From positions 434,001-498,000 of the forward strand of contig NZ_JARUBF010000001.1 of assembly GCF_029626025.1 (NCBI RefSeq): DNA of 64,000 bases, in the 5' to 3' direction. The position numbers were made by a program, and so were the translations under genes. Shown here in pieces: positions 1 through 64,000 of this stretch. The DNA comes from Solwaraspora sp. WMMD406. GTDB taxonomy: Bacteria; Actinomycetota; Actinomycetes; Mycobacteriales; Micromonosporaceae. The notes under the pieces were generated by a model that was given only the letters and a program-made list of their open reading frames with translations, ran no database searches and was not told the origin of the DNA. The first letter of the stretch is position 1, and every line of letters begins with the position of its first letter.

Positions 1-281
1 GCTCCGTACTCGCGGACGGCGGCGATCTCTCGGGGGCGAGTCCGGATGTGCCGGTCACGGGTCACAATCAGCCAACCCTGCTCGGTAACCTGCGGAATCC
101 ACACGTCGTCCCTGGCTGCGACGTCGGTGACAACGCACGGCGGGCGGAGACGCTTGTGGACCTCACCACCGGGGTCTCCCGGGTACGTCACGTCCGAGCG
201 GATGCGAGACAGGAGGATGCCGAGACCACGGATATCGGCGTCGAAGTAGAAGCGGACTCCCGCCGGTTTGGTCCTGGTCAT
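1..281 (-). CDS. PIN-like toxin of the DUF5615 type (partial, runs off the left edge)
   Basis: The minus strand from an ATG at 281 reads MTRTKPAGVRFYFDADIRGL and continues open to base 1. It contains VVTDVAARDDVWIP and later WLIVTRDRHIRTRP. The early FDAD and the late VTRD carry the acidic residues expected of the compact PIN-like nuclease fold in DUF5615 proteins. The ATG overlaps the stop of the upstream DUF433 gene in an ATGA arrangement, so the two are translationally coupled. DUF433 and DUF5615 proteins are a known antitoxin/toxin pairing, so a toxin role is inferred from family and context. Only about 93 residues are inside the window; the C-terminus is missing. Confidence 0.75.
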   Translation of the reverse strand, partial: MTRTKPAGVRFYFDADIRGLGILLSRIRSDVTYPGDPGGEVHKRLRPPCVVTDVAARDDVWIPQVTEQGWLIVTRDRHIRTRPREIAAVREYG

Positions 282-961
282 GCAGCTTTGGCGGTGGCCC
301 GTACAGAGAATTCGTACGCCAACGCCCACGATACGTCGCTGGCGTCCAGGGCGTACATCTCGGCGATCGCGTCCGCGTCCTCGCCCGCATCATGTTGTTC
401 GGCGATGACCTCGGTGCTCACGCCCTTGATCGACGGCTTCCCGAAGCGGACATCCGGCTGGATTCGTACCGGTGATTCCAGGTTGGCGTCGGGGCTGTAG
501 CTGACGGCGACGTCGCCGGACCAGCCGACCCGCCGGATGAACGAATCCGCCGGCGTGGTGAGGAGGAGCTGGTCGCCCGCCACCGCCACCATCCAGTAGT
601 CGACCCCGAGGCCGGCGGCGGTCTGGGCGTCGTAGACCAAGTTTCGGCCCGACACGAACGGACGTCGATCAGCAAGCGGGTACGGCACGCCGAACTCTTC
701 ACGCAGCAGCTCGATGAACCGACGGAGCTCCTTCATTGGCACGTTGTGTGTCTGCCGGTACTGCCGCAGGTAGCCTGCCTCGACGAACTCCGCCCAGGTC
801 ACAGTCCGAGTGCCGCGTGGTTTGTCACGTAGGATTGGTTTGTACGATTTGCTACTTCGCTGCGATCCTTCCAACCAGTAGTGCAGGGTCGACTGCCGGA
901 CGCGCAGCAGTCGGGCCGCCTCCGCCTCCGAGAACATCTCGCGCTCCAGCACACCGGTCAT
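278..961 (-). CDS. DUF433 antitoxin-like protein with N-terminal helix-turn-helix
   Basis: This 227-residue protein begins with a MerR/excisionase-like helix-turn-helix (FSEAEAARLLRVRQSTLHYW, about residues 10-30). It ends in a DUF433 region, VRFGKPSIKGVSTEVIAEQH, followed by DADAIAEMYALDASDVSWAL. DUF433 proteins are usually about 80 residues, so this is the longer regulator-fused form with a central region of unknown role. Its stop overlaps the start of the PIN-like gene. Family knowledge suggests it binds its own promoter and neutralises the downstream nuclease. Nothing suggests truncation. Confidence 0.75.
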   Translation of the reverse strand: MTGVLEREMFSEAEAARLLRVRQSTLHYWLEGSQRSSKSYKPILRDKPRGTRTVTWAEFVEAGYLRQYRQTHNVPMKELRRFIELLREEFGVPYPLADRRPFVSGRNLVYDAQTAAGLGVDYWMVAVAGDQLLLTTPADSFIRRVGWSGDVAVSYSPDANLESPVRIQPDVRFGKPSIKGVSTEVIAEQHDAGEDADAIAEMYALDASDVSWALAYEFSVRATAKAA

Positions 962-1010
962 GGCGTCATTCTGGCATCCGGCCGCCGTCGCTGTGGGGTA
1001 GCGGCGTGCA

Positions 1011-1073
1011 CGCCGAGGTGAGGCCTATCCACGCTATCCGTCGATGTTGACGTGGATGAGCCTCACCTCGGCG
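1011..1073. repeat. Nested inverted repeat (possible bidirectional terminator)
   Basis: Perfect 14-bp arms CGCCGAGGTGAGGC (1011-1024) and GCCTCACCTCGGCG (1060-1073) enclose a second pair, ATCCACG and CGTGGAT. The hairpin lies between the toxin-antitoxin promoter side and a gene remnant ending at 1063. No T-tract follows either side, so a terminator role is only possible. It also marks the edge of the scrambled region to its right. Confidence 0.5.
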
Positions 1074-1389
1074 ACGGTGCGCGGAGCAGCCGGGCCGCCG
1101 CCGCTTCGGCGTACACGGCTATTCGGCGGCGGGTACGAGGACTTCCGAGCCGGACCAGTTGAATGTCGAGGTTGCCGAGGTCGCTCTCGGGTTGATCGTC
1201 TTCGTCGAGGGTGCTGAAGGCGGCGTGGTAGCAGCCGAACCCGTGGCCGCCGGCGGTGAGGGTCGCCACCGCCCAGCCGCGCAGGTTCTCCCCCAGCTTC
1301 TCCGGCTGACGCGGGTCGACGGCGACCCGGATGACTCCGAGCAGGTCGTACGTCTGGTCGCGCGTGCCGGCGTTGTCGATGCGGCACAG
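1063..1389 (-). pseudogene. Remnant of an unrecognised protein (3' part only)
   Basis: The minus strand is open from about 1389 to a stop at 1063. It translates to a coherent-looking sequence including RIDNAGTRDQTYDLLGVIRV and LTAGGHGFGCYHAAFSTLDE, with strongly GC-biased third positions. A stop codon lies just upstream in frame and no good start or ribosome site is visible. A GTG at 1269 could start a 68-residue protein. I do not recognise the family. The abrupt beginning close to the broken 5' end of the neighbouring plus-strand regulator suggests both were cut at one rearrangement junction near 1390-1414. Confidence 0.35.
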
Positions 1390-2059
1390 CGAGAGTCGAA
1401 GCCGGCCGGGTCAAGTTGCCGGCGAAGCGGCTGGCGCAGCTCGTCGACATCTACGAACTGGAGCCGGACGAGGCCGCCGAGTTGGAGGAGTTGCGGGTGG
1501 GTGCCGCGCGTCGCGGCTGGTGGCAGGACTACGCCAAGCTCTTCCCGAACGAGTTCCTACGCTTCCTCGGCTACGAGGCCGGCGCATCCCAGATCCGCAG
1601 AGGCCATCCACGGCCTGTTGCAGACCGAGGAGTACGCCCGCGCGGTCATCCGTGGCGGCAACACTCTCGTACGTCTCACCGAGGTCGAGCGGCGGGTCGC
1701 CGTGCGGATGGCTCGTCAGGTCCGGCTCGGTGGCGACGACCCGATCCGGCTCAGTACCGTGATCAACGAAGGTGCGCTGCGTCAACAGGTCGGCGGCCCA
1801 GCGGTGATGCGCGACCAGCTCAACCACCTCGTCACCCTGATGACCGAGCGGCCGGAGCAGATCGAGATCCGGGTGATGCCGTTCAGTGCCGGAGCACATC
1901 CGGCATTCGGCGGCCCGTACCAGATCCTGTCCTTCGCCTCGCCCCGCCTCACCGACCTGGTCTGGCAGGAGATCCTGACCTTCATCGACATCGTCGACCA
2001 GTCGGTGCAGGTGAACGACTACGTGGTGACCTTCGCGGAAGCTCGTGAGCGCGCGTTAA

Positions 2060-2953
2060 GACCGTGTGTCAGTAGGGGTTGTTGCTGGTCAACAGGTTGA
2101 GTCGGTCGGCGCGGCGGTAGCAGATCAGAGCGCATGCCAGGTGGAGGAATCCGAGGTAGTGGGAAGCCTTGCGGTCGTAGCGGCGGACCAGCCGTCGGAA
2201 CCGGGTCATCCACTCGAGGCAGCGTTCGATGACGTAGCGGTGCCGGCCCAGCCGCTTCGACGACTCGACGCCCTTGCGCGCGATCCGTGCGACGATGCCG
2301 CGTGCGCGCAGCAGGTCGCGGCATTCGGGGTAGTCGTAGCCCTTGTCGCCGTGGAGTTTGGCCGGTCGTCGACGCGGCCGGCCGACCGGTTGACGCACTG
2401 GTGTGACGCCGTCGACCATGTCCTCGAGCATCCGGTGGTCGTTGAGGTTCGCGGCGGAGACGCCCACGTGCAGCGGCAACCCGCCCCGGTCGCTCATGGC
2501 GTGGATCTTGGAGCCGGGCTTGCCCCGGTCCACCGGGCTGGGCCCGGTCAGGTCCCCCTTTTCACCGCGCGTACGTGCATGCTGTCGACACTCACCCTCG
2601 ACCAGTCGATCCGCCCGGCCGCGCCGAGGACATCGAGCGTCGCCCGGTGCAGGGCGGTCATCACCCCGGCCTCGACCCATTCGGCGAACCGGCGGTGCGC
2701 GGTGCGCCAGTGGACCGGGAACGAGGCGGGCAGCTTGCGCCACGAGCAGCCGGACTCCAGTACGTACAGGATCGCCGCGAGCATCGCCCGGTCATCGGTC
2801 CGCCGCCGGCCGCCGCCCTGGTGCCTTTCCGGGTGCGGCGGCAGCAACGGCCGCGCGAGGTGCCACAACGCGTCGGGGCAGTACTTCTCCACGTCATCCA
2901 CACCACGTCAACGAATGACCTTGAACTTCAACAACCCCAAACGACACACGGTC
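2060..2953 (-). mobile_element. IS5-family insertion sequence (IS427-like), 894 bp, with TAA target duplication
   Basis: The ends are inverted repeats sharing GACCGTGTGTC and then GGGGTTGTTG with two mismatches between (2060-2084 and the complement of 2929-2953). TAA is present on both sides (2057-2059 and 2954-2956). The element carries one transposase read as two overlapping frames and interrupts a DUF5753 regulator gene. Both ends and the transposase look intact, so it may be recent and active. Confidence 0.9.
2069..2901 (-). CDS. IS5-family DDE transposase, two frames joined by a -1 frameshift
   Basis: The first frame runs from ATG at 2901 (MDDVEKYCPDALWHLARPLL) to a stop at 2548 and contains the first catalytic Asp in VSVDSMHVRAV. 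The second frame contains HGDKGYD (second Asp) and ERCLEWMTRFRRLVRRYDRK (the E with the IS5-type R and K residues), ending at 2069. The frames overlap at a GAAAAGGGGG tract near 2555, where a -1 slip joins VKRG to EKGDLTG. This two-frame layout is normal for IS427-group elements and is not a sign of damage. The joined product would be about 275 residues. Confidence 0.85.
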
Positions 2954-3005
2954 TAAGCTCGCAGGACTCACTTGCTCTGATCCGCGAGATCGCCATGGAG
3001 ATGAG

Positions 3006-3200
3006 ATGACCCCTCAGGTCAGCACCCCGGACCGGGACTGGTTCACGTCGTCGCGCAGCTCCGACAACGCCCTCTGTGTCGAGGTCCGCTTCGCTGGCGG
3101 CCAGGTGGACGTACGCGACACCAAGGACCGCACCGGCCCGACGCTCGCCTTCGGCCCCACCACCTGGACCAGCTTCGTCACCGGCCTCAAGAACGGGTGA
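3006..3200 (+). CDS. DUF397 protein
   Basis: This 64-residue protein contains WFTSSRSSDNALCVEVRFAG, VDVRDTKDRTGPTLAFGP and WTSFV, the hallmark blocks of DUF397. Its ATG overlaps the stop of the DUF5753 regulator (ATGA at 3006-3009), the usual coupled arrangement. DUF397 proteins are small partners of DUF5753/Scr1-type XRE regulators; their biochemical role is not settled. Because its regulator partner is broken by an IS and lacks a DNA-binding domain, this gene is probably an orphan and may no longer be translated efficiently. Confidence 0.85.
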   Translation: MTPQVSTPDRDWFTSSRSSDNALCVEVRFAGGQVDVRDTKDRTGPTLAFGPTTWTSFVTGLKNG

Positions 3201-3206
3201 CTCCCT

Positions 3207-3267
3207 GATCGGATGCGCTCCATCTGCTCCGCGCCCGGCGTGTCACGCAGATGGAGCGCATTGGATC
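3207..3267. repeat. 61-bp palindromic element, copy A
   Basis: The arms start GATCGGATGCGCTCCATCTGC and end GCAGATGGAGCGCATTGGATC; pairing extends outward to about 3200-3274 with three mismatches. It begins seven bases after the DUF397 stop, so it may act as its terminator. A second copy of identical length lies at 3660-3720. Confidence 0.75.
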
Positions 3268-3659
3268 ATGGAGTCATCTGGCTGCTCCTGCCGTAGATGT
3301 CATTCTGGCGGGTCGAACGACAGATGAAGCGTGCTTGAGTAGGCGTAACCGGTGGAGGACGCGCCCGGGACTCTGGTTCACGGTCCGCAGGCCAGAACCG
3401 GACGGCGGTGTCGGCGAAGCCGTCCTGTCCGGGAGCCTGCCACTCCGGTCGCACCGCCTGACCGCTGTAGAACTGGGCGAACCCGGCCACCGCCGCAGCG
3501 CTGAAGTGGGCCAATGCCGTGGCCAGGGCGATCAGTCGTGGTGCCTCCCCGGAGGAAGCAGCAGCCGCAGGTCGGCGCGCTGCCCGTGGCGACACCGCGA
3601 CAACGGTGACGCGCGTCAACAACCTCTGAGGCCTCTGATCCGTCTACCCAGGACAGCAT
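3268..3659. other. Stretch between two palindromes, no convincing gene
   Basis: Open frames exist on both strands. The minus strand carries a plausible protein-like run (AVRPEWQAPGQDGFADTAVR, part of a frame spanning 3266-3622), but it has no recognised domain or clear ribosome site. It may be a gene remnant carried between the two palindromic elements. Confidence 0.3.
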
Positions 3660-3720
3660 GATCGGATGCGCGCCATCTGCTACCCGCTCGGCGTGTCGAG
3701 TAGATGGTGCGCATCCGATC
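3660..3720. repeat. 61-bp palindromic element, copy B
   Basis: The arms are GATCGGATGCGC at the left and GCGCATCCGATC at the right, with CCATCTGCTAC facing GTAGATGG inside. It has the same length as copy A, is mostly identical to it in direct orientation, and shares the loop-side GGCGTGTC. It lies downstream of the EcsC-like gene (minus strand, stop at 3778) and could terminate that operon. Confidence 0.75.
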
Positions 3721-3777
3721 GCCGACCGAGGTGCCCCGCGCCGAGCGATGCGGGGCGGCGCGGGGCACCTCGGGGGG

Positions 3778-4683
3778 TCACACCGACCGGATGAGTTGGA
3801 TCTTGTCGCGGTAGTAATCTTCGGCGCTGGACATGATCGATTCGATCAGCCACACGTTGACACCGCCGGCCACGACCGCGCCGAGCACGGGAATCCAGCC
3901 GGCTCCCAGTTTGCCCGCGAACTTCGCGCCGAACTTGGCCCCGGCCTTGACCGCGCCCTTGCCGCCGAACTTACCCGCCACCAGCCATCCCGCGGAAGCA
4001 AGCATCACCTTGGGCAGCCCTTTGACGAAGCCTTTGCCGAATATCTTGGTGCCGGTCTTGACGCCCATCTTGGCGGAGATCTCCGCAGACACCTTGGCGA
4101 CCCCTGCCGGGGTCATCAGGAAACGTACCTGTTCGTCGCCGGTCCAGTAGGCGAGAATCATGCCGAAGTCGTCTCGCTCGACGATGTTCCCTTGTCCGGC
4201 TTCGCGACCCAGGATCGACCCGACACCGTACGCTGCCGTCCCCATGCGGTTGATGATGAACAGGGTGTCGGCGGTCAGGGTGGCGAGGTGCAACACCGGA
4301 ATGGCCGCTGCGACGGCACCGCTGCCACCCACCAGGGAGAGCTGAAGCCCTCTCCAGCCGGCCAGACTGTAGGATCTGCAATTCTGATAGATCTCCGCCG
4401 GATCTGCGGTCATGCCGTTTACGGCATCGACGAAGGCCTTACTGATACGCTCACTCATCGACATGGCTTCTCCTGTCGGTCGTACGGGCATGGGTGTCGC
4501 CGGGGTTCGACGGGTACGCTCGTACCGCTGCATGTGCCGGATCCGTCGGAGCCGCCGGACGAGATCGGCGTGCACCGCGCCGGGGTCGGCACCGCCGGAC
4601 ACCGCCTCGGTCACCGCGCCGCGAAGTTCCCGCACCAGCAGTCCCTTGATGTCGTCCGCTCGCTCGGAGCTGTCGCGCACCAC
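3778..4683 (-). CDS. EcsC-like protein with N-terminal cassette-specific module; likely dual start
   Basis: The 301-residue frame has two parts. Residues 10-51 (DDIKGLLVRELRGAVTEAVS, then GADPGAVHADLVRRLRRIRHM) match a free-standing protein at 18345-18611 over about 42 positions. Residues 74-301 resemble EcsC proteins: helical, hydrophobic segments near IPVLHLATLTADTLFIINRM, a Lys/Gly-rich stretch, and the ending WIPVLGAVVAGGVNVWLIES. EcsC-like proteins are membrane-associated with poorly defined roles. The GTG at 4683 follows the upstream gene's stop by one base. An internal ATG at 4464 (MSMSERISKAF) has a strong AGGAGA site, so a short 228-residue form without the module is likely also made. 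Last gene of the operon. Confidence 0.65.
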   Translation of the reverse strand: MVRDSSERADDIKGLLVRELRGAVTEAVSGGADPGAVHADLVRRLRRIRHMQRYERTRRTPATPMPVRPTGEAMSMSERISKAFVDAVNGMTADPAEIYQNCRSYSLAGWRGLQLSLVGGSGAVAAAIPVLHLATLTADTLFIINRMGTAAYGVGSILGREAGQGNIVERDDFGMILAYWTGDEQVRFLMTPAGVAKVSAEISAKMGVKTGTKIFGKGFVKGLPKVMLASAGWLVAGKFGGKGAVKAGAKFGAKFAGKLGAGWIPVLGAVVAGGVNVWLIESIMSSAEDYYRDKIQLIRSV

Positions 4684-4684
4684 G

Positions 4685-7600
4685 TCAACGACCCCGACAG
4701 GCGAGCGCGGCCCAGAACGACGGTCGCGTCAGGTCGATCGTCGCGACTGTGTGCAACTGGGCGGTGGTCACGAACTGTGGCAGGCTCCGATCGGGGTCGA
4801 GCATCCACCGGTGGACGGCGGCGACCGCCGCCGGTGGCGGCAGTCGGTGGTCGACCAGCATGAGGTGGGTCATGAACAACGCGAGTGCCGCGAACGGCGC
4901 GGGCACCGGCCACCGCCAGCCGATGACGCCGGCGAACCCGGCGTCGACGAAGACGTCGGCGTCGGCGTGAAATCCGTCCGGGCCGGGTTCGGCGAGCACG
5001 ACCAGGCCACCACCGACGGTCCGGGCCAGGCTGCGGATCGCCGTCGCGGTCAACACGTCGTCGTCGGCCAGCTGCAACTCCGTACGGCCGTCTCGACGCA
5101 GCCCGCACGCCAGATGCACCATCGACGCGCCGGGCATCCGAGCCAGTAGCTCACCGCGCGTACCGGCGGCGTCGGCCGGCTCCAGTGCCCGCCCGAGGCA
5201 GACCGAGTTCGGGTAGAAGAGCCGGCGAAGAGTCAGGACCTCGACCATGTCGGCGTCCCGGTCGCCTCGCGGGTTGACCACGAACAGCGGTGCGGCGTCC
5301 ACAGCAGAGGCGGGTCGCGCGGCCAGGGTGATCGCTTCGGCACCGGAGGACACATGGGAGACGACGACGCCCTGGGTCAGAAACTGGTTGTCGCCGGTCC
5401 GCACCGCCGGCAGCGCGATCCGCTCCAGGCCGCCGGTCGAGGCGAGCAACAGGCTGCCGGCCGTCCAGCGACCGACGATCGCCGGCCAGCCGGGGTCGTC
5501 GCTGGCCAGCGGATCGGTCACCGGTACGTTGGCCAGCACGTCGAGACGGTCGGTCGCGGGATCAACGCACAGCGCCGCCGCGTTACGCCCCGCGTCGTCG
5601 GTCGGGTGCAGGTAGAGCAGCGACGCGGCGCCGATCTCCCGGACAGCGGCGGCGGCCTCGGCCGGCGTCGGCACCGTCACCGGTCCGGTCACCTGGGGGG
5701 CGACTCCGACGGCGACCGAGACGACGTCGGCGGTGAGCGAGTCGACGTCGGCTCGGCCGGACATCGCGGCGGTGGCTTCGAGGGCGGCGAACGCCTCCGT
5801 AGCGTGTCCTTCGGCGAGCATCCAGCCGGCGTACCGGGCGGCGCGGCGGGGGTATCGGCCGGCTCCGCGCAGGGCGTGCCGGCCCGCGTCGCGGCACAGT
5901 TCGGAGTCCCCGGCGTCGCCCCGGCATCGGTAGGCCGCCGCGAGCCGCCACCAGGTGCGGGTCCGCAGGCCCTCGTCGGCAATGTCGTCGAGGGCCTGGT
6001 TGGCCGTGGTCAAAAGCCGGATGGCGGCGGTGACGTCACCGCCACCCGGATCGGGTGCCCGGATGGCAAGTTCGAGGCGGACGGCACCGATGATCGCCGC
6101 GATCCGCGTTGTCGGGCGGGCCGGGCTCGCGGTGATCGCGTCGACCGCCGTACGCAGCGTCGCCATGTCGTCGCGGACCACGGCTTCGAGTAACGCGGCG
6201 AGGCCGGCTGGTGCGGTGGCCGTCGCCAGCTCCGCGCGGACGGCGTCGGCGTCGCCTGCCCGTACGGCAACGGCGAGCCGGGCGTGTCCGACCGCTGTAG
6301 ACAGTTGTCGGTGCCAGGGGTGGTCGGTCGGCAGGGCGGCGACGGCCGCGGCGAACGGTTCCGGGTCGAGGGTCGTGCCGGTACGGATCGCGGTGACGGT
6401 ACGGCACAGTTCACCGATCGCGGTCACCGTCGCGGGTGGGTCGGGGATCCTGTCGGCGTACCGGCCGAGCGGGTCGGCGATCTCGGTTGTCGGACCGGAC
6501 AGCGGTCGCGCGTCGTCGGCCAGTCCGCCGAGCGCCGTCACGACGACAGCGGCGGCCGGGTGGGTCGCGGGGATCAGCGTGGCAGCGGCGCGGAGCTGTT
6601 TCGCGGCGGTGAGCCGGACTCCGCTGGCCGAGCTGTCGTCGTCGACACCGCTCCAGCCGTCGCGGTCACGGTCGCCCCAGCCGTCGCCGTCGCCGTCGCG
6701 TCGGTGACGCGCGCACAGCCCGACGGCGAAGAGCAGCCGATCCAGACCTGACTCGATCGGATCGTCCACCGCTGCCGCCACCGGATCGGCGAAAGTACCG
6801 TCGACCGTGCCGGCGGCCGCGCCGACGAACGTGTCCAGATCGCCGGGCGGTACCGCTTCGGGATCGACGTACAGCAGGTCGAGGGCCTGCTCCCAGACGG
6901 GCCGGGCGGCATCGTCGGTCAGCGCCGCCAGCCGGGCACGGACGACCTGCCGGGCCGTCGGATCGTCGGCCGTAACCGGGTCGTGGGCCGTACCCGGGTC
7001 GTGGGCCGTAACCGGATCGGTCGATGGTTGCCGGCGGGCTGGGACGGTCGGCGGTTGGCCCGCGTCGCCGTGGATCACGGTGACCGGATAGTCGATCGGG
7101 TCGACCGTGGTGCCGAGACTGAACGGCATCGCGACGGACGACACGAGGCCTGAGCCGGCCGCCATGCCGGGGAGTCCTGGTAGGCCGTCGCGTCGCAGGC
7201 GTTGCAGCTGCGCCATCGCATCCATGATCTTGCTGGTGTCGAACCGGGCGAGGTCCCCGGCCAGCAGAGGCTGAATCGATTCCGCGACGGTGAGCAACGC
7301 GCGTGCCGTCGCCGTGACGTCGGCGCTGATCGGGGGTCCGTCGACGACGGCACGAAAGCAACTGATCGCCTCGGCGGCACCGGTCTTCGCCGAATCGGGC
7401 AGGCCACCGAAGAAGCAGCCACGTACGGCGGTCGGGCTCATCGACTCGGTCGCGTAGGTCAGATGCAACTGGCCGAGCTGCAGCTGGAACACCATGGTGT
7501 GCGTCGGTGGGAGATCACCTGACGCGAGCGCCTCGCCGAGCATCGCCAGCGCGGTGTCCCGGTCCTCCGATCCGGTCCCGTGCAACGCGAACCGGTACGC

Positions 7601-7843
7601 CAGCAGGTTGCCGAGTTGACCGGCTGACTGTCCACGGGCCGGATCCGCGCCGCCAAGGAGACCGTACGCTTCGCGCCACGCTTCGATCGCGGCCGACAAG
7701 TCCGGGAGAGCAGCCGGCAGGCCTGGTCCGGTCCGCATGTACCTGTTGGCGTATTCCTGGCCGAGCCGGGTCAGCGTTGGTAACCGCGCCGGCCCGCGCA
7801 GTCCGGGGAGCTCGTCGCGCAGCCTGCTGATGGTCACGTCCAT
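4685..7843 (-). CDS. TPR/helical-repeat protein with degenerate CHAT-like C-terminal domain
   Basis: This 1052-residue protein begins RLGQEYANRYMRTGPGLPAA and is mostly helical repeat. A linker near residue 260 repeats TAHDP/TADDP units. From about residue 735 it looks like a CHAT (caspase-like) peptidase domain: MVHLACGLRRDGRTELQLAD, GGGLVVLAEPGPDG, then DAGFAGVIGWRWPVPAPFAA and a final helix VHRWMLDPDR. In active CHAT proteins the first motif usually reads HxAxHG and the second LSAC. Here the HG histidine is absent (HLACG, about residue 910) and the Cys position reads LAEPG (about 952). A scaffold or pseudoprotease role is inferred. It sits 22 nt after the TPR gene and 1 nt before the EcsC-like gene. 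Confidence 0.65.
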   Translation of the reverse strand: MDVTISRLRDELPGLRGPARLPTLTRLGQEYANRYMRTGPGLPAALPDLSAAIEAWREAYGLLGGADPARGQSAGQLGNLLAYRFALHGTGSEDRDTALAMLGEALASGDLPPTHTMVFQLQLGQLHLTYATESMSPTAVRGCFFGGLPDSAKTGAAEAISCFRAVVDGPPISADVTATARALLTVAESIQPLLAGDLARFDTSKIMDAMAQLQRLRRDGLPGLPGMAAGSGLVSSVAMPFSLGTTVDPIDYPVTVIHGDAGQPPTVPARRQPSTDPVTAHDPGTAHDPVTADDPTARQVVRARLAALTDDAARPVWEQALDLLYVDPEAVPPGDLDTFVGAAAGTVDGTFADPVAAAVDDPIESGLDRLLFAVGLCARHRRDGDGDGWGDRDRDGWSGVDDDSSASGVRLTAAKQLRAAATLIPATHPAAAVVVTALGGLADDARPLSGPTTEIADPLGRYADRIPDPPATVTAIGELCRTVTAIRTGTTLDPEPFAAAVAALPTDHPWHRQLSTAVGHARLAVAVRAGDADAVRAELATATAPAGLAALLEAVVRDDMATLRTAVDAITASPARPTTRIAAIIGAVRLELAIRAPDPGGGDVTAAIRLLTTANQALDDIADEGLRTRTWWRLAAAYRCRGDAGDSELCRDAGRHALRGAGRYPRRAARYAGWMLAEGHATEAFAALEATAAMSGRADVDSLTADVVSVAVGVAPQVTGPVTVPTPAEAAAAVREIGAASLLYLHPTDDAGRNAAALCVDPATDRLDVLANVPVTDPLASDDPGWPAIVGRWTAGSLLLASTGGLERIALPAVRTGDNQFLTQGVVVSHVSSGAEAITLAARPASAVDAAPLFVVNPRGDRDADMVEVLTLRRLFYPNSVCLGRALEPADAAGTRGELLARMPGASMVHLACGLRRDGRTELQLADDDVLTATAIRSLARTVGGGLVVLAEPGPDGFHADADVFVDAGFAGVIGWRWPVPAPFAALALFMTHLMLVDHRLPPPAAVAAVHRWMLDPDRSLPQFVTTAQLHTVATIDLTRPSFWAALACRGR

Positions 7844-7865
7844 GGCACTATCGCCTTTCGGTCGG

Positions 7866-9539
7866 TTACTGGCCCCAGTGGAGGAATCCGGCCCACGCCA
7901 CCACGTGAGCGGGATCGGAGTCCGCGAGCGTGCGGCGCAACGGCGCCGGCATGTGTCGGGGCGGCTCGCGGTCCGCGTCGAGCATCCACATTTGCGCCCG
8001 GCGCAACGCGTCCTGGATCTCGCCGAGGTCGGGCGGGTCGAGCAGGCCGGCGTCCTGCGACAACACCGTGAGGACGTCTTCGCGTACGTGTGCGGGCGGG
8101 CGTTCGGTCGCGCGCCAGCGTTCCGCCAGGTCCGCCCGTCCGGCGTCGACCAGACGCGTGTACGGATCCCGCAGCTCGGTCGCGGCGAACAGCATCAGCC
8201 CGCGTCCCGCGTCGATAGCGCGCAGGGCGTCCGCCAGGGCGTGGTCGACGAGACAGCGACGCGCTGTCGACATCGCTCTCGCCGCCGCGTCCCGGGCGAT
8301 GGCCCGCGCGGCCGACGGGTCCGGCTGCAGCATCACCTGCCAGACGTACCCGCGCAGCCCTTCGAGCGCGGCGAGCCGGGCCGGCAGGGCCTCACCCCGC
8401 CGACTGCGTAGATCAGCGAGCAGCCCGTTGACCAACGACCAGTCCGGGTGAGCTGGGGATCTGGCCAGCACCCGGGCCTGTTCCAAGATGGTGACGGACT
8501 CGTCGACGTCGCCGAGTGTGCCGCTGGCCTGCGCCCGATGGCTGAGGGCCATCGCGAGCGAGGCGAGGTGGAAGACGTGCTCCGGATGGTCCTTCGGGGT
8601 CAGGCTGACAGCCTCGCGCAGGTCACCGATCGCGGCGCCTATCCGCGCCGGATCCTGCTCCGCGCCGCCACGCAGCGCCAACCCGCCCTTGCCGACCAGC
8701 AGCAAGGCGCGATGTGCATCCGGAGCGTCGGGATGGTCGGCACGGTGCTGGATGCCCTTCATCCGCAGGTCATGCGCTGCCAGATCGGTATCCGGCACCC
8801 CTGTCTGGGCCTGGAACTCCGCCGTCATCGGCGCGATTTCGTGGAACGCACGACGCAGGAGGTTGTCCTCCGGCAGATCGCCAGACTTTGCTATGCAGTC
8901 GGCGAGCAGGGACAGGGCGGTTGCGGTGTCACCGGCCTGATGTGCCTCAAGCATGTTCAGGCATTCATGCAGGGAACGGTGCATCGAGACCATCTCGGGA
9001 TTGCCGGCGACCAATTGGCCGAGGTTGGCGATCGACTCGCGAAGCGCGCCCAGATCCTGAATCGTGCCGCTGGCTATCCTCACCATGGCTTGCGCGGACA
9101 CGGCCAGGGTCTGAACCTCCGGATCCTCAGAATGATCCGCGATCAGTTGGTCCAGTTCGACGGCTGCCGTACGCGGATCCAGCAGCTCGCGCTCGCTGAC
9201 CGCACACATCAACGCGAGGATCCGGGCCGCCGCCCGGGTACGCCGCCACTGTGGGCTGACGGAACGCCGCTCGTCAGCCAGTGTCACCAGCCGGTCCAGT
9301 GGCCTCAACCGGCTCAGAGATCGCAACCGGTTCATGCCGTTGGCATCACGGTCGCTCAGCACCAGCTGGATCAGCCGCTCCGCCAGCGCAGGTCGGGCCG
9401 GATGGCCGACCGGTAGAACCTCCAGACCCGACGTGGTGGTCTCGACAAAAGCCTGAAAGGCTCCATCATCGGAATCGTCAGGCCACGTGGCGCGGACGTC
9501 GCCGGATCCGACGATCTCGCTCGCGTCCGGGTGCCCCAT
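7866..9539 (-). CDS. TPR protein retaining only the last helix of a CHAT domain
   Basis: The 557-residue protein is an alpha-helical repeat array ending in ALRAIDAGRGLMLFAATELR and LLDPPDLGEIQDALR, the sequence that normally leads into a CHAT peptidase domain in actinobacterial TPR-CHAT proteins. Instead of about 250 residues of peptidase it passes at once to RAQMWMLDADREPP and ends VVAWAGFLHWGQ, which matches the far end of a CHAT domain. The neighbouring gene has the same final helix (VHRWMLDPDR). The catalytic core therefore appears cleanly deleted in frame at a DALR/ALRRAQ junction. It probably binds partners through its repeats. ATG at 9539, second gene of its transcription unit. Confidence 0.65.
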   Translation of the reverse strand: MGHPDASEIVGSGDVRATWPDDSDDGAFQAFVETTTSGLEVLPVGHPARPALAERLIQLVLSDRDANGMNRLRSLSRLRPLDRLVTLADERRSVSPQWRRTRAAARILALMCAVSERELLDPRTAAVELDQLIADHSEDPEVQTLAVSAQAMVRIASGTIQDLGALRESIANLGQLVAGNPEMVSMHRSLHECLNMLEAHQAGDTATALSLLADCIAKSGDLPEDNLLRRAFHEIAPMTAEFQAQTGVPDTDLAAHDLRMKGIQHRADHPDAPDAHRALLLVGKGGLALRGGAEQDPARIGAAIGDLREAVSLTPKDHPEHVFHLASLAMALSHRAQASGTLGDVDESVTILEQARVLARSPAHPDWSLVNGLLADLRSRRGEALPARLAALEGLRGYVWQVMLQPDPSAARAIARDAAARAMSTARRCLVDHALADALRAIDAGRGLMLFAATELRDPYTRLVDAGRADLAERWRATERPPAHVREDVLTVLSQDAGLLDPPDLGEIQDALRRAQMWMLDADREPPRHMPAPLRRTLADSDPAHVVAWAGFLHWGQ

Positions 9540-9593
9540 CTCGTCACGATCCCCTCAGGTGTGCGTCGCTCCTTTCTGACGGACGGTGGGTGG

Positions 9594-10613
9594 TCACCGA
9601 CGACGGTGCTCGTCGAGCCACGCGACGACCCTCGTGACGATCTGCTCCCGCCGCTGCGGGTCCTCGATCAGAGCCGCGACCAGCTCCGCCCCGGCCGGCT
9701 CCTCGCCCGGCAGCCGGTCCAGGCCGGCGACGGTAGGCAGCGTGCCGAACACGGTCGTCACCACCTCGGCGACCACGGCGCGGGGATCGTCGCCCCGGTC
9801 GACCCGCTGGGTGATGACATCGAGGGCCACCGCGGCCAGCTCCTGCAGCAGTGCGTCGTCCTGCTCGTACGGGGCGACGGGAGTGAACGGCTCCGGCTCG
9901 GCGTATCCACCATCGACGTCGCGGGAAGGGAACCAGACCGGGGCCTGTTTGCGCCCCATCGGCTGGTCCACGTACTTGTCGTACCAGGCGGGACGCTGCC
10001 GCATCGCGGTCAGCACCGTCTCGATCTCGGCGGCGACGACCGATTCGCCGACGGTGTGGTCACCGGTGACGACGGCGCGCTGCTCGGTCCACGCGCCCAG
10101 CGGCCACAGCACGCCGAGCGCGGTGTCGGTGCCCACCCACTCGAGGATCGCCTTGGCCAGGGCCACCAGCCAGACGTCCCCGTCGAGCGCGTCGACGAGC
10201 CAGGCCGCGACGCGGGGACGCTGCTGTGCGCCGCGCTGCCCACGACGACGCCGATGACCATCCACCGTGGCCTTGCCCACTCGTACGGTGAGCCAGCCCT
10301 CCAGGTTGTCGATCGGTGCGGTGGCGAAAGCGAAGAGGTAACGAACGGTCGATTCGACGTCGTCGTGATACCGGTCCACGCAGTCGGATGACAGCCGCCG
10401 CACGCCCGTCGCGCACTGATGGTGGCCGCGTTTGTGTTCGATCGGCCGGGTGACCCGGAGGAACACCAGCGGGCCGGCGATCTCCGTCGCTCCCGCCCAC
10501 AACAAACGCCGTTCGTCGTTCGACGCCTTGTGGAAGTAGCGCACCAACCCGCCTTCGGCCGCCAGCCGGCGTACCTGATCCGCTGCGCGGGACGGCTTCT
10601 CGTTATCGGCCAT
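9594..10613 (-). CDS. Unrecognised cassette protein, paralogue 1
   Basis: ATG at 10613 (MADNEKPSRAADQVRRLAAE) is chosen over a longer upstream frame because GGAGGAG lies just ahead of it. The 339-residue product shares an ordered set of blocks with the gene at 16882-17910: a GH..CAT segment, RL..DC.DR.H.DV, a NL.GW block, ATVDGHRRRRG, RPRV..WL, GD.WL..LA, then WVG and MGRKQAPV. The middle (NLEGWL followed by VDGHRRRRG) loosely recalls sigma-factor region 2, but I would not assign that function. No membrane segment or signal peptide is seen. It starts a transcription unit after a strong hairpin at 10845-10873 and leads into the two TPR genes. Confidence 0.6.
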   Translation of the reverse strand: MADNEKPSRAADQVRRLAAEGGLVRYFHKASNDERRLLWAGATEIAGPLVFLRVTRPIEHKRGHHQCATGVRRLSSDCVDRYHDDVESTVRYLFAFATAPIDNLEGWLTVRVGKATVDGHRRRRGQRGAQQRPRVAAWLVDALDGDVWLVALAKAILEWVGTDTALGVLWPLGAWTEQRAVVTGDHTVGESVVAAEIETVLTAMRQRPAWYDKYVDQPMGRKQAPVWFPSRDVDGGYAEPEPFTPVAPYEQDDALLQELAAVALDVITQRVDRGDDPRAVVAEVVTTVFGTLPTVAGLDRLPGEEPAGAELVAALIEDPQRREQIVTRVVAWLDEHRRR

Positions 10614-10844
10614 TGTGTGACTCCTCCGGGTCAACGCTGCTCGTCGACGCACCGGCCCGAGGGCACGCCGCGATCGCGCGGCAGTGCCACCGCGCCAATC
10701 GGGCGTTCATCGGGAGCTGATCAGGTGCGCTTGTCGAGGACTACGTCGATCGTCGATCGTGCCGGAAGGTGCCGCCAAGTGGCCGGGGAGAAGATACGGA
10801 GAACTACGTAAGCGCCCCCGGACGCCAGGTGGATACGTACGTGC

Positions 10845-10873
10845 GGGCCGGGTTCCGTGACGGAACCCGGCCC
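10845..10873 (-). terminator. Strong hairpin between the small caspase-side gene and paralogue 1
   Basis: A perfect 13-bp stem, GGGCCGGGTTCCG (10845-10857) and CGGAACCCGGCCC (10861-10873), closes a three-base loop 17 nt after the small gene's stop. There is no T-tract, as is common for actinobacterial hairpins. It would split the cassette into an upstream unit (17910 to 10891) and a downstream unit (10613 to 3778). Confidence 0.65.
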
Positions 10874-10890
10874 GTGTCCCACCTGGAGTG

Positions 10891-11115
10891 TCAGGACATC
10901 TCGCTGGGGCGCGGCCCCGGGTCGAAGTCGAGGACGACGGTGGAGGTGGCCGCTCCGTTGAGGAAGACGGTGACGCGGCGAGCGTCGGCGTCGTAGAGCT
11001 TCAGCTCCACCGACGTACGGTTGGCCATCGCCTCTCGGACCTGCCGGGCCACGTCCGGTGCCTCCGCGTCGGAGACGCTCCACGTCGCCTGCCCGATGGT
11101 GATCTTCTTGGTCAT
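10891..11115 (-). CDS. Small conserved-looking protein of the caspase cassette, unknown function
   Basis: This 74-residue protein begins MTKKITIGQATWSVSDAEAP and ends FDPGPRPSEMS. AAAGGGAG stands seven bases ahead of the ATG. The centre (SVELKLYDADARRVTVFLNG) predicts two beta strands after a helix (VARQVREAM), a compact alpha/beta fold. It follows the caspase gene by 72 nt and precedes the hairpin at 10845. I do not recognise the family. Its fixed place between the peptidase and the terminator suggests an accessory, adaptor or inhibitor role, which is inference only. Confidence 0.6.
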   Translation of the reverse strand: MTKKITIGQATWSVSDAEAPDVARQVREAMANRTSVELKLYDADARRVTVFLNGAATSTVVLDFDPGPRPSEMS

Positions 11116-11187
11116 GTCGAACTCCCTTTCACAGTTGTGCCCGCGAACGGGCGATTCCGATGGATGCCTCGACCGATCCGGTGACGC

Positions 11188-13725
11188 TCAGGCCACTTCG
11201 TCGATCGAGAACGTGAACGTGAAATCCTGCGGATGCCGCACGTGACGACCGATCCCGTACTGTTCCTGCGCCAACAGGGACGTGCGATATAGGCCGATGT
11301 TCGAACCCACGGCCTTGGTCAGGAGTTCGTAGGCCGTGTTCACCAGCACCGCGCCGGCGCCGACGGCCGCGACCGCGGCGGCGGCCTGTGGTGCGGCCAC
11401 CGCGAGACCGACCAGCTCGGCACCGGCGGCCTGCACCAGCGGACTGGTCAGCTTTTCCTGCAGCAGGTCGCCGAGCGCCAGACTGCCGGCGGTGTCGCGG
11501 GACACCCAGACCGCGATGTCGAGGTAGTCGACCGCCGGCCCGTGGTAGATCAGCACGTTGTCGAGCGGCAGCCGTTCACCGTCGGCTATCCGGCTGCACC
11601 GGATGGTTTCCGCGCGGTACGTCAGCTCCTGTCCGGTCCCGCCGGTGCCGCCGGTGCCGCCGGTGAGCACGACCGCGTCCACCCGGATGTCGGCGTTGCC
11701 GAACGCGCGGTTGCGATGCACGATCAACTCGTCGATCCGTACGGCGACCCTGGTCGGCGTGAGGCTCCGCGCGGACAGCAACCGGACCTGTTGGCCCGGC
11801 CGGTCGTCCACCCGGAACGTCGGTTCCTCGACGGTCGGTGGAACGGTCGGACTCACCATGAAGTCGATCGGCACCACGTCGAACCTGACGTCCGACACCG
11901 GCGCGGCACCGACCTCCCGGCTCGCCCCGGTGGCGATCTGCTGCAACAGCCGGCCCAGGTTCGACGTGTCGTCGAAGCGACGGGGCACGTCCCGGACGCC
12001 TTGTTGCCGCAGCACCCCGACGTCGACCGGTTTGTCGCTGATCAGCGCCAGGACGGTCTCCGGTCGCACCGCCGCAGGGACGATGCTCTCCGGCCAGGTC
12101 ACGTCGACACCGGTCAGCCGCTGCCGGTCGTGGTCCCAGCCGTAGGTGTACGACGCGCCGGGAAGGAGCCGGACGCCACCGTGGTCGGCCGCCGTCAGCA
12201 CGGTGACGCGCGACGAGATGCCGACGTCGATCAGCGAGACGTACGCCGTATGTTCGCCTTCGTTGCGCAGCCGAACGTAAATGCGTTCCCCTTCGTAGGC
12301 GAACAGCAGCTCACCGGCCCGGGAGAGCGGGTCCGGCTCACCGTCACGTACCCGCCCCCACTCGATCACCACGCCGTGGCGCAGCGGTCGGTCCGGGTCG
12401 CCCTGTAGTCGGCGCAACGCGGTCGCCTGGGCGATCCGCTGCAGGTTGTCGGTGATCGAGATGATCCCCAGCGGGGTCGCCGGATACGGTTCGTGCAGCG
12501 GCCCGTTCTCGTCCCGTACGACCAGTTTGTGGTCGGTGTCGACGACGACCTCGACGGCGGCCGTCACGTCCGTCGCGGGGTCCGCCGGACGCAGCAGCGT
12601 CCACAGCGACATGGCGTCGCGGAGCTTCGCCGCGACCGCGTCGTCCGCCGGCAGCCGGACCGGCAGCGCCGGTGCCGCCGCGTGGGTACGGTACGCGCGG
12701 GCATCGGCCGGCAGCGACCGGTCCGCCGCCAGGCGTAGCTGCGCGGACGCCATCGTCGGCAGCAACCGGTCGACGGTCGCGGTGCCGAGCGCCGGTCCGT
12801 CCTGCGGCCCGTCGGCGCTGTTCGGCATGATCGCGAATTTGTCACCGACTCCGACGCCGAGCAGTGGCGCGCCGAGCAGTTCGATGCGCTCCGGCCCGGT
12901 CGCCACGACCGACAGACTGTCCACCAGGTCCAGGTCGGTGGTTTCGAACGGCTGTCGGCTGGTCGGCCCCTGCACCTCCGGCCGCTGGGCGGGTTCGAAG
13001 TTCTGCACCTCGCCGCGCACCGTGGTGAGCAACGTCGACCAGTTGATCCGCAGCCCGACCGAGTCACGGATCGCGCGGGTCAGCGCGTCGGTAAACAGTC
13101 CCATCTGGACGCTTTCCCGGTTGGCGGTCTCGTAGGCGGATTCCCACGGCGCGCAGGCCACCACGCGGACCGCGTGCGGGTTGGCGATCAGCGGGCGCTG
13201 GTGTACCGGCAGTCCGTCGGCCGCCTGTCGGTCGATGTACCGGCGGACGGTGTCGTAGGTCGGACGCCAGCGTTCCGGCGCCGAGCGGATCAGGGCCCGG
13301 ACCCGTGCGTCTCGGCGGGACATGTGCGCGGCGTGGCAGCAGTCGTGAATCACCGTGACGTTGTGGGTGACGTCGGTCAGCCGCTTGAGCAGCAGGGACT
13401 GTTCGACGCCGGTGACGCCGCGGAAGTCGTCCTCGGTGGAGTCGTCGTAGTCGTCCGGCACGATGAACTGGAGTTCCGCTCCGTCCGGTGCCAGCAGTCG
13501 ACCGCCATGCCCGCTGAAGTAGACGACGACCGCGTCGTCGGGCCTGGCGTCCGTGATCAACTTTTCGTACGCGTCGAGGATCCGTTCCCGGGTGGCGTCC
13601 GGCGTGACCAGCCGGTCGATCAGGAATCCGCGCTGCGCCAGGGCCAGTCCCATAGCCGTGACGTCGTTGAGCACGCCGCTCAGGCCGTTGGTCTGGGCAC
13701 CGATCAGAAGAGCCTTTCGCGTCAT
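11188..13725 (-). CDS. Caspase-family (peptidase C14) protein with long C-terminal extension
   Basis: The 845-residue protein opens with a caspase fold: MTRKALLIGAQTNGLSGVLN, the catalytic His in VVVYFSGHGG (His73), and the catalytic Cys in VTVIHDCCHAAHM (Cys130, preceded by Asp128 as in the DxCH motif). Both catalytic residues are present, so it should be active. Residues about 280-760 are beta-rich, possibly sensing or effector-binding, with a GGTGGTGG linker. A hydrophobic stretch (LVGLAVAAPQAAAAVAAVGA) lies near residue 780. There is no signal peptide, so it is cytoplasmic or membrane-anchored near its C-terminus. In bacteria such peptidases are often activated by partners encoded nearby, here probably the ATPase and TPR proteins. 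Substrate unknown. Confidence 0.85.
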   Translation of the reverse strand: MTRKALLIGAQTNGLSGVLNDVTAMGLALAQRGFLIDRLVTPDATRERILDAYEKLITDARPDDAVVVYFSGHGGRLLAPDGAELQFIVPDDYDDSTEDDFRGVTGVEQSLLLKRLTDVTHNVTVIHDCCHAAHMSRRDARVRALIRSAPERWRPTYDTVRRYIDRQAADGLPVHQRPLIANPHAVRVVACAPWESAYETANRESVQMGLFTDALTRAIRDSVGLRINWSTLLTTVRGEVQNFEPAQRPEVQGPTSRQPFETTDLDLVDSLSVVATGPERIELLGAPLLGVGVGDKFAIMPNSADGPQDGPALGTATVDRLLPTMASAQLRLAADRSLPADARAYRTHAAAPALPVRLPADDAVAAKLRDAMSLWTLLRPADPATDVTAAVEVVVDTDHKLVVRDENGPLHEPYPATPLGIISITDNLQRIAQATALRRLQGDPDRPLRHGVVIEWGRVRDGEPDPLSRAGELLFAYEGERIYVRLRNEGEHTAYVSLIDVGISSRVTVLTAADHGGVRLLPGASYTYGWDHDRQRLTGVDVTWPESIVPAAVRPETVLALISDKPVDVGVLRQQGVRDVPRRFDDTSNLGRLLQQIATGASREVGAAPVSDVRFDVVPIDFMVSPTVPPTVEEPTFRVDDRPGQQVRLLSARSLTPTRVAVRIDELIVHRNRAFGNADIRVDAVVLTGGTGGTGGTGQELTYRAETIRCSRIADGERLPLDNVLIYHGPAVDYLDIAVWVSRDTAGSLALGDLLQEKLTSPLVQAAGAELVGLAVAAPQAAAAVAAVGAGAVLVNTAYELLTKAVGSNIGLYRTSLLAQEQYGIGRHVRHPQDFTFTFSIDEVA

Positions 13726-13827
13726 GCCCGTCTCTGACGGACGGCGCGGCGGCGGGCTCGGCAGAAGCCTGGAGGCGGCTCGGCCGAAACAGCGCGGGGC
13801 GGGCTCAGCCGACAGCGCGGGGCGGGC

Positions 13828-16800
13828 TCACGCGAAGAAGCCTTCCCGGTGGGCCAGGGCGACCGCCTCGACGGACGAATGGACGCGGAGTTTGCGGTAG
13901 ACGCTACTGAGCTGGGTCTGCACGGTCCGAATCGCCACGCTACGGACGGCGGCGATCTGGCCGGTGGCGTGCCCCTCGCACAGCAGGCGCAGGGTGTCGA
14001 ACTCGGCCTGGGTCAAGCCGTACGGATACCTGGCCGCCGGTCGATCGGCCAAGTCCAGGTCCAGGTCCAGTGTGCGCGCCAACCGCGCGACCTGGTCCCG
14101 CAGTGGCGTGGCGCCGAGTGACTTCGCCACCAGATACGCCTCCCGGACCCGCTGCCGGGCCGCGTCCCGATCACCGGCGACGTGCGCCGCGATGGCCTGC
14201 CGCCACCGGGCGTACGCCGTCGGATACGGCCGGTCCAGCTTCACCCAGCTCACGGCGACCTCGCCCCACCCGGCGGCACTGTCGTTGCCCCGGATCCGCC
14301 GCCGCTCCATCGCGCAGAGCCGGACGAGCTGTGTCGTCTCGGCGTTCGTTGCCGCCTGCCCTGACGCCTGCCCTGACGCCTGTCCTGACGCCTGTCCTGA
14401 CGCCTGTCCTGACGCCGACATCCGCTGCGCCTGTGCGGCTGACCGGGCCAGTCGGTCACCGAGGGCGATCGCGGCCGGCCGGCTCGACTCGACCGACGCC
14501 GCCTGATCGGCCGCGCACCGCATGCCCAGCACGCACAGGCGCAGCACCTCCAGACCGTTCTCGCTCTCCCGGACCGCGACCAGCCCTCGCTCGACCACCT
14601 CGGCCGCCCGGACGAGATCGCCCTGCCAGAGCGCCAACTCCGCCCGTACGGCGTGCAGTGGACCGAGGAAGCGGGGATCGTTGCCCTGCTCGACGCCGTC
14701 GATCGAGTTGAGCAGCTCCTTGGCCTGGGCGTACTCGCCCCGCGCCACCTTGATCTCGGCGAGGGTGAGCCGGGCGTACAGGCTCTCCCCGGGCGGCCGG
14801 TCCGACGACGCCTCCCGGACGATCTCCTCGGCCTCGTCCCACTCGCCCAACAGCACCAGCGCCGCGCTGGCGTTGACGGCCAGCAACCGACCCTGCCGGG
14901 TGTTCGCCAGGTGGAGGCTGCGCGCCTCGTCCAGCCCGGTCCGGTTCGCCTTCGCCGACTCCCTGGTCCGGCCGGCGTGCTCCAGGAACAGCCCGAGGTT
15001 GCCGTAGGCCCGCAGCAGGTCCTCGATGTGGTTGGCTGTCCGGGCGATCTCCAGCGCGCGGCGTAGCCGAACCTCGCCCTCGCCCTCGGCATCGCCCAGC
15101 ATGCCGAGCGCGAGCCCGGAGATGTTCAGCGCCCGGCCCTCCTCAGCCAGCGCGCCGGCCTCCCTCGCCATGGTCAGCGCCGCGTTGGCCTTGTCCCGGC
15201 CGTCGGCGTACCGGCCGTCCCGCAGGTCGGCCAGGGCGAGGCCAGCCTGTACGCGCGCCTTCACCGCCGACGCCAGCCTGGCGTCGAGCAGCTCCGCCGC
15301 CCGCTGGAACGCCGCCACCGAATCGGCCCGCCGCCCGACTTCCCACAGATAAGTGCCACGCCGTTCGTACAGCTCACCGAGCCGGCACGGGTTGGTACCG
15401 GCATCGACCTCCGCGATAGCCTGCCGGACGTGTTCCAGGGCTCGGTCGACTTTGCCGGTCCAGCGGGCGGCCTCGGCGGCCCGGAGCAGCACCTGGTCCC
15501 GGGACATGCCCGCCTGGTGCGATGGGTCCGCCACCCGCTGCCACAGCTGCAGCGCCCGAGTGAACTGGGCCTCCGCCGACGCGAACGCCAGGGTGCGGTA
15601 AGCGGCCTCGCCGGCTTGCACGGCGAAGGACAGCGCCTCCGGCCACATCCCCGCCTGATACCAGTGGCTGGCCTGTTCGGCCACGGCGGAACCGTCGGCG
15701 AGACCGAGCCCCGAACCCCCGGCGAGACCGAGCCCCGAATCTCCGGCGAGTGCCCGCGCCATGGCGATGTGCAGGTCGACCTGGGTGTCGCGGACCGTCC
15801 CCCGATACACCACCTCGCGCAGCAACGCGTGGCGGAACCGGTACGCGTCCTTGTCCTGGCCGGTGACCAGCATCTGCCGGTCGAAGCACTCCTGCAGCGC
15901 GTCCCGCAGGACCTCACCAGGCAGGTCACTGACCGTACGCAACAGTCGCCGACTCATCGCCCGGCCGGCGACCGCCGCCACCCGCAGTACCCACAGCGCG
16001 TCCTTGCCCAGGCCGCTCAACCGAGCCAGGACCACGGACCGGATGTCGTCCGGCAGCCGGACGTCTTCCGGATTGTCCAGGACACCGGCCGCCATCAGCT
16101 GTTCGGCGTAGAACGGAATCCCGTCGGACCACTCCAGACACCGCTCGATCAGCTCCGGATCGACGGTCTCGCTGGCGGCGGAGTTGACGAAGCGCCGCAG
16201 CTCGTCGAGGGTGAAGGCGGGCAGTTCGAGACGTTCGGTCCGGCGCAGGAACGTCGGGCTCGCCAACAGTTGCCACAGCGGGTCCTCCCGGATCAGCCCG
16301 CCGGAGCGGAAGCTGCCCACCAGCAACAGCCGCCGGCCCTCGGCCCGGGTCTGGCCCAGGTGCCGGACCAGGTCGAGCGTGGACGGATCGGCCCAGTGCA
16401 GGTCCTCCAGGATCAGCACCACGGGCGCGTCGTCGCCGATCCGGTCGAGCATCCGGCGGACGGCGAGGAAGACCTGCTGTGGCGAGCCCATCGAGTCCGC
16501 GCCCAGATCGAAGAACTCGGTCAGCCGCTCGTAGGCGGCCCCGCCGAGCTTGACCGCGCGGGCCCTGCCGTACTCACGCCCGAACGAGTCCAGCACCTCG
16601 AGCAGCGGCCCGTACGGCATGGGGTCGCCGAAGTACTCCTCGCCTGCCCCGGACAACACGTGCGCGCCATCGGCCCGCGCCGACGCGGCGAACGTGCTCA
16701 GCAGCCGACTCTTGCCGATGCCGGCGTCACCGCCGATCAGCACGGTCCGCGCCTGACCCTGTCGGGCGTCGGTCAGGCGCCACGCCAGCAGCGCCATCTG

Positions 16801-16839
16801 TTCCGTACGGCCGACGAACTCCGCCTCTGCGGGCACCAC
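13828..16839 (-). CDS. LuxR-family regulator of the large ATP-binding (LAL/MalT-like) type
   Basis: The 1003-residue protein has an N-terminal AAA ATPase with Walker A TVLIGGDAGIGKSRLL (about residues 33-48) and a Walker B-like VVLILEDLHWADPSTLDLV. A long helical-repeat region follows, then a LuxR helix-turn-helix at the end (LTQAEFDTLRLLCEGHATGQ, AIRTVQTQLSSVYRKL). A repeated ASGQ linker corresponds to a 12-bp DNA repeat. LAL proteins are ATP-driven, ligand-triggered activators. Placed directly upstream of the caspase gene in the same direction, it probably senses a trigger and activates the cassette. GTG at 16839 is the start used; an ATG at 16844 is out of frame. Confidence 0.85.
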   Translation of the reverse strand: MVPAEAEFVGRTEQMALLAWRLTDARQGQARTVLIGGDAGIGKSRLLSTFAASARADGAHVLSGAGEEYFGDPMPYGPLLEVLDSFGREYGRARAVKLGGAAYERLTEFFDLGADSMGSPQQVFLAVRRMLDRIGDDAPVVLILEDLHWADPSTLDLVRHLGQTRAEGRRLLLVGSFRSGGLIREDPLWQLLASPTFLRRTERLELPAFTLDELRRFVNSAASETVDPELIERCLEWSDGIPFYAEQLMAAGVLDNPEDVRLPDDIRSVVLARLSGLGKDALWVLRVAAVAGRAMSRRLLRTVSDLPGEVLRDALQECFDRQMLVTGQDKDAYRFRHALLREVVYRGTVRDTQVDLHIAMARALAGDSGLGLAGGSGLGLADGSAVAEQASHWYQAGMWPEALSFAVQAGEAAYRTLAFASAEAQFTRALQLWQRVADPSHQAGMSRDQVLLRAAEAARWTGKVDRALEHVRQAIAEVDAGTNPCRLGELYERRGTYLWEVGRRADSVAAFQRAAELLDARLASAVKARVQAGLALADLRDGRYADGRDKANAALTMAREAGALAEEGRALNISGLALGMLGDAEGEGEVRLRRALEIARTANHIEDLLRAYGNLGLFLEHAGRTRESAKANRTGLDEARSLHLANTRQGRLLAVNASAALVLLGEWDEAEEIVREASSDRPPGESLYARLTLAEIKVARGEYAQAKELLNSIDGVEQGNDPRFLGPLHAVRAELALWQGDLVRAAEVVERGLVAVRESENGLEVLRLCVLGMRCAADQAASVESSRPAAIALGDRLARSAAQAQRMSASGQASGQASGQASGQASGQAATNAETTQLVRLCAMERRRIRGNDSAAGWGEVAVSWVKLDRPYPTAYARWRQAIAAHVAGDRDAARQRVREAYLVAKSLGATPLRDQVARLARTLDLDLDLADRPAARYPYGLTQAEFDTLRLLCEGHATGQIAAVRSVAIRTVQTQLSSVYRKLRVHSSVEAVALAHREGFFA
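14354..14413. repeat. Five tandem 12-bp repeats inside the LAL gene
   Basis: The unit GCCTGYCCTGAC is repeated five times without interruption. On the coding strand it gives the repeated tetrapeptide (S/A)GQA. The length stays in frame, so copy number could vary without breaking the gene. It lies in a linker between helical repeats. Confidence 0.85.
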
Positions 16840-16881
16840 ACCATCACCTCATCACCTACCGTGGCGGAAAGTCCAGTTTGA

Positions 16882-17910
16882 TCATGCAGCCGATGTGCCA
16901 CTGTGGATGCTGACGATGTCGAGCACCGCCGCGACGAGTCGATCCAACTCGGTGGCGTCGCGCAGCATCCGGTCGAGGCGGTCGCCGTACCCCCGGTCGC
17001 CCGTCTCGTACGAACCCGGCGCGACCGCGTCGTCGGTGCCGAACACCACGCCCAGCACGTCGGCGACGACCTGTCGGGCCGGTTCCCCCCGGGCCAACCT
17101 GGCGGTGATGAGCGCGACCGCGTCATGAGCCAACGCGGTCAGGACGCGATCCTGCTCGTGCTCGATGGACACGTCGGTCGGGGCTGGTGGACGACCGCCG
17201 TCGCGGTCGTCGAGCCGTGGCACCGCGACCACCGGCGCCTGCTTGCGGCCGAGTGGAACTTCCACGTACCGCTCGTACCACTGTGGCCGGTGACTCATCG
17301 CGTCGAGTACGACCCGGATGTCGGCGCGCACCTGCGCCTCTCCGTAGGTCGACCAGTCTCCGTGGCGCTCCCAACGCCGCGCCACCCAGGCCTGGGTCGG
17401 CCACAGGTCGTAGCCCGCGCTGCTGGGCACCCCGACCCAGATCAGGATCTGCGTGGCCAGATCGATCAACCAGGGGTCGCCACCCAGTTGCTTCGACAGC
17501 CAGCCCGGCACCCGGGGACGCTGCAGCGCGCCGATGGCGCCTCGCCGCCGGCGGTGCCCGTCGACGGTGGCCGGGACGAGACGGCTGGCGATCCATCCAT
17601 CAAGGTTCTCGATCCGCGACACGGCCCGGCGGACGACGTCGTCCACCACGGCGTCGACGTCGTTGTGGAACCGGTCGAGGCAGTCGGCGGCCAGGCGACT
17701 GATCGACGTCGCACAGGTGAGATGGCCCCGGCGCATTTCGATCTTGCGGGTCAACCCTCGATACACCACGGGCCAGACGATCGAATACGTCGCGCCGGTC
17801 AGCCGTACGCGATATGCCCCGGAGGCTGTGGCGATCGTGGCCGACAGCAATCCCCGGCGTGCCAGGTCACGGACCTCGTCGACACCATCGGTCTGGGACG
17901 ATCCGAGCAC
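16882..17910 (-). CDS. Unrecognised cassette protein, paralogue 2
   Basis: The 342-residue product starts with GTG at 17910, preceded by AGGAGGG. It shares its whole architecture with the 9594-10613 gene: RRGHLTCATSISRLAADCLD, then DRFHNDVDAVVDDVVRRAVS, IENLDGWIASRL, ATVDGHRRRRGAIGALQRPR, WLSKQLGGDPWLIDLATQIL, VEVPLGRKQAPVV, and a helical C-terminus. Invariant GH, CAT, DC-DR-H-DV, GW and VDGHRRRRG residues suggest a folded core under selection. It stands immediately upstream of the LAL regulator, 42 nt apart, and is the first gene on the minus-strand side. Function unknown. Duplication at both ends of the peptidase-regulator block suggests one copy may pair with each transcription unit. Confidence 0.6.
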   Translation of the reverse strand: MLGSSQTDGVDEVRDLARRGLLSATIATASGAYRVRLTGATYSIVWPVVYRGLTRKIEMRRGHLTCATSISRLAADCLDRFHNDVDAVVDDVVRRAVSRIENLDGWIASRLVPATVDGHRRRRGAIGALQRPRVPGWLSKQLGGDPWLIDLATQILIWVGVPSSAGYDLWPTQAWVARRWERHGDWSTYGEAQVRADIRVVLDAMSHRPQWYERYVEVPLGRKQAPVVAVPRLDDRDGGRPPAPTDVSIEHEQDRVLTALAHDAVALITARLARGEPARQVVADVLGVVFGTDDAVAPGSYETGDRGYGDRLDRMLRDATELDRLVAAVLDIVSIHSGTSAA

Positions 17911-18344
17911 CGCGCCCTCCTCTGGATAGAACCTCCGAAGCCGATCCAGCTTGGCCTATCGCGGTAAGCGGCGTGAATGACAGGACGAATCGTCTCGGAC
18001 ACCGGTCAGCCGAGGGTCCGAGCGTCTACGTTGACTTGTCAGGACCACCCGGTCCACAGCAGAGACTGTCGGTCTGGTCGGGCTGGATGAACGACGTAGC
18101 CGACCGCAGTTGGATCGGCAGCAGCCCGTCACCCCTTCGGATGACCTCAGCCCGGTCACGCCCCCGCCCGCCACCTGATCAGCATCCCGCGCCCCACCCG
18201 ATCGACGCCCGGCCCGCCACCCGATCGGCACCCCGCCCACCATCGCGGGGCGTCGTCGAGGATCCGTCCCGACAGCTACCGCCTGGCCGTCGGCACGGCA
18301 TGCTGGCAGGTAAGATCAACGCGACTACCCGACGGACGGTCCGC
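17911..18344. other. Divergent intergenic region of the caspase cassette
   Basis: This 434-bp region separates two divergent genes, so it should hold both promoters. Its right half (about 18160-18245) has imperfect repeats built on CGCCCGCCACC and CACCCGATCG. No clear promoter hexamers were seen. Open frames here look like background of GC-rich DNA. Confidence 0.4.
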
Positions 18345-18611
18345 ATGCCAGACGCCGCAGTGCCACCCGACGATCCGGTGCCGCCCGGGGCGCCGGCCGA
18401 CGAGCTGACCGGATATCTGCTGTCGGAGCTACGCGCGGCGCGGTCCGCAGCCGTACGCGCCGGAGCTGACCCCGACGCGGTGACCGCCGACCTCAACGAA
18501 CGGCTCCGCCGACTACGGATGATGTTGGCGGCGGTCGACGAGGACGTGATGCCGACCGCCGCTGCGGACCACCCCCCGTCTGCCGGCGAGGCCGACGGAT
18601 CTGGCCGCTGA
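18345..18611 (+). CDS. Free-standing homologue of the EcsC-like protein's N-terminal module
   Basis: From ATG at 18345 the 88-residue product reads MPDAAVPPDDPVPPGAPADE and then LTGYLLSELRAARSAAVRAG, ADPDAVTADLNERLRRLRMM. This aligns without gaps to residues 10-51 of the EcsC-like protein, with shared G, L, EL, R, GADP, AV, ADL, RLRR and R-M positions. A start at 18300 (MLAGKINATTRRT) is also possible; neither has a strong ribosome site. The gene is divergent from the rest of the cassette. The shared module at both ends argues that it belongs to the system, perhaps as a docking or oligomerisation helix pair. I do not know a named family for it. Confidence 0.55.
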   Translation: MPDAAVPPDDPVPPGAPADELTGYLLSELRAARSAAVRAGADPDAVTADLNERLRRLRMMLAAVDEDVMPTAAADHPPSAGEADGSGR

Positions 18612-18921
18612 CCGGCCGGCGTCGCCTCCGGCGCCGACCTGCGCGACGTGCGACCCCCTGACGCGCCGACCTCTCTGACGACCCGGGCTTTTGACAGGTA
18701 CGAGACGACACCGAGCCAGAATTCGACCGGAACTGTTTTTCACAATTAACGTTGCATTAGTAATAGTGCTGTGATAGCGCTTGCAATTGTGATTGATACA
18801 CGACAATACTGATCAACATCTGGCCAGTCCGGTCCGGAGTCCTTCGACGACGCGCCGGCGCTCCTGACAGCGCTCATGGACACCGATCCATGGGGATCCC
18901 CGCTCCATCGAGGAGGAGACA
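18612..18921 (+). promoter_or_regulatory. AT-rich regulatory region with LacI-type operator candidate upstream of the secreted protease
   Basis: About 100 bp (18715-18815) is strikingly AT-rich for this genome, with GTTTTTCACAATTAACG and CAATTGTGATTGATAC. At 18772-18785 TGATAGCGCTTGCA resembles the TGNNAGCGCTNNCA pattern of LacI-family operators in actinobacteria. CACAATT (18741-18747) and its complement AATTGTG (18785-18791) flank it. The region probably carries the protease promoter and a catabolite-type operator; no exact start site can be set. Confidence 0.45.
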
Positions 18922-19788
18922 GTGAGGATCAGACACACGACCAGCCGGGCCACCCGACTGCTCGCCGTAGCCGTCGGCGTGGTCACCGCCGGTGTCATCG
19001 CCCTACCGACACCCAGTTCCGCCGCTGCCCAGGTCTACACCACCAGCCAGCTCGTCGCGGTCAGCGACGCGGTGGAACGCTCGGGCGTCGAAGGCATCGC
19101 CTGGCACGTCGACGGCACCACCGGCCGGGTTGTGGTGACCGCCGACAGCAGCGTCTCCCGCGCCGAGATCGCCAAGATCCGGTTGAGCGCACGCGGGATG
19201 GCCGGCGCCATCCGGTTCGAACGGACCAGCGGGGTGTTCACCCAATTGGTGTCCTCGGGCGATCCCATCTACGGCAGCGGCGGTCGCTGCTCGCTCGGGT
19301 TCAACGCGGTCCGGGGCAGCACCTACTACTTCCTCACCGCCGGACACTGCGGTGAGGTGGTCAACACCTGGTACAGCAACTCCGCGCAGACCAACTTGAT
19401 CGGCCCGACCGTCGACTACAGCTTCCCCGGCGACGACTACGGCCTGGTCCGCTACGACAACCCGGCGCAGAGCCACCCGGGCGGGTTCACCGTCGGCGAC
19501 GCCTTCGTCGGACAGTCGGTGACCCGTACCGGCTCCACCACCGGCACCCACAGCGGTACGGTCACCGCGCTCAACGCCCGGGTCCGCTACCTGGGCAGCG
19601 GCGTGGTCCGCGGGCTGATCCGCACCGACGTGTGCGCCGAGCCGGGCGACTCCGGCGGCCCGCTGTACTCCGGATCGACGGCGCTCGGCCTGACCTCCGG
19701 CGGCAGCGGCAACTGCCGGACCGGCGGTACGACCTTCTACCAGCCGGTCCGCGAGGCGGCCGACGCGTACGACGTCACCATCTACTGA
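18922..19788 (+). CDS. Secreted trypsin-like serine protease (peptidase S1, streptogrisin-like)
   Basis: This 288-residue protein starts with GTG at 18922 behind a strong GAGGAGGAGA site. A signal peptide ([20 protein letters not shown] then PSSAAAQ) is followed by a propeptide-like region of about 70 residues, then the mature domain. The catalytic His is in [10 protein letters not shown], the Asp in [10 protein letters not shown] and the Ser in [10 protein letters not shown]. Cysteines pair as in alpha-lytic/streptogrisin enzymes (CSLGF with [12 protein letters not shown] with GNC). Exported by Sec and probably self-processed. The AT-rich upstream region suggests tight regulation. Not obviously linked to the caspase cassette. 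Confidence 0.9.
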
Positions 19789-19819
19789 CGACGGCTCGGC
19801 ACCGCTGACGAGAGTGTGA

Positions 19820-19858
19820 AGCGCCGGCCGTCGGCTACCCAGCCCGGCGGCCGGCGCT
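19820..19858. terminator. Hairpin between convergent protease and reductase genes
   Basis: Stem AGCGCCGGCCG (19820-19830) and CGGCCGGCGCT (19848-19858), 31 nt after the protease stop, serves as a likely bidirectional terminator. Confidence 0.6.
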
Positions 19859-19888
19859 GTGTGCGGCGCTGTGTGCGGCGCTGTGTGC
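19853..19888. repeat. Three tandem 12-bp repeats
   Basis: GGCGCTGTGTGC occurs three times in tandem, overlapping the right arm of the terminator hairpin and ending just before the stop of the reductase gene. The extra copies could offer alternative right arms for the hairpin. Confidence 0.75.
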
Positions 19889-19898
19889 GGCGCTCGGG

Positions 19899-21281
19899 TC
19901 AGCCGAGACCGAAACGTTCGGCGTGAATCTGGCGGCCGGGCACGCCCAACGCCTGGACGCTGGCCACCACCGCCGAGGTCAACGCGGGTGGACCACAGAC
20001 GAAGACATCCCGTTCGGCGATGTCCGGTACCCGCGCCAGCAGGTTCTCCGGGTCGAACGGCCGGTTGGGCGGGGAACCGGTGCCGGTCCGGCCGGTCAGC
20101 AGGTGCAGCTGCGCGTCCCGGGCCGCCGCCAGTCCCTGCAGCTCGCCGAAGAGTACGGCGTCGGCCTCCTTGGCCGCGCGGTAAAGCACGATGGTCGACC
20201 CACCGGACTCCTCCAACAGCGCGCGGATCGGGGTCACCCCGACGCCGCCGGCGATCAGCAGCGTCTTGTCCCGCTTGCGGTGCAGGCTGGTGAAGGCGCC
20301 GTACGGGCCTTCGATGAAGACCCGGTTGCCGACCTTCAGATGCCGCAGACCAGCGCTGGTCTTGCCGGACGCCTTGGCGGTCAGCCGCAGCGACCGCCCG
20401 TCCGGTGCCGCCGACAGTGAGAACGGGTTCGCCTGCCACCAGCGGTTGTGGCCAGGAAACCGCCAGATGCAGAACTGGCCGGCGCGGGCCGGCAGCCGAT
20501 CCAGGTGCCGACCGGTGACGTGGACCGATACCACGTTGTCGGCCTCGGGCACCACCGCCGCCACCCGGAACTGGTGGTACGCGTTGCGCCACAGCGGCAC
20601 GCCGACCCGGTTGACCACCAACGCGCCGATCACCAACGCCCACAGCGTCCACCAGTAGACGGTGGCCGGGGTGGACGAAAACGTCGTGGCTTCCATGAAC
20701 TGGTGCACCAGCCCGGCGAGCAGCGCCAGGTAGATCAGCACGTGCAGGGCGTGCCACGCCTCGTACGGCAGGCGGCGTCGGGCGTACCGGATGGAGACGC
20801 CGACCACGACGATCATGATGCCGGCGGCGATCATGCCCAGCAGCGAGGCGGTCACGCCGGCCAGGCTGAGGAAGGTCTCGCCGAACCCCATATCGTACAG
20901 GGTCGCGTAGCCGGTGATGATGAGGCTCGCGTGCAGCATCACGGTCCAGAACAAGCCGAAGCCGAGCAGTCGGTGCCAGGCGGTGAGCCGGTCCATCCCG
21001 ATCCGCCGGTCCAGCCACGGAATCCTGGCCACCAGGGTCAACTGGAGCATCATCAGCATCGCCGCGTGCAGGCCGAAGAACTTCGCTACCGTCAGTACGG
21101 AGTTCTTCCCCTGGCCGTACGCGAAGAAGAACACCTCGAGAACGATCAGGTTGACCAGTACGACGGCGCCCAGCACCCAGCGGGCCAACGTCATCGGTGA
21201 GACACCCGTCGGTGCCGTCGGTACGCTCATGGCCGCTATCGAATCTCTGGCCCGAACGGGATCGCCATACAGCCGGCTCAC
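19899..21281 (-). CDS. Ferric-reductase-like flavocytochrome (transmembrane heme domain plus FAD/NAD(P) reductase)
   Basis: The 460-residue protein has about six membrane segments (for example WVLGAVVLVNLIVLEVFFFA, MLMMLQLTLVARI, LLGMIAAGIMIVVVGVSIRY), with histidines in TAWHRLLGFG, MLHASLI and EAWHALHVLIY suited to heme ligation. A ferredoxin-reductase module follows: the FAD-site NPFSLSAAP, TSAGLRHL, VFIEGPYGAF, the nucleotide-site LLIAGGVGVTPIRALLEE and the C-terminal VFVCGPPALTSAV. Such proteins move electrons from NAD(P)H across the membrane to ferric iron or another acceptor. GTG at 21281 follows a G-rich stretch; ATG at 21230 is an alternative start. Confidence 0.85.
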   Translation of the reverse strand: MSRLYGDPVRARDSIAAMSVPTAPTGVSPMTLARWVLGAVVLVNLIVLEVFFFAYGQGKNSVLTVAKFFGLHAAMLMMLQLTLVARIPWLDRRIGMDRLTAWHRLLGFGLFWTVMLHASLIITGYATLYDMGFGETFLSLAGVTASLLGMIAAGIMIVVVGVSIRYARRRLPYEAWHALHVLIYLALLAGLVHQFMEATTFSSTPATVYWWTLWALVIGALVVNRVGVPLWRNAYHQFRVAAVVPEADNVVSVHVTGRHLDRLPARAGQFCIWRFPGHNRWWQANPFSLSAAPDGRSLRLTAKASGKTSAGLRHLKVGNRVFIEGPYGAFTSLHRKRDKTLLIAGGVGVTPIRALLEESGGSTIVLYRAAKEADAVLFGELQGLAAARDAQLHLLTGRTGTGSPPNRPFDPENLLARVPDIAERDVFVCGPPALTSAVVASVQALGVPGRQIHAERFGLG

Positions 21282-21524
21282 TGCCTTGCCCCCTGCTATC
21301 CGCTAAAGTCGATCAATTCTGGGAAGGGTGTCCCGCTGTCGGCATCAGGCACACGGCCGGTGCTGGATCACGCCAGCCGGTGCTGGTCGTGGCCGTAAGG
21401 CAGGCGGGACCGGATCGATCATCGGCGGACGACGCCACCCGCCGCTTGGTGGAAGTCTGAGGATTTCCTGAGGAAGCATGAGCGGAGCCACGCGGGCGGG
21501 CCCAGGGGGCCGGGGTGGGGCAGC

Positions 21525-22880
<1,356 letters not shown>

Positions 22881-22939
22881 CTAACAAGGGTCACGGTCCT
22901 GGTGAACGTGGCCGCGAAGATCGGCGGGAGGCACCGACG

Positions 22940-23920
22940 GTGTACGACGTGGTGCTGCTGACGCTCGGCAGCCAGCCCGAAGCGGGCTGCGACGGCGGCT
23001 GTTGCGCAAAGGCGACCGACCGTAGCCCGCCGGACTGCGCCGAGCCGCTGCGCGTGCCGGTGCTCGCCTGCCGCGACGCGCTGGTCGCGGCGGGTGCCCG
23101 GGTCGAGGCCGTCACCGCCCGTTCGGACCACGACATCGATGCCGTACTCGCCCGTCTGGACGGACCTGCCCGACCGGACGGCCTGACCTGGCCGGACGAC
23201 GACAGCAAGACCCGGCTGATCGTCGCCGCCGCCACCGACGGGCAGGTGCGGGCCGTGGTACGGCGCATGGTACGCCGCTACGCCCCGCCGCCGAGCCGGC
23301 GCCCCACCGACCTGGCCGACAACCGTACGGTGCCGGATCTGCCGGCGATCGGACTGTTGCCGCTCGGCCCGGCCAGCCGGACCGGGGACGGTGGGCTCGA
23401 TCTGGCCGGCCGGCTCGGCGTGCCGTCGCAGCCGGCGGCGGTGGCGACCGCCGTCCTGGCCGGACAGGTACGCCGACTGGACCTGCTGCGTACCGACAGC
23501 GGATCCGTCACCCTCGACGGCGCACTCCTCGGCGGCGCGGATGCCAGCGGACGGCCGCTACCCTGGCGCGGTCGGGTCGAGGTCGACGACGCGGTGCTGA
23601 GCAACGGCAACGATCCGTTGCTGGCCTGTGTGGTGGCGAACGCCGGCGGGTACGCCACCGTGGCGGAGGTCGAGTTGCTCGCCCACACCGACCCGGGCGA
23701 CGGAATGGTGGAGGTGGCGGTGGCCGTACCGGTGACGACCCGGTCCTGGTGGCGCGGGCAGCGGCTGCGCATCGAGGTACGCCGGGCCAGGGGGCGGGCC
23801 ACGGCGGTCACGCCGCGCGACGGGGAGTTGCCGTTCCTCGACGACGGGGTCACCGGCTCGCTGAGTCGAAAACGATCGTGGTGGGTGGAACCCGCCGCTT
23901 GGGCGGTGTACACCCATTGA
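22940..23920 (+). CDS. Divergent diacylglycerol/lipid-kinase-like protein
   Basis: The 326-residue product starts with GTG at 22940 (MYDVVLLTLGSQPEAGCDGG), chosen for CGGGAGG nine bases upstream. The middle and end follow the bacterial lipid-kinase layout: IGLLPLGPASRTGDG where kinases carry the GGDGT-adjacent LPxGT block, LGVPSQPAAVATAVLAG, VRRLDLLRTDSG, and a C-terminal beta-rich half with GATRGRA-like basic residues. The canonical GGDGT motif is replaced by AAATDGQVRAVV, so catalysis is doubtful. The N-terminus has clustered Cys (CDGGCCAK), possibly metal-binding. Genes of this kind often lie beside purA in actinobacteria; the role is uncertain. Confidence 0.5.
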   Translation: MYDVVLLTLGSQPEAGCDGGCCAKATDRSPPDCAEPLRVPVLACRDALVAAGARVEAVTARSDHDIDAVLARLDGPARPDGLTWPDDDSKTRLIVAAATDGQVRAVVRRMVRRYAPPPSRRPTDLADNRTVPDLPAIGLLPLGPASRTGDGGLDLAGRLGVPSQPAAVATAVLAGQVRRLDLLRTDSGSVTLDGALLGGADASGRPLPWRGRVEVDDAVLSNGNDPLLACVVANAGGYATVAEVELLAHTDPGDGMVEVAVAVPVTTRSWWRGQRLRIEVRRARGRATAVTPRDGELPFLDDGVTGSLSRKRSWWVEPAAWAVYTH

Positions 23921-23995
23921 CCTGGTATGCGACGCTAAATAGCGTCTGACCTGCACATCCTCGGGCGGCCGTGGGGGACGAGGGGAAGGTACGCC

Positions 23996-26110
23996 GTGAA
24001 CGACCACACCGATCGGGCACAGCCGACCAGCGCGGACGGAGGCCAGTTGGACGAGCCGTTCTGGCCACCGGACGAAATCACCGCTACTCCCCGCAACGAC
24101 GCCACGATCGCCGTCCCGCTGGTCCAGCCGCCATCGGCACCGCCGTCCCCGACGACCGCACCGCCGGCGCCAGCGGAGGCGAGGGCCACACCGCCAGCGC
24201 CGGTACCGCCCATGCCCCCGGCGTCCGACCACGCGGTGCCCGCCGGACGGCCCGCCGATCCCGCCCTGACCGCCGATCGGGATCCACAACTGCCGCATTC
24301 ACCCGTCTCACCATGGGCACAGCCACCGACGCGAGCACAGGTCCGCGTGCCCGTCACCCCGCCGCTCCCGGTGACACCGACCGGCCCGTCGGTCCCGCCA
24401 GCCCCGCGCCGGTCACCGGAACAGCCGTCTCCGCTCGACCATCCCGACGATCCGGTCGACCCGTCCGCCGGGCATCGCCCGCATCCCGTACCGCCTCGAC
24501 CCGGACCGACCCATCCGAGCCCGCCACACCCCGGACCGAGCCGTCCGGCCCCACCGCCGGGCCAGACGCCCACGCCGCCACCGCCGCCCCGGCCCGACGG
24601 TCCTGACCGAGAGATGTCGTCGCACCAACCGGTCGACCCGTGGGCCGACCACCAGGACGACGGCGGTTGGCCACCCGCCCTCACCGGCGGCAGCGGACCG
24701 CCGCTGCCGGTCACGGCGTACCAGCAGGTGAGCCCGGGGGTCACCGAACTGCCTCGGCAGCCCTATCAGGAAGCGCCCGGGGTACACCGGATCCCGCCGC
24801 CGCCCCCACCGGCGACCCGACCCGGTCCACCACCGGTCCCGCCCGCGCAATCGCCGGACGCCGCTGGGCCGGCGTCCTGGTCGGAGCATCCCGTCCCGCC
24901 TGGCTTGCTCGCCCCGGTGCCCCAGCCCTCGGCGCCGACGTCCCCGGCCGCGGCGACGGCTTCACCGGACGCACCGCCACCACCACCGGTCGGACCGCCC
25001 GCACTCGTCGGACCACCGCCGCCGCACGGCGGGCCGCCACCACCGGTCGGACCACCGCCGCCATACGGCGGGCCACCGCCGCACGTCGGACCACCGCCGC
25101 CGCACGGTGTGTCGGCGGCGTCGCACCCGCCCGGCCCTGGCTCGCCCGCCACCCCGCCCGGATGGGCACCCGAGTCGTTCGTACCCACCGCCGAGGAGTT
25201 CGCCCAGCGGCGCGCGACCAAACCAGCGAATCCGGTCGCCACGATGGGCATGCGGGCGGCACTCAACCGGTCCACGCTCGGCCTGGTCAAGTTGCCACCC
25301 GGCCAGCATGAGCAGGAGATCCGCCGGGACATCGAAATGGTCCGCCGCAACTTCGGCGGCCTACGACAGGTTACCGTCGTCAATCCCAAGGGCGGCGCGG
25401 GCAAGACCGTCGCGATTCTGATGCTGGCCATGACGTTCGGGCAGAAGCGCGGCGGCTATGTCCTGGCCTGGGACAACAACGAGACCCAGGGCACCCTCGG
25501 CATGCGCGCCCAGCAGGACTTCCACTCCCGGACCGTCCGCGACATGCTGCGGGACCTGCGGCAGTTCCAGGGGTCGCACGGCCGGGTCGGAGACCTGTCA
25601 CAGTACGTACGCGCCCAAGGTGAGGGCATGTTCGACGTGCTCGCCTCGGATGAGTCCGCGACCGCCGGTGAGATGCTCACCGCCGCCGCGTTCGCCGAGA
25701 TCCGGGAGATCGTCAGCCGGTTCTACAAGTTGATCTTCGTTGACACCGGCAACAACGTACGGGCCCAGAACTGGCAGGCGGCGATCGACGCCACCGACCA
25801 GCTCGTGGTCACCATGTCGGCCCGCAACGACTCCGCCGAACCCGCCGCGCGGATGCTGGACCATCTCGAACAGACCGGCCGGCAGCGGCTCGTCCGGCAA
25901 GCCGTCACCGTCATCTCGATGCCGCCGAACCGGCGGGAGATCGACCTGCTGCCGATCCAGCGGCACTTCGCGGCCCGGACCCGTACGGTGCTGCTCGCAC
26001 CGTACGAGCGGATCATCGACAGCGGCGAACCGATTCGCTACGGCCAGCTGTCGTCGACCTTCCGGCAGGCCTGGCTCAAGATCGGCGCGGCCGTCTCCGA
26101 AGGACTGTGA
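23996..26110 (+). CDS. EspI-like proline-rich MinD/ParA-family ATPase
   Basis: The 704-residue protein has two halves. Residues 1-400 are disordered and extremely Pro-rich, with PPPPHGGPPPPVG-type repeats. Residues about 435-704 form a ParA/MinD ATPase with Walker A VVNPKGGAGKTVAILML, LAWDNNETQGTLGMRAQ as the following switch, and FVDTGNNVRAQNW. This architecture is that of EspI, an ATPase linked to ESX (type VII) secretion in mycobacteria. No ESX core genes are in this window, so the link is by family only. GTG at 23996 has AGGGGAAGG ahead of it. Confidence 0.8.
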   Translation: MNDHTDRAQPTSADGGQLDEPFWPPDEITATPRNDATIAVPLVQPPSAPPSPTTAPPAPAEARATPPAPVPPMPPASDHAVPAGRPADPALTADRDPQLPHSPVSPWAQPPTRAQVRVPVTPPLPVTPTGPSVPPAPRRSPEQPSPLDHPDDPVDPSAGHRPHPVPPRPGPTHPSPPHPGPSRPAPPPGQTPTPPPPPRPDGPDREMSSHQPVDPWADHQDDGGWPPALTGGSGPPLPVTAYQQVSPGVTELPRQPYQEAPGVHRIPPPPPPATRPGPPPVPPAQSPDAAGPASWSEHPVPPGLLAPVPQPSAPTSPAAATASPDAPPPPPVGPPALVGPPPPHGGPPPPVGPPPPYGGPPPHVGPPPPHGVSAASHPPGPGSPATPPGWAPESFVPTAEEFAQRRATKPANPVATMGMRAALNRSTLGLVKLPPGQHEQEIRRDIEMVRRNFGGLRQVTVVNPKGGAGKTVAILMLAMTFGQKRGGYVLAWDNNETQGTLGMRAQQDFHSRTVRDMLRDLRQFQGSHGRVGDLSQYVRAQGEGMFDVLASDESATAGEMLTAAAFAEIREIVSRFYKLIFVDTGNNVRAQNWQAAIDATDQLVVTMSARNDSAEPAARMLDHLEQTGRQRLVRQAVTVISMPPNRREIDLLPIQRHFAARTRTVLLAPYERIIDSGEPIRYGQLSSTFRQAWLKIGAAVSEGL

Positions 26111-26113
26111 GCC

Positions 26114-26150
26114 GCCGGGCCTGACAGGTCGATGATCGGTCAGGCCCGGC
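26114..26150. terminator. Bidirectional terminator between convergent genes
   Basis: A perfect 12-bp stem, GCCGGGCCTGAC (26114-26125) and GTCAGGCCCGGC (26139-26150), starts four bases after the ATPase stop and faces the DUF3151 stop at 26174. Confidence 0.75.
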
Positions 26151-26173
26151 GCACGCGACGATCGCGGCGGCGA

Positions 26174-26611
26174 TCAGCTACCGGCCAGTGCGTCCCCGGC
26201 GGCCGGATCGCAGTCCCGCAGGAACTGCGCGCACCGGGCGGCCTCGTCGGACTCGCCGATCTCTCCCGCTGTCCGGGACAACAGATGCAGGCAGGCGAGG
26301 AACCCCTGGTTGGGCCGGTGCGACCACGGCACCGGACCGTGGCCTTTCCACCCGTTGCGCCGCAACTGGTCCAAGCCCCGGTGATAGCCGGTACGCGCGT
26401 ACGCGTACGCGGTGACGATCGCGCCCTTGGCGATCGCGCGCTGGGCGAGCACCGCCCAGGCTCGGCTGTAGGTGGGGTGGCGCCCGGTGGCGGCGGCGTA
26501 CGCCTCGTCGGTATCGACCTGGGCAGCCTCGGCGAGCGCCGCCTCAGCCTGTTCGTCACCGGGCAGCAGGGTGGCCGGTGGCTCGGGCAACAGGTTCTGC
26601 ATTTTGCCCAT
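26174..26611 (-). CDS. DUF3151 protein
   Basis: The 145-residue protein begins MGKMQNLLPEPPATLLPGDE and contains HPTYSRAWAVLAQRAIAKGA, YARTGYHRGLDQLRRNGWKG and GPVPWSHRPNQGFLACLHLL. These are the conserved blocks of DUF3151, a small actinobacterial family typically found near purA and fba. The Arg/His/Trp-rich core suggests a helical protein with a conserved surface; function unknown. Here it lies between the EspI-like gene and the LOG gene, while fba is 15 kb away, across an accessory segment. Confidence 0.9.
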   Translation of the reverse strand: MGKMQNLLPEPPATLLPGDEQAEAALAEAAQVDTDEAYAAATGRHPTYSRAWAVLAQRAIAKGAIVTAYAYARTGYHRGLDQLRRNGWKGHGPVPWSHRPNQGFLACLHLLSRTAGEIGESDEAARCAQFLRDCDPAAGDALAGS

Positions 26612-26697
26612 TCAACCCGGATTCGCAGCCACGTGGTGACTGAACGGATGAGTCCTTCGTCACGCGTGCGGCCGGTGTGCGGTCGCGCGTACTCGAC

Positions 26698-26777
26698 TAG
26701 AAATAGAGGTCCGGAGCCTCCCCAGGACCCGGTACAGGGAAGCCCGGTGGCCTCGTGCCACCGGGCTTCGCTCCTGT
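26698..26777 (+). ncRNA. Candidate small RNA or leader hairpin ahead of the LOG gene
   Basis: A possible -10 (TAGAAA, 26698-26703) is followed within 40 bases by a very stable hairpin: AAGCCCGGTGG (26740-26750), loop CCTCGTG, CCACCGGGCTT (26758-26768), with ACAGG/CCTGT pairing outside it and TTT after. A smaller GGTCC/GGACC helix precedes it. It ends 27 nt before the LOG start, so it could be a short terminated transcript or an attenuator. No known RNA family was recognised. Confidence 0.4.
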
Positions 26778-26803
26778 TTGCGGCGGTACGGGAAAATGTG
26801 CCG

Positions 26804-28066
26804 GTGCCTACCCCACTGACGGCAGAGCTGCCGGCACCGCACGACACCACGCCGCACGACACCACGCCGCACGAAGTGGAGTCCCGCGAAGAACTCGACC
26901 ACCATCTGCGCGCCGGCAGCCTGGCCGGGCTCACCGTGCAGGGCCTACGGTTCGACGAAGCGCCGGTACCCGACCTGAGTGCCGTCGATCTCACCGACGC
27001 GCTCTTCCTGGGTTGCTCGTTCCCGTCCGCCGATGTCGAAGCGGACCTGGTCCGGCGCGGCGCGCACGTCGTACCGCCGTTCGCCGGGCTGCCGTACCCG
27101 ACCCATCCACCCCGCCTCTACACCCCCGCCGACCTGGCCGCCGGCTTCGCCGAGCACGGCGCCGACGGCATGTACGACAACCTGGTCTACCAGCACTTCC
27201 GCGCCCACGGCGGTGCCCTGCCCGAGATCCGGGAGGCGCTCGCCCAACGGCTGCACGACCACGCCATCGACAACGCGCTCGCCGACGCCACCCGGGACTG
27301 GATCGGCGCGTACGGGGCGGCCTCGGTGATCGGGGTGATGGGCGGGCACGCCGTACGCCGCGGTACCTCCGCGTACCGGCTGGCCGCGACCCTCGGCTGG
27401 GAGCTGGCCCGCGCCGGCCGCCTGGTCGTCACCGGCGGCGGACCCGGCGTGATGGAGGCGGCCAACCTCGGTGCCTACCTGAGCGGCCACGACGCCGACG
27501 ACCTGGCCGCCGCGATCGACCTGCTCGGCACCGCACCCGACTACGCCGACCAGCAGCCGTACACGGCCGCCGCGCTGACGGTCCGACAGCGGTACGCCCC
27601 GGCCGACGCCGCCGCGACTGGTGCCGACGCCGACCGCTTCGGCTGGGCGCGGGCCGGTGGGCTGGCCATCCCCACCTGGCTGTACGGGCACGAGCCAGCG
27701 AACCTGTTCGCCGGCCGGATCGCCAAGTACTTCTGCAACGCCGTCCGGGAGGACACCATCCTGCGGCTGGCCCGGGGCGGGATCGTGTTCGCTCCCGGCC
27801 GGGCCGGCACCGTGCAGGAGGTGTTCCAGGCGGCGACGAAGACCTTCTACGGCACCGACGGCGCCAGCGGCCCGTACGTCTTCCTGGACCGCTCCTTCTG
27901 GACGCAGACGCTGCCGGTGGAGACCGTCCTGGCGCCGCTGCTGGCGCTGTCCCCGGCCGGTGACCTGTCCGGGCTGATCCGGCTCACCGACGACGTCCAC
28001 GAGGCGGTCTCGCTCCTCACCGCCACCCCGGTGCCGGCAGTGGTGCCGGCCCAGTCGCGACACTGA
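26804..28066 (+). CDS. LOG-family protein (Rossmann-fold nucleotide-binding, TIGR00730-like)
   Basis: The 420-residue product starts MPTPLTAELPAPHDTTPHDT from GTG at 26804; GTG at 26798 is equally in frame. The C-terminal two thirds have the LOG fold: ASVIGVMGGHAVRRGTSAYR, RLVVTGGGPGVMEAANLGAY and GGIVFAPGRAGTVQEVFQAA. The last corresponds to the PGGxGTxxE motif, with G to R change but the catalytic Glu kept. LOG enzymes release free bases from nucleoside 5'-monophosphates, in some cases cytokinins. This is the long actinobacterial form with an N-terminal extension of about 130 residues. Its end overlaps the tail of a frameshifted gene on the other strand. Confidence 0.8.
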   Translation: MPTPLTAELPAPHDTTPHDTTPHEVESREELDHHLRAGSLAGLTVQGLRFDEAPVPDLSAVDLTDALFLGCSFPSADVEADLVRRGAHVVPPFAGLPYPTHPPRLYTPADLAAGFAEHGADGMYDNLVYQHFRAHGGALPEIREALAQRLHDHAIDNALADATRDWIGAYGAASVIGVMGGHAVRRGTSAYRLAATLGWELARAGRLVVTGGGPGVMEAANLGAYLSGHDADDLAAAIDLLGTAPDYADQQPYTAAALTVRQRYAPADAAATGADADRFGWARAGGLAIPTWLYGHEPANLFAGRIAKYFCNAVREDTILRLARGGIVFAPGRAGTVQEVFQAATKTFYGTDGASGPYVFLDRSFWTQTLPVETVLAPLLALSPAGDLSGLIRLTDDVHEAVSLLTATPVPAVVPAQSRH

Positions 28067-28971
28067 CCCCGACCCGGCACGACGATCGACTATCCGGCGG
28101 TCGGTCCGATTCATTGGATAACGTCCCGTCAGCCGTGGTTGGTGTCTGGTGAGCTGACCGTGGCCAACCGTGGGCGGAATGCGAGGTTCGGCTCGCCGTC
28201 TGCCGGTCGTCGGTGCGGTTGCTGCCGAGGATTGCTTCGGTTGCGGCATGGGCAAGGATGGCTTGGGTGGTGGCGGGTAGTCCGATCCGGTTCCAGTGAA
28301 AGATCACGTGTTCGGTGATGATCGCGCGTAGTCCGCGGGTGAGTGAGCCGGTGGCGCGCAGGCCGGCAAGGGCGGTGCCGGCGTGCGCGAAGGCGGTGTG
28401 CCAGTCGCTCGTGGTGTGGGAGTGGCCGAGTAGCAGGTGGCGGATCTTGTCGGTGAACGATTCCCAGGTGGCGGAGTCGGTGCGGGTGGCTGGGTGGGGG
28501 GTGGTCGGGGCGATGTTGTGCGGCGCGGGCCCAGACGTCGGCTTGTTCGTTGATGTCGAGTCCGGCGGCGCGCATCAGTGCGGTGGTGAGGATGAGTGAG
28601 TGTTCGCGTCGGTTGGTGGGTTGGTCGTGGAGGTAGGTGAGGAGGTGGTGGCTGTCGTGGTGGAACAGGGTGTGGGCGGTGTTCATCGCGTCGGGGCCGC
28701 CGAAGGTGTGGGTTTCGGGTTCGTAGATGTCGTGGGTCCAGGGGACGTTCTGGGTGAGGAGGCGGTGTGCGGGGTCGGGGTGGTCGGTGGGTGTTGCGGG
28801 CAAGTAGCGGATGCGCCAGGGTCCTTTGCGGATGAACCACCATGCGGTGATGAGGCCGGCGGTTTCGGCGGCGGGCAGCACGCTGCGTAGGTGGGGTATG
28901 GCGTTGTGTTCGCGTTCGTGGCGGCTGCGGCCGGGGTAGTCGATGGTCACCTGTTTCCAGACGGTGTCCAT
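28017..28971 (-). pseudogene. Thiopeptide-type (elimination-domain) lanthipeptide biosynthesis protein, frameshifted
   Basis: ATG at 28971 opens MDTVWKQVTIDYPGRSRHER and continues through ITAWWFIRKGPWRIRYLPAT and ADVWARAAQHRPDH. At a run of six G on the plus strand (28496-28501) the frame breaks. One base fewer gives PHPATRTDSATWESFTDKIR, then LLLGHSHTTSDWHTAFAHAG and EHVIFHWNRIGLP, running to about 28017. The family is the stand-alone domain that removes glutamate from glutamylated Ser/Thr to form dehydroamino acids. Without correction the product would be truncated in frame 1 at 28129 with a nonsense tail. Either decay, slippage-controlled, or a sequencing error in the homopolymer. Confidence 0.75.
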
Positions 28972-28994
28972 GGCGGGCCTTTCGTCAGTGCAGA

Positions 28995-30077
28995 TCAGTG
29001 CAGGAGGAGGCAGGCGTCCCACCCGGTCGTGGTGGTCGCTGCGGTGGCGAGTCGGGTGCCGCTGGTGCCCCCGAGAAGTCCGGCGGGCTCGTCGGCGTTG
29101 GTGGAGCTGGTGGTGCGCTGGTGCAGACGGGTCAGCGGCGTGACGGGTGTCGGGGTGAGCGCGTCGGCGGCGATGCGCCGGCCGACCGCGAGGAGGCCGG
29201 CGGTGCCGTGGCAGAGGCTGCGGTCGGTGAGTCGGCGGATCTGTTCGGGGTCGTTCACGCAGGTGGTGAACGCGGTGTCGGCGAGGTGGCGCCGGGGGGT
29301 GTCGTTCAGGGCGATGCCGGCCAGTTGCTGGGCGCGGGCGATGCCGGGGGTGCCGTAGCACCAGGAGGGCCGCAGTGGCTGTCGCTGCGCTGGTGTGCCC
29401 CGGTGTACGTCGTCGAGGGTGAGTGTTTGCGGCCACCAGGTAGCGCCGTCGGTGTGCTGCTGCCACCGGTCCAGCCAGTCACATATCCGCATGATCGCGG
29501 TGGTGTGTCCGTTGACGCTGATGCCGTCGCGGTGCGTGAGGGCGAGCAGTGCGAGGGCCCCGGTGATGCCATGGGCGAGGCCGTGGTTGGCGTGACCCCC
29601 ACGCGGTGGCGGCTGGTGGCGGTCGGGTCCGTTGGCGCACCACCAGCCGGGAAGGCCGTCGACAGGTTCGGTGAGGCGGACCAGGTAGTCGAGGACGTGG
29701 CGGAGCAGGTCGTGATCGCCGAGGCGGCGCAGGGCGACACCGAGGCCGGTCACGCCACGGATGAGGTCGTACTCGGCGTAATGCGGCCGGCGGCGGGAAT
29801 CGATACGGCGGTGGGCGGCGTCGAGCCGTCGGCGGGTCACGGTGGCGGTGCCGGACGCTGCGACGGTTCGGGCCCGCGCGAGCCGGGGGTGGTCGGCAGT
29901 GGCGAGGACGAAGGCGAGCGCGGGTGCGCCGTGGAAGAGGCTGGCGCCGTCGGCGATGCTGACGCCGTCGGCGGCGGCTTCCCGCAGGGCGGCGTACGCG
30001 GCCAGCCAGTCGCCGGTTTCCAGATGCAGCAGGGCGACCCCGGCCGCGCCGTCGGCGAGGGACTGCCCGCTGCTCAT
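28995..30077 (-). CDS. lanC: LanC-type lanthionine cyclase
   Basis: The 360-residue protein has LanC family features: a glycine-rich helical toroid with ANHGLAHGITGALALLAL, the zinc ligands SWCYGTPGIARAQQL (Cys) and RSLCHGTAGLLAVG (Cys-His), and a final LLGGTSGTRLATAATTTTGW segment. LanC adds cysteine thiols to dehydrated Ser/Thr to make lanthionine rings. Its ATG overlaps the lanB stop (ATGA at 30074-30077). All three zinc ligands are present and the frame is intact, unlike its two neighbours. Confidence 0.9.
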   Translation of the reverse strand: MSSGQSLADGAAGVALLHLETGDWLAAYAALREAAADGVSIADGASLFHGAPALAFVLATADHPRLARARTVAASGTATVTRRRLDAAHRRIDSRRRPHYAEYDLIRGVTGLGVALRRLGDHDLLRHVLDYLVRLTEPVDGLPGWWCANGPDRHQPPPRGGHANHGLAHGITGALALLALTHRDGISVNGHTTAIMRICDWLDRWQQHTDGATWWPQTLTLDDVHRGTPAQRQPLRPSWCYGTPGIARAQQLAGIALNDTPRRHLADTAFTTCVNDPEQIRRLTDRSLCHGTAGLLAVGRRIAADALTPTPVTPLTRLHQRTTSSTNADEPAGLLGGTSGTRLATAATTTTGWDACLLLH

Positions 30078-32849
30078 GAGGTCGCCTGGTGGGTGCGGGC
30101 GACGGCGCGGGCCAGCCGCAGGCAGTGCCGTTCGGAGGCGGGGTCGACGCCGATCATGCGGGCGTGGTGCAGGTGCAGCAGGTCAGCCAGCACCTGGTCG
30201 AGGTCGAGGCCGTCGGCGTGGGCGAGGTCCCGGTAGACGGACAGCGCCGCCGCACGATCATCGTCGCGATGTGGGGTGCGGACGAGGTCGAGTTGGGCGG
30301 GGTCGAGTCGCGGGCCGCTGCGGTGCGGGACGTGGTCGGTGAGCCAGCGTGGCCCGTCGCCGGTGAACGCGTCGGCGACGGCGATCATGCCGGCGGCGGT
30401 GACGGCCTGGCGGTCCGCACCGCAGACGCGGTCGCCGGTCAGCCGCCGTAGCGCTGTGCGGGAGTCAGCGGCGAACACGGCCTCGGCGGCGGCGAGCGTG
30501 GGTCCGGTGCCGTGGCGGGTCTCGGGCCGGTACGTATGCAAACTGTAGTCGTGCAGGACGCCGTCGTGTTCCAGGCGGTGTGTCCACTCGGCGAGGCGTC
30601 CGGCGATGCCGGCGAAGCTCGTCGCGTCGGGCAGTGGGATGCGTAGCCGCAGGTGGGGTTCGGGGTCGGGGTAGCGCAGGAACCACCAGCCCACCGGGAG
30701 CACGGGCGCGGTCTGTCGGGTGAGGTCGGTGAGGATGTCGTCGAGCCGCCCGTACAGCCGGGTTTCCAGCCACGGTGACGACGGCGCGGGCCGGTGCGCC
30801 ACGGCGGTCACGGCCCGGACCGGCCTGGCGCGCTCGGTAGGGCGGGTTGCTGGTGGGGTGTCGGTGAGGGTGAGCAGGATTTCGGCGGGCCGGTCGTCGA
30901 TCCAGCCGGCCGGGCCGGGCGCTTCGGTGACGACCGTCCGAGCATGTCGGTCGAGGTGGCGGCGCAGCACGACGAGGTGGGTGTCGTCGTCGAGGTTCAG
31001 GCGCAGCCGCACGTCATCGCCACCGCCGAGCAGGATCTCAGCCGGGAGCTGGTGGTGTTCGCGGTGCCGCTGCCAGGCGTCCCGCCACACCGGCCAGGGC
31101 ACACCGGGTGGGAGGATGTGTCGGTCGATGACCCATCGAGCGGGGTGCAGCACGCTGCGTCCGCGCCGCACCCGGGGCAGGAACGGCAGGTCGTGTGCCT
31201 GTCCCCAGTCGAACCGGCTGCAGGGTGCCGTCCACGCCGTCGAGATCTCGGTCAGGAACCGTGTCAGCGGCTGCTGCAGGTCGGGCAGCAGCACGCTGTT
31301 GAACAGCAGCGGCTCGACCGTCCGGCCGGTGCTGCGGGAGACCAGCCACAGCCGGCGGCCATCGCCGGTCACGGCGAGATCCGCGACTGTGTACGGCGGG
31401 TCGGGGTGGAAGTCCCCGACGGGCAGGACGGGCAGCAGTTCAGGTGTCCGCGCGAGCGGGGTCAGACGCGGGTCCAGCGGCGGACCGGACAGCTGCACCG
31501 CGTCCGCGTCGGGCAGCACGGTCGGCAGACTCCGGTAGACCTGCTGGAACGACGACAGCTCGCCGGGGGTGAGCAGGTGCAGGAACCGGCCGGCAGACAC
31601 CCCGGCATGGCGGGCGCCACTGGCCACGGTCAACGTGAACCTGCCCTGGTCCAGATCCCGTAGGGACGCGGCCGCGAGCGTGAACCGCAGCTCCGTGTGT
31701 GGCGTCGGCTGCCGGTCGTCGTCTCCCCGTAGCCGACCGACCAGGTCGTCGTCGAGGACGGCCTCGGCCCGGCCGTCCACCGCCGACCGCTGAGCCAGAT
31801 GGGCGAGCAGCCGGTCACGGGCCGAGAACCCTGCCGGCACCCGCCGGATCGACCCCCGGTATCCGGCGGGAAAACCCAGCACGTTCACCACCTCCCGCAG
31901 CGGCACCGCCGCTCCCGGACCCCACCGCTGGATGAAGGCACCGTGATACTCCACCCACCCGGGCGTAGGAGGTGCCACCGCCGCCAACGTCGCCGCCGCC
32001 CGACCCGCCTCGCGCAGAACCCGCCGCAGGCAGCGTCACCGACACGTCCAGACGCACGTCGGCCGCGACCCTCCCGCCGGGGTCGGGAACCGTACCGTGG
32101 CGGGCCAGGTGGGCCACCGGGTCGGTGACCGTCATCGCCGGCCGCAGCGCCGACAGCAGCACCCCCGACCGCACCAGCGTGGCCAGCATCCGCTCGGCCG
32201 CAGCCACCCCCGCCGGCGACGGCCCGCCGACCCGCCCCGCCAACACCGTGAACGCGACCGGCCGGGCGGCGGCGTCGATCACCGCCCGCACCGGCCCGGT
32301 CAACCGGACCTCGACGTCCCGCCTGCGGTCACCGTCGGTACGGGCGCAGGGCACCACCCACACCCCGCCACGCCGGTACCCCACCACGTTCGTCACCACC
32401 GCGACACCCCGCAGGACGGTCACGTCCTGCTCCGCGCGGGCGGTGACCTCGGCGACGAACTCGCCGTCCGGGCGGACGACCACCCGGTGCGCCCCGCCCC
32501 ACCGCACGCCCGCGTGGGCACCGAACTCGACCGGCGCCACCCCGGCGAAGACACCGAACGGCGTCGCCCGTGTCGTCCACCGCAGCAGGTACCGCACGAC
32601 CGTCTCGACCAGGCGACGCCACCGGCGACCCGACATCGGCTCGCCGGCCGCCACCCGGCCGATCCGTTCGGCGAGCTCCGGCGTGGCGGAGGCGACCGCC
32701 GCCGCGAAACCCGGCAACGCCCACACCTGCACCAGCCAATCCCGCCACGGCTCCGGCTGCTCCGATGTCAGGTCGGGCCAGGCCGGCACGGTCAGCCCGT
32801 CCGGGTAGGCGGCGGCTCTGACCAGGGCCGCACCCGCCGCAGGAACCAC
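30074..32849 (-). pseudogene. lanB: LanB-type lanthipeptide dehydratase, frameshifted near residue 276
   Basis: Two frames make one dehydratase of about 924 residues. The N-terminal part from GTG at 32849 has RATPFGVFAGVAPVEF and VVTNVVGYRRGGVWVV, typical of the glutamylation domain, and is in frame to VRLDVSVTLPAA. A CCC run on the plus strand (32020-32022) then has one base too many; correcting it gives REAGRAAATLAAVAPPTPGW, which continues in the second frame to 30074. The C-terminus has VLPVGWWFLRYPDPEPHLRL, the elimination domain. LanB uses Glu-tRNA to dehydrate Ser/Thr in the precursor. The second frame alone starts at 31987. Real decay or sequence error cannot be told apart here. Confidence 0.85.
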
Positions 32850-32870
32850 GACACACCACCGGAAGAAGAG

Positions 32871-32897
32871 GGGCCCGGCGTCCGGGACGCCGGGCCC
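32871..32897 (-). terminator. Hairpin between precursor gene and lanB (likely attenuator)
   Basis: Stem GGGCCCGGCGTC (32871-32882) pairs with GACGCCGGGCCC (32886-32897), about 20 nt after the precursor stop and 22 nt before lanB. Partial termination here would give more precursor transcript than enzyme transcript, a common design in lanthipeptide operons. Confidence 0.75.
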
Positions 32898-32917
32898 GAA
32901 ACGGCGTCGAATCCGTG

Positions 32918-33064
32918 CTACTTGCCGCCGCCGGAGCAGGCGTTCGACCCGGTGTTACCCGAGCCGCAGTTGTCGTCGGTGTTGGTGGCGTACCCGCCCG
33001 CTGCGGGGCCGGCGTCGACCAGGGTGATGTCCAGGTCGAACTCCTCGATTTCCGTGGTCTCCAC
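32918..33064 (-). CDS. lanA: FxLD-family lanthipeptide precursor
   Basis: A 48-residue peptide from GTG at 33064: METTEIEEFDLDITLVDAGP then AAGGYATNTDDNCGSGNTGS and NACSGGGK. The leader motif EFDLDI is the FxLD signature. The core has two Cys (33, 43) and several Ser/Thr, enough for two rings, plus a TDDN patch where the FxLD methyltransferase could act on Asp. AAGGGA stands eight bases upstream, inside the end of the methyltransferase gene. The gene is shorter than typical gene-calling cutoffs and easily missed. Confidence 0.9.
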   Translation of the reverse strand: METTEIEEFDLDITLVDAGPAAGGYATNTDDNCGSGNTGSNACSGGGK

Positions 33065-33079
33065 TCGCGTTTTCCCTTC

Positions 33080-34318
33080 TCATGCGGGGTTGAAGGTGAG
33101 GACGACACGGCTGTGCCGCTTGTCCAGCACCGTCCCGGCCGGCAGGTCACCGTCGGGAGTAGCCGCGGGCAGCACCTGCAACGCCGGGGCCGGCTCGCCG
33201 CCGTCCACCCAGTCGCGCATGTGCGCCACCATCCGCTCCGCCGCAGCGGCGGCGTCCGGCCCGTGAGCACACGCACCCACATCGAACCGGTCCCCGGTCC
33301 AGGCCAGCGCCGACCGGTAGGAGAACGTGCCCTCGTGCAACGCGGCCGGCGTACCGAACCGCCACGCGGGCGCCACCACGCCCGCGTCGACCGCTTCCTG
33401 CTGTGCCGACAGCACCACGAACTGATCCACCTCAGCGGACAGACGCACCGCCAGCCACAGATCCAGATCCGCCAGCACGGTACGGGGCGGCAGACTCACC
33501 CCGGCCCACACCTGCTCACGCGGCTGCGACAGCAACCCGGCGACCGACTCCGCCGACACCGGCTGGTCCTCGTCCAGCCGCAGATGCACCCCGTCGGCGA
33601 TGTCGACATAGCGCATCTCGTGCGCACCGGCACCCTGCATCGACACGAACCCACACAGACGCTGACTGTGGCTCACCAGCCGGTCACCGACCCGACGCAA
33701 CGCCCACGACCGGGTCATCCCGAACGTCCGCAACGGCACCACCAGCACCCCGTCCTCGGCGAGCTGCGCGACCCACGACTCCGGGACATCCCACGCCCCC
33801 GCCGTCACGATGATCAGGTCGAACCGGCGACCCGGCTCGATCGGCCGCTCGGCGTCGGCACACACCACCGTCACATCGCCGTAGCCCGCAGCCGCCAGAC
33901 AGGCCACCGCCCGCTCCGTCACATCCGGATCGATGTCCACCGTCGTCACCGAACCCGACGGGCCCACCAACTCCCGCAGCAACGACGCGTTGTAGCCACC
34001 CGAACCGACCTCCAACACATGCCGACCGAGCAGGCCGCCATCGAAGGCATCAGCCGCCTGACCCAGCATCTCCGCGATCAACCACGGCGCCGACACCGAA
34101 CTCACGGTCTCCGCACCCCGCCGCTTCGTGATGACCGCGCTGTCACCCCGATACGCCTCCTCCAACGGCACACCCGGCGTGTACAACTCACGCGGCACCA
34201 CCCGCAACGCCGCCTCCACCTCCGGCCGCATCGTCAGACCCTTTGCCGCATGATCAGTGACCAACCCATCCACCATCGCCGCCCGCAGACCATCGCTGGT
34301 CACCATGTCGACACTCAT
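33080..34318 (-). CDS. FxLD-system methyltransferase (protein-isoaspartate methyltransferase-like)
   Basis: The 412-residue protein opens MSVDMVTSDGLRAAMVDGLV and carries a PCMT-type SAM domain: RRGAETVSSVSAPWLIAEML, HVLEVGSGGYNASLLRELVG, VTTVDIDPDVTERA and FDLIIVTAGAWDVPESWVAQ. A C-terminal domain of about 180 residues is specific to the lanthipeptide-linked form. Known relatives methylate Asp in the cyclised core to promote succinimide and isoaspartate formation; the DD pair in the precursor core is a possible target (inference). It is the first gene of the cluster, 15 nt ahead of lanA. Confidence 0.85.
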   Translation of the reverse strand: MSVDMVTSDGLRAAMVDGLVTDHAAKGLTMRPEVEAALRVVPRELYTPGVPLEEAYRGDSAVITKRRGAETVSSVSAPWLIAEMLGQAADAFDGGLLGRHVLEVGSGGYNASLLRELVGPSGSVTTVDIDPDVTERAVACLAAAGYGDVTVVCADAERPIEPGRRFDLIIVTAGAWDVPESWVAQLAEDGVLVVPLRTFGMTRSWALRRVGDRLVSHSQRLCGFVSMQGAGAHEMRYVDIADGVHLRLDEDQPVSAESVAGLLSQPREQVWAGVSLPPRTVLADLDLWLAVRLSAEVDQFVVLSAQQEAVDAGVVAPAWRFGTPAALHEGTFSYRSALAWTGDRFDVGACAHGPDAAAAAERMVAHMRDWVDGGEPAPALQVLPAATPDGDLPAGTVLDKRHSRVVLTFNPA

Positions 34319-34705
34319 CCGCTACGCCACTCCCCATCTGTCACGGCCGCCCATCCGGACGACCCGCTCGGTCGGATCGCTGCCCGGTCCTGAACACATC
34401 TTCGCGACCACCATCTGAAGCCCCACCGTTCCCAGCAGGTCGCGGTGATCGTGCGCCACAATCCCCAGACGCAGACAAGGCGCTGGATCAAAGGTTGGTC
34501 GCATCCACTCAACGCCTGAACGTCGATGTCGAACACCCTCGACACGAATCCTCGACAACGTCCCGCCACTCTGTTTGGGCCGGCCGGGATACCGCTGTGC
34601 GGGCCGGGTGTGACCCCGGTCTCGATTGTCGGCTAGTGTCGACGTGCCGTGAGGGGTACGTGGCGAATGGTGATCTGCACTGCGATGACGGTGGAGGGCT
34701 TCCTC
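34319..34705. other. Divergent promoter region between lanthipeptide operon and XRE-TPR regulator
   Basis: No convincing gene was found. Open frames on the minus strand are Trp/Cys/Arg-rich background. The GTCGGCTAGTGTCGAC stretch (about 34630-34645) could include a -10 (TAGTGT) for the plus-strand regulator. GGGGAG precedes the methyltransferase start on the other strand. Confidence 0.4.
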
Positions 34706-36088
34706 GTGGATCCGCAGCAGCTCAGTGACGTGAAGCGGGCGCTTGGACGTCGGCTCGCCGGATGGCGTAGGACGCGCGGGCTCACCCAGGATGACGTGGC
34801 ACGGCGGGTACACAGCACTCGCAGCACCGTGGGCAACGTCGAATGCGGCCGGCAGGTGGTTGACCGGGTCTTCTGGGTACAGTGCGACTCGCTCCTCGAC
34901 GCCGGCAGCGAACTGATCTCCGGCTACGACGAATACCGGGCTCTCGAAGCACGGCTTAAGGAAGAGAAGGCCGAGGCGGCTCGTCAGGCGCGGTGGAAAG
35001 CTGTCGACCCCCGGGTGCTGGCGCAAGCGAGTCCAGCGGACGTGGTCCCCGGCGCTCGTGCGCTGGCGGCATCACCTGCTGGCGAGCGCCTCTCCCAGGG
35101 TGATGGTCACGACGGTGTAGGGACCGGCTCGTCGGTGGGTGGCGACGACGTTGAAGGGTTGCGTCGCTCGCTCAATGAGTTATTGAGTTCGGGATCGATG
35201 ACCTCGGTCGGGCTGGACGAGTGGGAACAGGTCGTCGCCGGGCACGGCCGTGCGACGCGAGACCGCCCAACCGCTGTGCTGCTCGCCGAGTTCGTCGCTG
35301 ACCTCGGCGAGTTGAGAGAGGTCATCGGACGTCATCCGTCGGCTTCCACCCTGCGTCGCGTGACCAGGATGGCCTCGCAAATGTCGGGTCTGATGTGCCT
35401 TGTTCTGTGCAGGGTCGATGACCGGTCGGCCGCCCACCGATGGGCACGCACCGCTCGGCTCGCCGCCGTCGAAGCAGGAGACCCGGTGACGCGCTCCTGG
35501 GTGCTCGCTCAGGAAGCACATGTCTACTACTATGGCGCGGACTTCCGGGAGACGATCGACCTCGCGCGGCACGCGCAGGAGATCGCCAGGCAGGCGTCGG
35601 TGGGAACTGCCTTGGCGGCGGCGGTCGAAGCACGGGCGTACGCCGCGACGGGACAGCGCGAGCAGACCCGGACCGCGTTGGGACGCGCCGAGGACATGCT
35701 GTCCCGCCTCGAAGGAGACGACCTCAATTCCTCCGCGTTCGGCTACAGCGAGGCCCAGCTGCGGTTCCATGAGCAGAACGCCTACACCCGTCTGGGCGAT
35801 GTCGAGGCGGCACTCGCCGTCCAGGATCGGGCGCTGGAGCTCTGTCCACCCGCCGACTACACCGACTGGGCACTGACCCGACTGGATCGCGCCACTTGTC
35901 TGACTGTCACGGGCCATGCGTCCGACGCTCTGGACCAAATCGCGGACACGATCGGCAGCCTCGACGAGGCGAAGCGTCAGGGCATAATCGCCGAGCGGGC
36001 GCGTCATGTCCTTGACGCGCTGCCCGCGACGCAACGTTCCGCGTCGACCGCAGGCGACCTGCGAGCGCTGTTGACGACGGCCAGATAG
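34706..36088 (+). CDS. XRE-family regulator with TPR-like C-terminal domain
   Basis: The product is 460 residues from GTG at 34706 (MDPQQLSDVKRALGRRLAGW), chosen because GTGGAGGG ends eight bases before it. The N-terminal helix-turn-helix is RTRGLTQDDVARRVHSTRST VGNVE split across its second helix, followed by a linker rich in charged residues. From about residue 160 there are helical repeats (AHRWARTARLAAVEAGDP, FRETIDLARHAQEIARQASV). Such regulators often sit beside FxLD lanthipeptide genes and are likely to control them through a peptide or small ligand bound in the repeats. It starts a plus-strand unit with the GNAT gene, 15 nt apart. Confidence 0.8.
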   Translation: MDPQQLSDVKRALGRRLAGWRRTRGLTQDDVARRVHSTRSTVGNVECGRQVVDRVFWVQCDSLLDAGSELISGYDEYRALEARLKEEKAEAARQARWKAVDPRVLAQASPADVVPGARALAASPAGERLSQGDGHDGVGTGSSVGGDDVEGLRRSLNELLSSGSMTSVGLDEWEQVVAGHGRATRDRPTAVLLAEFVADLGELREVIGRHPSASTLRRVTRMASQMSGLMCLVLCRVDDRSAAHRWARTARLAAVEAGDPVTRSWVLAQEAHVYYYGADFRETIDLARHAQEIARQASVGTALAAAVEARAYAATGQREQTRTALGRAEDMLSRLEGDDLNSSAFGYSEAQLRFHEQNAYTRLGDVEAALAVQDRALELCPPADYTDWALTRLDRATCLTVTGHASDALDQIADTIGSLDEAKRQGIIAERARHVLDALPATQRSASTAGDLRALLTTAR

Positions 36089-36103
36089 GAAGGCTCAAGG
36101 TCC

Positions 36104-36622
36104 GTGACCCGCATAGCACCCGCCGATCCAGCCCACGTGGACGCGCTCGCCGCGCTCCTGCAGGAACTGGACACGTTCTACGGCGAGACCGCAGTCGAGC
36201 CGTACGAGGTGCGTATCCGCCAGATCAACGAGGCTCTGTTCGGTGACCCTCCCCTTGCCTACGCTGCACTCGCCTGGAACGCCCGGGAACTCGTCGGGCT
36301 CGCGACGTACTCCTTTCTGTGGCCGGCTGTCGGCCTAACCCGCTCCCTCTACCTCAAAGAGCTGTACGTAGCGGAAGCAGCCAGAGGCCAGGGAATCGGG
36401 AAGCAACTTATGGACCACCTCGTCAAGGTGGCGGTGGCGAACGACTGCAGCCGACTCGAGTGGACCACCGACCGGGACAACACCCACGCCCAGCGCTTCT
36501 ACGCGCATCTCGGCGTCACCCGCAACGACAACAAAATCTTCTATCGACTCGAAGTCTCAACGTTGAAGACCTCGACAACCGGCTGGCCCGCCGACTACCG
36601 CCAGGACGAGGCGCTCACCTGA
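36104..36622 (+). CDS. GNAT-family N-acetyltransferase
   Basis: The 172-residue protein (GTG start at 36104) opens MTRIAPADPAHVDALAALLQ and has the acetyl-CoA-binding core LYLKELYVAEAARGQGIGKQ (the RGxGIG pyrophosphate loop) and LMDHLVKVAVANDCSRLEWT, then DNTHAQRFYAHLGV. It transfers an acetyl group to an amine; substrate unknown. It is coupled to the upstream XRE-TPR regulator and might protect the cell or modify the lanthipeptide, but that is speculation. The frame continues open after its stop for 71 codons (see next entry). Confidence 0.85.
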   Translation: MTRIAPADPAHVDALAALLQELDTFYGETAVEPYEVRIRQINEALFGDPPLAYAALAWNARELVGLATYSFLWPAVGLTRSLYLKELYVAEAARGQGIGKQLMDHLVKVAVANDCSRLEWTTDRDNTHAQRFYAHLGVTRNDNKIFYRLEVSTLKTSTTGWPADYRQDEALT

Positions 36623-36838
36623 AACCGGCTCGCCCGGTCCTACGCCGCGACGAACCGGCTGGCCGAGGCGGGTGCCGAAGGCAGCCGCGCCCTAAATTTG
36701 GCCGCCGCGACCTCGGCTGCCAGGGCGATGACCTCCCTGCACCATCTCCACGGTCGGCTCGTAGGCGTAACGGGATCCACCGAGGTCGCCGATTTCCACA
36801 ATGCCTTCTCCCTCGTCGCGTCAACGACCAGACTGTGA
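36623..36838 (+). CDS. Possible small gene or read-through tail between GNAT and creatininase genes
   Basis: Directly after the GNAT stop, the same frame is open for 71 codons: NRLARSYAATNRLAEAGAEG, SRALNLAAATSAARAMTSLH, ending SLVASTTRL. Third positions are almost all G/C in this frame and the stop (36836-36838) is two bases before the creatininase ATG at 36841, a coupling-type arrangement. No clear start is visible; ATG at 36727 could give about 37 residues. It may be a remnant of a gene fused or decayed between the two. Confidence 0.35.
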   Translation, partial: NRLARSYAATNRLAEAGAEGSRALNLAAATSAARAMTSLHHLHGRLVGVTGSTEVADFHNAFSLVASTTRL

Positions 36839-36840
36839 TC

Positions 36841-37552
36841 ATGGACCTGATCTCCACCGCGACCACCGCAGACGAGGCCAGCCGGGCCGCGAGCGTCGCC
36901 GTCCTCCCGTTGGGCAGCTTCGAACAACACGGCGCCCACCCCACTAATCACCGACACCATCGTGGCCTGCGCGATCGCGAAAGCCGCCGCGACCGTCTAC
37001 GGCCTGCTGCTGCCCCCGGTGACGATCAGCTGCTCGCAGGAACACACCGGCTGGCCCGGCACCGTCAGCATCCGCTCCTCCACCCTGACCCACATCATCA
37101 CCGACGTCGCCGAGTCGCTAAACCGGGACGGCGTCGACCGGTGGATTGTGGTCAACGGCCACGGCGGCAACTACGTGCTGTCCAACATCGTCCAGGAAGC
37201 CAACACCAGCGGACGGCGCATGGCCCTCTACCCGAGGAGGCAAGACTGGGAAACCGCCCGCCAGCACGCCGGCCTCGACAGCACCAGCCACGACGACATG
37301 CACGCCGGTGAGATTGAGACCTCCCTGCTCCTGCACCTGTGCCCCGAACTCGTCCGACCCGGCTACCAGACCGCCGACCACCTCACCGAACGACCCGACC
37401 TCCTAGTGCTCGGCATGCGCGGCTACACGCACACCGGCGTCATCGGCGCACCATCCACCGCCACCGCCACCAAAGGCAAGGCCGTCCTCGACAGCCTGAC
37501 CACCACCTTCGCCACCAGCCTCGCCAACCTCCAGCAGCACACCCAACCCTGA
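36841..37552 (+). pseudogene. Creatininase-family protein, single frameshift near residue 34
   Basis: ATG at 36841 gives MDLISTATTADEASRAASVA and VLPLGSFEQHGAHP, whose Glu and His are metal ligands in the creatininase fold. One extra base at about 36943 breaks the frame; skipping it continues LITDTIVACAIAKAAATVYG, SQEHTGWPGTVSIR, DRWIVVNGHGGNYVL (metal His) and DDMHAGEIETSLLL (metal Glu), to a stop at 37552. Joined length is about 236 residues, usual for the family. Some members hydrolyse peptides or amides in peptide-natural-product pathways. Either a recent pseudogene or a sequence error. Confidence 0.8.
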
Positions 37553-37878
37553 CCGGTCACGCCCCCAGCCCGCTGCGCCTCGCCGACCGCCGTAGCGCTC
37601 CAGCACAGAGCCGACGACACAAGACGGACCGCAGAGGGCTGGACTGGCGGGTGCAGCAAGATCACCGTGCACAACGTCCAACGATCCCGGCCGGTGTCGA
37701 CCACCTGCAGCAGCTCGCCGAGCTTCCGGTCGAGCGATTGCTCCGCGCCCTGCAGCTGTCGTTGATCAACTTCGCGATGGTCTTTCGGCCGTGGCCGGTG
37801 CCGTCCAGTGGGAGCGGACACGTTCGTCCGTCGCTGTCGATGCCTCTCGACACCAAGGTCCCAGCACGACCCCGAGGC
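37553..37878. other. Stretch without a clear gene before the IS630 element
   Basis: A minus-strand frame (37423-37821) holds a helical-looking run, LQGAEQSLDRKLGELLQVVD, but overlaps the creatininase gene antisense and has no known domain. It may be a fragment of something cut by the IS at 37879. Confidence 0.3.
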
Positions 37879-37908
37879 TAAGTGGTTCAGGTCGTAAGTC
37901 CTTCGGGG

Positions 37909-39105
37909 TTACGCGGCCTGGGCGTGTGCGGCGGGCTGGTGTTGGCAGTCGGCGTGTTGCTCGGGGTGTGGGTCTTTCCGTTCGTGTCGTTCGATCCGGG
38001 CCAGTAGGTCGGTGAGGTCGGTCGGGGTGAACTTCCATCTGAAGGGCCGGGCGGTCGCGTTGTAGCGCTGTTCGAAGGCGGCGAGGCGGTATTGCACCTG
38101 GTCGAGGCTGGTGAAGTCGTTGGGGGTGACGACTTTGCGTTGCACGATGGAGAAGTAGATCTCGATTTGGTTGAGCCAGGAGGCGTGGACCGGGGTGTGG
38201 ATCATGACGGCGTTGGGGTAGCGCCTGCGCAGGCGGTCGATCGCGGTCTGGCCCCGGTGGGAGGAGCCGTTGTCGACGATCCAGAACACGCGGCGGGCGG
38301 AGGCGTACGGTTCCCGGGTCATGACCTCGTCGACGAGGTCGGTGAACGGGGTGATGCCGGTGGTGTCGTGGCAGAGTCCGATGACGTGGGCGCGGTGCAC
38401 GTCGTAGGCGGCGAGGTAGGCGAGGGCGCCGCCGCGGTCGTACTCGTGGTTGACCCGCATGGCGCGGCCGGTGCCGGGGGGCAGTGTGGGGTGGCAGCGG
38501 CAGCGGGCCTGGATGGAGGTCTTCTCGTCGGCGCTGATGACGTACTCGTCGTCGCCCAGTGGCCGACCGTCGAAGACGCGCTGGTAGAGGTTCAGGACGC
38601 GGGTGGCGCGGGTGGCGAAGTCCGGGTCCCGGATGAAGATCCACGACTGGTGTCGCCAGGGTTTGATCGTGTCGGCGGCCAGGATTCTGCGGATCGTGGC
38701 CGGTGAGATCGTCTCGGCGATTCCCCGGGCGGCGACCTCTCTGGCGAGGTCGGGGCAGTTCCACTTCGACAGCGGTGTGCCGGTCTCGGCCGGTAGTTGA
38801 CAGGCCAGGGCTTTGACCTCGGCGATCTGGACCGGGGTGAGACGGGGCGGTCGTCCGCTGCGGGGTCGGTCTGTCAGCCCGGCCATGCCCTCGTCGGCGT
38901 ACCGACCGCGCCAGCGTCGTACCGTGTCGACGGTGACCTGATGCCGGCGGGCGATCGCCGCGTTGGAGTGGCCACGGGCGGCGTCGCGGACGATCCGGGC
39001 GCGGATGACCTGCTGGTAGCCGGCGGCATGTGAGCGGGCCAGGGTTTCGAGCCGGTGCCGGTCGGCGGCGGACACGGTGATCTGGCGGGCGTGGCAGGCG
39101 GGCAC
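37909..39105 (-). CDS. IS630-family DDE transposase
   Basis: The 398-residue protein has N-terminal helix-turn-helix segments (SNAAIARRHQVTVDTVRRWR, SPATIRRILAADTIKPW) and a DDE domain: EYVISADEKTSIQAR (first Asp), VFWIVDNGSSHRGQTAIDRL (second Asp) and HASWLNQIEIYFSIVQRKVV (Glu). Its TAA stop is inside the left terminal repeat. The frame is complete, so mobility is likely. Confidence 0.95.
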   Translation of the reverse strand: MPACHARQITVSAADRHRLETLARSHAAGYQQVIRARIVRDAARGHSNAAIARRHQVTVDTVRRWRGRYADEGMAGLTDRPRSGRPPRLTPVQIAEVKALACQLPAETGTPLSKWNCPDLAREVAARGIAETISPATIRRILAADTIKPWRHQSWIFIRDPDFATRATRVLNLYQRVFDGRPLGDDEYVISADEKTSIQARCRCHPTLPPGTGRAMRVNHEYDRGGALAYLAAYDVHRAHVIGLCHDTTGITPFTDLVDEVMTREPYASARRVFWIVDNGSSHRGQTAIDRLRRRYPNAVMIHTPVHASWLNQIEIYFSIVQRKVVTPNDFTSLDQVQYRLAAFEQRYNATARPFRWKFTPTDLTDLLARIERHERKDPHPEQHADCQHQPAAHAQAA

Positions 39106-39212
39106 TGGAGGACTCCACGGTCGATCGACGGCCCCCGTGGCGGATCACGATCCTTGCCGGATGACGGCTCGACAGCGGCACGTGACACGCCGCGAACGGG
39201 GAGGATGAGGCC

Positions 39213-39527
39213 ATGCCCACGATCCCCGCGTCGACCAAGGCGTCCTTGATCCAGCGGCTGAGCGGGCACGCCCGCCGGAACTGGCCACAGGTGGCGGGCG
39301 TGCACGTGCGGTACCACGGCCAGTTCGCCTACGTCACCGTCGAGCTGACCGACGGTGAACGGCTCCCCCTGATGCGACTGCGTTACGGCGGTTCCGCCCA
39401 CCGGTGGGGTACCGCCATCCACACCGCCAGCACGAACGACTACGAGAACCAGGTCTGGTTCACCGGCACCACCGAGGAAGCCTTCGACCTGGTCTGCGAC
39501 CTCAAGCTCAGCCCCAGGACCTCTTGA
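39213..39527 (+). CDS. Passenger protein of the IS630 element, unknown function
   Basis: This 104-residue protein (MPTIPASTKASLIQRLSGHA) starts at an ATG behind GGGGAGGATG and lies wholly inside the element, divergent from the transposase. The sequence HVRYHGQFAYVTVELTDGER, YGGSAHRWGTAIHTASTNDY, FTGTTEEAFDLVCDLKL predicts a small beta-rich fold with a C-terminal helix. I do not know the family. Good codon bias and ribosome site argue it is real. It could assist transposition or be cargo. Confidence 0.65.
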   Translation: MPTIPASTKASLIQRLSGHARRNWPQVAGVHVRYHGQFAYVTVELTDGERLPLMRLRYGGSAHRWGTAIHTASTNDYENQVWFTGTTEEAFDLVCDLKLSPRTS

Positions 39528-39585
39528 TCACCAACCGCGCCAGGTCCGGACCGTCAACCCCCGAAGGACTTACGACCTGAACCAC

Positions 39586-40098
39586 TAAGGACGTGACCTT
39601 CGCGAGATTCGAGATCTCGATTCAACATCTCGCGAGTCGACACTCGGCCGAACAGGCCAAAGCCGTGAAGCGTCCGCGGCTGTGGTAGCCCCAGCGTCGA
39701 GTGTTCGTGTCGAGGCTGTTCGACACCTACCGCCTTGCCCAGGCTGTTCGCAGCAAGTCGATCAGCGCTCGGGTCTACCGCGTGCCGCCGACCAGCGGGT
39801 ACTTGCAGCGGACTTCGGCAGCCAGCCGCGTACCTAGCTCGACCGCTGGCCGCCACGCCAGACAGCCTGCCGTGCCAGTGCCCCCGTCACTGGCACGGCA
39901 GGCCCACCACACGGCCCACCAGTCGAAGGGTGAAGTTGTGTCGCCATCCAGCAGGCTGCAGGTCGCCCTCGCCGCCTCCCCGGCCTGCGTGACCAAGCCA
40001 GACGCCCACCTGTTGTCGGCCCTCGATCTGCGCCACCCCGGATGCTGGTCAGTGCCGACAGGTGGCCTGACCCGTAGCGATCTTGAAGGGTGGTCCGT
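39586..40098. other. Intergenic region with several palindromes
   Basis: No gene was recognised. Near the IS end are CGCGAGAT (39601-39608), TCGAGATCTCGA (39609-39620) and ATCTCGCG (39627-39634), which form nested palindromes. A much stronger hairpin lies at 39865-39903. A plus-strand frame around 39701-39840 (RLFDTYRLAQAVRSKSI) could be a remnant. Confidence 0.4.
39865..39903. repeat. Perfect 16-bp inverted repeat
   Basis: GCCTGCCGTGCCAGTG (39865-39880) and CACTGGCACGGCAGGC (39888-39903) form a perfect stem with loop CCCCCGT. It is about 195 bp upstream of the regulator at 40099. No T-tract follows; it could be a terminator, an operator or a small mobile-element end. Confidence 0.7.
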
Positions 40099-40884
40099 AT
40101 GAGCGGTACGGAATGGTTACGGCTGGAACTTCGTAGGCTGCGCGAAGCGGCAGATCTGAGCCAAGAATCGTTTGGCCAGCGCATCCACTTCTCAACATCG
40201 CACGTCGGAGCCGTCGAGCGCGGTGATCGACCGATCCTGCCTGGGTATCTCCGAGCGATAGACAATGCGCATGGCACCGCCCTGGTGACGCTCTACCGGC
40301 AGTTCATCCGAGGAGAGTGGACACCGGCTCACTACCGCCCTTTCGTCGAGTACGAGGGTCGGGCGACCCTGCTGCGCGTCTTCCATCCGGCTCTGGTCCC
40401 TGGGCTACTCCAGACGGAGGCGTACGCGCGCGCTCTGCTCCCGGCGGTCGATGTGCCGCCGGAGGAACTGGAGCAGACGCTGGCCGCGCGGCTTGATCGG
40501 CAGGAGGTGATCACCAGGGACAGCCGCCCGTGTCACTTGGCTACCGTCGTCGACGAGTCCGCGCTTCACCGACTTGTGGGCAACCCCGAGGTGATGCGCG
40601 ATCAACTGAAGGCGCTTGCGTCTGCCGGTGATCGACAGCACCTCCAAGTGCACGTCATCCCGGCGGACACCCCGGTGTACGTCGGACTTCTCGGACCGAT
40701 GGTGCTCGCGACAGTAGAGGGTCGCTGCGTCGGCTTCCTTGAGAGGTATCTCGATGGGCAACTGATCGAGTCCCCTAATCAGATCGAGGCCCTTGAGCGG
40801 AAGTGGGAGATAATCCGGGGGTACGCTCTATCTGCACAGCAATCCCGAGAGCTGATCATGAGGGTGGCGGAGAAATGGACCTGA
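40099..40884 (+). CDS. XRE-family regulator with DUF5753 (Scr1-type) domain
   Basis: The 261-residue protein starts at ATG 40099 (MSGTEWLRLELRRLREAADL) with GAAGGG nine bases ahead; a GTG at 40090 is too close to that site. The helix-turn-helix is LSQESFGQRIHFSTSHVGAV. DUF5753 follows: PFVEYEGRATLLRVFHPALV, PGLLQTEAYARALLPAV, DESALHRLVGNPEVMRDQLK and the C-terminal ELIMRVAEKWT. It is an intact counterpart of the broken regulator at 1414-3009. Its last bases overlap the DUF397 gene. These pairs are common in actinobacteria, often many per genome, and act in development or stress; target unknown. Confidence 0.9.
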   Translation: MSGTEWLRLELRRLREAADLSQESFGQRIHFSTSHVGAVERGDRPILPGYLRAIDNAHGTALVTLYRQFIRGEWTPAHYRPFVEYEGRATLLRVFHPALVPGLLQTEAYARALLPAVDVPPEELEQTLAARLDRQEVITRDSRPCHLATVVDESALHRLVGNPEVMRDQLKALASAGDRQHLQVHVIPADTPVYVGLLGPMVLATVEGRCVGFLERYLDGQLIESPNQIEALERKWEIIRGYALSAQQSRELIMRVAEKWT

Positions 40885-41060
40885 CCGGAGCCCGGTGGCG
40901 CAAAAGCACTAAGTCCGACACGATGAGCTGTGTGGAGGTCGCTGACAACCTGCCCGGATGCATCCACGTGCGTGACACGAAGGACCGCGACGGCGGGACC
41001 CTGACCTTCGGTCCGGCAGCCTGGTCGAGCTTCGTCGAGATGGCCCGCCAGACCCGCTGA
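40875..41060 (+). CDS. DUF397 protein
   Basis: The 61-residue protein (MDLTGARWRKSTKSDTMSCV) contains CVEVADNLPGCIHVRDTKDR, DGGTLTFGPAAWSSFVEMAR, the standard DUF397 blocks. Its ATG lies inside the end of the DUF5753 regulator (10-nt overlap), so the two are co-translated. It is the intact version of the pair seen at 3006-3200, with which it shares VRDTKDR and TFGP motifs. Confidence 0.9.
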   Translation: MDLTGARWRKSTKSDTMSCVEVADNLPGCIHVRDTKDRDGGTLTFGPAAWSSFVEMARQTR

Positions 41061-41081
41061 GCTCGCCGCAGACGGCCTAGG

Positions 41082-41120
41082 AGCCCTGGCCCCGCCCCCT
41101 TCTTCCCTGGGACCAGGGCT
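41082..41120. terminator. Hairpin after the DUF397 gene
   Basis: AGCCCTGG (41082-41089) pairs with CCAGGGCT (41113-41120), 21 nt after the DUF397 stop and facing the stop of the minus-strand gene at 41171. The loop is 23 nt, so confidence is moderate. Confidence 0.5.
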
Positions 41121-41170
41121 TCCTGTGCGCCTGGTGACGCTGTGCGGTGCGACCACGGCTCCGGCCGATG

Positions 41171-41689
41171 TCAGGCGACGGAGCGGCGGCGCCAGGCGAC
41201 GATCGGCAGCTCGACGTCGGGGTCGGCGGAGAGCCCGTTCTCGTCGAGGGCGTTGTGTACGGCGAGCCGGGCCCCGTCGAACAGGAACTCGACCGCGTGC
41301 AGGACGTGCGGTCGCCAGTGCGACGGCATGATCCGCTCGATCACGTTGACCGCCCGCAGCGGTCGACCGACCGCCGCCAAGGGTGCCGGGTGCCGGTCAC
41401 CGCGCCAGTCCAGCCGCAGCCCCGACAGGTCCACCGGCATCGACATGTCGATCTGGTTCCAGGTGATCGCACACTCGTCGAACTTGCGGTGGGTGACTTC
41501 GACGTTGGTGTCGCCGAAGCCGAGGATCACCGGTCCGTTGGCGTACCAGGTGTCCTGGTCGAGGTCCCACATCAGCCAGGTACCGGCCAGCGGACGGCCG
41601 ATCAGCCGGGCGAACCGGGCGCGATGAGCGGCGGCGAGAGTCGCGGCGTCGTGGCACCAGTGTGGCTCGTACCCATCGATGCCGAGCAC
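41171..41689 (-). CDS. Conserved-looking protein of unknown function
   Basis: The 172-residue protein (GTG at 41689) reads MLGIDGYEPHWCHDAATLAA, HRARFARLIGRPLAGTWLMW, DLDQDTWYANGPVILGFGDT and ends ADPDVELPIVAWRRRSVA. It is soluble and Trp-rich with a beta-strand pattern in the middle (VEVTHRKFDECAITWNQIDM). No domain was recognised. It is just downstream of fba in the minus direction but separated by a strong terminator at 41754, so it is probably transcribed from its own promoter. Confidence 0.7.
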   Translation of the reverse strand: MLGIDGYEPHWCHDAATLAAAHRARFARLIGRPLAGTWLMWDLDQDTWYANGPVILGFGDTNVEVTHRKFDECAITWNQIDMSMPVDLSGLRLDWRGDRHPAPLAAVGRPLRAVNVIERIMPSHWRPHVLHAVEFLFDGARLAVHNALDENGLSADPDVELPIVAWRRRSVA

Positions 41690-41753
41690 GAACGACCTCC
41701 ACAGCGGGCCTCATGGATCGGTCGATCCTACCGGTGCCGCCCGGCGGAGACGA

Positions 41754-41790
41754 CGCGCGGCCGGCCCTCGGATCGAGGGCCGGCCGCGCG
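41754..41790 (-). terminator. Terminator of fba
   Basis: A perfect 17-bp stem, CGCGCGGCCGGCCCTCG (41754-41770) and its complement (41774-41790), with a three-base loop, starts 20 nt after the fba stop. Confidence 0.85.
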
Positions 41791-41809
41791 GTGGCCGATT
41801 CGGCTGGTG

Positions 41810-42835
<1,026 letters not shown>

Positions 42836-43060
42836 CTCAAACGCTCCTTTAGTACCGATTCGGTCCGTCGACGGGCCGGATGTCGTGCTCAAACTCTGTG
42901 CGCTGGACCGCGCTGTCCTCCGTTGGCAGTATCCCGCAGCCACGGTGCGGCGGCGACATCGCCCCTGCCGGGGGAGGGCGCCGACCATCAGGCGTCGGAC
43001 ACTGGCGCGGGTCACCCGACGACCCGTCGCAGCCAGCGGACTTCAGGTGTTTTGTCCCGT

Positions 43061-43444
43061 TCAGCGCCGGTCGTACTTGTCTGGAATGACCAGGCTGATC
43101 AGCCAGCCGACGACGGCCACCACGATCGCACCCCAGAAGGCCGGCCAGAACCCGTCGATGCTGAACGGCAGGTCGAGCTGGGTTGCCAGCCAGTCGGTCA
43201 GCAGGAACAGCAGGGCGTTGACGACGAGGGCGAACAGCCCCAGGGTGAGCAGGTAGAAGACGCAGCCGACCACCTTGATGATCGGCTTGAGCACCGCGTT
43301 GACGAGGCCGAAGATCAACGCGACGATGATCAGCGTGAGGGCGTTGCGCGCCGCCGAGTCGCCGGTGACGTCGATGCCGGGCACGATCAGCGTGGTGATC
43401 CAGAGCGCGACGGCGGTGACCGCGAGTCTGATCAGGAATACCAT
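43061..43444 (-). CDS. Phage-holin-4-type small membrane protein
   Basis: The 127-residue protein (ATG at 43444, MVFLIRLAVTAVALWITTLI) has four membrane segments, including ALTLIIVALIFGLVNAVLKP, VFYLLTLGLFALVVNALLFL and FWGAIVVAVVGWLISLVIPD. The order and the NAVLKPIIK loop match the Phage_holin_4_2 family (YvlD-like), which is common in bacterial chromosomes and not evidence of phage. Function is uncertain; some members relate to envelope stress. Confidence 0.9.
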   Translation of the reverse strand: MVFLIRLAVTAVALWITTLIVPGIDVTGDSAARNALTLIIVALIFGLVNAVLKPIIKVVGCVFYLLTLGLFALVVNALLFLLTDWLATQLDLPFSIDGFWPAFWGAIVVAVVGWLISLVIPDKYDRR

Positions 43445-43578
43445 CCCGCCATCCTGCCACCCGGAACAGGCGTCCCAGCCACAAAACCGGACAACACTCC
43501 TATTCCGCGTGCCGGTCTGCGCACCGCGGAGGATGCCCGTACGGTGGATGTCAGCGACAGCCGACCACGGAGGCGACG

Positions 43579-43791
43579 ATGACCTATCCGGACGAAGATC
43601 TCGCGCCGGCCGACCACCTCGCCCCCGACGAGCGTGATCCGGAGGCACCACCGGCGGACGCCTACGAGCAGTCGGTGGCGGCCAACCCGGTCGAGCAGGG
43701 CGCCGAGGTCCACCGCGGCCTGGAAGTCGACGACTGGGACGCGGTCGAGCAGGCCCGGGTGGTCGACTTCGACGACGACGGCTACCGCTGA
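43579..43791 (+). CDS. Small acidic protein, unknown function
   Basis: This 70-residue protein (MTYPDEDLAPADHLAPDERD) starts at an ATG with GGAGGCGACG just ahead. It is very acidic, Pro-rich and ends WDAVEQARVVDFDDDGYR. It is probably disordered. No family name can be given. It is not obviously coupled to Hen1, which starts 121 nt later. Confidence 0.7.
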   Translation: MTYPDEDLAPADHLAPDERDPEAPPADAYEQSVAANPVEQGAEVHRGLEVDDWDAVEQARVVDFDDDGYR

Positions 43792-43912
43792 CCGGCCGAC
43801 CGGCCGACCAGTTGAGCGGTGACCGGTTGAGCGGCTGACCGACCCGCTGCCCGCGTAGCCCAGCCCGGAAAATGGCGGTCGCGGGTGGCGCGCGGCTGAC
43901 ACGATCACCGTC

Positions 43913-45373
43913 GTGCTGCTGACCGTTACGACCACCCACGAGCCCGCTACGGATCTCGGCTACCTGTTGGTCAAGCATCCGGACCGGATGCAGTCGTTCG
44001 ACGTACCCACCGGAACCGCCCACGTGTTCTACCCGGAGGCCTCCGATCAGCGCTGCACCGCCGCGCTGCTGCTCCACGTGGATCCGGCCCGGCTGACCGC
44101 CGCCCGGGGCGCGCGGCGCGGCCGGGGATCGACGCCGATGCCGGAGAGCTTCACCCTCGGGCAGTACGTCAACGACCGGCCGTACGCGGCCTCCAGCCTG
44201 CTCGCGGCAGCCCTGGCCAAGGTGTTCCGGTCGGCGCTGCGTGGCGAGAGCCGGGATCGTCCCGAACTCGCCGGCACCGCGCTGCCGCTGATCATCCGGG
44301 TGCCGGTGCTGCGGTGTCGGGGTGGTGCCGCGCTGGCCGAACGCCTGTTCACCCCGCTGGGTTGGGCGGTGAGCGCCCGTGGCATCCCGCTCGACGAACG
44401 ATTCCCGCACTGGGGCGACAGCCGCTACGTCGACCTGACCCTGACCGGGTCGCTGCGGCTCGCGGACGCGCTCAACCACCTGTACGTGCTGTTGCCGGTG
44501 CTCGACGACGCGAAACACTACTGGGTGGCCCCGGACGAGCTGGACAAACTGCTCCGCGCCGGGGAGGGGTGGCTGGCCGGTCACCCGGAGCGCCGGCTGA
44601 TCACCCGGCGCTACCTGGCCCACCGCCGGCTCCTGGCCCGCCAGGCGCTCGACCGGCTCGCTGACGAACCGACCAGCGCCGACGCCGACCCGGACGCCGG
44701 ACCGCCGGCCCCGGCCCACCGGCAACCCCTCGCCACGCTGCGGCGGGCCGCCGTCCTCACCGCGCTGGTCGACTCCGGCGCCCGTCGGGTCCTCGATCTC
44801 GGCTGCGGCGACGGGGCGCTGCTGACCGAACTCCTCGCCCAACGGCAGTTCACCGAGATCGTCGGCACCGACGTGTCGGCCCGTGCCCTGGAGCTGGCCG
44901 CCCGGCGGCTACGGCTGGATCGGCTCCCTGCCCGACAGCAGGAACGGGTCAAGCTCTGGCAGTCCGCGCTGACCTACCGCGACGACCGGCTCCGCGGGTT
45001 TGACGCCGCCGTACTGATGGAGGTGGTGGAGCACGTCGACCCGGCCCGGCTGCCTGCCTTCGCCGATGTCGTCTTCGGCCACGCCCGCCCCACGACGGTC
45101 GTGCTGACCACGCCCAACGTGGAGTACAACGTCCGCTACGACGACCTGCCCGCCGGCACGTTGCGCCACCCCGATCACCGGTTCGAGTGGACCCGCGCCG
45201 AGTTCGCCGACTGGACGTCACGGGTCGCCGCCGCGTACGGCTATCAGGTGGACCGGCATCCGGTCGGTGACCTCGACGACGAGGTCGGCCCACCTACCCA
45301 GCTGGCGGTGTTTCGCCGCGACGGCGTCGCGACGGGGCCGGCGACAGAGACTTCGACAGGGGTCGCCCGGTGA
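43913..45373 (+). CDS. hen1: RNA 3'-terminal ribose 2'-O-methyltransferase Hen1
   Basis: The 486-residue protein (GTG start) has an N-terminal domain (MLLTVTTTHEPATDLGYLLV) of the bacterial Hen1 type and a C-terminal methyltransferase: RRVLDLGCGDGALLTELL (SAM), LMEVVEHVDPARLPAF (EVVEH metal site) and HRFEWTRAEFADW. It methylates the 2'-OH at the 3' end of RNA broken by ribotoxins before the partner ligase reseals it, which blocks repeat cleavage. Its stop overlaps the pnkp start (GTGA at 45370-45373). Together they form the Pnkp-Hen1 RNA repair heterotetramer. Confidence 0.95.
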   Translation: MLLTVTTTHEPATDLGYLLVKHPDRMQSFDVPTGTAHVFYPEASDQRCTAALLLHVDPARLTAARGARRGRGSTPMPESFTLGQYVNDRPYAASSLLAAALAKVFRSALRGESRDRPELAGTALPLIIRVPVLRCRGGAALAERLFTPLGWAVSARGIPLDERFPHWGDSRYVDLTLTGSLRLADALNHLYVLLPVLDDAKHYWVAPDELDKLLRAGEGWLAGHPERRLITRRYLAHRRLLARQALDRLADEPTSADADPDAGPPAPAHRQPLATLRRAAVLTALVDSGARRVLDLGCGDGALLTELLAQRQFTEIVGTDVSARALELAARRLRLDRLPARQQERVKLWQSALTYRDDRLRGFDAAVLMEVVEHVDPARLPAFADVVFGHARPTTVVLTTPNVEYNVRYDDLPAGTLRHPDHRFEWTRAEFADWTSRVAAAYGYQVDRHPVGDLDDEVGPPTQLAVFRRDGVATGPATETSTGVAR

Positions 45374-47991
45374 CCGCGCTGGAGATTCCGGAACTCGCGT
45401 TGGTGGCCCTGGTCGGCCTCTCCGGATCGGGCAAGTCGACCTTTGCCCGCCGGCACTTCGCGCCGACCCAGGTGCTCTCCTCCGACGCCTTCCGGGCCAT
45501 GGTCGCCGACGACGAGAACGACCAGTCGGCGTCCACCGACGCCTTCGACGCCCTGCACTACGTCGCCGGCAAACGGCTGCGCGCGGGCCGACTCACCGTG
45601 GTTGACGCCACCAACCTGCAGCAGCACGCCCGCGCGGGGCTGGTCCGGCTGGCCCGCGAGCACGACGTGTTGCCGGTCGCGGTGGTGCTCGACGTACCGG
45701 AGGAGATCTGCTGGGACCGGACCCGGGTCCGCCCGGAGCGTCGGTTCGGCCGGCACGTGCTGGCCCGGATGCAGCGTGATCTGCGCCGATCGGTCGGTCA
45801 GCTGGCTCGGGAGGGGTTCCGCAAGGTGCACGTGCTGCGGGGCACCGAGGAGATCGACGCGGCGGAGGTCGTGTTGAGCCGGCTGTTCAACGACCGCCGG
45901 GAGCTGACCGGGCCGTTCGACATCATCGGCGACGTGCACGGTTGCCGGGCCGAGCTGGAGCACCTGCTCACCGAGCTCGGCTGGACGCTCGACCGTGACG
46001 GAGCGGGCCGCCCGGTCGGCGCGCGGCACCCGCAGGCCCGTACCGCCGTTTTCGTCGGTGACCTGGTCGACCGGGGTCCGGACTCGCCCGGTGTGCTGCG
46101 CCTGGTGATGGGGATGGTCCGGGCCGGCAACGCGCTGTGTGTGCCGGGCAACCACGAGCAGAAGCTGCTCCGCAAGCTGCGGGGCCGTAAGGTGACCGTC
46201 TCGCACGGGTTGGCCGAAACCCTGGAACAGCTGGCCGCCGAGCCGGCCGGGTTCAGCGACGAGGTGGCCGAATTCATCGACGGGCTGGTCAGCCACTACC
46301 GGCTCGACGGGGGCGCGCTGGTGGTGGCGCACGCCGGGCTCAAGGCCGAATACCAGGGGCGGGCGTCCGGCCGGGTGCGCAGCTTCGCGTTGTACGGGGA
46401 GACCACCGGCGAGACCGACGAGTACGGCTTCCCGGTGCGGTATCCGTGGGCCCGTGACTACCGGGGCTCGGCCACGGTCGTCTACGGCCACACACCCACC
46501 CCGAGTCCGGAGTGGATCAACGACACCATCTGCATCGACACCGGATGTGTCTTTGGTGGCCGGCTGACCGCGCTGCGCTATCCGAGCCGGGAGCTGGTGT
46601 CGGTGCCGGCGGCCCGGGAGTACTACCCGCCGGGCCGGCCGCTGACCGCCGAGCCGGTGACACCGGCCGGTGACGCGACCCGGTCGACCGGCGCGGTCCC
46701 GGGCGGTGGCGCGGCGGTGGAGCGCGGCGGAGCGGCGGTGGAGCGCGGTGACGACGTGTTGGATCTCGGCGACGTTGCCGGCCGTCGACACATCGCCTAC
46801 GGCTACGGCGCCACGACGATCGCCCCGGAGAACGCCGCCGCCGCGCTGGAGGTGATGAGCCGCTTCGCCGTCGACCCCCGCTGGCTGGTGTGGCTGCCGC
46901 CGACCATGGCCCCCTGCTCGACGTCCACCATGGACGGGTTTCTGGAGCACCCGACCCAGGCGTTCGCCGACTACCGTGGCGTCGGCGTCGATCAGGTGAT
47001 CTGCCAGGAGAAACACATGGGATCCCGAGCGGTGGTGCTGGTCTGCCGCGATCCGGCCGGGGCGGCCCGTTTCGGTCCGGGTGGCGGGGTGATCCATACC
47101 CGTACCGGACGGCCGTTCTTCGCCTCCGGCGCGCAGACCGAGTCGCTGCTCGCCCGGATCCGGGCGGCGGCGACCACGGCTGGACTGTGGGACCTGCTGG
47201 CCACCGATGCCGGCCCGGCCAGCTGGCTGCTGCTCGACTGCGAGCTGCTGCCCTGGTCGGCCAAGGCGCTCGGGTTGATCCGTGAGCAGTACGCCAGCGT
47301 CGCGGCGGCCGGGGGTGCGGCGCTGCCGGCCGCGCTGCGGGTGCTCGACGCGGCCGCCGAACGTGGGCTACCGGTCGAGCCGCTGCGGGACCGGTTCGCC
47401 GGTCGCGCCGACGACCTGTCGCGGTACGCGGCGGCCTACCGCCGGTACGCCGGCGACGGGCAGCCGGTGACGCTGGCACCGTTCACGGTCCTGGCCAGCG
47501 ACCAGCGCAGCCACGCCGACCGGGACCACGGTTGGCACCTCGATCACGCGGACCGGCTGGTGGCCGCCGACCCGGAGCTGTTCCGCCCGACCCGTCGGCT
47601 GGTGGTCGACCTGACCGACGACACGGCGGTGGCGGCGGGCACCGAATGGTGGCGGGAGCTGACCGCCGCCGGCGGGGAGGGGATGGTGGTCAAGCCGTAC
47701 GGCGGGCTCGCCGCCACAAGCGACGCTGGCCGGTTGCTGCAACCCGGTGTGAAGTGCCGGGGCCCGGAGTATCTGCGGATCATCTACGGACCGGAGTACA
47801 CCCGACCGGATCAGCTCGCCGGGCTGCGCCGACGGTCGTTGGGACGCAAGCGGTCGCTGGCGCTGCGCGAGCACGGCCTCGGCTTGGCGGCGTTGGACCT
47901 GCTGGCGGCCGACGCTCCGCTGTGGCGGCGGCACGAGCTGGTGTTCGCGATCCTCGCCTGTGAGTCCGAGCCGGTCGACCCCCGGCTGTGA
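45370..47991 (+). CDS. pnkp: Polynucleotide kinase-phosphatase-ligase Pnkp
   Basis: The 873-residue protein has three domains. Kinase: LVGLSGSGKSTFARRHF (Walker A, about residues 13-30). Phosphatase (metallo-type): FDIIGDVHGCRAELEHLL, FVGDLVDRGPDSPGVLRL and CVPGNHEQK. Ligase/adenylyltransferase: VICQEKHMGSRAVVLVC, with the nucleotidyl Lys in the EKHMGSR motif, and GMVVKPYGG near the end. It heals the ends of cleaved tRNA and, activated by Hen1, seals them. The last residues and stop lie in a 28-bp tandem repeat, so the exact C-terminus may vary between strains. Confidence 0.95.
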   Translation: MTALEIPELALVALVGLSGSGKSTFARRHFAPTQVLSSDAFRAMVADDENDQSASTDAFDALHYVAGKRLRAGRLTVVDATNLQQHARAGLVRLAREHDVLPVAVVLDVPEEICWDRTRVRPERRFGRHVLARMQRDLRRSVGQLAREGFRKVHVLRGTEEIDAAEVVLSRLFNDRRELTGPFDIIGDVHGCRAELEHLLTELGWTLDRDGAGRPVGARHPQARTAVFVGDLVDRGPDSPGVLRLVMGMVRAGNALCVPGNHEQKLLRKLRGRKVTVSHGLAETLEQLAAEPAGFSDEVAEFIDGLVSHYRLDGGALVVAHAGLKAEYQGRASGRVRSFALYGETTGETDEYGFPVRYPWARDYRGSATVVYGHTPTPSPEWINDTICIDTGCVFGGRLTALRYPSRELVSVPAAREYYPPGRPLTAEPVTPAGDATRSTGAVPGGGAAVERGGAAVERGDDVLDLGDVAGRRHIAYGYGATTIAPENAAAALEVMSRFAVDPRWLVWLPPTMAPCSTSTMDGFLEHPTQAFADYRGVGVDQVICQEKHMGSRAVVLVCRDPAGAARFGPGGGVIHTRTGRPFFASGAQTESLLARIRAAATTAGLWDLLATDAGPASWLLLDCELLPWSAKALGLIREQYASVAAAGGAALPAALRVLDAAAERGLPVEPLRDRFAGRADDLSRYAAAYRRYAGDGQPVTLAPFTVLASDQRSHADRDHGWHLDHADRLVAADPELFRPTRRLVVDLTDDTAVAAGTEWWRELTAAGGEGMVVKPYGGLAATSDAGRLLQPGVKCRGPEYLRIIYGPEYTRPDQLAGLRRRSLGRKRSLALREHGLGLAALDLLAADAPLWRRHELVFAILACESEPVDPRL

Positions 47992-48058
47992 GTCCGAGCC
48001 GGTCGACCCCCGGCTGTGAGTCCGGGCCGGTCGACCCCCGGCTGTGAGTCGACCCCCG
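47961..48058. repeat. 28-bp tandem repeat across the end of pnkp
   Basis: Three full copies of a unit starting TGAGTCCGAGCCGGTCGACC (47961, 47989, 48017) and a partial fourth at 48045. Since 28 is not divisible by three, the second copy supplies the pnkp stop codon (47989-47991). The array fills the gap to the DUF368 gene. Confidence 0.9.
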
Positions 48059-48090
48059 AGTGTCTGCGGTGAGCCGGTAAGGTTGCGCGA

Positions 48091-49038
48091 ATGTCGGTGC
48101 GCGAACGTGTCGCCCATGTCTTCCGAGGTGCGGCGATCGGGGTGGCGGAAGCCGTCCCAGGTGTCAGTGGCGGGACGATCGCCCTGGTCACCGGGGTCTA
48201 CGAACGACTCATCGCCTCCGCCGGCCATCTGATCAGCGCCGTCCGCGCGGCGGTCAGCGACGTTCCGCGCGGGCAGGGCTGGGGCCGCAGCCGCGAGCAG
48301 TTCCGCCAGGTGCACTGGGAAGTGATCATCCCGTTGGCGCTGGGCATGCTGCCGGGTCTGCTGCTCGCCGCCCGGCTGCTGGAGCCGATGCTGCACGACT
48401 ACCCGGAGCAGACCCGGGGGCTCTTCTTCGGGCTGGTGCTGGCCTCGGTGCTGGTGCCGATCTCGATGATCGGCAAGCCGTGGCGGGGTCGGGAGGTGTT
48501 CGCCGTGGTCGCCGCCGCCGTGGCGGCGTTCGTGCTGACCGGGCTGCCGGCCGCCTCGATCGACCCGAGTCCGCCGGTGGTGTTGATCGCCGCCGCCGTG
48601 GCGGTCTGCGCGCTGGTGCTGCCCGGGGTCTCCGGTTCGTTCCTGCTGCTGACCGTCGGGCTCTACGAGCCGACCATCGAGGCGGTCAACGACCGGGACT
48701 TCGGCTACCTGGCGATCTTCGCGGCCGGCATGATCATCGGTTTGACCCTGTTCGTGAAGCTGCTGCAGTGGCTGCTGGAGCACCGCCGTCGGGTCACCCT
48801 CGCGGTGATGACCGGGGTCATCGTCGGCAGTCTGCGGGCGTTGTGGCCGTGGCAGACCGAGGATCGTGGACTGCTCGCGCCGGGTGACGGCGCGCTCTGG
48901 GTGGTGCTGTTCTTCCTGTTGGGCGTCGCGATCGTCACCGCGATGGTGATCGCCGAGCAGCGTCGGCTTCGGCGGGCAGCGGTCGACGTCACCCTCGAAG
49001 AGTCCGACGACGAGGTACGCAGCCAGCCGCACCACTGA
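48091..49038 (+). CDS. DUF368 membrane protein (polyprenyl-phosphate translocase family)
   Basis: The 315-residue protein begins MSVRERVAHVFRGAAIGVAE and has two related motifs, AVPGVSGGTIALVTGVYERL and VLPGVSGSFLLLTVGLYEPT, in an internally duplicated membrane fold with about eight to nine segments. DUF368 members such as PopT recycle undecaprenyl phosphate across the membrane for wall synthesis. ATG at 48091. It is convergent with the aldolase gene, 8 nt apart. Confidence 0.9.
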   Translation: MSVRERVAHVFRGAAIGVAEAVPGVSGGTIALVTGVYERLIASAGHLISAVRAAVSDVPRGQGWGRSREQFRQVHWEVIIPLALGMLPGLLLAARLLEPMLHDYPEQTRGLFFGLVLASVLVPISMIGKPWRGREVFAVVAAAVAAFVLTGLPAASIDPSPPVVLIAAAVAVCALVLPGVSGSFLLLTVGLYEPTIEAVNDRDFGYLAIFAAGMIIGLTLFVKLLQWLLEHRRRVTLAVMTGVIVGSLRALWPWQTEDRGLLAPGDGALWVVLFFLLGVAIVTAMVIAEQRRLRRAAVDVTLEESDDEVRSQPHH

Positions 49039-49046
49039 CCTAAGCC

Positions 49047-49733
49047 TCAGATCGCGGACCGCTCCGGGTCGGACAGTTGGTCGACGAAGTGGGCCGGCAG
49101 GTCGGTCAACGCGTCGAGCCGACCGACGGCGAGCGCCCGATAGGTGAGCCGGGCCGCCTCTTCCAGGTTGACCGCGCGTTTGTGCGCCAGCTCGACGGTG
49201 CCACCCAGCACGCAACAACCGTGCCGGGACAAAATCAGGCAGTTGGTGCCGTCGGCGGCGGCGTCGGCGGCACTGGTGGCCACCTCGGCACCACCCGGCG
49301 GCGCGAACGGCACGGTGGCCACTCGGCGCAGGTAGAAGATGTGGTCGGTGGTGACCAGCCGGATCGGTACGCCGAGCGCGTCCAGCAGCAGCATGCTCTG
49401 CGGATGCAGGTGGACGATGGCGTGCACGTCCGGCCGAGCCCGGTAGATCGCCAGATGCAGCGGAAGTTCACTGGTCGGGCGGACCGGAGGTCGGCCACCT
49501 GGCACCGGACAGTCGTCATCGACCACGGGGCAACCGTCATCGACGCGAGTCCGGACGAACGATGCCCGGTCGAGCCGGTCCAGCCAGGTGCCGGAAGCGG
49601 TCACCCAGCATTCATCGCCGCCGGGCACGCGTGCCGACAGGTTGCCTCCGGAACCCACGACGAGACCGGCCCGCACCACGTCGTGGCCGACGTAGGCGAG
49701 CTGGTCACGCAGGTCGCCAGCGACATACGTCAC
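49047..49733 (-). CDS. Class II aldolase/adducin-family protein
   Basis: From GTG at 49733 (MTYVAGDLRDQLAYVGHDVV), with GCGGAGG upstream, the 228-residue product has the L-fuculose-phosphate-aldolase fold: LVVGSGGNLSARVPGGDECW, TSELPLHLAIYRARPDVHAI (Glu), VHLHPQSMLLLDAL (zinc His pair) and LSRHGCCVLGGTVELAHKRA. It probably cleaves or epimerises a sugar phosphate; substrate not predictable. An upstream in-frame extension to 49808 is less likely. Confidence 0.85.
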   Translation of the reverse strand: MTYVAGDLRDQLAYVGHDVVRAGLVVGSGGNLSARVPGGDECWVTASGTWLDRLDRASFVRTRVDDGCPVVDDDCPVPGGRPPVRPTSELPLHLAIYRARPDVHAIVHLHPQSMLLLDALGVPIRLVTTDHIFYLRRVATVPFAPPGGAEVATSAADAAADGTNCLILSRHGCCVLGGTVELAHKRAVNLEEAARLTYRALAVGRLDALTDLPAHFVDQLSDPERSAI

Positions 49734-49765
49734 GCAGCGCCTCCGCGCCCCTCCATGGCCTTGGG

Positions 49766-49813
49766 GCACCTTGCCTGGACGTCCCGCCTCCGCGATCGCA
49801 CCAGGCAAGGTGC
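49766..49813 (-). terminator. Terminator after the ArsR regulator
   Basis: Perfect 13-bp arms GCACCTTGCCTGG (49766-49778) and CCAGGCAAGGTGC (49801-49813), eight bases after the arsR stop and ahead of the aldolase gene. Confidence 0.7.
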
Positions 49814-49820
49814 CGTCAGG

Positions 49821-50216
49821 TCAGCGAGCCTTCTTGGTGGCGCGCTTACGCGGCGGGGTGAGCAGATCCGCGATCGTGGCGATCGCGGACGGCACCAGCC
49901 GGTAGTAAGCCCACACTCCGCGCTTCTCCCGCTCCAGCAAGCCGGCCTCGGTGAGGATACGCAGGTGGTGGCTCACGGTCGGCTGGGACAGCCCGAGCGG
50001 AGCAGTCAGGTCGCAGACGCAGGCTTCGCCTTCCGGAGCCGACTGGATCAGGCTGAGCAGCCTGAGTCGGGCCGGGTCGGCGAGAGCCTTGAGGACTCCT
50101 GCGAGTCGCTCCGCGTCCGCGCGTTCGATCGGCTCGCCGGCAAGCGGCGAGATTTGAGGCATGGTCATTTCAGCCAACGCAGTTCCCACGAAACCCATCC
50201 TTCCACCAAACAGCAT
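49821..50216 (-). CDS. ArsR-family metal-type transcriptional repressor
   Basis: Up to 131 residues. The core is RLAGVLKALADPARLRLLSL, GEACVCDLTAPLGLSQPTVS and HHLRILTEAGLLEREKRGVW, a winged helix-turn-helix with the CVC pair in the ELCVCDL position that binds arsenite or similar thiophilic metals in ArsR. The start is unsure: ATG at 50216, 50198 or 50168 (MTMPQIS) are all in frame without a strong ribosome site. No arsenic pump gene is adjacent in the window. Confidence 0.85.
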   Translation of the reverse strand: MLFGGRMGFVGTALAEMTMPQISPLAGEPIERADAERLAGVLKALADPARLRLLSLIQSAPEGEACVCDLTAPLGLSQPTVSHHLRILTEAGLLEREKRGVWAYYRLVPSAIATIADLLTPPRKRATKKAR

Positions 50217-50256
50217 CGATCCGCCTGCATATCAGCAGATCCGAATCGGCAAACTT

Positions 50257-50796
50257 TTAGGCCAGAAGGCCGAGGTCAGCCAACGTATAGGCGGCACGGT
50301 AGGACAGTCCGGCTGCCCGAACCGCGTCTCCTGCCCCCCGATCGACGATCACCGCCACCCCAACCACCTCAGCCCCAGCCTCTTGTAGCGCCTCGACTGC
50401 AGTCAGTACACTGCCTCCGGTCGTCGAGGTGTCCTCCACCGCGAGCACGCGGCGACCCACCACGTCCGGCCCTTCGATCCGTCGCTGGAGTCCATGCGTC
50501 TTCTCGGCCTTACGCACCACGAAGGCATCCAGTTGCCGCTGCCGCGCCGCAGCCGCGTGCAACATGGACATGCCCACGGGGTCCGCTCCCAACGTCAGGC
50601 CGCCGACCGCGTCGAACTCCCAGTCCGCGGTGAGGTCGAGCAGCACCCGTCCCACCAGCGGTGCGGCGGCGTGATGCAGGGTCACCCGCCGCAGGTCGAC
50701 GTACCAATCAGCTTCGCGACCTGACGACAACACCACCCGGCCGTGGACCACGGCCAGGTCGGTGATGAATTTACGCAGGTCGTCGTGGTCCCCCAT
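50257..50796 (-). CDS. pyrE: Orotate phosphoribosyltransferase
   Basis: The 179-residue enzyme starts at ATG 50796 (MGDHDDLRKFITDLAVVHGR). It has FVVRKAEKTHGLQRRIEG (catalytic Lys loop) and the PRPP-binding VLAVEDTSTTGGSVLTAVEA. It adds ribose phosphate to orotate to form OMP in pyrimidine synthesis. Complete and typical in length. Monocistronic as far as visible. Confidence 0.96.
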   Translation of the reverse strand: MGDHDDLRKFITDLAVVHGRVVLSSGREADWYVDLRRVTLHHAAAPLVGRVLLDLTADWEFDAVGGLTLGADPVGMSMLHAAAARQRQLDAFVVRKAEKTHGLQRRIEGPDVVGRRVLAVEDTSTTGGSVLTAVEALQEAGAEVVGVAVIVDRGAGDAVRAAGLSYRAAYTLADLGLLA

Positions 50797-50942
50797 GGCG
50801 CAAAGCGTACTGCGCGACGTCGAGTCTCCCACTGCCGGCCCGGCAAGTCGCCGATACCGGACCCACCGCCGCTACCTGCGCAAACACCGCGAAAGACCTG
50901 GTGACGGTACGGGCCCGTCAGCCATCGGAGACGCTGATAGGC

Positions 50943-51746
50943 TCACCGGCTCGCTCGTGACCGAGAGCCACCGGCGACCCGGCGCACCAGCCCCCGAGGC
51001 GCGTGTCGCAACGCCCCCGCCAGCACCTTGTAGCGCCAGTCCGGGACGCTGACCGCCTTGCCCCGGGCCAGATCCCGCAGGGCCTCGCGGACCACGTCCT
51101 CCGCCCGCAGCCACAGCCACGACGGGCTGCCCGAGGTGCTGATGCCGGCCCGCTGATGGAACTCGGTATGGACGTAGCCCGGGCACAGCGCCATCACCCG
51201 TACGCCGTGCCGGCGGGTGGACAGGTCGATCGACTCGCTGAAGTTGGTCACCCACGCCTTGCTCGCCGAATAGGTCGATCCGGCGGCAACCGGGCCGTAT
51301 CCAGCGACCGAAGAGACGTTAATCACACGTCCCCGCCGGCGTTGGGTCATGCCGGGCAGGACCGCGTGGGTCAACCGCAGAACCGCCTCCACGTTGAGCC
51401 GCAGCAGACCCAGCTCGGCTGCCTCGGTGGTCCGCAGAAAGGACCGATCGAGGCCGATCCCCGCGTTGTTGACCAGCAGGTCTACCTCCCGGCCGGCCTC
51501 GTCGACGCGCAACCGCCCGGCGACCTCGGCACAGCCGTCCTCGGTGGCCAGATCGGCGGCGAACACCTCGACCCGTACGCCGTGGGTCTCGGTCAGCTCG
51601 TCGGCCAGGCCGGTCAACCGCTGCCGGTCGCGGGAGACCAGGACCAGGTCGTAGCGGTCGGCGGCCAGCCGGCGGGCGAACGCCGCGCCGAGACCGGCGG
51701 TCGCCCCGGTGATCAGCGCGGTACCGGGCGTGGACGGTGCCGTCAT
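50943..51746 (-). CDS. Short-chain dehydrogenase/reductase
   Basis: The 267-residue protein (ATG at 51746) has the classical SDR parts: ALITGATAGLGAAFARRLAA (TGxxxGxG cofactor site), DLLVNNAGIGLDRSF (NNAG), VINVSSVAGYG (catalytic Ser) and STYSASKAWVTNFSESI (YxxxK). The C-terminus (WRYKVLAGALRHAPRGLVRR) is basic and hydrophobic and may touch the membrane, as in other DltE-like SDRs. NADP-dependent reduction of an unknown carbonyl compound is expected. Confidence 0.92.
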   Translation of the reverse strand: MTAPSTPGTALITGATAGLGAAFARRLAADRYDLVLVSRDRQRLTGLADELTETHGVRVEVFAADLATEDGCAEVAGRLRVDEAGREVDLLVNNAGIGLDRSFLRTTEAAELGLLRLNVEAVLRLTHAVLPGMTQRRRGRVINVSSVAGYGPVAAGSTYSASKAWVTNFSESIDLSTRRHGVRVMALCPGYVHTEFHQRAGISTSGSPSWLWLRAEDVVREALRDLARGKAVSVPDWRYKVLAGALRHAPRGLVRRVAGGSRSRASR

Positions 51747-51770
51747 GGGGCGCGGACCTCCAGAGATACG

Positions 51771-51808
51771 GACGGGCGGGGCGGCCTCGTGAGGTCGCCC
51801 CGCCCGTC
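51771..51808 (-). terminator. Terminator of the membrane-protein gene
   Basis: An 18-bp stem with one mismatch, GACGGGCGGGGCGGCCTC (51771-51788) and GAGGTCGCCCCGCCCGTC (51791-51808), 38 nt after the stop at 51846 and ahead of the SDR gene. Confidence 0.8.
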
Positions 51809-51845
51809 AGGGTAGGTCGTCGGTGTGCCGCAGCCGCGTCGCAGG

Positions 51846-52625
51846 TCAGACCGAGGGCGGCGGAGGCGTACCGGGGCCGGGCTTGTCCCGATCGTCGGTA
51901 CCGCTCCCGCCACTCGGCGGCGGGGCCCACGGGTCCGCTCCCGGCTGGGTGCCCGGACCGGTTGCCGGCGGAGTGCCCGGGGCGGCCGGGTAGCTGCCGC
52001 CCGGAACCGGTGGGTAGCCCGGGTAGCCGCTGCCCGGGACCGGCGGCTCCCACGCCACGGCCGGCTTGCGGAAGAACTCGTTCGACGGCGGCAGGGCCAG
52101 CAGGATCAGCGCGGCCAGCAACGCCAGCAGGGCCACGACACTGATCAGGTTGTTCAGCGGCTCGTACCAGCCGGGCAACGCGGCCTGCACGTCCCGCTCG
52201 ACCTGCTCCAGGTCGGGCCCGTCCGGGCTGGTGGTCGTAGTGGTCGGCAACGCGTTGCCGGCGGCGCCGAGCGCCAGCCCGCCGCCGGAGCAGCAAAGGT
52301 AGATCCCGCCGAGCACCCAGGTGACGATCCGGGCCGGGTTCTTGCCCCGGTTGTTGAGCACGGCCAGCACCACCAGCCCTGCCGCGACGACCAGCCCGAA
52401 GATCGCGGTGACGATCAGGATGATCGTGACGATGGCGCCAGTGCCCTCCATGTCGGTGCCATCGAGCGCGTCGTCGTAGGCCTCGCGCATCGGCCCCATC
52501 ACAGCCAGGGCCATGATCAGGCTGACGATCTGCAGCGCGGCGATCAGGTAGAGCAGATAACTCGAAATGGTGACGGTGCTCGGCCGCGCCCTGACACCGG
52601 GCGCGGCCGGATTCGGATCCGACAC
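51846..52625 (-). CDS. Four-helix membrane protein with proline-rich tail
   Basis: The 259-residue protein begins MSDPNPAAPGVRARPSTVTI, then has about four membrane segments (SSYLLYLIAALQIVSLIMAL, IVTIILIVTAIFGLVVAAGL, VTWVLGGIYLCCSGGGLALG, LISVVALLALLAALILLALP). The C-terminal 70 residues are Pro/Gly-rich (PGSGYPGYPPVPGGSYPAAP) and likely cytoplasmic and disordered. Similar proteins are frequent in actinobacteria without known function. Confidence 0.8.
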   Translation of the reverse strand: MSDPNPAAPGVRARPSTVTISSYLLYLIAALQIVSLIMALAVMGPMREAYDDALDGTDMEGTGAIVTIILIVTAIFGLVVAAGLVVLAVLNNRGKNPARIVTWVLGGIYLCCSGGGLALGAAGNALPTTTTTSPDGPDLEQVERDVQAALPGWYEPLNNLISVVALLALLAALILLALPPSNEFFRKPAVAWEPPVPGSGYPGYPPVPGGSYPAAPGTPPATGPGTQPGADPWAPPPSGGSGTDDRDKPGPGTPPPPSV

Positions 52626-52759
52626 GGCTCTCCTTCCTGAAGCTTCGGAGGATCACCGTAGCGGTACCCCACCAGTTACTCGACACAAACGATGCCGCGT
52701 CGACCTCAGGTTTTGCCGCTGAAACCGGCCGCACCGACCGGTCGTGGCATCGACGACGG

Positions 52760-55351
<2,592 letters not shown>

Positions 55352-55400
55352 GAGCTCCCCTGTCCGGCGGGTTGGTCCACTCCTTCAGGACACCCGCAGA

Positions 55401-55421
55401 CTTGAGTCTATTCCACTCAAC
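55401..55421. promoter_or_regulatory. HAIR element, HspR operator for clpB
   Basis: CTTGAGT, seven bases, ACTCAAC: this matches the CTTGAGT-N7-ACTCAAG HspR box at 13 of 14 positions and the exact spacing. It lies 50-70 bp upstream of the clpB start. Confidence 0.85.
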
Positions 55422-55451
55422 TCCAATCGACGAGTCCCCCGCCCGAACCCG

Positions 55452-56636
55452 TCAGGACGGCTGCCAGGACACCTCCACCCAGCCATCACGGGTCGGCTGC
55501 TCCGGACTCAGCAACACCGCGCCATCGGCGCGTGCCGCCTGCACCGTCCCGTCCCAGGACCGGGTCAGGTAGGCATCCCGCACCGGCCAGTCGACCGGCT
55601 CGTACCGACCGTTTTTGATCACCCCGGTGCCGCCGGGTGTGGTGGCCAGCAGCCGACCGCCGTCGATCGGCAACACCGAGATCACGTCCGCCGGCAGATC
55701 GGCGACGGTGACCAGTTCCAGCTGTACACCGTTGACCCGCCACAGCACCGGCGGTTCGCCCGGCACCCGCTCACCGATCAACCACCGCTCGCCCGATGGC
55801 GCGGTCCGCACGACGTACCGACGGATCCGCTCCGGCTCGGCGATGGTGATCACCGAGGTCTGCCACTGCCAGCCACTCACCTGGCTCTCGACCGACCCGT
55901 CCGGTGCCAACCGCACCGCCACCCCCACCGCGCCGAACGCGACGTGCAGCCGACCCTCGTGCATCCCGGCGGCGGTCACCTTGTCACCGATGTGCCCGAC
56001 GGTCTGCACCACCGGGATCGGCGGCTGCGGCGCCAACGGGACCATTCCCTGCTCGGTCACCTCGACGACCCGCGCCACGGGATCGGTCTGGCAGCACACC
56101 TGGTACGGCCCGTCCACACTGGCGAACTCCGGCGGCATCGACCCCTCCGGGCCGGTGGTCGACCGGGTGAAGCTCACGCCACCGTCGAGCGACCGGTACC
56201 AAGCGGCGTCGGTGGACAGCACCAGGCTGCCGTAGCCGGCCTGCATCGACGGCGACCCCTCGCCCGGCGCCGGAAGTTCCCGCTGCTCCCAGGACTCGCC
56301 GGCGTCGAAGGTGACGAAGAGCAGCGGTGGGCAGGGGACCGGATCGCCCGCGTCCAGCGACCGGGTGCAGCCGGGGAACAGCGCGTACCCCAGCCGGGCG
56401 TTGTCGAACTCGATGAGCGGCGGGTCGTAGTAGGCCGGCGCCGGCACCCGCATCGGTCGCACCTCGACGGCAATCGGCACCTCGATCGGCGCCACCTCGG
56501 TCGGGGGCGACGGACGCTCCGGTGGGGGCCGGCGGATGTCGCCGATCGAGCAGCCGGTGGTCAGCACCGCCACCACGGCTACCGCCGCGACGAGCAGCCC
56601 GGCCAGTTCGGTCCGTCCCCGCATCCGTCCCCGCAT
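55452..56636 (-). CDS. Secreted lipoprotein with beta-propeller-like repeats
   Basis: From ATG at 56636 (MRGRMRGRTELAGLLVAAVA), 394 residues; ATG at 56624 is an alternative. The signal sequence ends in VLTTGC, a lipobox, so Cys is lipidated and the protein is anchored outside the membrane. The rest has spaced aromatic/Gly blocks (VTFDAGESWEQRELPAPGEG, WYRSLDGGVSFTRSTTGPEG) that recall sialidase/BNR-type propeller blades with SxDxGxxW motifs. No catalytic residues are evident. Divergent from the antiporter genes. Function unknown. Confidence 0.75.
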   Translation of the reverse strand: MRGRMRGRTELAGLLVAAVAVVAVLTTGCSIGDIRRPPPERPSPPTEVAPIEVPIAVEVRPMRVPAPAYYDPPLIEFDNARLGYALFPGCTRSLDAGDPVPCPPLLFVTFDAGESWEQRELPAPGEGSPSMQAGYGSLVLSTDAAWYRSLDGGVSFTRSTTGPEGSMPPEFASVDGPYQVCCQTDPVARVVEVTEQGMVPLAPQPPIPVVQTVGHIGDKVTAAGMHEGRLHVAFGAVGVAVRLAPDGSVESQVSGWQWQTSVITIAEPERIRRYVVRTAPSGERWLIGERVPGEPPVLWRVNGVQLELVTVADLPADVISVLPIDGGRLLATTPGGTGVIKNGRYEPVDWPVRDAYLTRSWDGTVQAARADGAVLLSPEQPTRDGWVEVSWQPS

Positions 56637-56737
56637 CCGTCCCCCGCCTTCCACCGCCCTGGGCCGTCCCCTCGGGTGGGACCCGGCGATTCCATCCAGT
56701 GCACCAGACGACGCCACCCGATGCTTACCGGCGTACC

Positions 56738-57247
56738 GTGACCGATGTGCGAGCCCGTGTGGAACAAGTGGCCCTCCCCGGCATCGGGGTACGCCACGAC
56801 CTGCTGACCGAGTCCGGCCGACGGATCGGTGTGGTGAGTCACCGGTCAGGCCGACGCGACCTGGTGCTCTACGATCCCGACGATCCCGACGCGTCCGACG
56901 CCGACATTCCGCTGACCGACGCCGAGGCCGAGGCGCTCGCCGACATCCTGGGCGCGTCGCTGATGCTGGGACAGCTGGCCGGACTCCGTGACCAGGCCGC
57001 CGGGCTGCTGACCGAGCAGCTGATGATCACCGCTGGTTCGCCGTACGTCGGCCGGACCCTGGGCGACACGAAGACCCGGACCCGGACCGGTGCCTCGATC
57101 GTCGCGGTGCTGCGCGACCGCGAGGTGCTGGCATCACCGAACCCGTCGTTCCGGTTCGCCGCCGGAGACGTGGTGGTGGTCGTCGGCACCCGTGGCGGCC
57201 TTGACGGGGTCAGCGGGATCCTCGCCAACGACGATCCAGACGGCTGA
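56738..57247 (+). CDS. Cation:proton antiporter regulatory subunit (TrkA-C)
   Basis: The product is 169 residues from GTG at 56738 (MTDVRARVEQVALPGIGVRH); no ribosome site is visible, so the mRNA may be leaderless. The N-terminal 70 residues (LTESGRRIGVVSHRSGRRDL) precede a TrkA-C/RCK-C domain: GRTLGDTKTRTRTGASIVAV, FRFAAGDVVVVVGTRGGLDG. It probably senses a nucleotide or pH and gates the antiporter encoded 7 nt downstream, as in AmhM/AmhT-type pairs. Confidence 0.85.
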   Translation: MTDVRARVEQVALPGIGVRHDLLTESGRRIGVVSHRSGRRDLVLYDPDDPDASDADIPLTDAEAEALADILGASLMLGQLAGLRDQAAGLLTEQLMITAGSPYVGRTLGDTKTRTRTGASIVAVLRDREVLASPNPSFRFAAGDVVVVVGTRGGLDGVSGILANDDPDG

Positions 57248-57254
57248 CCCGGCG

Positions 57255-58478
57255 ATGCACGACAGCGCCCTGCTACTGATCGAACTCGGCGCGCTCCTGC
57301 TGCTGCTGGGCCTGCTCAGTCGGCTCAGCCGCCGCTATGGCCTGTCGCCCATTCCGCTCTATCTGCTCGCCGGCCTGATGTTCGGGCACGGCGGGCTGCT
57401 GCCGTTGCACGACATCCAGGAGTTCTTCGCCATCGGCGCGGAGATCGGCGTGGTGCTACTGCTGGTGATGCTGGGGTTGGAATACTCCGCCAGCGAACTC
57501 GTCGGCAATCTGCGCCGTGCGGCTCCGGCCGGTCTGATCGACGCGCTGCTCAACGCCCTGCCCGGGGCGGCGTTCGCGTTGCTGCTCGGCTGGGGGCCGA
57601 TCGCCGCCGTGGCGCTGGCCGGGATCACCTGGATCTCGTCGTCTGGTGTGATCGCCAAGATGCTCGGTGATCTGGGCCGGCTCGGTAACCGGGAGACTCC
57701 GGTGATCCTGTCGATCCTGGTGGTCGAGGACCTGGCGATGGCGTTCTATCTGCCGGTGCTCAGCGCCGTGCTGATCGGGGCGGGACTGGCCGCCGGTGGG
57801 ATCGCGGTGGCGATAGCGGTGACGGCGGTCGCCGTGGTGCTGGTGGTGGCGATCCGGTTCGGCCACGTCATCTCGGCGATGTTCTCGGTACGCGATCCGG
57901 AGGCGCTGCTGCTCGGCGTACTCGGGTTGACCCTGCTGGTCGCCGGGATCGCCGCGAAACTGCAGGTCTCCGCCGCGGTCGGCGCGTTCCTGGTCGGGAT
58001 CGCGATATCCGGTCCGGTGGCGCACAACGCGACCGAGCTGCTGACCCCGTTGCGCGACGTCTTCGCCGCCGTCTTCTTCGTGTTCTTCGGGCTGGTCACC
58101 GACCCACGCGACATCCCACCGGTGCTGCTGCCGGCGTTGGGCCTGGCGGTGGCGACGATGGCGACCAAGGTGCTGACCGGTTACCTGGCCGCCCGCCGGG
58201 CCGGGATCGCCGAGCCCGGACGTTGGCGGACCGGGCTGGCGTTGACGCCGCGCGGCGAGTTCTCCATCGTGATCGCCGGTCTGGCGGTGGCCAGCTCGGC
58301 CGTGGAGCCGGCGCTCGCCCCGCTCGCCACCGCGTACGTGTTGATCACGGTCGTGACCGGGCCGGTGCTGGCCAGGATCACCGACACCGGCTGGTTCAAA
58401 CGGCGGATCCGGCGTCGGCGGCCACCCGCCGGGGTCGGTCCGGTCGAGCCGGCCCGGCCGGCGACGGTCACCGATTGA
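57255..58478 (+). CDS. CPA2-family (KefB-like) cation:proton antiporter
   Basis: The 407-residue protein (ATG at 57255, MHDSALLLIELGALLLLLGL) has about 12 membrane segments, including LSPIPLYLLAGLMFGHGGLL and FAAVFFVFFGLVTDPRDIPP. ILVVEDLAMAFYLPVLSAVL matches the conserved ion-path segment with its acidic pair, and GVIAKMLGDLGRLGN the broken helix. It exchanges K+ or a similar cation for protons. The C-terminal tail is short and basic with no TrkA domain, that role being supplied by the upstream gene. Confidence 0.9.
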   Translation: MHDSALLLIELGALLLLLGLLSRLSRRYGLSPIPLYLLAGLMFGHGGLLPLHDIQEFFAIGAEIGVVLLLVMLGLEYSASELVGNLRRAAPAGLIDALLNALPGAAFALLLGWGPIAAVALAGITWISSSGVIAKMLGDLGRLGNRETPVILSILVVEDLAMAFYLPVLSAVLIGAGLAAGGIAVAIAVTAVAVVLVVAIRFGHVISAMFSVRDPEALLLGVLGLTLLVAGIAAKLQVSAAVGAFLVGIAISGPVAHNATELLTPLRDVFAAVFFVFFGLVTDPRDIPPVLLPALGLAVATMATKVLTGYLAARRAGIAEPGRWRTGLALTPRGEFSIVIAGLAVASSAVEPALAPLATAYVLITVVTGPVLARITDTGWFKRRIRRRRPPAGVGPVEPARPATVTD

Positions 58479-58654
58479 CGGCCGCTGCCAGCGATCATCA
58501 CCGATAGGCAGAAGATCAACACGTATCGGTCTCACGAATGGCACGTCCAGGGCCTTCCGCCATCACCCTCTGACACGTTACCGTGGCGCGGCAGTAGGTA
58601 GTGAAGGCCCGGGGCCGGCAGCGGCCCGATGGCCGCGAACGGGAGGTCACCCCG

Positions 58655-59086
58655 TTGAGCGTGCAAGAGTCGGCGTTTCGCGGCTTCGCCAATCCGGTGG
58701 ACCCGTCGCCTGCCGAACTACGCGCCTGGGCCTACCAGCCAGACTCGGTGCCGTTGCAGTCGATGCCGCAGGACTGGGATCTGCTCGTCTCCGGTGATCG
58801 CCTGATCGCCACCCTGTTCGACCTGGCCATGGACCGGTCCTGCCCGGCCCGCCGGTTCGCGCTGCACTGTCTCTACATCTACGCCGCCGACGGCATCCGG
58901 ACCAACTTCCGCGCGCACCCCAAGCGCCGGCTGCGCAAACTGGTCGAGCAGGCCGAGCAGTACGGTGACGAGCTGATGGTCACCTGGGCGCACAACACCC
59001 GGGTGCTGCTCGCCAAGCCGGACCTGTTCGACTACCACGACTGGTGTGAGGGCGGCCTGGTTCGCAAGTCCCGCCGACTGGGCTGA
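58655..59086 (+). CDS. Conserved-looking actinobacterial protein of unknown function
   Basis: The product has 143 residues from TTG at 58655 (MSVQESAFRGFANPVDPSPA), chosen because GGGAGG ends eight bases before it; a longer frame begins at 58601. The sequence RSCPARRFALHCLYIYAADG, IRTNFRAHPKRRLRKLVEQA and MVTWAHNTRVLLAKPDLFDY is helical and basic. No domain name is recognised. High Arg/Trp/Tyr content suggests a nucleic-acid or protein contact surface. Confidence 0.7.
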   Translation: MSVQESAFRGFANPVDPSPAELRAWAYQPDSVPLQSMPQDWDLLVSGDRLIATLFDLAMDRSCPARRFALHCLYIYAADGIRTNFRAHPKRRLRKLVEQAEQYGDELMVTWAHNTRVLLAKPDLFDYHDWCEGGLVRKSRRLG

Positions 59087-59109
59087 GTCCGCACCTCCCG
59101 CCGCCGGGG

Positions 59110-59778
59110 CTATCGGTCGGCGCGCGGACCGCCGACGGCGGCGAGCCCGTCGACCACCACGTCCATGCCCCGACGCAGTTCGGTCAGCAGTCGGTCCCGA
59201 TCGGCCAGGATCGCCTCCTGCGGCTCGGGTAGGTCGGCGAAGAGTTGCATGATCACCGCGACCAGCGCGCCGACGAAGGCACCGACCATGGCCGCTGCGG
59301 TGATCTCGTCCAGTTCGTCGGGAAATGCCTCGTGCAGTCCTCTGGCCAGCTCGGTCTGGCCGCCGAGCAGCATCCGCAGCGCGTACCCCTGCAGCCCGGG
59401 GTTGCCCAGGATCAGTCGGGTACGGAGCGGGGCCAGCCGGGTGAACAGCTCGGAGGTGAAGGTGCCGGTGGCCAGGATCCGCTGAGCGGTCCGGACCAGC
59501 ACGTCCACCGGCCGGTCGTCGGGCAACCGGCGACGGATCTCCTCCTGGGCAATCCGTAGCCGTTCGGCGTTGTCGACGAACAGCACCTCCTCCTTGGTAC
59601 GGAAGTAGCTGAAGAAGGTGCGGGTCGAGACGTCGGCCGCGGCGGCGATCTCGGCCACTGTGGTCTCGTCGTAGCCCTTGCGGCTGAACAGCTCCGCCGC
59701 CGCGTCGATCAACGCGGCGCGGGTGCGCTCCTTCTTTCGCTCCCGCAGTCCTGGTCCGGTCGACATGTGACCCACCAT
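59110..59778 (-). CDS. TetR-family regulator
   Basis: The 222-residue protein begins MVGHMSTGPGLRERKKERTR (ATG at 59778; ATG at 59766 also possible) and has the TetR helix-turn-helix: ALIDAAAELFSRKGYDETTV, AEIAAAADVSTRTFFSYFRT. The C-terminal ligand domain is variable. It is divergent from the MMPL transporter with 62 bp between, so it very likely represses that transporter and is released by its substrate. Confidence 0.92.
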   Translation of the reverse strand: MVGHMSTGPGLRERKKERTRAALIDAAAELFSRKGYDETTVAEIAAAADVSTRTFFSYFRTKEEVLFVDNAERLRIAQEEIRRRLPDDRPVDVLVRTAQRILATGTFTSELFTRLAPLRTRLILGNPGLQGYALRMLLGGQTELARGLHEAFPDELDEITAAAMVGAFVGALVAVIMQLFADLPEPQEAILADRDRLLTELRRGMDVVVDGLAAVGGPRADR

Positions 59779-59840
59779 AGGCGCAAGACAGATTACTTCA
59801 CTCGTTGCAATTTTACATCCGATGCAGTCATGCTAGGGAC

Positions 59841-62150
59841 ATGGAACGGACACTGGAACGGCTCGGCCGCGCCTGCGCGGCTCGGCCCTGGCACACGATC
59901 GCCGCCTGGGTGCTCTTCGCCGCCGCCCTCGCCGCCGCCGGGCAACTCGCCGGCGGCAGCTTCGCCAACGACTTCCGGGTCCCCGGCACGGAATCGCAGC
60001 GGGCCGCCGACCTGATCCAGCGACACTTCCCCGAGTACGGCGCGGAAAGCGCCGAGATCGTCTGGCACGCCGCCGACGGCGATCTGCGCCAGCCACGACG
60101 CGCCGACGCGATCGCCGAGATGGTCGCCGCCATCCGCGCCCAACCGCACGTCACCGATGTCGGCAACCCGCTGCCGGACGCCGACGCACCCGGCAGCGGT
60201 GGCCTGATCAGCCCGGACGGACGGACCGCGACCAGCACCGTGCGCTACGACCGGCACGCCGGCGACCTCGGTCCTCAGGCGTACCAGCGGCTGGACCAGG
60301 CAGCGGCCACGGCCCGGGCCGCCGGAATCGACGTCGACTTCCGTGGCCTCGTCGTCGACGTGGCCTTCGAGCCCACCACCAGCACCGCCGAACTGGTCGG
60401 ACTCGGCGCCGCCGCGTTGGTCCTGCTCCTGTCGTTCGGCTCGGTGGTCGCCGCCGGCCTGCCGATCCTGGTCGCCCTGGTCGGTCTGGCCTGCGGCACC
60501 GCGCTGGTGCTGATCGCCGCGATCGCGGTCGACATCCCCACCGCCGCACCGATCGTGGCGGTGATGCTGGGGCTGGGGGCCGGGATCGACTACGCGCTGT
60601 TCGTGGTGACCCGGTTCCGGGCCGCGCTCGCCGATCAGGCCACCGAGGGCGGCCCGGCGACCGACAGCGGCCCGGCGACCGACAGCGGCCCGGCGACCGA
60701 CCCGGTGCGGGCCGCCGGCCGGGCCACCGCCACCGCCGGCCACGCCGTCCTGTTCGCCGGCGGAACCGTGGTGGTGGCGATCCTCGGGCTGCTCTTCACC
60801 GGCATCCCGTTCGTCGGGGCGATGGGCCTAGCCGGGGCCTTGACCGTCGCCGCCACCATGGCCGCCGCGCTGACCCTGCTGCCGGCGGTGCTCGGCCTGC
60901 TCGGCCACCGGGTCGACCGGGGTCGGATCCGCCGCAACCGCCGAGCTCGGATCCGCCGCCACCGCCGCGCCGCCGAACCGGGTGCGGCTACCCGCGTGGG
61001 CACGGCCACTGACGCTGGCGCCGCCGAGCGCACCTGGTGGCCCCGGTGGGGACGGCACGTGGAACGGCACCGGCTCGGCTACGCGCTCGGCGCGACGCTG
61101 CTCCTGCTGGCCGTCGCCGCGCCGGTGCTCACCCTACGGCTCGGTACGCCGGACGACGGCAACCAGCCCGCCGGATGGCCCCAGCGGCAGGCGTACGACC
61201 GGATCGCCGCCGAATTCGGGCCCGGCTGGAACGGTCCGCTGGTGCTGGCCGTACCGATGCCGCCCGGCCGGTCACCGGCGGAGTCGGCGGCGATGCTCGA
61301 CGAGCTGACCGGGCGACTCGCCGCCGATCCGGCGGTCGATCTGGTGACGGACCCGCAGACCAGCCCGGACCGGGCCGTCGCACTGGTCACCGTCATCCCC
61401 CGGTACGCCCCGCAGGATCAACGGGTCGCCGACCTGGTGCACCGGATCCGGGCCGACCTGGCCCCGGCGGCACTGGCCGGACACGGCACCGAGGCGCTGA
61501 TCGCCGGCACCACGGCTTTCATGATCGACATCGCCGAGGCGGTCGCCGACCGACTGCCCTGGGTGGTGCTGGCGGTGATCCTGGCCGCCGGGCTGCTCCT
61601 GGTCGCCATGTTCCGGGCACCGGTGATCGCGGTGAAGGCGGCGGTGATGTCGCTGCTCTCCGTCGCCACCGCGTACGGGGTGCTGGTCGTGGTCTTCCAG
61701 TGGGGTTGGGGACTCGGGCTGATCGGCGTCGACCAACCGGTCCCGATCATGTCGGTGGTGCCGATGCTGCTGTTCGCCATCCTCTTCGGACTGTCGATGG
61801 ACTACGAGGTGTTTCTGCTCTCCGCCATCCGGGAGCACTACCTGCGGACGGGTCGGGCCGGCGACGCGGTGGTGGCAGGACTGGCCGGCACCGGCCGGGT
61901 GATCACCGCGGCGGCGACGATCATGGCGGTGGTGTTCCTGAGCTTCGTGTGGATCGACGACACGCTCGTCAAGATGATCGGCATCGGGTTGGCGACCGCC
62001 GTGATCATCGACGCCACGGTGATCCGGGTGGTGCTCGCTCCGGCGGTGCTCAGCCTGTTGGGCAGACGCGCCTGGTGGCCGGCACCGGCCCCGGAAGTGA
62101 CGCCGAGGGACCCCCAGTCGACGGACGTGACGTCGGTTGTTCGGCTGTGA
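59841..62150 (+). CDS. MMPL-family RND transporter
   Basis: The 769-residue protein (ATG at 59841, MERTLERLGRACAARPWHTI) has 11-12 membrane segments in two halves. The halves show PTAAPIVAVMLGLGAGIDYA LFV split over its signature, and VPMLLFAILFGLSMDYEVFL. The GxxxDY motifs in each half carry the proton-relay Asp of MMPL proteins. A charged loop has three PATDSG repeats (about 60648-60700). It exports lipids or drugs; substrate unknown. Controlled by the divergent TetR gene. Its stop is in a 20-bp tandem repeat. Confidence 0.92.
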   Translation: MERTLERLGRACAARPWHTIAAWVLFAAALAAAGQLAGGSFANDFRVPGTESQRAADLIQRHFPEYGAESAEIVWHAADGDLRQPRRADAIAEMVAAIRAQPHVTDVGNPLPDADAPGSGGLISPDGRTATSTVRYDRHAGDLGPQAYQRLDQAAATARAAGIDVDFRGLVVDVAFEPTTSTAELVGLGAAALVLLLSFGSVVAAGLPILVALVGLACGTALVLIAAIAVDIPTAAPIVAVMLGLGAGIDYALFVVTRFRAALADQATEGGPATDSGPATDSGPATDPVRAAGRATATAGHAVLFAGGTVVVAILGLLFTGIPFVGAMGLAGALTVAATMAAALTLLPAVLGLLGHRVDRGRIRRNRRARIRRHRRAAEPGAATRVGTATDAGAAERTWWPRWGRHVERHRLGYALGATLLLLAVAAPVLTLRLGTPDDGNQPAGWPQRQAYDRIAAEFGPGWNGPLVLAVPMPPGRSPAESAAMLDELTGRLAADPAVDLVTDPQTSPDRAVALVTVIPRYAPQDQRVADLVHRIRADLAPAALAGHGTEALIAGTTAFMIDIAEAVADRLPWVVLAVILAAGLLLVAMFRAPVIAVKAAVMSLLSVATAYGVLVVVFQWGWGLGLIGVDQPVPIMSVVPMLLFAILFGLSMDYEVFLLSAIREHYLRTGRAGDAVVAGLAGTGRVITAAATIMAVVFLSFVWIDDTLVKMIGIGLATAVIIDATVIRVVLAPAVLSLLGRRAWWPAPAPEVTPRDPQSTDVTSVVRL

Positions 62151-62186
62151 CGTCGGCTATTCGGCGGTGACGTCGGCTATTCGGCG
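62127..62186. repeat. Three tandem 20-bp repeats across convergent gene ends
   Basis: Units beginning GTGACGTCGG at 62127, 62147 and 62167; the second and third are identical (ending CTATTCGGCG). They contain both the MMPL stop (62148-62150) and the hspR stop (62177-62179). Confidence 0.85.
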
Positions 62187-62680
62187 GTGCGGCCGGTCGG
62201 CTCGGCCGGTCCTGCGGACCGGCCGGGTCGCTCACCGCGCTGCGGCCGCTCGCCACGCTGCGGCCGCCATACCACCAAAGCGGTCGACGTCCGGGTGGTC
62301 GGCACCAGGTCCCGACGCGGGTACGGGCCGATCGCCTCCAACTCGGCGATCCGCTGGTACGCGGCGGTCAGCTCGGCCTCCAGCGCGTCGACCCGACGCT
62401 GCAGATCACCGACGAACTGTTCCAGGCCGATGATCCGCTTGATCCCCGCGAGGTTGACCCCGTCGTCCTGGCTGAGCCGCTGCACCTCGCGCAGCAACAC
62501 CACGTCCCGCACGCTGTACCGCCGACCGCCACCAGCGGCCCGTCCGGCCTGCACCAGGCCCAACCGGTCGTACTGGCGCAGCGTCTGCGGGTGCATGCCG
62601 GCCATCCGCGCGGCCACCGAGATGATCAGGACCTTGGCGTCGGAGGCGGCCTCGAAGGAGATCGTCAGCTCTTCGTCCAC
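62177..62680 (-). CDS. hspR: Heat-shock repressor HspR (MerR family)
   Basis: The 167-residue protein has a MerR-type helix-turn-helix: AKVLIISVAARMAGMHPQTL, RQYDRLGLVQAGRAAGGGRR, YSVRDVVLLREVQRLSQDDG, then VNLAGIKRIIGLEQFVGDLQ and a coiled coil (RVDALEAELTAAYQRIAELE). HspR binds HAIR boxes with DnaK as co-repressor and controls the dnaK operon and clpB; a matching box is at 55401. Its ATG overlaps the end of dnaJ by 16 nt. The C-terminal Arg/Pro tail is variable. Confidence 0.96.
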   Translation of the reverse strand: MDEELTISFEAASDAKVLIISVAARMAGMHPQTLRQYDRLGLVQAGRAAGGGRRYSVRDVVLLREVQRLSQDDGVNLAGIKRIIGLEQFVGDLQRRVDALEAELTAAYQRIAELEAIGPYPRRDLVPTTRTSTALVVWRPQRGERPQRGERPGRSAGPAEPTGRTAE

Positions 62681-63885
62681 CCTCGCTCACCTCCTGTCGG
62701 TTCCTCGTTACGACGCAGTCGACTGTCGATCCGTTCCCGGTCGGCGCCGGGGGTGTGTTCCGCGAAGGTCCGCAACGCGGCCTGGGCGGCCTCATCCACA
62801 GTAGCCGGTATCACGACCTCGACGGTGACCAGAAGATCACCGTTGGTCCCGTCCCGACGGGTCACGCCCTTGCCCCGGGCCCGCAACGTACGGCCACTCG
62901 GCGTACCGGGCTGAACCCGCAACGTAACCGAGCCGTCCAGCGTGGGAACCTTGAGGTCGGTACCGAGCACGGCCTCGGCGAAGGTGATCGGCACGGTCAG
63001 CGTCAGGTCGTCGCCGACCCGGCCGAACAGCTCGTCGTTGCGGACCTTGACCAGGACGTACAGGTCACCCGCCGGGCCGCCCCGGTCACCTGGCTCACCC
63101 CGGCCGGCCAGCCGGATCCGCTGCCCGTCGGAGACGCCGGCGGGAAACCGTACGTTGAGCGTCCTGGTCTTGGTGACGCCGCCGGAGCCGAGGCACTCGG
63201 GGCACTTCTCGTCGACGATGGTGCCCACGCCCTGGCAGTCCCGGCACGGCTCGGAAAAGCTGAACGAACCCTGGTTGCGGGTGGTCAGCCCGGATCCCGA
63301 GCACGTCGGGCAGGTACGCGGGGTGGTGCCTGGTTTGGCCCCGTTTCCGTGGCAGGTGTCGCAAACGCCGGGTGCCCGCAGGCTCAGCGGCAGCGTGGTG
63401 CCCCGGACGGCCGAGCCGAAGTCCAGCACGACCTCGGCTTCGACGTCGCGCCCCCGGGCCGGCCCCCGGGTACGCGTACCTCCGGCGCCTCCGGAGAAGA
63501 TCGAGCTGAAGATGTCGGAGAAGCCGGCACCGCCGAAGCGCCGGTCTCCGGCCGTCTGGCCACCCGCGCCGCTGAAGCCGCCGCCGAACAGGTCGGACGG
63601 GTCGAAGCCAGGACCGCCCGCGCGGGCCCCCCGACGGAACGCTCCCGAGCCGAACAGCGAGCGCATCTCGTCGTACTCTTTGCGCTTGCGGTCGTCGGCC
63701 AGCACGTTGTACGCCTCGGAGACGGCCTTGAACCGCTCCTCCGACGCCGAGTTGCCGGGGTTGTGGTCGGGGTGCAGCTCGCGGGCGAGTTTGCGGTAAG
63801 CCTTTTTGATCTCGTCGGCGGAGGCCGACTTGGACACCCCGAGTACGGCGTAGAAGTCCTTTTCCAGCCAGTCCTTCGAACTCAC
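62665..63885 (-). CDS. dnaJ: Chaperone DnaJ
   Basis: The 406-residue protein has a J-domain (DFYAVLGVSKSASADEIKKA, HPDHNPGN with the HPD motif), a Gly/Phe-rich linker (DPSDLFGGGFSGAGGQ), four CxxCxGxG zinc motifs (CDTCHGNG, CPTCSGSG, CRDCQGVG, CPECLGSG) and the C-terminal substrate domain. It delivers substrates to DnaK and stimulates its ATPase. ATG at 63885. It is followed in overlap by hspR, the standard actinobacterial dnaK-grpE-dnaJ-hspR order, with dnaK/grpE outside the window. Confidence 0.97.
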   Translation of the reverse strand: MSSKDWLEKDFYAVLGVSKSASADEIKKAYRKLARELHPDHNPGNSASEERFKAVSEAYNVLADDRKRKEYDEMRSLFGSGAFRRGARAGGPGFDPSDLFGGGFSGAGGQTAGDRRFGGAGFSDIFSSIFSGGAGGTRTRGPARGRDVEAEVVLDFGSAVRGTTLPLSLRAPGVCDTCHGNGAKPGTTPRTCPTCSGSGLTTRNQGSFSFSEPCRDCQGVGTIVDEKCPECLGSGGVTKTRTLNVRFPAGVSDGQRIRLAGRGEPGDRGGPAGDLYVLVKVRNDELFGRVGDDLTLTVPITFAEAVLGTDLKVPTLDGSVTLRVQPGTPSGRTLRARGKGVTRRDGTNGDLLVTVEVVIPATVDEAAQAALRTFAEHTPGADRERIDSRLRRNEEPTGGERGWTKS

Positions 63886-63966
63886 CCGGTCCTCCTCCCG
63901 TACGTACCCGCTGTGCCGCTGTCCCGGCGGCCGGTGCCGCTGTCCCGGCGGCCGGTGCCACCACCG

Positions 63967-63999
63967 CAGCGGCGGAACGCGTCGTGCGTTCCGCCGCTG
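63967..63999 (-). terminator. Hairpin upstream of dnaJ
   Basis: CAGCGGCGGAACGC (63967-63980) pairs with GCGTTCCGCCGCTG (63986-63999), 14 bp with a five-base loop. It lies between dnaJ and the gene beyond the window edge (probably grpE), so it may attenuate read-through or protect the upstream mRNA end. Two direct copies of GTGCCGCTGTCCCGGCGGCC lie between it and dnaJ. Confidence 0.6.
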
Positions 64000-64000
64000 G

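Follow-up and report, generated by a model that had tools for sequence, protein, structure and literature searches.

The TPR-CHAT protein of the type III-E Craspase, Csx29, consists of a TPR region and a separase-like CHAT domain; the catalytic dyad of type III-E TPR-CHAT is formed by H585 and C627, and mutation of the Cys abolishes activity (PMC9729208). The substrate of Csx29 is Csx30, a protein that inhibits a sigma factor (PMC10028731). In the TPR-CHAT protein of Desulfonema magnum (DmTPR-CHAT) the N-terminal domain inhibits Cas7-11, and deleting the C-terminal domain (CTD) does not alter this (PMC9935389). Caspases are found in other described systems: EACC1 is a membrane component that is paired with a caspase (Kaur et al. 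2020, PMC7159879).

Within the window, by which we mean the whole stretch of 64,000 nucleotides that was analysed, one operon holds a gene (gene A) whose intact orthologues have the same architecture as Csx29. The actinobacterial TPR-CHAT (PF12770) orthologues from Micromonospora tulbaghiae, Asanoa siamensis, Paractinoplanes deccanensis and Actinoplanes siamensis resemble gene A in their TPR region, pre-CHAT helix, terminal helix and WAGFxHWG tail and, where this could be checked, in their operon context; unlike gene A, they possess the CHAT core with its dyad. Among TPR-CHAT proteins these intact relatives are nothing unusual. Their sequence similarity to Csx29-type PDB entries such as 7x8a is low (E about 0.003), and gene A differs from the type III-E Craspase by having no protease domain. 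No convincing Cas match was obtained for the operon genes (3778-17910) in Pfam, NCBIfam or PADLOC, and no Cas7-11 gene was identified among them. The cleavage of a regulator by a CHAT protease, as in Csx29, may have a counterpart in this operon.

In PDB the intact family is matched best by 8rot, a CHAT domain-containing protein (E 2.3e-11) that we take to be a SAVED-CHAT protease of a CHAT-caspase cascade. As presumably in that cascade, the operon brings a CHAT protease together with a caspase; unlike the 8rot system, it shows no SAVED domain or CRISPR gene among its proteins. The likeness to the EACC1/CATRA caspase conflict systems (PMC7159879) consists of the occurrence in multicellular actinobacteria and of a weak match of the caspase, gene D, to the caspase_w_EACC1 model (40 bits, with a cut-off of 140). 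No EACC1 partner was found among the genes scanned, and the operon does not appear to be an EACC1-caspase system.

Composition of the operon and the CHAT domain of gene B

All operon genes described here lie on the minus strand. Their order, G-E-D-C-A-B, is kept in several loci of the family, and other relatives have a partial operon in which A and B are nevertheless adjacent. Gene E (13828-16839) encodes an AAA_16 ATPase-TPR-LuxR (GerE) regulator belonging to the same conserved operon, and gene D (11188-13725) a caspase (Peptidase_C14) in whose sequence the motifs SGHGG and DCCHAA are present. Gene C (9594-10652; 352 aa), a conserved protein of unknown family, and its paralogue gene G (16882-17910; 342 aa) are about 41-45% identical, flank the LuxR-caspase pair and have the motif WL...ATVDGHRRRRG in common. 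Neither has a credible match in Pfam, NCBIfam, PADLOC or PDB, and the idea, formed by eye, that they could be ECF-sigma-like was dropped because neither Pfam nor PDB supports it. Gene F (3778-4683; 301 aa) shows a weak EcsC similarity, and is 84% identical over the aligned part to the protein of the same-genus locus. The C-terminal third of gene E carries a run of SGQA repeats that is missing from the copy in the same-genus genome G006, and an ORF past the downstream end of the operon (2069-2743) looks, by eye, like part of an IS5-type transposase.

The TPR protein encoded by gene B (4685-7843) contains a CHAT domain (4691-5464) that is full-length by Pfam (residues 794-1051, E 1.3e-12). The first-pass annotation had described this neighbour as having a full domain, which is correct as to its length and misses that both the catalytic His and Cys are absent. 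When the CHAT regions of A and B proteins are aligned, the His and Cys (in the HG and AC blocks) are present in all 22 of the examined gene A homologues that adjoin a gene B, and also in a distant paralogue in the window's own genome; all 23 gene B proteins (L014, L015, L016, L046-L063 and L065, plus that of the window) are without His and without Cys. Gene B is therefore, by its sequence, a conserved pseudo-CHAT, and the one CHAT of the operon that had a catalytic dyad is that lost from gene A, as described below. As far as the alignments tell, the operon is left without an active CHAT protease, and only caspase D still has its dyad. Further CHAT proteins are encoded elsewhere in the genome, with nine Pfam matches in all, gene B among them, so the cell still has CHAT domains.

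In the loci compared outside the window, the dead gene B always adjoins a TPR-CHAT gene that bears the dyad, as a conserved pair of active and pseudo-protease. No description of such a pairing was found in the literature searched, and it might conceivably be new.

The missing CHAT core of gene A

Gene A (7866-9539, minus strand) is an ORF of 557 codons without internal stop or frameshift; orthologue alignment shows that its product, a TPR protein, is the CHAT-deleted derivative of a TPR-CHAT protease. Its parts are a retained TPR-like helical stretch that includes the N-terminus (residues 1-508; 8014-9539), recognized from the predicted structure and orthologue identity, a junction (7998-8013), and an orphan CHAT tail (residues 515-557; 7869-7997) that comprises, by alignment, the last CHAT helix and the terminal segment. 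Both the pre-CHAT sequence LLDPPDLGEIQDALRR and the terminal segment AQMWMLDADRE...WAGFLHWGQ are found in the ORF, and a Pfam scan gives no CHAT (PF12770) domain. In the AlphaFold model, this TPR-like body is all-helical, mostly with pLDDT 70-95 between residues 21 and 490 and with local dips, as would be expected if the TPR part can still fold after the shortening; the end of the protein (residues ~497-557) is of low confidence, with pLDDT of about 33-56 in the orphan tail, as former CHAT segments left without a domain to pack against would be. An AlphaFold model of the intact orthologue (14 sequences) has low confidence in its CHAT part, too low for structural conclusions.

The N-terminal helical segment of gene A (residues ~14-88; 9276-9500) resembles distant homologues, such as those of G279 and G041, and is missing in the sister gene of G006 and in other close orthologues, a patchy presence that points to repeated loss or to regain by recombination.

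The same-genus orthologue in G006 is a protein of 863 aa with an intact Pfam CHAT at residues 551-862 (E 1.2e-47). Gene A is 65% identical to it from window residue 90 to ~510; then 360 G006 residues (1,080 bp, in frame) have no counterpart, and identity rises to 88% over the final 48 residues after the gap. Eight close orthologues, aligned to gene A, all show a single clean gap between DALRR and AQMWML, so that the removed piece is the whole CHAT C-terminal domain minus its last ~43-48 residues; the terminal helix and the WAGFxHWG tail are kept. According to the alignment, the catalytic His and Cys both lie within the deleted stretch, and gene A has no dyad. In the phylogeny gene A is the sister of the G006 orthologue (support 100/100), with which it shares the gene order C-A-B. 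By descent, gene A thus belongs to the gene A group of TPR-CHAT orthologues, and its ancestor was probably an active cysteine protease, to judge from the dyad of the intact forms; as it stands, its sequence makes it a deletion derivative that is not itself a CHAT protease.

At the junction, one copy of GGACGCGTTGCGCCGG, which codes for DALRR, is left. In G088 and G236 the upstream and downstream DALRR copies are exact direct repeats, with runs of 16 and 17 bp, a length not attained by control pairs taken in frame from these genes; in G006 the upstream copy agrees with the downstream one in 11 of 15 positions. Because of the exact repeats in these two relatives, deletion between short direct repeats is well supported as the simplest route, with recombination as its probable step. 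In bacteria, RecA-independent deletion of this kind is an established process (PMC5426353). Most of what the first-pass annotation had read from the window is borne out by these comparisons, namely the ORF with its pre-CHAT sequence and terminal helix, the one clean gap expected against full homologues, and an excision at ALRR repeats, the join lying within DALRR; its precise deletion of ~250 residues is indeed clean and in frame, and amounts to 360 residues when measured against G006.

The distribution of the deletion was followed by protein searches of 355 genomes of the family (Micromonosporaceae by the named matches), 95 of which gave matches, and of a further 395 genomes of the class. A distance of 909-1,227 bp separates the upstream and tail blocks in 34 of the 34 homologous loci of the family in which a listed upstream match could be paired with a listed tail match, so that relative to these other relatives (~0.9-1.2 kb between blocks) the missing piece is somewhat smaller than relative to G006. 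Among the matches listed, no contiguous case occurs in the class sample of 395 genomes, and no second gap-free gene A in the ~750 genomes of both samples together; the window, representing the one genome of its species compared, is the sole gap-free case. The genome contig search with an alignment as query returned 15 named loci, and that with the window protein alone no relative.

Selection on the remainder and readings of the shortened gene

Pairwise dN/dS values relative to G006 are 0.40 for gene A, 0.39 for gene B and 0.28 for the caspase. In Tajima relative-rate tests of gene A with seven outgroups (chi2 0.06-3.4, the largest being 3.37), the window shows no significant excess, and at sites that are unanimously conserved elsewhere it departs 16 times and G006 14 times; a gene A decaying as a pseudogene finds no support in the relative-rate tests. 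The 44-codon tail has six amino-acid differences between the window and G006, four of them assigned to the window branch, where by a rough estimate ~27 changes are expected if the tail had been neutral since the split. Either the deletion is recent, leaving the tail unconstrained for at most roughly the final third of the branch, or the tail is still constrained. Both a recent loss and a continued use of, and selection on, the shortened protein are compatible with this lack of decay.

With a probability that we put at about 75%, the best overall explanation is a repeat-mediated in-frame deletion of the core that has produced a recent protease-null allele of gene A. A single deletion, probably by recombination between two DALRR-coding repeats (~16 bp), removed ~1.08 kb in frame and thereby the entire caspase-like domain with both of its catalytic residues, His and Cys. 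The product is a TPR-like helical protein with an orphan tail of 43 residues; it may bind its usual partners yet cannot cut, so that the CHAT-dependent step of the pathway would be off; the in-frame join would let translation continue towards gene B, 22 bp downstream. We lean, with some reserve, to a recent loss that brought no new function.

The first-pass annotation had gone further, in that the deletion should have turned a protease into a scaffold, a step left unsupported because retained parts without excess decay fit a recent loss equally well. Such a working scaffold or dominant-negative regulator, whose TPR part would hold the pathway non-cutting via gene B, the caspase or a sensor, is conceivable given the published DmTPR-CHAT, which without its CTD still inhibits Cas7-11 through its N-terminal domain (PMC9935389) and so keeps a non-catalytic binding role; the intact reading frame, the undecayed TPR part and tail, and the catalytically dead CHAT partner already present (gene B) in the operon of all relatives examined also speak for it. 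We nevertheless consider it doubtful, because a recent deletion would give the identical picture, the orphan tail is predicted at low confidence, and the same form occurs in no other species among the matches listed, hence without sign of a stable design; the orthologues, which might have shared the deletion and its boundaries, have their CHAT intact. Its more elaborate form, a protease-free regulatory complex in which CHAT-less A and pseudo-CHAT B make up a non-cutting scaffold that gates the caspase, seems improbable.

That the deletion is seen in a single genome among the matches listed could also point to an assembly or sequencing artefact, by collapse between the two short repeats; a repeat of ~16 bp is much too short to mislead the usual assembly, and the genome was assembled in 3 contigs, which makes this explanation very improbable. 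As for a TPR family that naturally ends in this tail and never had a CHAT core, no homologue without CHAT ancestry was found to end in the same way: a core of 0.9-1.2 kb precedes the tail in all measured homologues that share it, the sister G006 included, and the likelihood of such a family is practically negligible.

Meaning for the TPR-CHAT family

Gene A is a natural CTD deletion; the equivalent cut, made in the laboratory in a TPR-CHAT only distantly related, uncoupled binding from cutting. In the best-conserved loci of the family, a caspase and a LuxR-type regulator accompany an active TPR-CHAT and its catalytically dead neighbour, and the sequences suggest that A and B form a pair of active protease and pseudo-protease.

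Follow-up and report, generated by a model that had tools for sequence, protein, structure and literature searches.

Among the class I lanthipeptide clusters found in actinobacteria, those for lanthimiditides are the most common. In the olv system of Streptomyces olivaceus, according to passages of PMC13001092, the methyltransferase OlvSA works only after LanB and LanC, and turns a conserved Asp of the precursor OlvA into isoaspartate by way of a methyl ester and then an aspartimide, which opens to 70-80% isoAsp. The published modification site is TxDGC, with other residues after the Asp also noted in the passages that treat it (PMC10787088, PMC13001092). In the coi system of Streptomyces coelicolor, as set out in sections of PMC9486935, the precursor CoiA1 bears rings T43-C47, T50-C55, and C51-T57, the last of which requires the syn-type lyase domain of CoiSA; lyases of this type are marked by Lys instead of Tyr and are without the catalytic Arg of anti-type lyases.

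The window, a 64,000-nucleotide stretch of DNA from Solwaraspora sp. WMMD406, contains a five-gene cassette on its minus strand, with gene order PIMT-like methyltransferase (33080..34318), precursor gene lanA (32918..33064), a 12-bp hairpin (32871..32897), LanB, LanC, and stand-alone glutamyl lyase. The LanB dehydratase occupies two frames, a 5' part (31960..32849; PF04738) and a 3' part that includes a glutamyl-lyase domain (30074..31987; PF04738, PF14028, TIGR03891), with the frame broken at about 32022-31960. The LanC cyclase (28995..30077; PF05147, 8.7e-35) is intact at 360 residues, and the stand-alone lyase, of the SpaB_C type (28129..28971; TIGR03891, 121.5 bits), has its own frame break near 28515. 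LanB, frame-broken though it is in WMMD406, and LanC beside a precursor containing Cys and Ser/Thr identify a class I lanthipeptide system, and the combination of lanA, lanB, and lanC with a PIMT-type methyltransferase is the same as that given for olv in the relevant passages (PMC13001092, PMC9486935). The cassette is syntenic in two genomes of the same genus, where the methyltransferase is 95% identical, and in three more from the family (75-78%). By analogy with olv and coi, from which we infer the chemistry and the ring pairs, the precursor gene probably specifies an aspartimide- or isoaspartate-forming class I lanthipeptide, that is, a lanthimiditide, belonging to a two-Cys clade.

The precursor gene encodes 48 residues from a GTG start, and its translation ends in TNTDDNCGSGNTGSNACSGGGK. 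The start lies 15 bases downstream of the stop of the methyltransferase gene, and a Shine-Dalgarno-like sequence, GAAGGGAA, is read upstream of the GTG (33072..33079), with comparable sites in relatives. A first-pass annotation had described an FxLD precursor of exactly this length, start, and position, and the peptide does match TIGR04363, the FxLD precursor model, with an E-value of 2.4e-13 and a score of 49.8 bits against a curated cut-off of 30. The leader recognition motif is FDLD, residues 9-12 (33029..33040). A YxLN variant of the leader is also common within the two-Cys clade, many members of which thereby differ from the FxLD families in having LN in place of LD. In each of the two same-genus genomes almost the same peptide is found at the equivalent locus, and the three other family members have similar peptides. 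As many as 186 ORFs of at least 40 residues overlap window positions 22000-44000, very many of them spurious, which is the one point in favor of the ORF having arisen by chance in GC-rich DNA; the TIGR04363 match, the synteny, and the conservation of the core over many genera rule that explanation out, leaving it a negligible probability. A disulfide peptide or plain bacteriocin is disfavored because LanB and LanC flank the gene. The GTG ORF encodes a true precursor of a class I lanthipeptide. Searches of the PDB with the precursor peptide or an OlvA-like core returned no meaningful match, and a promoter scan limited to the sigma-70 consensus detected no promoter.

Scanning contigs of genomes with six methyltransferases as queries gave 80 loci which, with the window and three further loci (L042-L044), make a set of 84. 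The core T-x-D-x-C-G-S-G-x-T occurs in 53 of these, in 48 distinct peptides. Residues T29, D31, C33-G36, and T38 belonged to the search pattern, and their full conservation in the 53 loci is conditional on it. At positions outside the pattern, A42 is found in 48 of the 48 distinct peptides and C43 in 47, while position 40 is Ser in 47 and Thr in one. The exception at Cys43, in locus L079 (the same stretch as L046), has Gly there and a Cys four residues later (NAGTTRC), and its sequence suggests that the Cys of the second ring is able to shift position. In a methyltransferase tree of 93 rows, from which L099 and L105 were left out, a single clade of 54 rows is recovered with an SH-aLRT of 100. 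The core accompanies 51 of these; the three others comprise a locus where no precursor was found (L077), one with a truncated precursor (L106), and one with a truncated methyltransferase (L117). Hosts belong to Micromonosporaceae, Thermomonosporaceae, Streptosporangiaceae, Frankiaceae, Nocardiopsidaceae, Pseudonocardiaceae, and Nocardiaceae. Of 394 genomes from the class, 39 contain matches at E <=0.001 to a profile built from 32 peptides, and 15 genomes score above 70 bits; the remaining matches are distant FxLD peptides. The first-pass annotation had called the two-Cys core unusual, yet it is typical of its own clade and is unusual only when set against the OlvA- or CoiA-type cores with three or four Cys.

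No description of the two-Cys clade was found in the openly readable text of the literature, and as far as that search reached the clade is uncharacterized. It may correspond to one of the class I families designated I 1-4 in Walker 2020, which in actinobacteria likewise pair a PF01135 methyltransferase with a conserved Asp in the core (PMC7268733). That the core is nearly fixed across several families might reflect a single conserved target or role, in contrast to antibiotics, which change quickly.

The methyltransferase is a LanSA/PAMT-type protein of 412 residues, with a PIMT domain and a C-terminal domain, and scores 413.1 bits to TIGR04364, the FxLD-system methyltransferase model, against a curated cut-off of 320; both FxLD models, for precursor and enzyme, are thus matched above cut-off at this locus. 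An AlphaFold2 model (pLDDT 91.9) spans the two domains, and its top Foldseek match, over 388 columns, is 1DL5, the Thermotoga maritima PIMT with an extra C-terminal domain. When both domains are superposed the rmsd to 1DL5 is 9.4, so the domains are oriented differently relative to each other. The modeled structure is that expected of a lanthimiditide enzyme, a RiPP-associated PIMT with an additional C-terminal domain, a PAMT-type feature shared with olv as described in the same passages. The motif WxxxGxP, reported for lasso, graspetide, and imiditide enzymes in part of a review (PMC13001092), is present at residues 370-376 (33191-33211). Within the clade its W and P are each found in 51 of 51 methyltransferases and its G in 45 of 51; at the equivalent positions of 42 rows outside the clade, W occurs in 41, G in 10, and P in 26. 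Possession of the motif is a difference from olv, to judge from the passages that describe that system. The lyase-methyltransferase fusion of the coi type is absent: the 412-residue methyltransferase is without a lyase, which is encoded by a separate ORF.

Sequence comparisons point to one aspartate as the site of modification. The WMMD406 peptide contains TDDNC, an instance of the lanthimiditide core TxD[G/N]C, and an earlier proposal held that the Asp pair, next to the first ring, is a candidate site where the PCMT-like methyltransferase makes isoaspartate. The proposal is sound in outline, as the homologous OlvSA does just this, but the chemistry is not new because the site is the TxD(G/N)C of the lanthimiditides, already described for OlvA. 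Only the second Asp of the pair, Asp31, is likely to be modified, because position 30 varies while TxDxC persists. Of the 48 distinct clade peptides, 41 have D at position 30, six have S, and one has N; in precursors encoded next to related methyltransferases outside the clade, TxDxC is retained and the same position is S, D, N, A, or G. Asp30, the other half of the proposed pair, is accordingly disfavored. Nor would the modified residue sit beside the first ring: Asp31 (32972-32974) is predicted to lie inside it, within Thr29-Cys33, much as the Asp of OlvA is placed in an N-terminal MeLan ring in the passages on olv. The residue after Asp31 is N in 23 peptides, G in 15, D in 6, E in 3, and K in 1, and the predominance of D-N over D-G is a further departure from olv as there described. 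A final product that retains the aspartimide rather than isoAsp, or a modification at Asp30 in place of Asp31, seems to us rather unlikely. The presence of Asp30 in most clade peptides would fit the latter, against which stands the variation just given; the commoner Asp-Asn would fit the former, as would the isolation, mentioned in part of PMC13001092, of lasso peptides and graspetides of the same methyltransferase group as aspartimides, and the prevailing opening of the OlvA aspartimide to isoAsp stands against it.

We predict two separate rings by analogy with mCoiA1. Ring A, T29-D30-D31-N32-C33 (32966..32980), follows the conserved TxDxC and the T43-C47 ring of CoiA1, and ring B, T38 to C43 (32936..32953), has the same i,i+5 spacing as CoiA1 T50-C55 (relevant sections of PMC9486935); these pairings depend on aligning the peptide with CoiA1 by means of an insertion of two residues relative to the latter. 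OlvA, in the passages that describe it, has more rings than would be formed from the two Cys of the clade, the second of which ends its GSGxTxSxAC sequence. The Cys of the overlapping third ring of coi, C51, is missing. At the equivalent position, 39, 41 of the 48 peptides have Gly, that of WMMD406 among them, with E in two, D in two, N in one, and A in one also present and no Cys among those listed; the C51 ring of CoiA1 is of the d-allo-l-MeLan type according to sections of PMC9486935.

The same sections describe coi as combining a full-length LanB, whose lyase domain is anti-type, with a further lyase of the syn (Lys) type, and the two-Cys clade shares this arrangement, with the difference that its lyase is a separate gene and that of coi is fused to the methyltransferase. 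According to the corresponding passages, olv lacks a stand-alone lyase. The lyase domain of LanB has the anti-type Tyr (30671-30673). In the stand-alone lyase, Lys replaces it (28825-28827, in an RK motif) and the anti-type Arg is absent, both being marks of a syn-type lyase; its signatures in WMMD406 are WWFIRKGPWRIR and EPETHTFGG. The gene is present in 45 of the 53 core loci, the contigs of the other eight ending first, with LanB incomplete or absent, and all 45 clade loci with the gene encode the syn-type Lys (in L079 by way of WWYIRK). By its sequence signatures, therefore, a syn-type lyase is retained although the Cys of coi's overlapping ring is missing, and the sole characterized type of target is not evident. 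The enzyme may merely assist glutamate elimination at T29 or T38. More speculatively, and with no great confidence, we suggest that it was kept after loss of its known ring (CoiA1 C51-Thr57) and now acts on Thr29 or Thr38, which would give either a rare d-allo-l-methyllanthionine enclosing or adjoining the isoaspartate or a stable (E)-Dhb, in a small bicyclic peptide whose core is nearly fixed over several actinobacterial families. With its nearly invariant core, the two-Cys clade offers a minimal substrate for studying the purpose of the aspartate change, and is suited to asking how the methyltransferase recognizes one ring and what role a syn-type lyase has without its known ring.

A working order for the pathway can be drawn from OlvA and CoiA1. 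LanB and LanC would bind the FDLD leader, and LanB would glutamylate Thr29 and Thr38, with glutamate eliminated by LanB's own lyase domain, the stand-alone lyase, or both. LanC would then add Cys33 onto Dhb29 and Cys43 onto Dhb38, closing two separate methyllanthionine rings. The cyclized peptide would be recognized by the methyltransferase, which would methylate Asp31 in ring A, and the ester would pass through aspartimide to mainly isoaspartate.

A stem-loop of 12 bp separates lanA from lanB. In 48 of 53 clade loci the stop codon of the precursor gene is followed by a stem of 10 bp or longer, versus 23 of 509 random places in the same loci; of 20 precursors from outside the clade, 16 have such a stem. 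Across 20 clade sequences, 7 of 11 pairs have changes in both partners, pairing is kept in 99.5% of cells, and none of 500 shuffles reaches the covariation score; the z-score of the window hairpin itself is modest, at -2.06. A hairpin between lanA and lanB in lantibiotic operons is usually read as an attenuator or stabilizer, and this one is probably an attenuator or mRNA stabilizer as well.

Two genes of the cassette are disrupted in WMMD406. The lanB gene, in two frames here, is a single open frame in all five relatives compared (L042 to L046), and the stand-alone lyase gene, also in two frames, is a single open frame in the same-genus loci L042 and L043. If real, these breaks would block maturation, and on its sequence WMMD406 may fail to mature the peptide altogether. 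Recent inactivation of the cluster, with the peptide possibly made and not matured and the intact biology found in relatives, is a serious possibility to which we give slightly less than even weight. Several large genes in other parts of the window are judged full length from Pfam, among them a Pnkp ligase of 873 residues and a Clp ATPase of 863 residues, so indels do not pervade the assembly, a point in favor of inactivation. Against it, substitutions on the WMMD406 branch (51 synonymous and 35 nonsynonymous for LanB, 24 and 16 for LanC, 10 and 12 for the methyltransferase) are similar to those of two relatives and include no excess of amino-acid changes. Long-standing decay of lanB is therefore unsupported; these counts give no sign of lost constraint, so the breaks are either very recent or local errors in GC-rich sequence.

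Among 30 loci examined over 14 kb by clustering of ORFs at 28% identity, a level that divergent genes could escape, no protease, transporter, or immunity gene was co-conserved with the cassette; trimming and export would therefore rely on genes elsewhere. A helix-turn-helix family, at 8 of the 30 loci, was the only recurrent neighbor. In the window, an NsdA-family TPR/helix-turn-helix regulator (34649-36088, plus strand) is divergent from the cassette, and NsdA-like matches occur near the cassette in L042, L043, and L044 as well.

The same genome contains a second FxLD lanthipeptide cluster (L047, G000:C1:1895000-1912000), with a precursor near 13917-14029 ending in LLADTDDGCDTVKGSDC. Its LanB is in one long frame, and a 928-residue open frame has a methyltransferase match, with lyase similarity in or beside that frame. 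Related PIMT-like methyltransferases, about 40% identical, occur at L048 (G000:C1:9729-10931) and L057 (G006:C1:4906022-4907224), with no LanB or LanC found within either stretch. Near each end of the 7.1-Mb contig G000:C1, at 9729-10931 and at 7109609-7110811, the same methyltransferase match occurs on the same strand, as would be seen if a circular chromosome had been left with an untrimmed overlap. Elsewhere in the window, a CHAT-domain protein, a caspase-domain (Peptidase_C14) protein, and an AAA/LuxR regulator are clustered on the minus strand (4685-7843, 11188-13725, and 13828-16839), and the plus strand encodes, at 45370-47991, a full-length RNA repair protein of the Pnkp type that combines kinase, phosphatase, and ligase domains.
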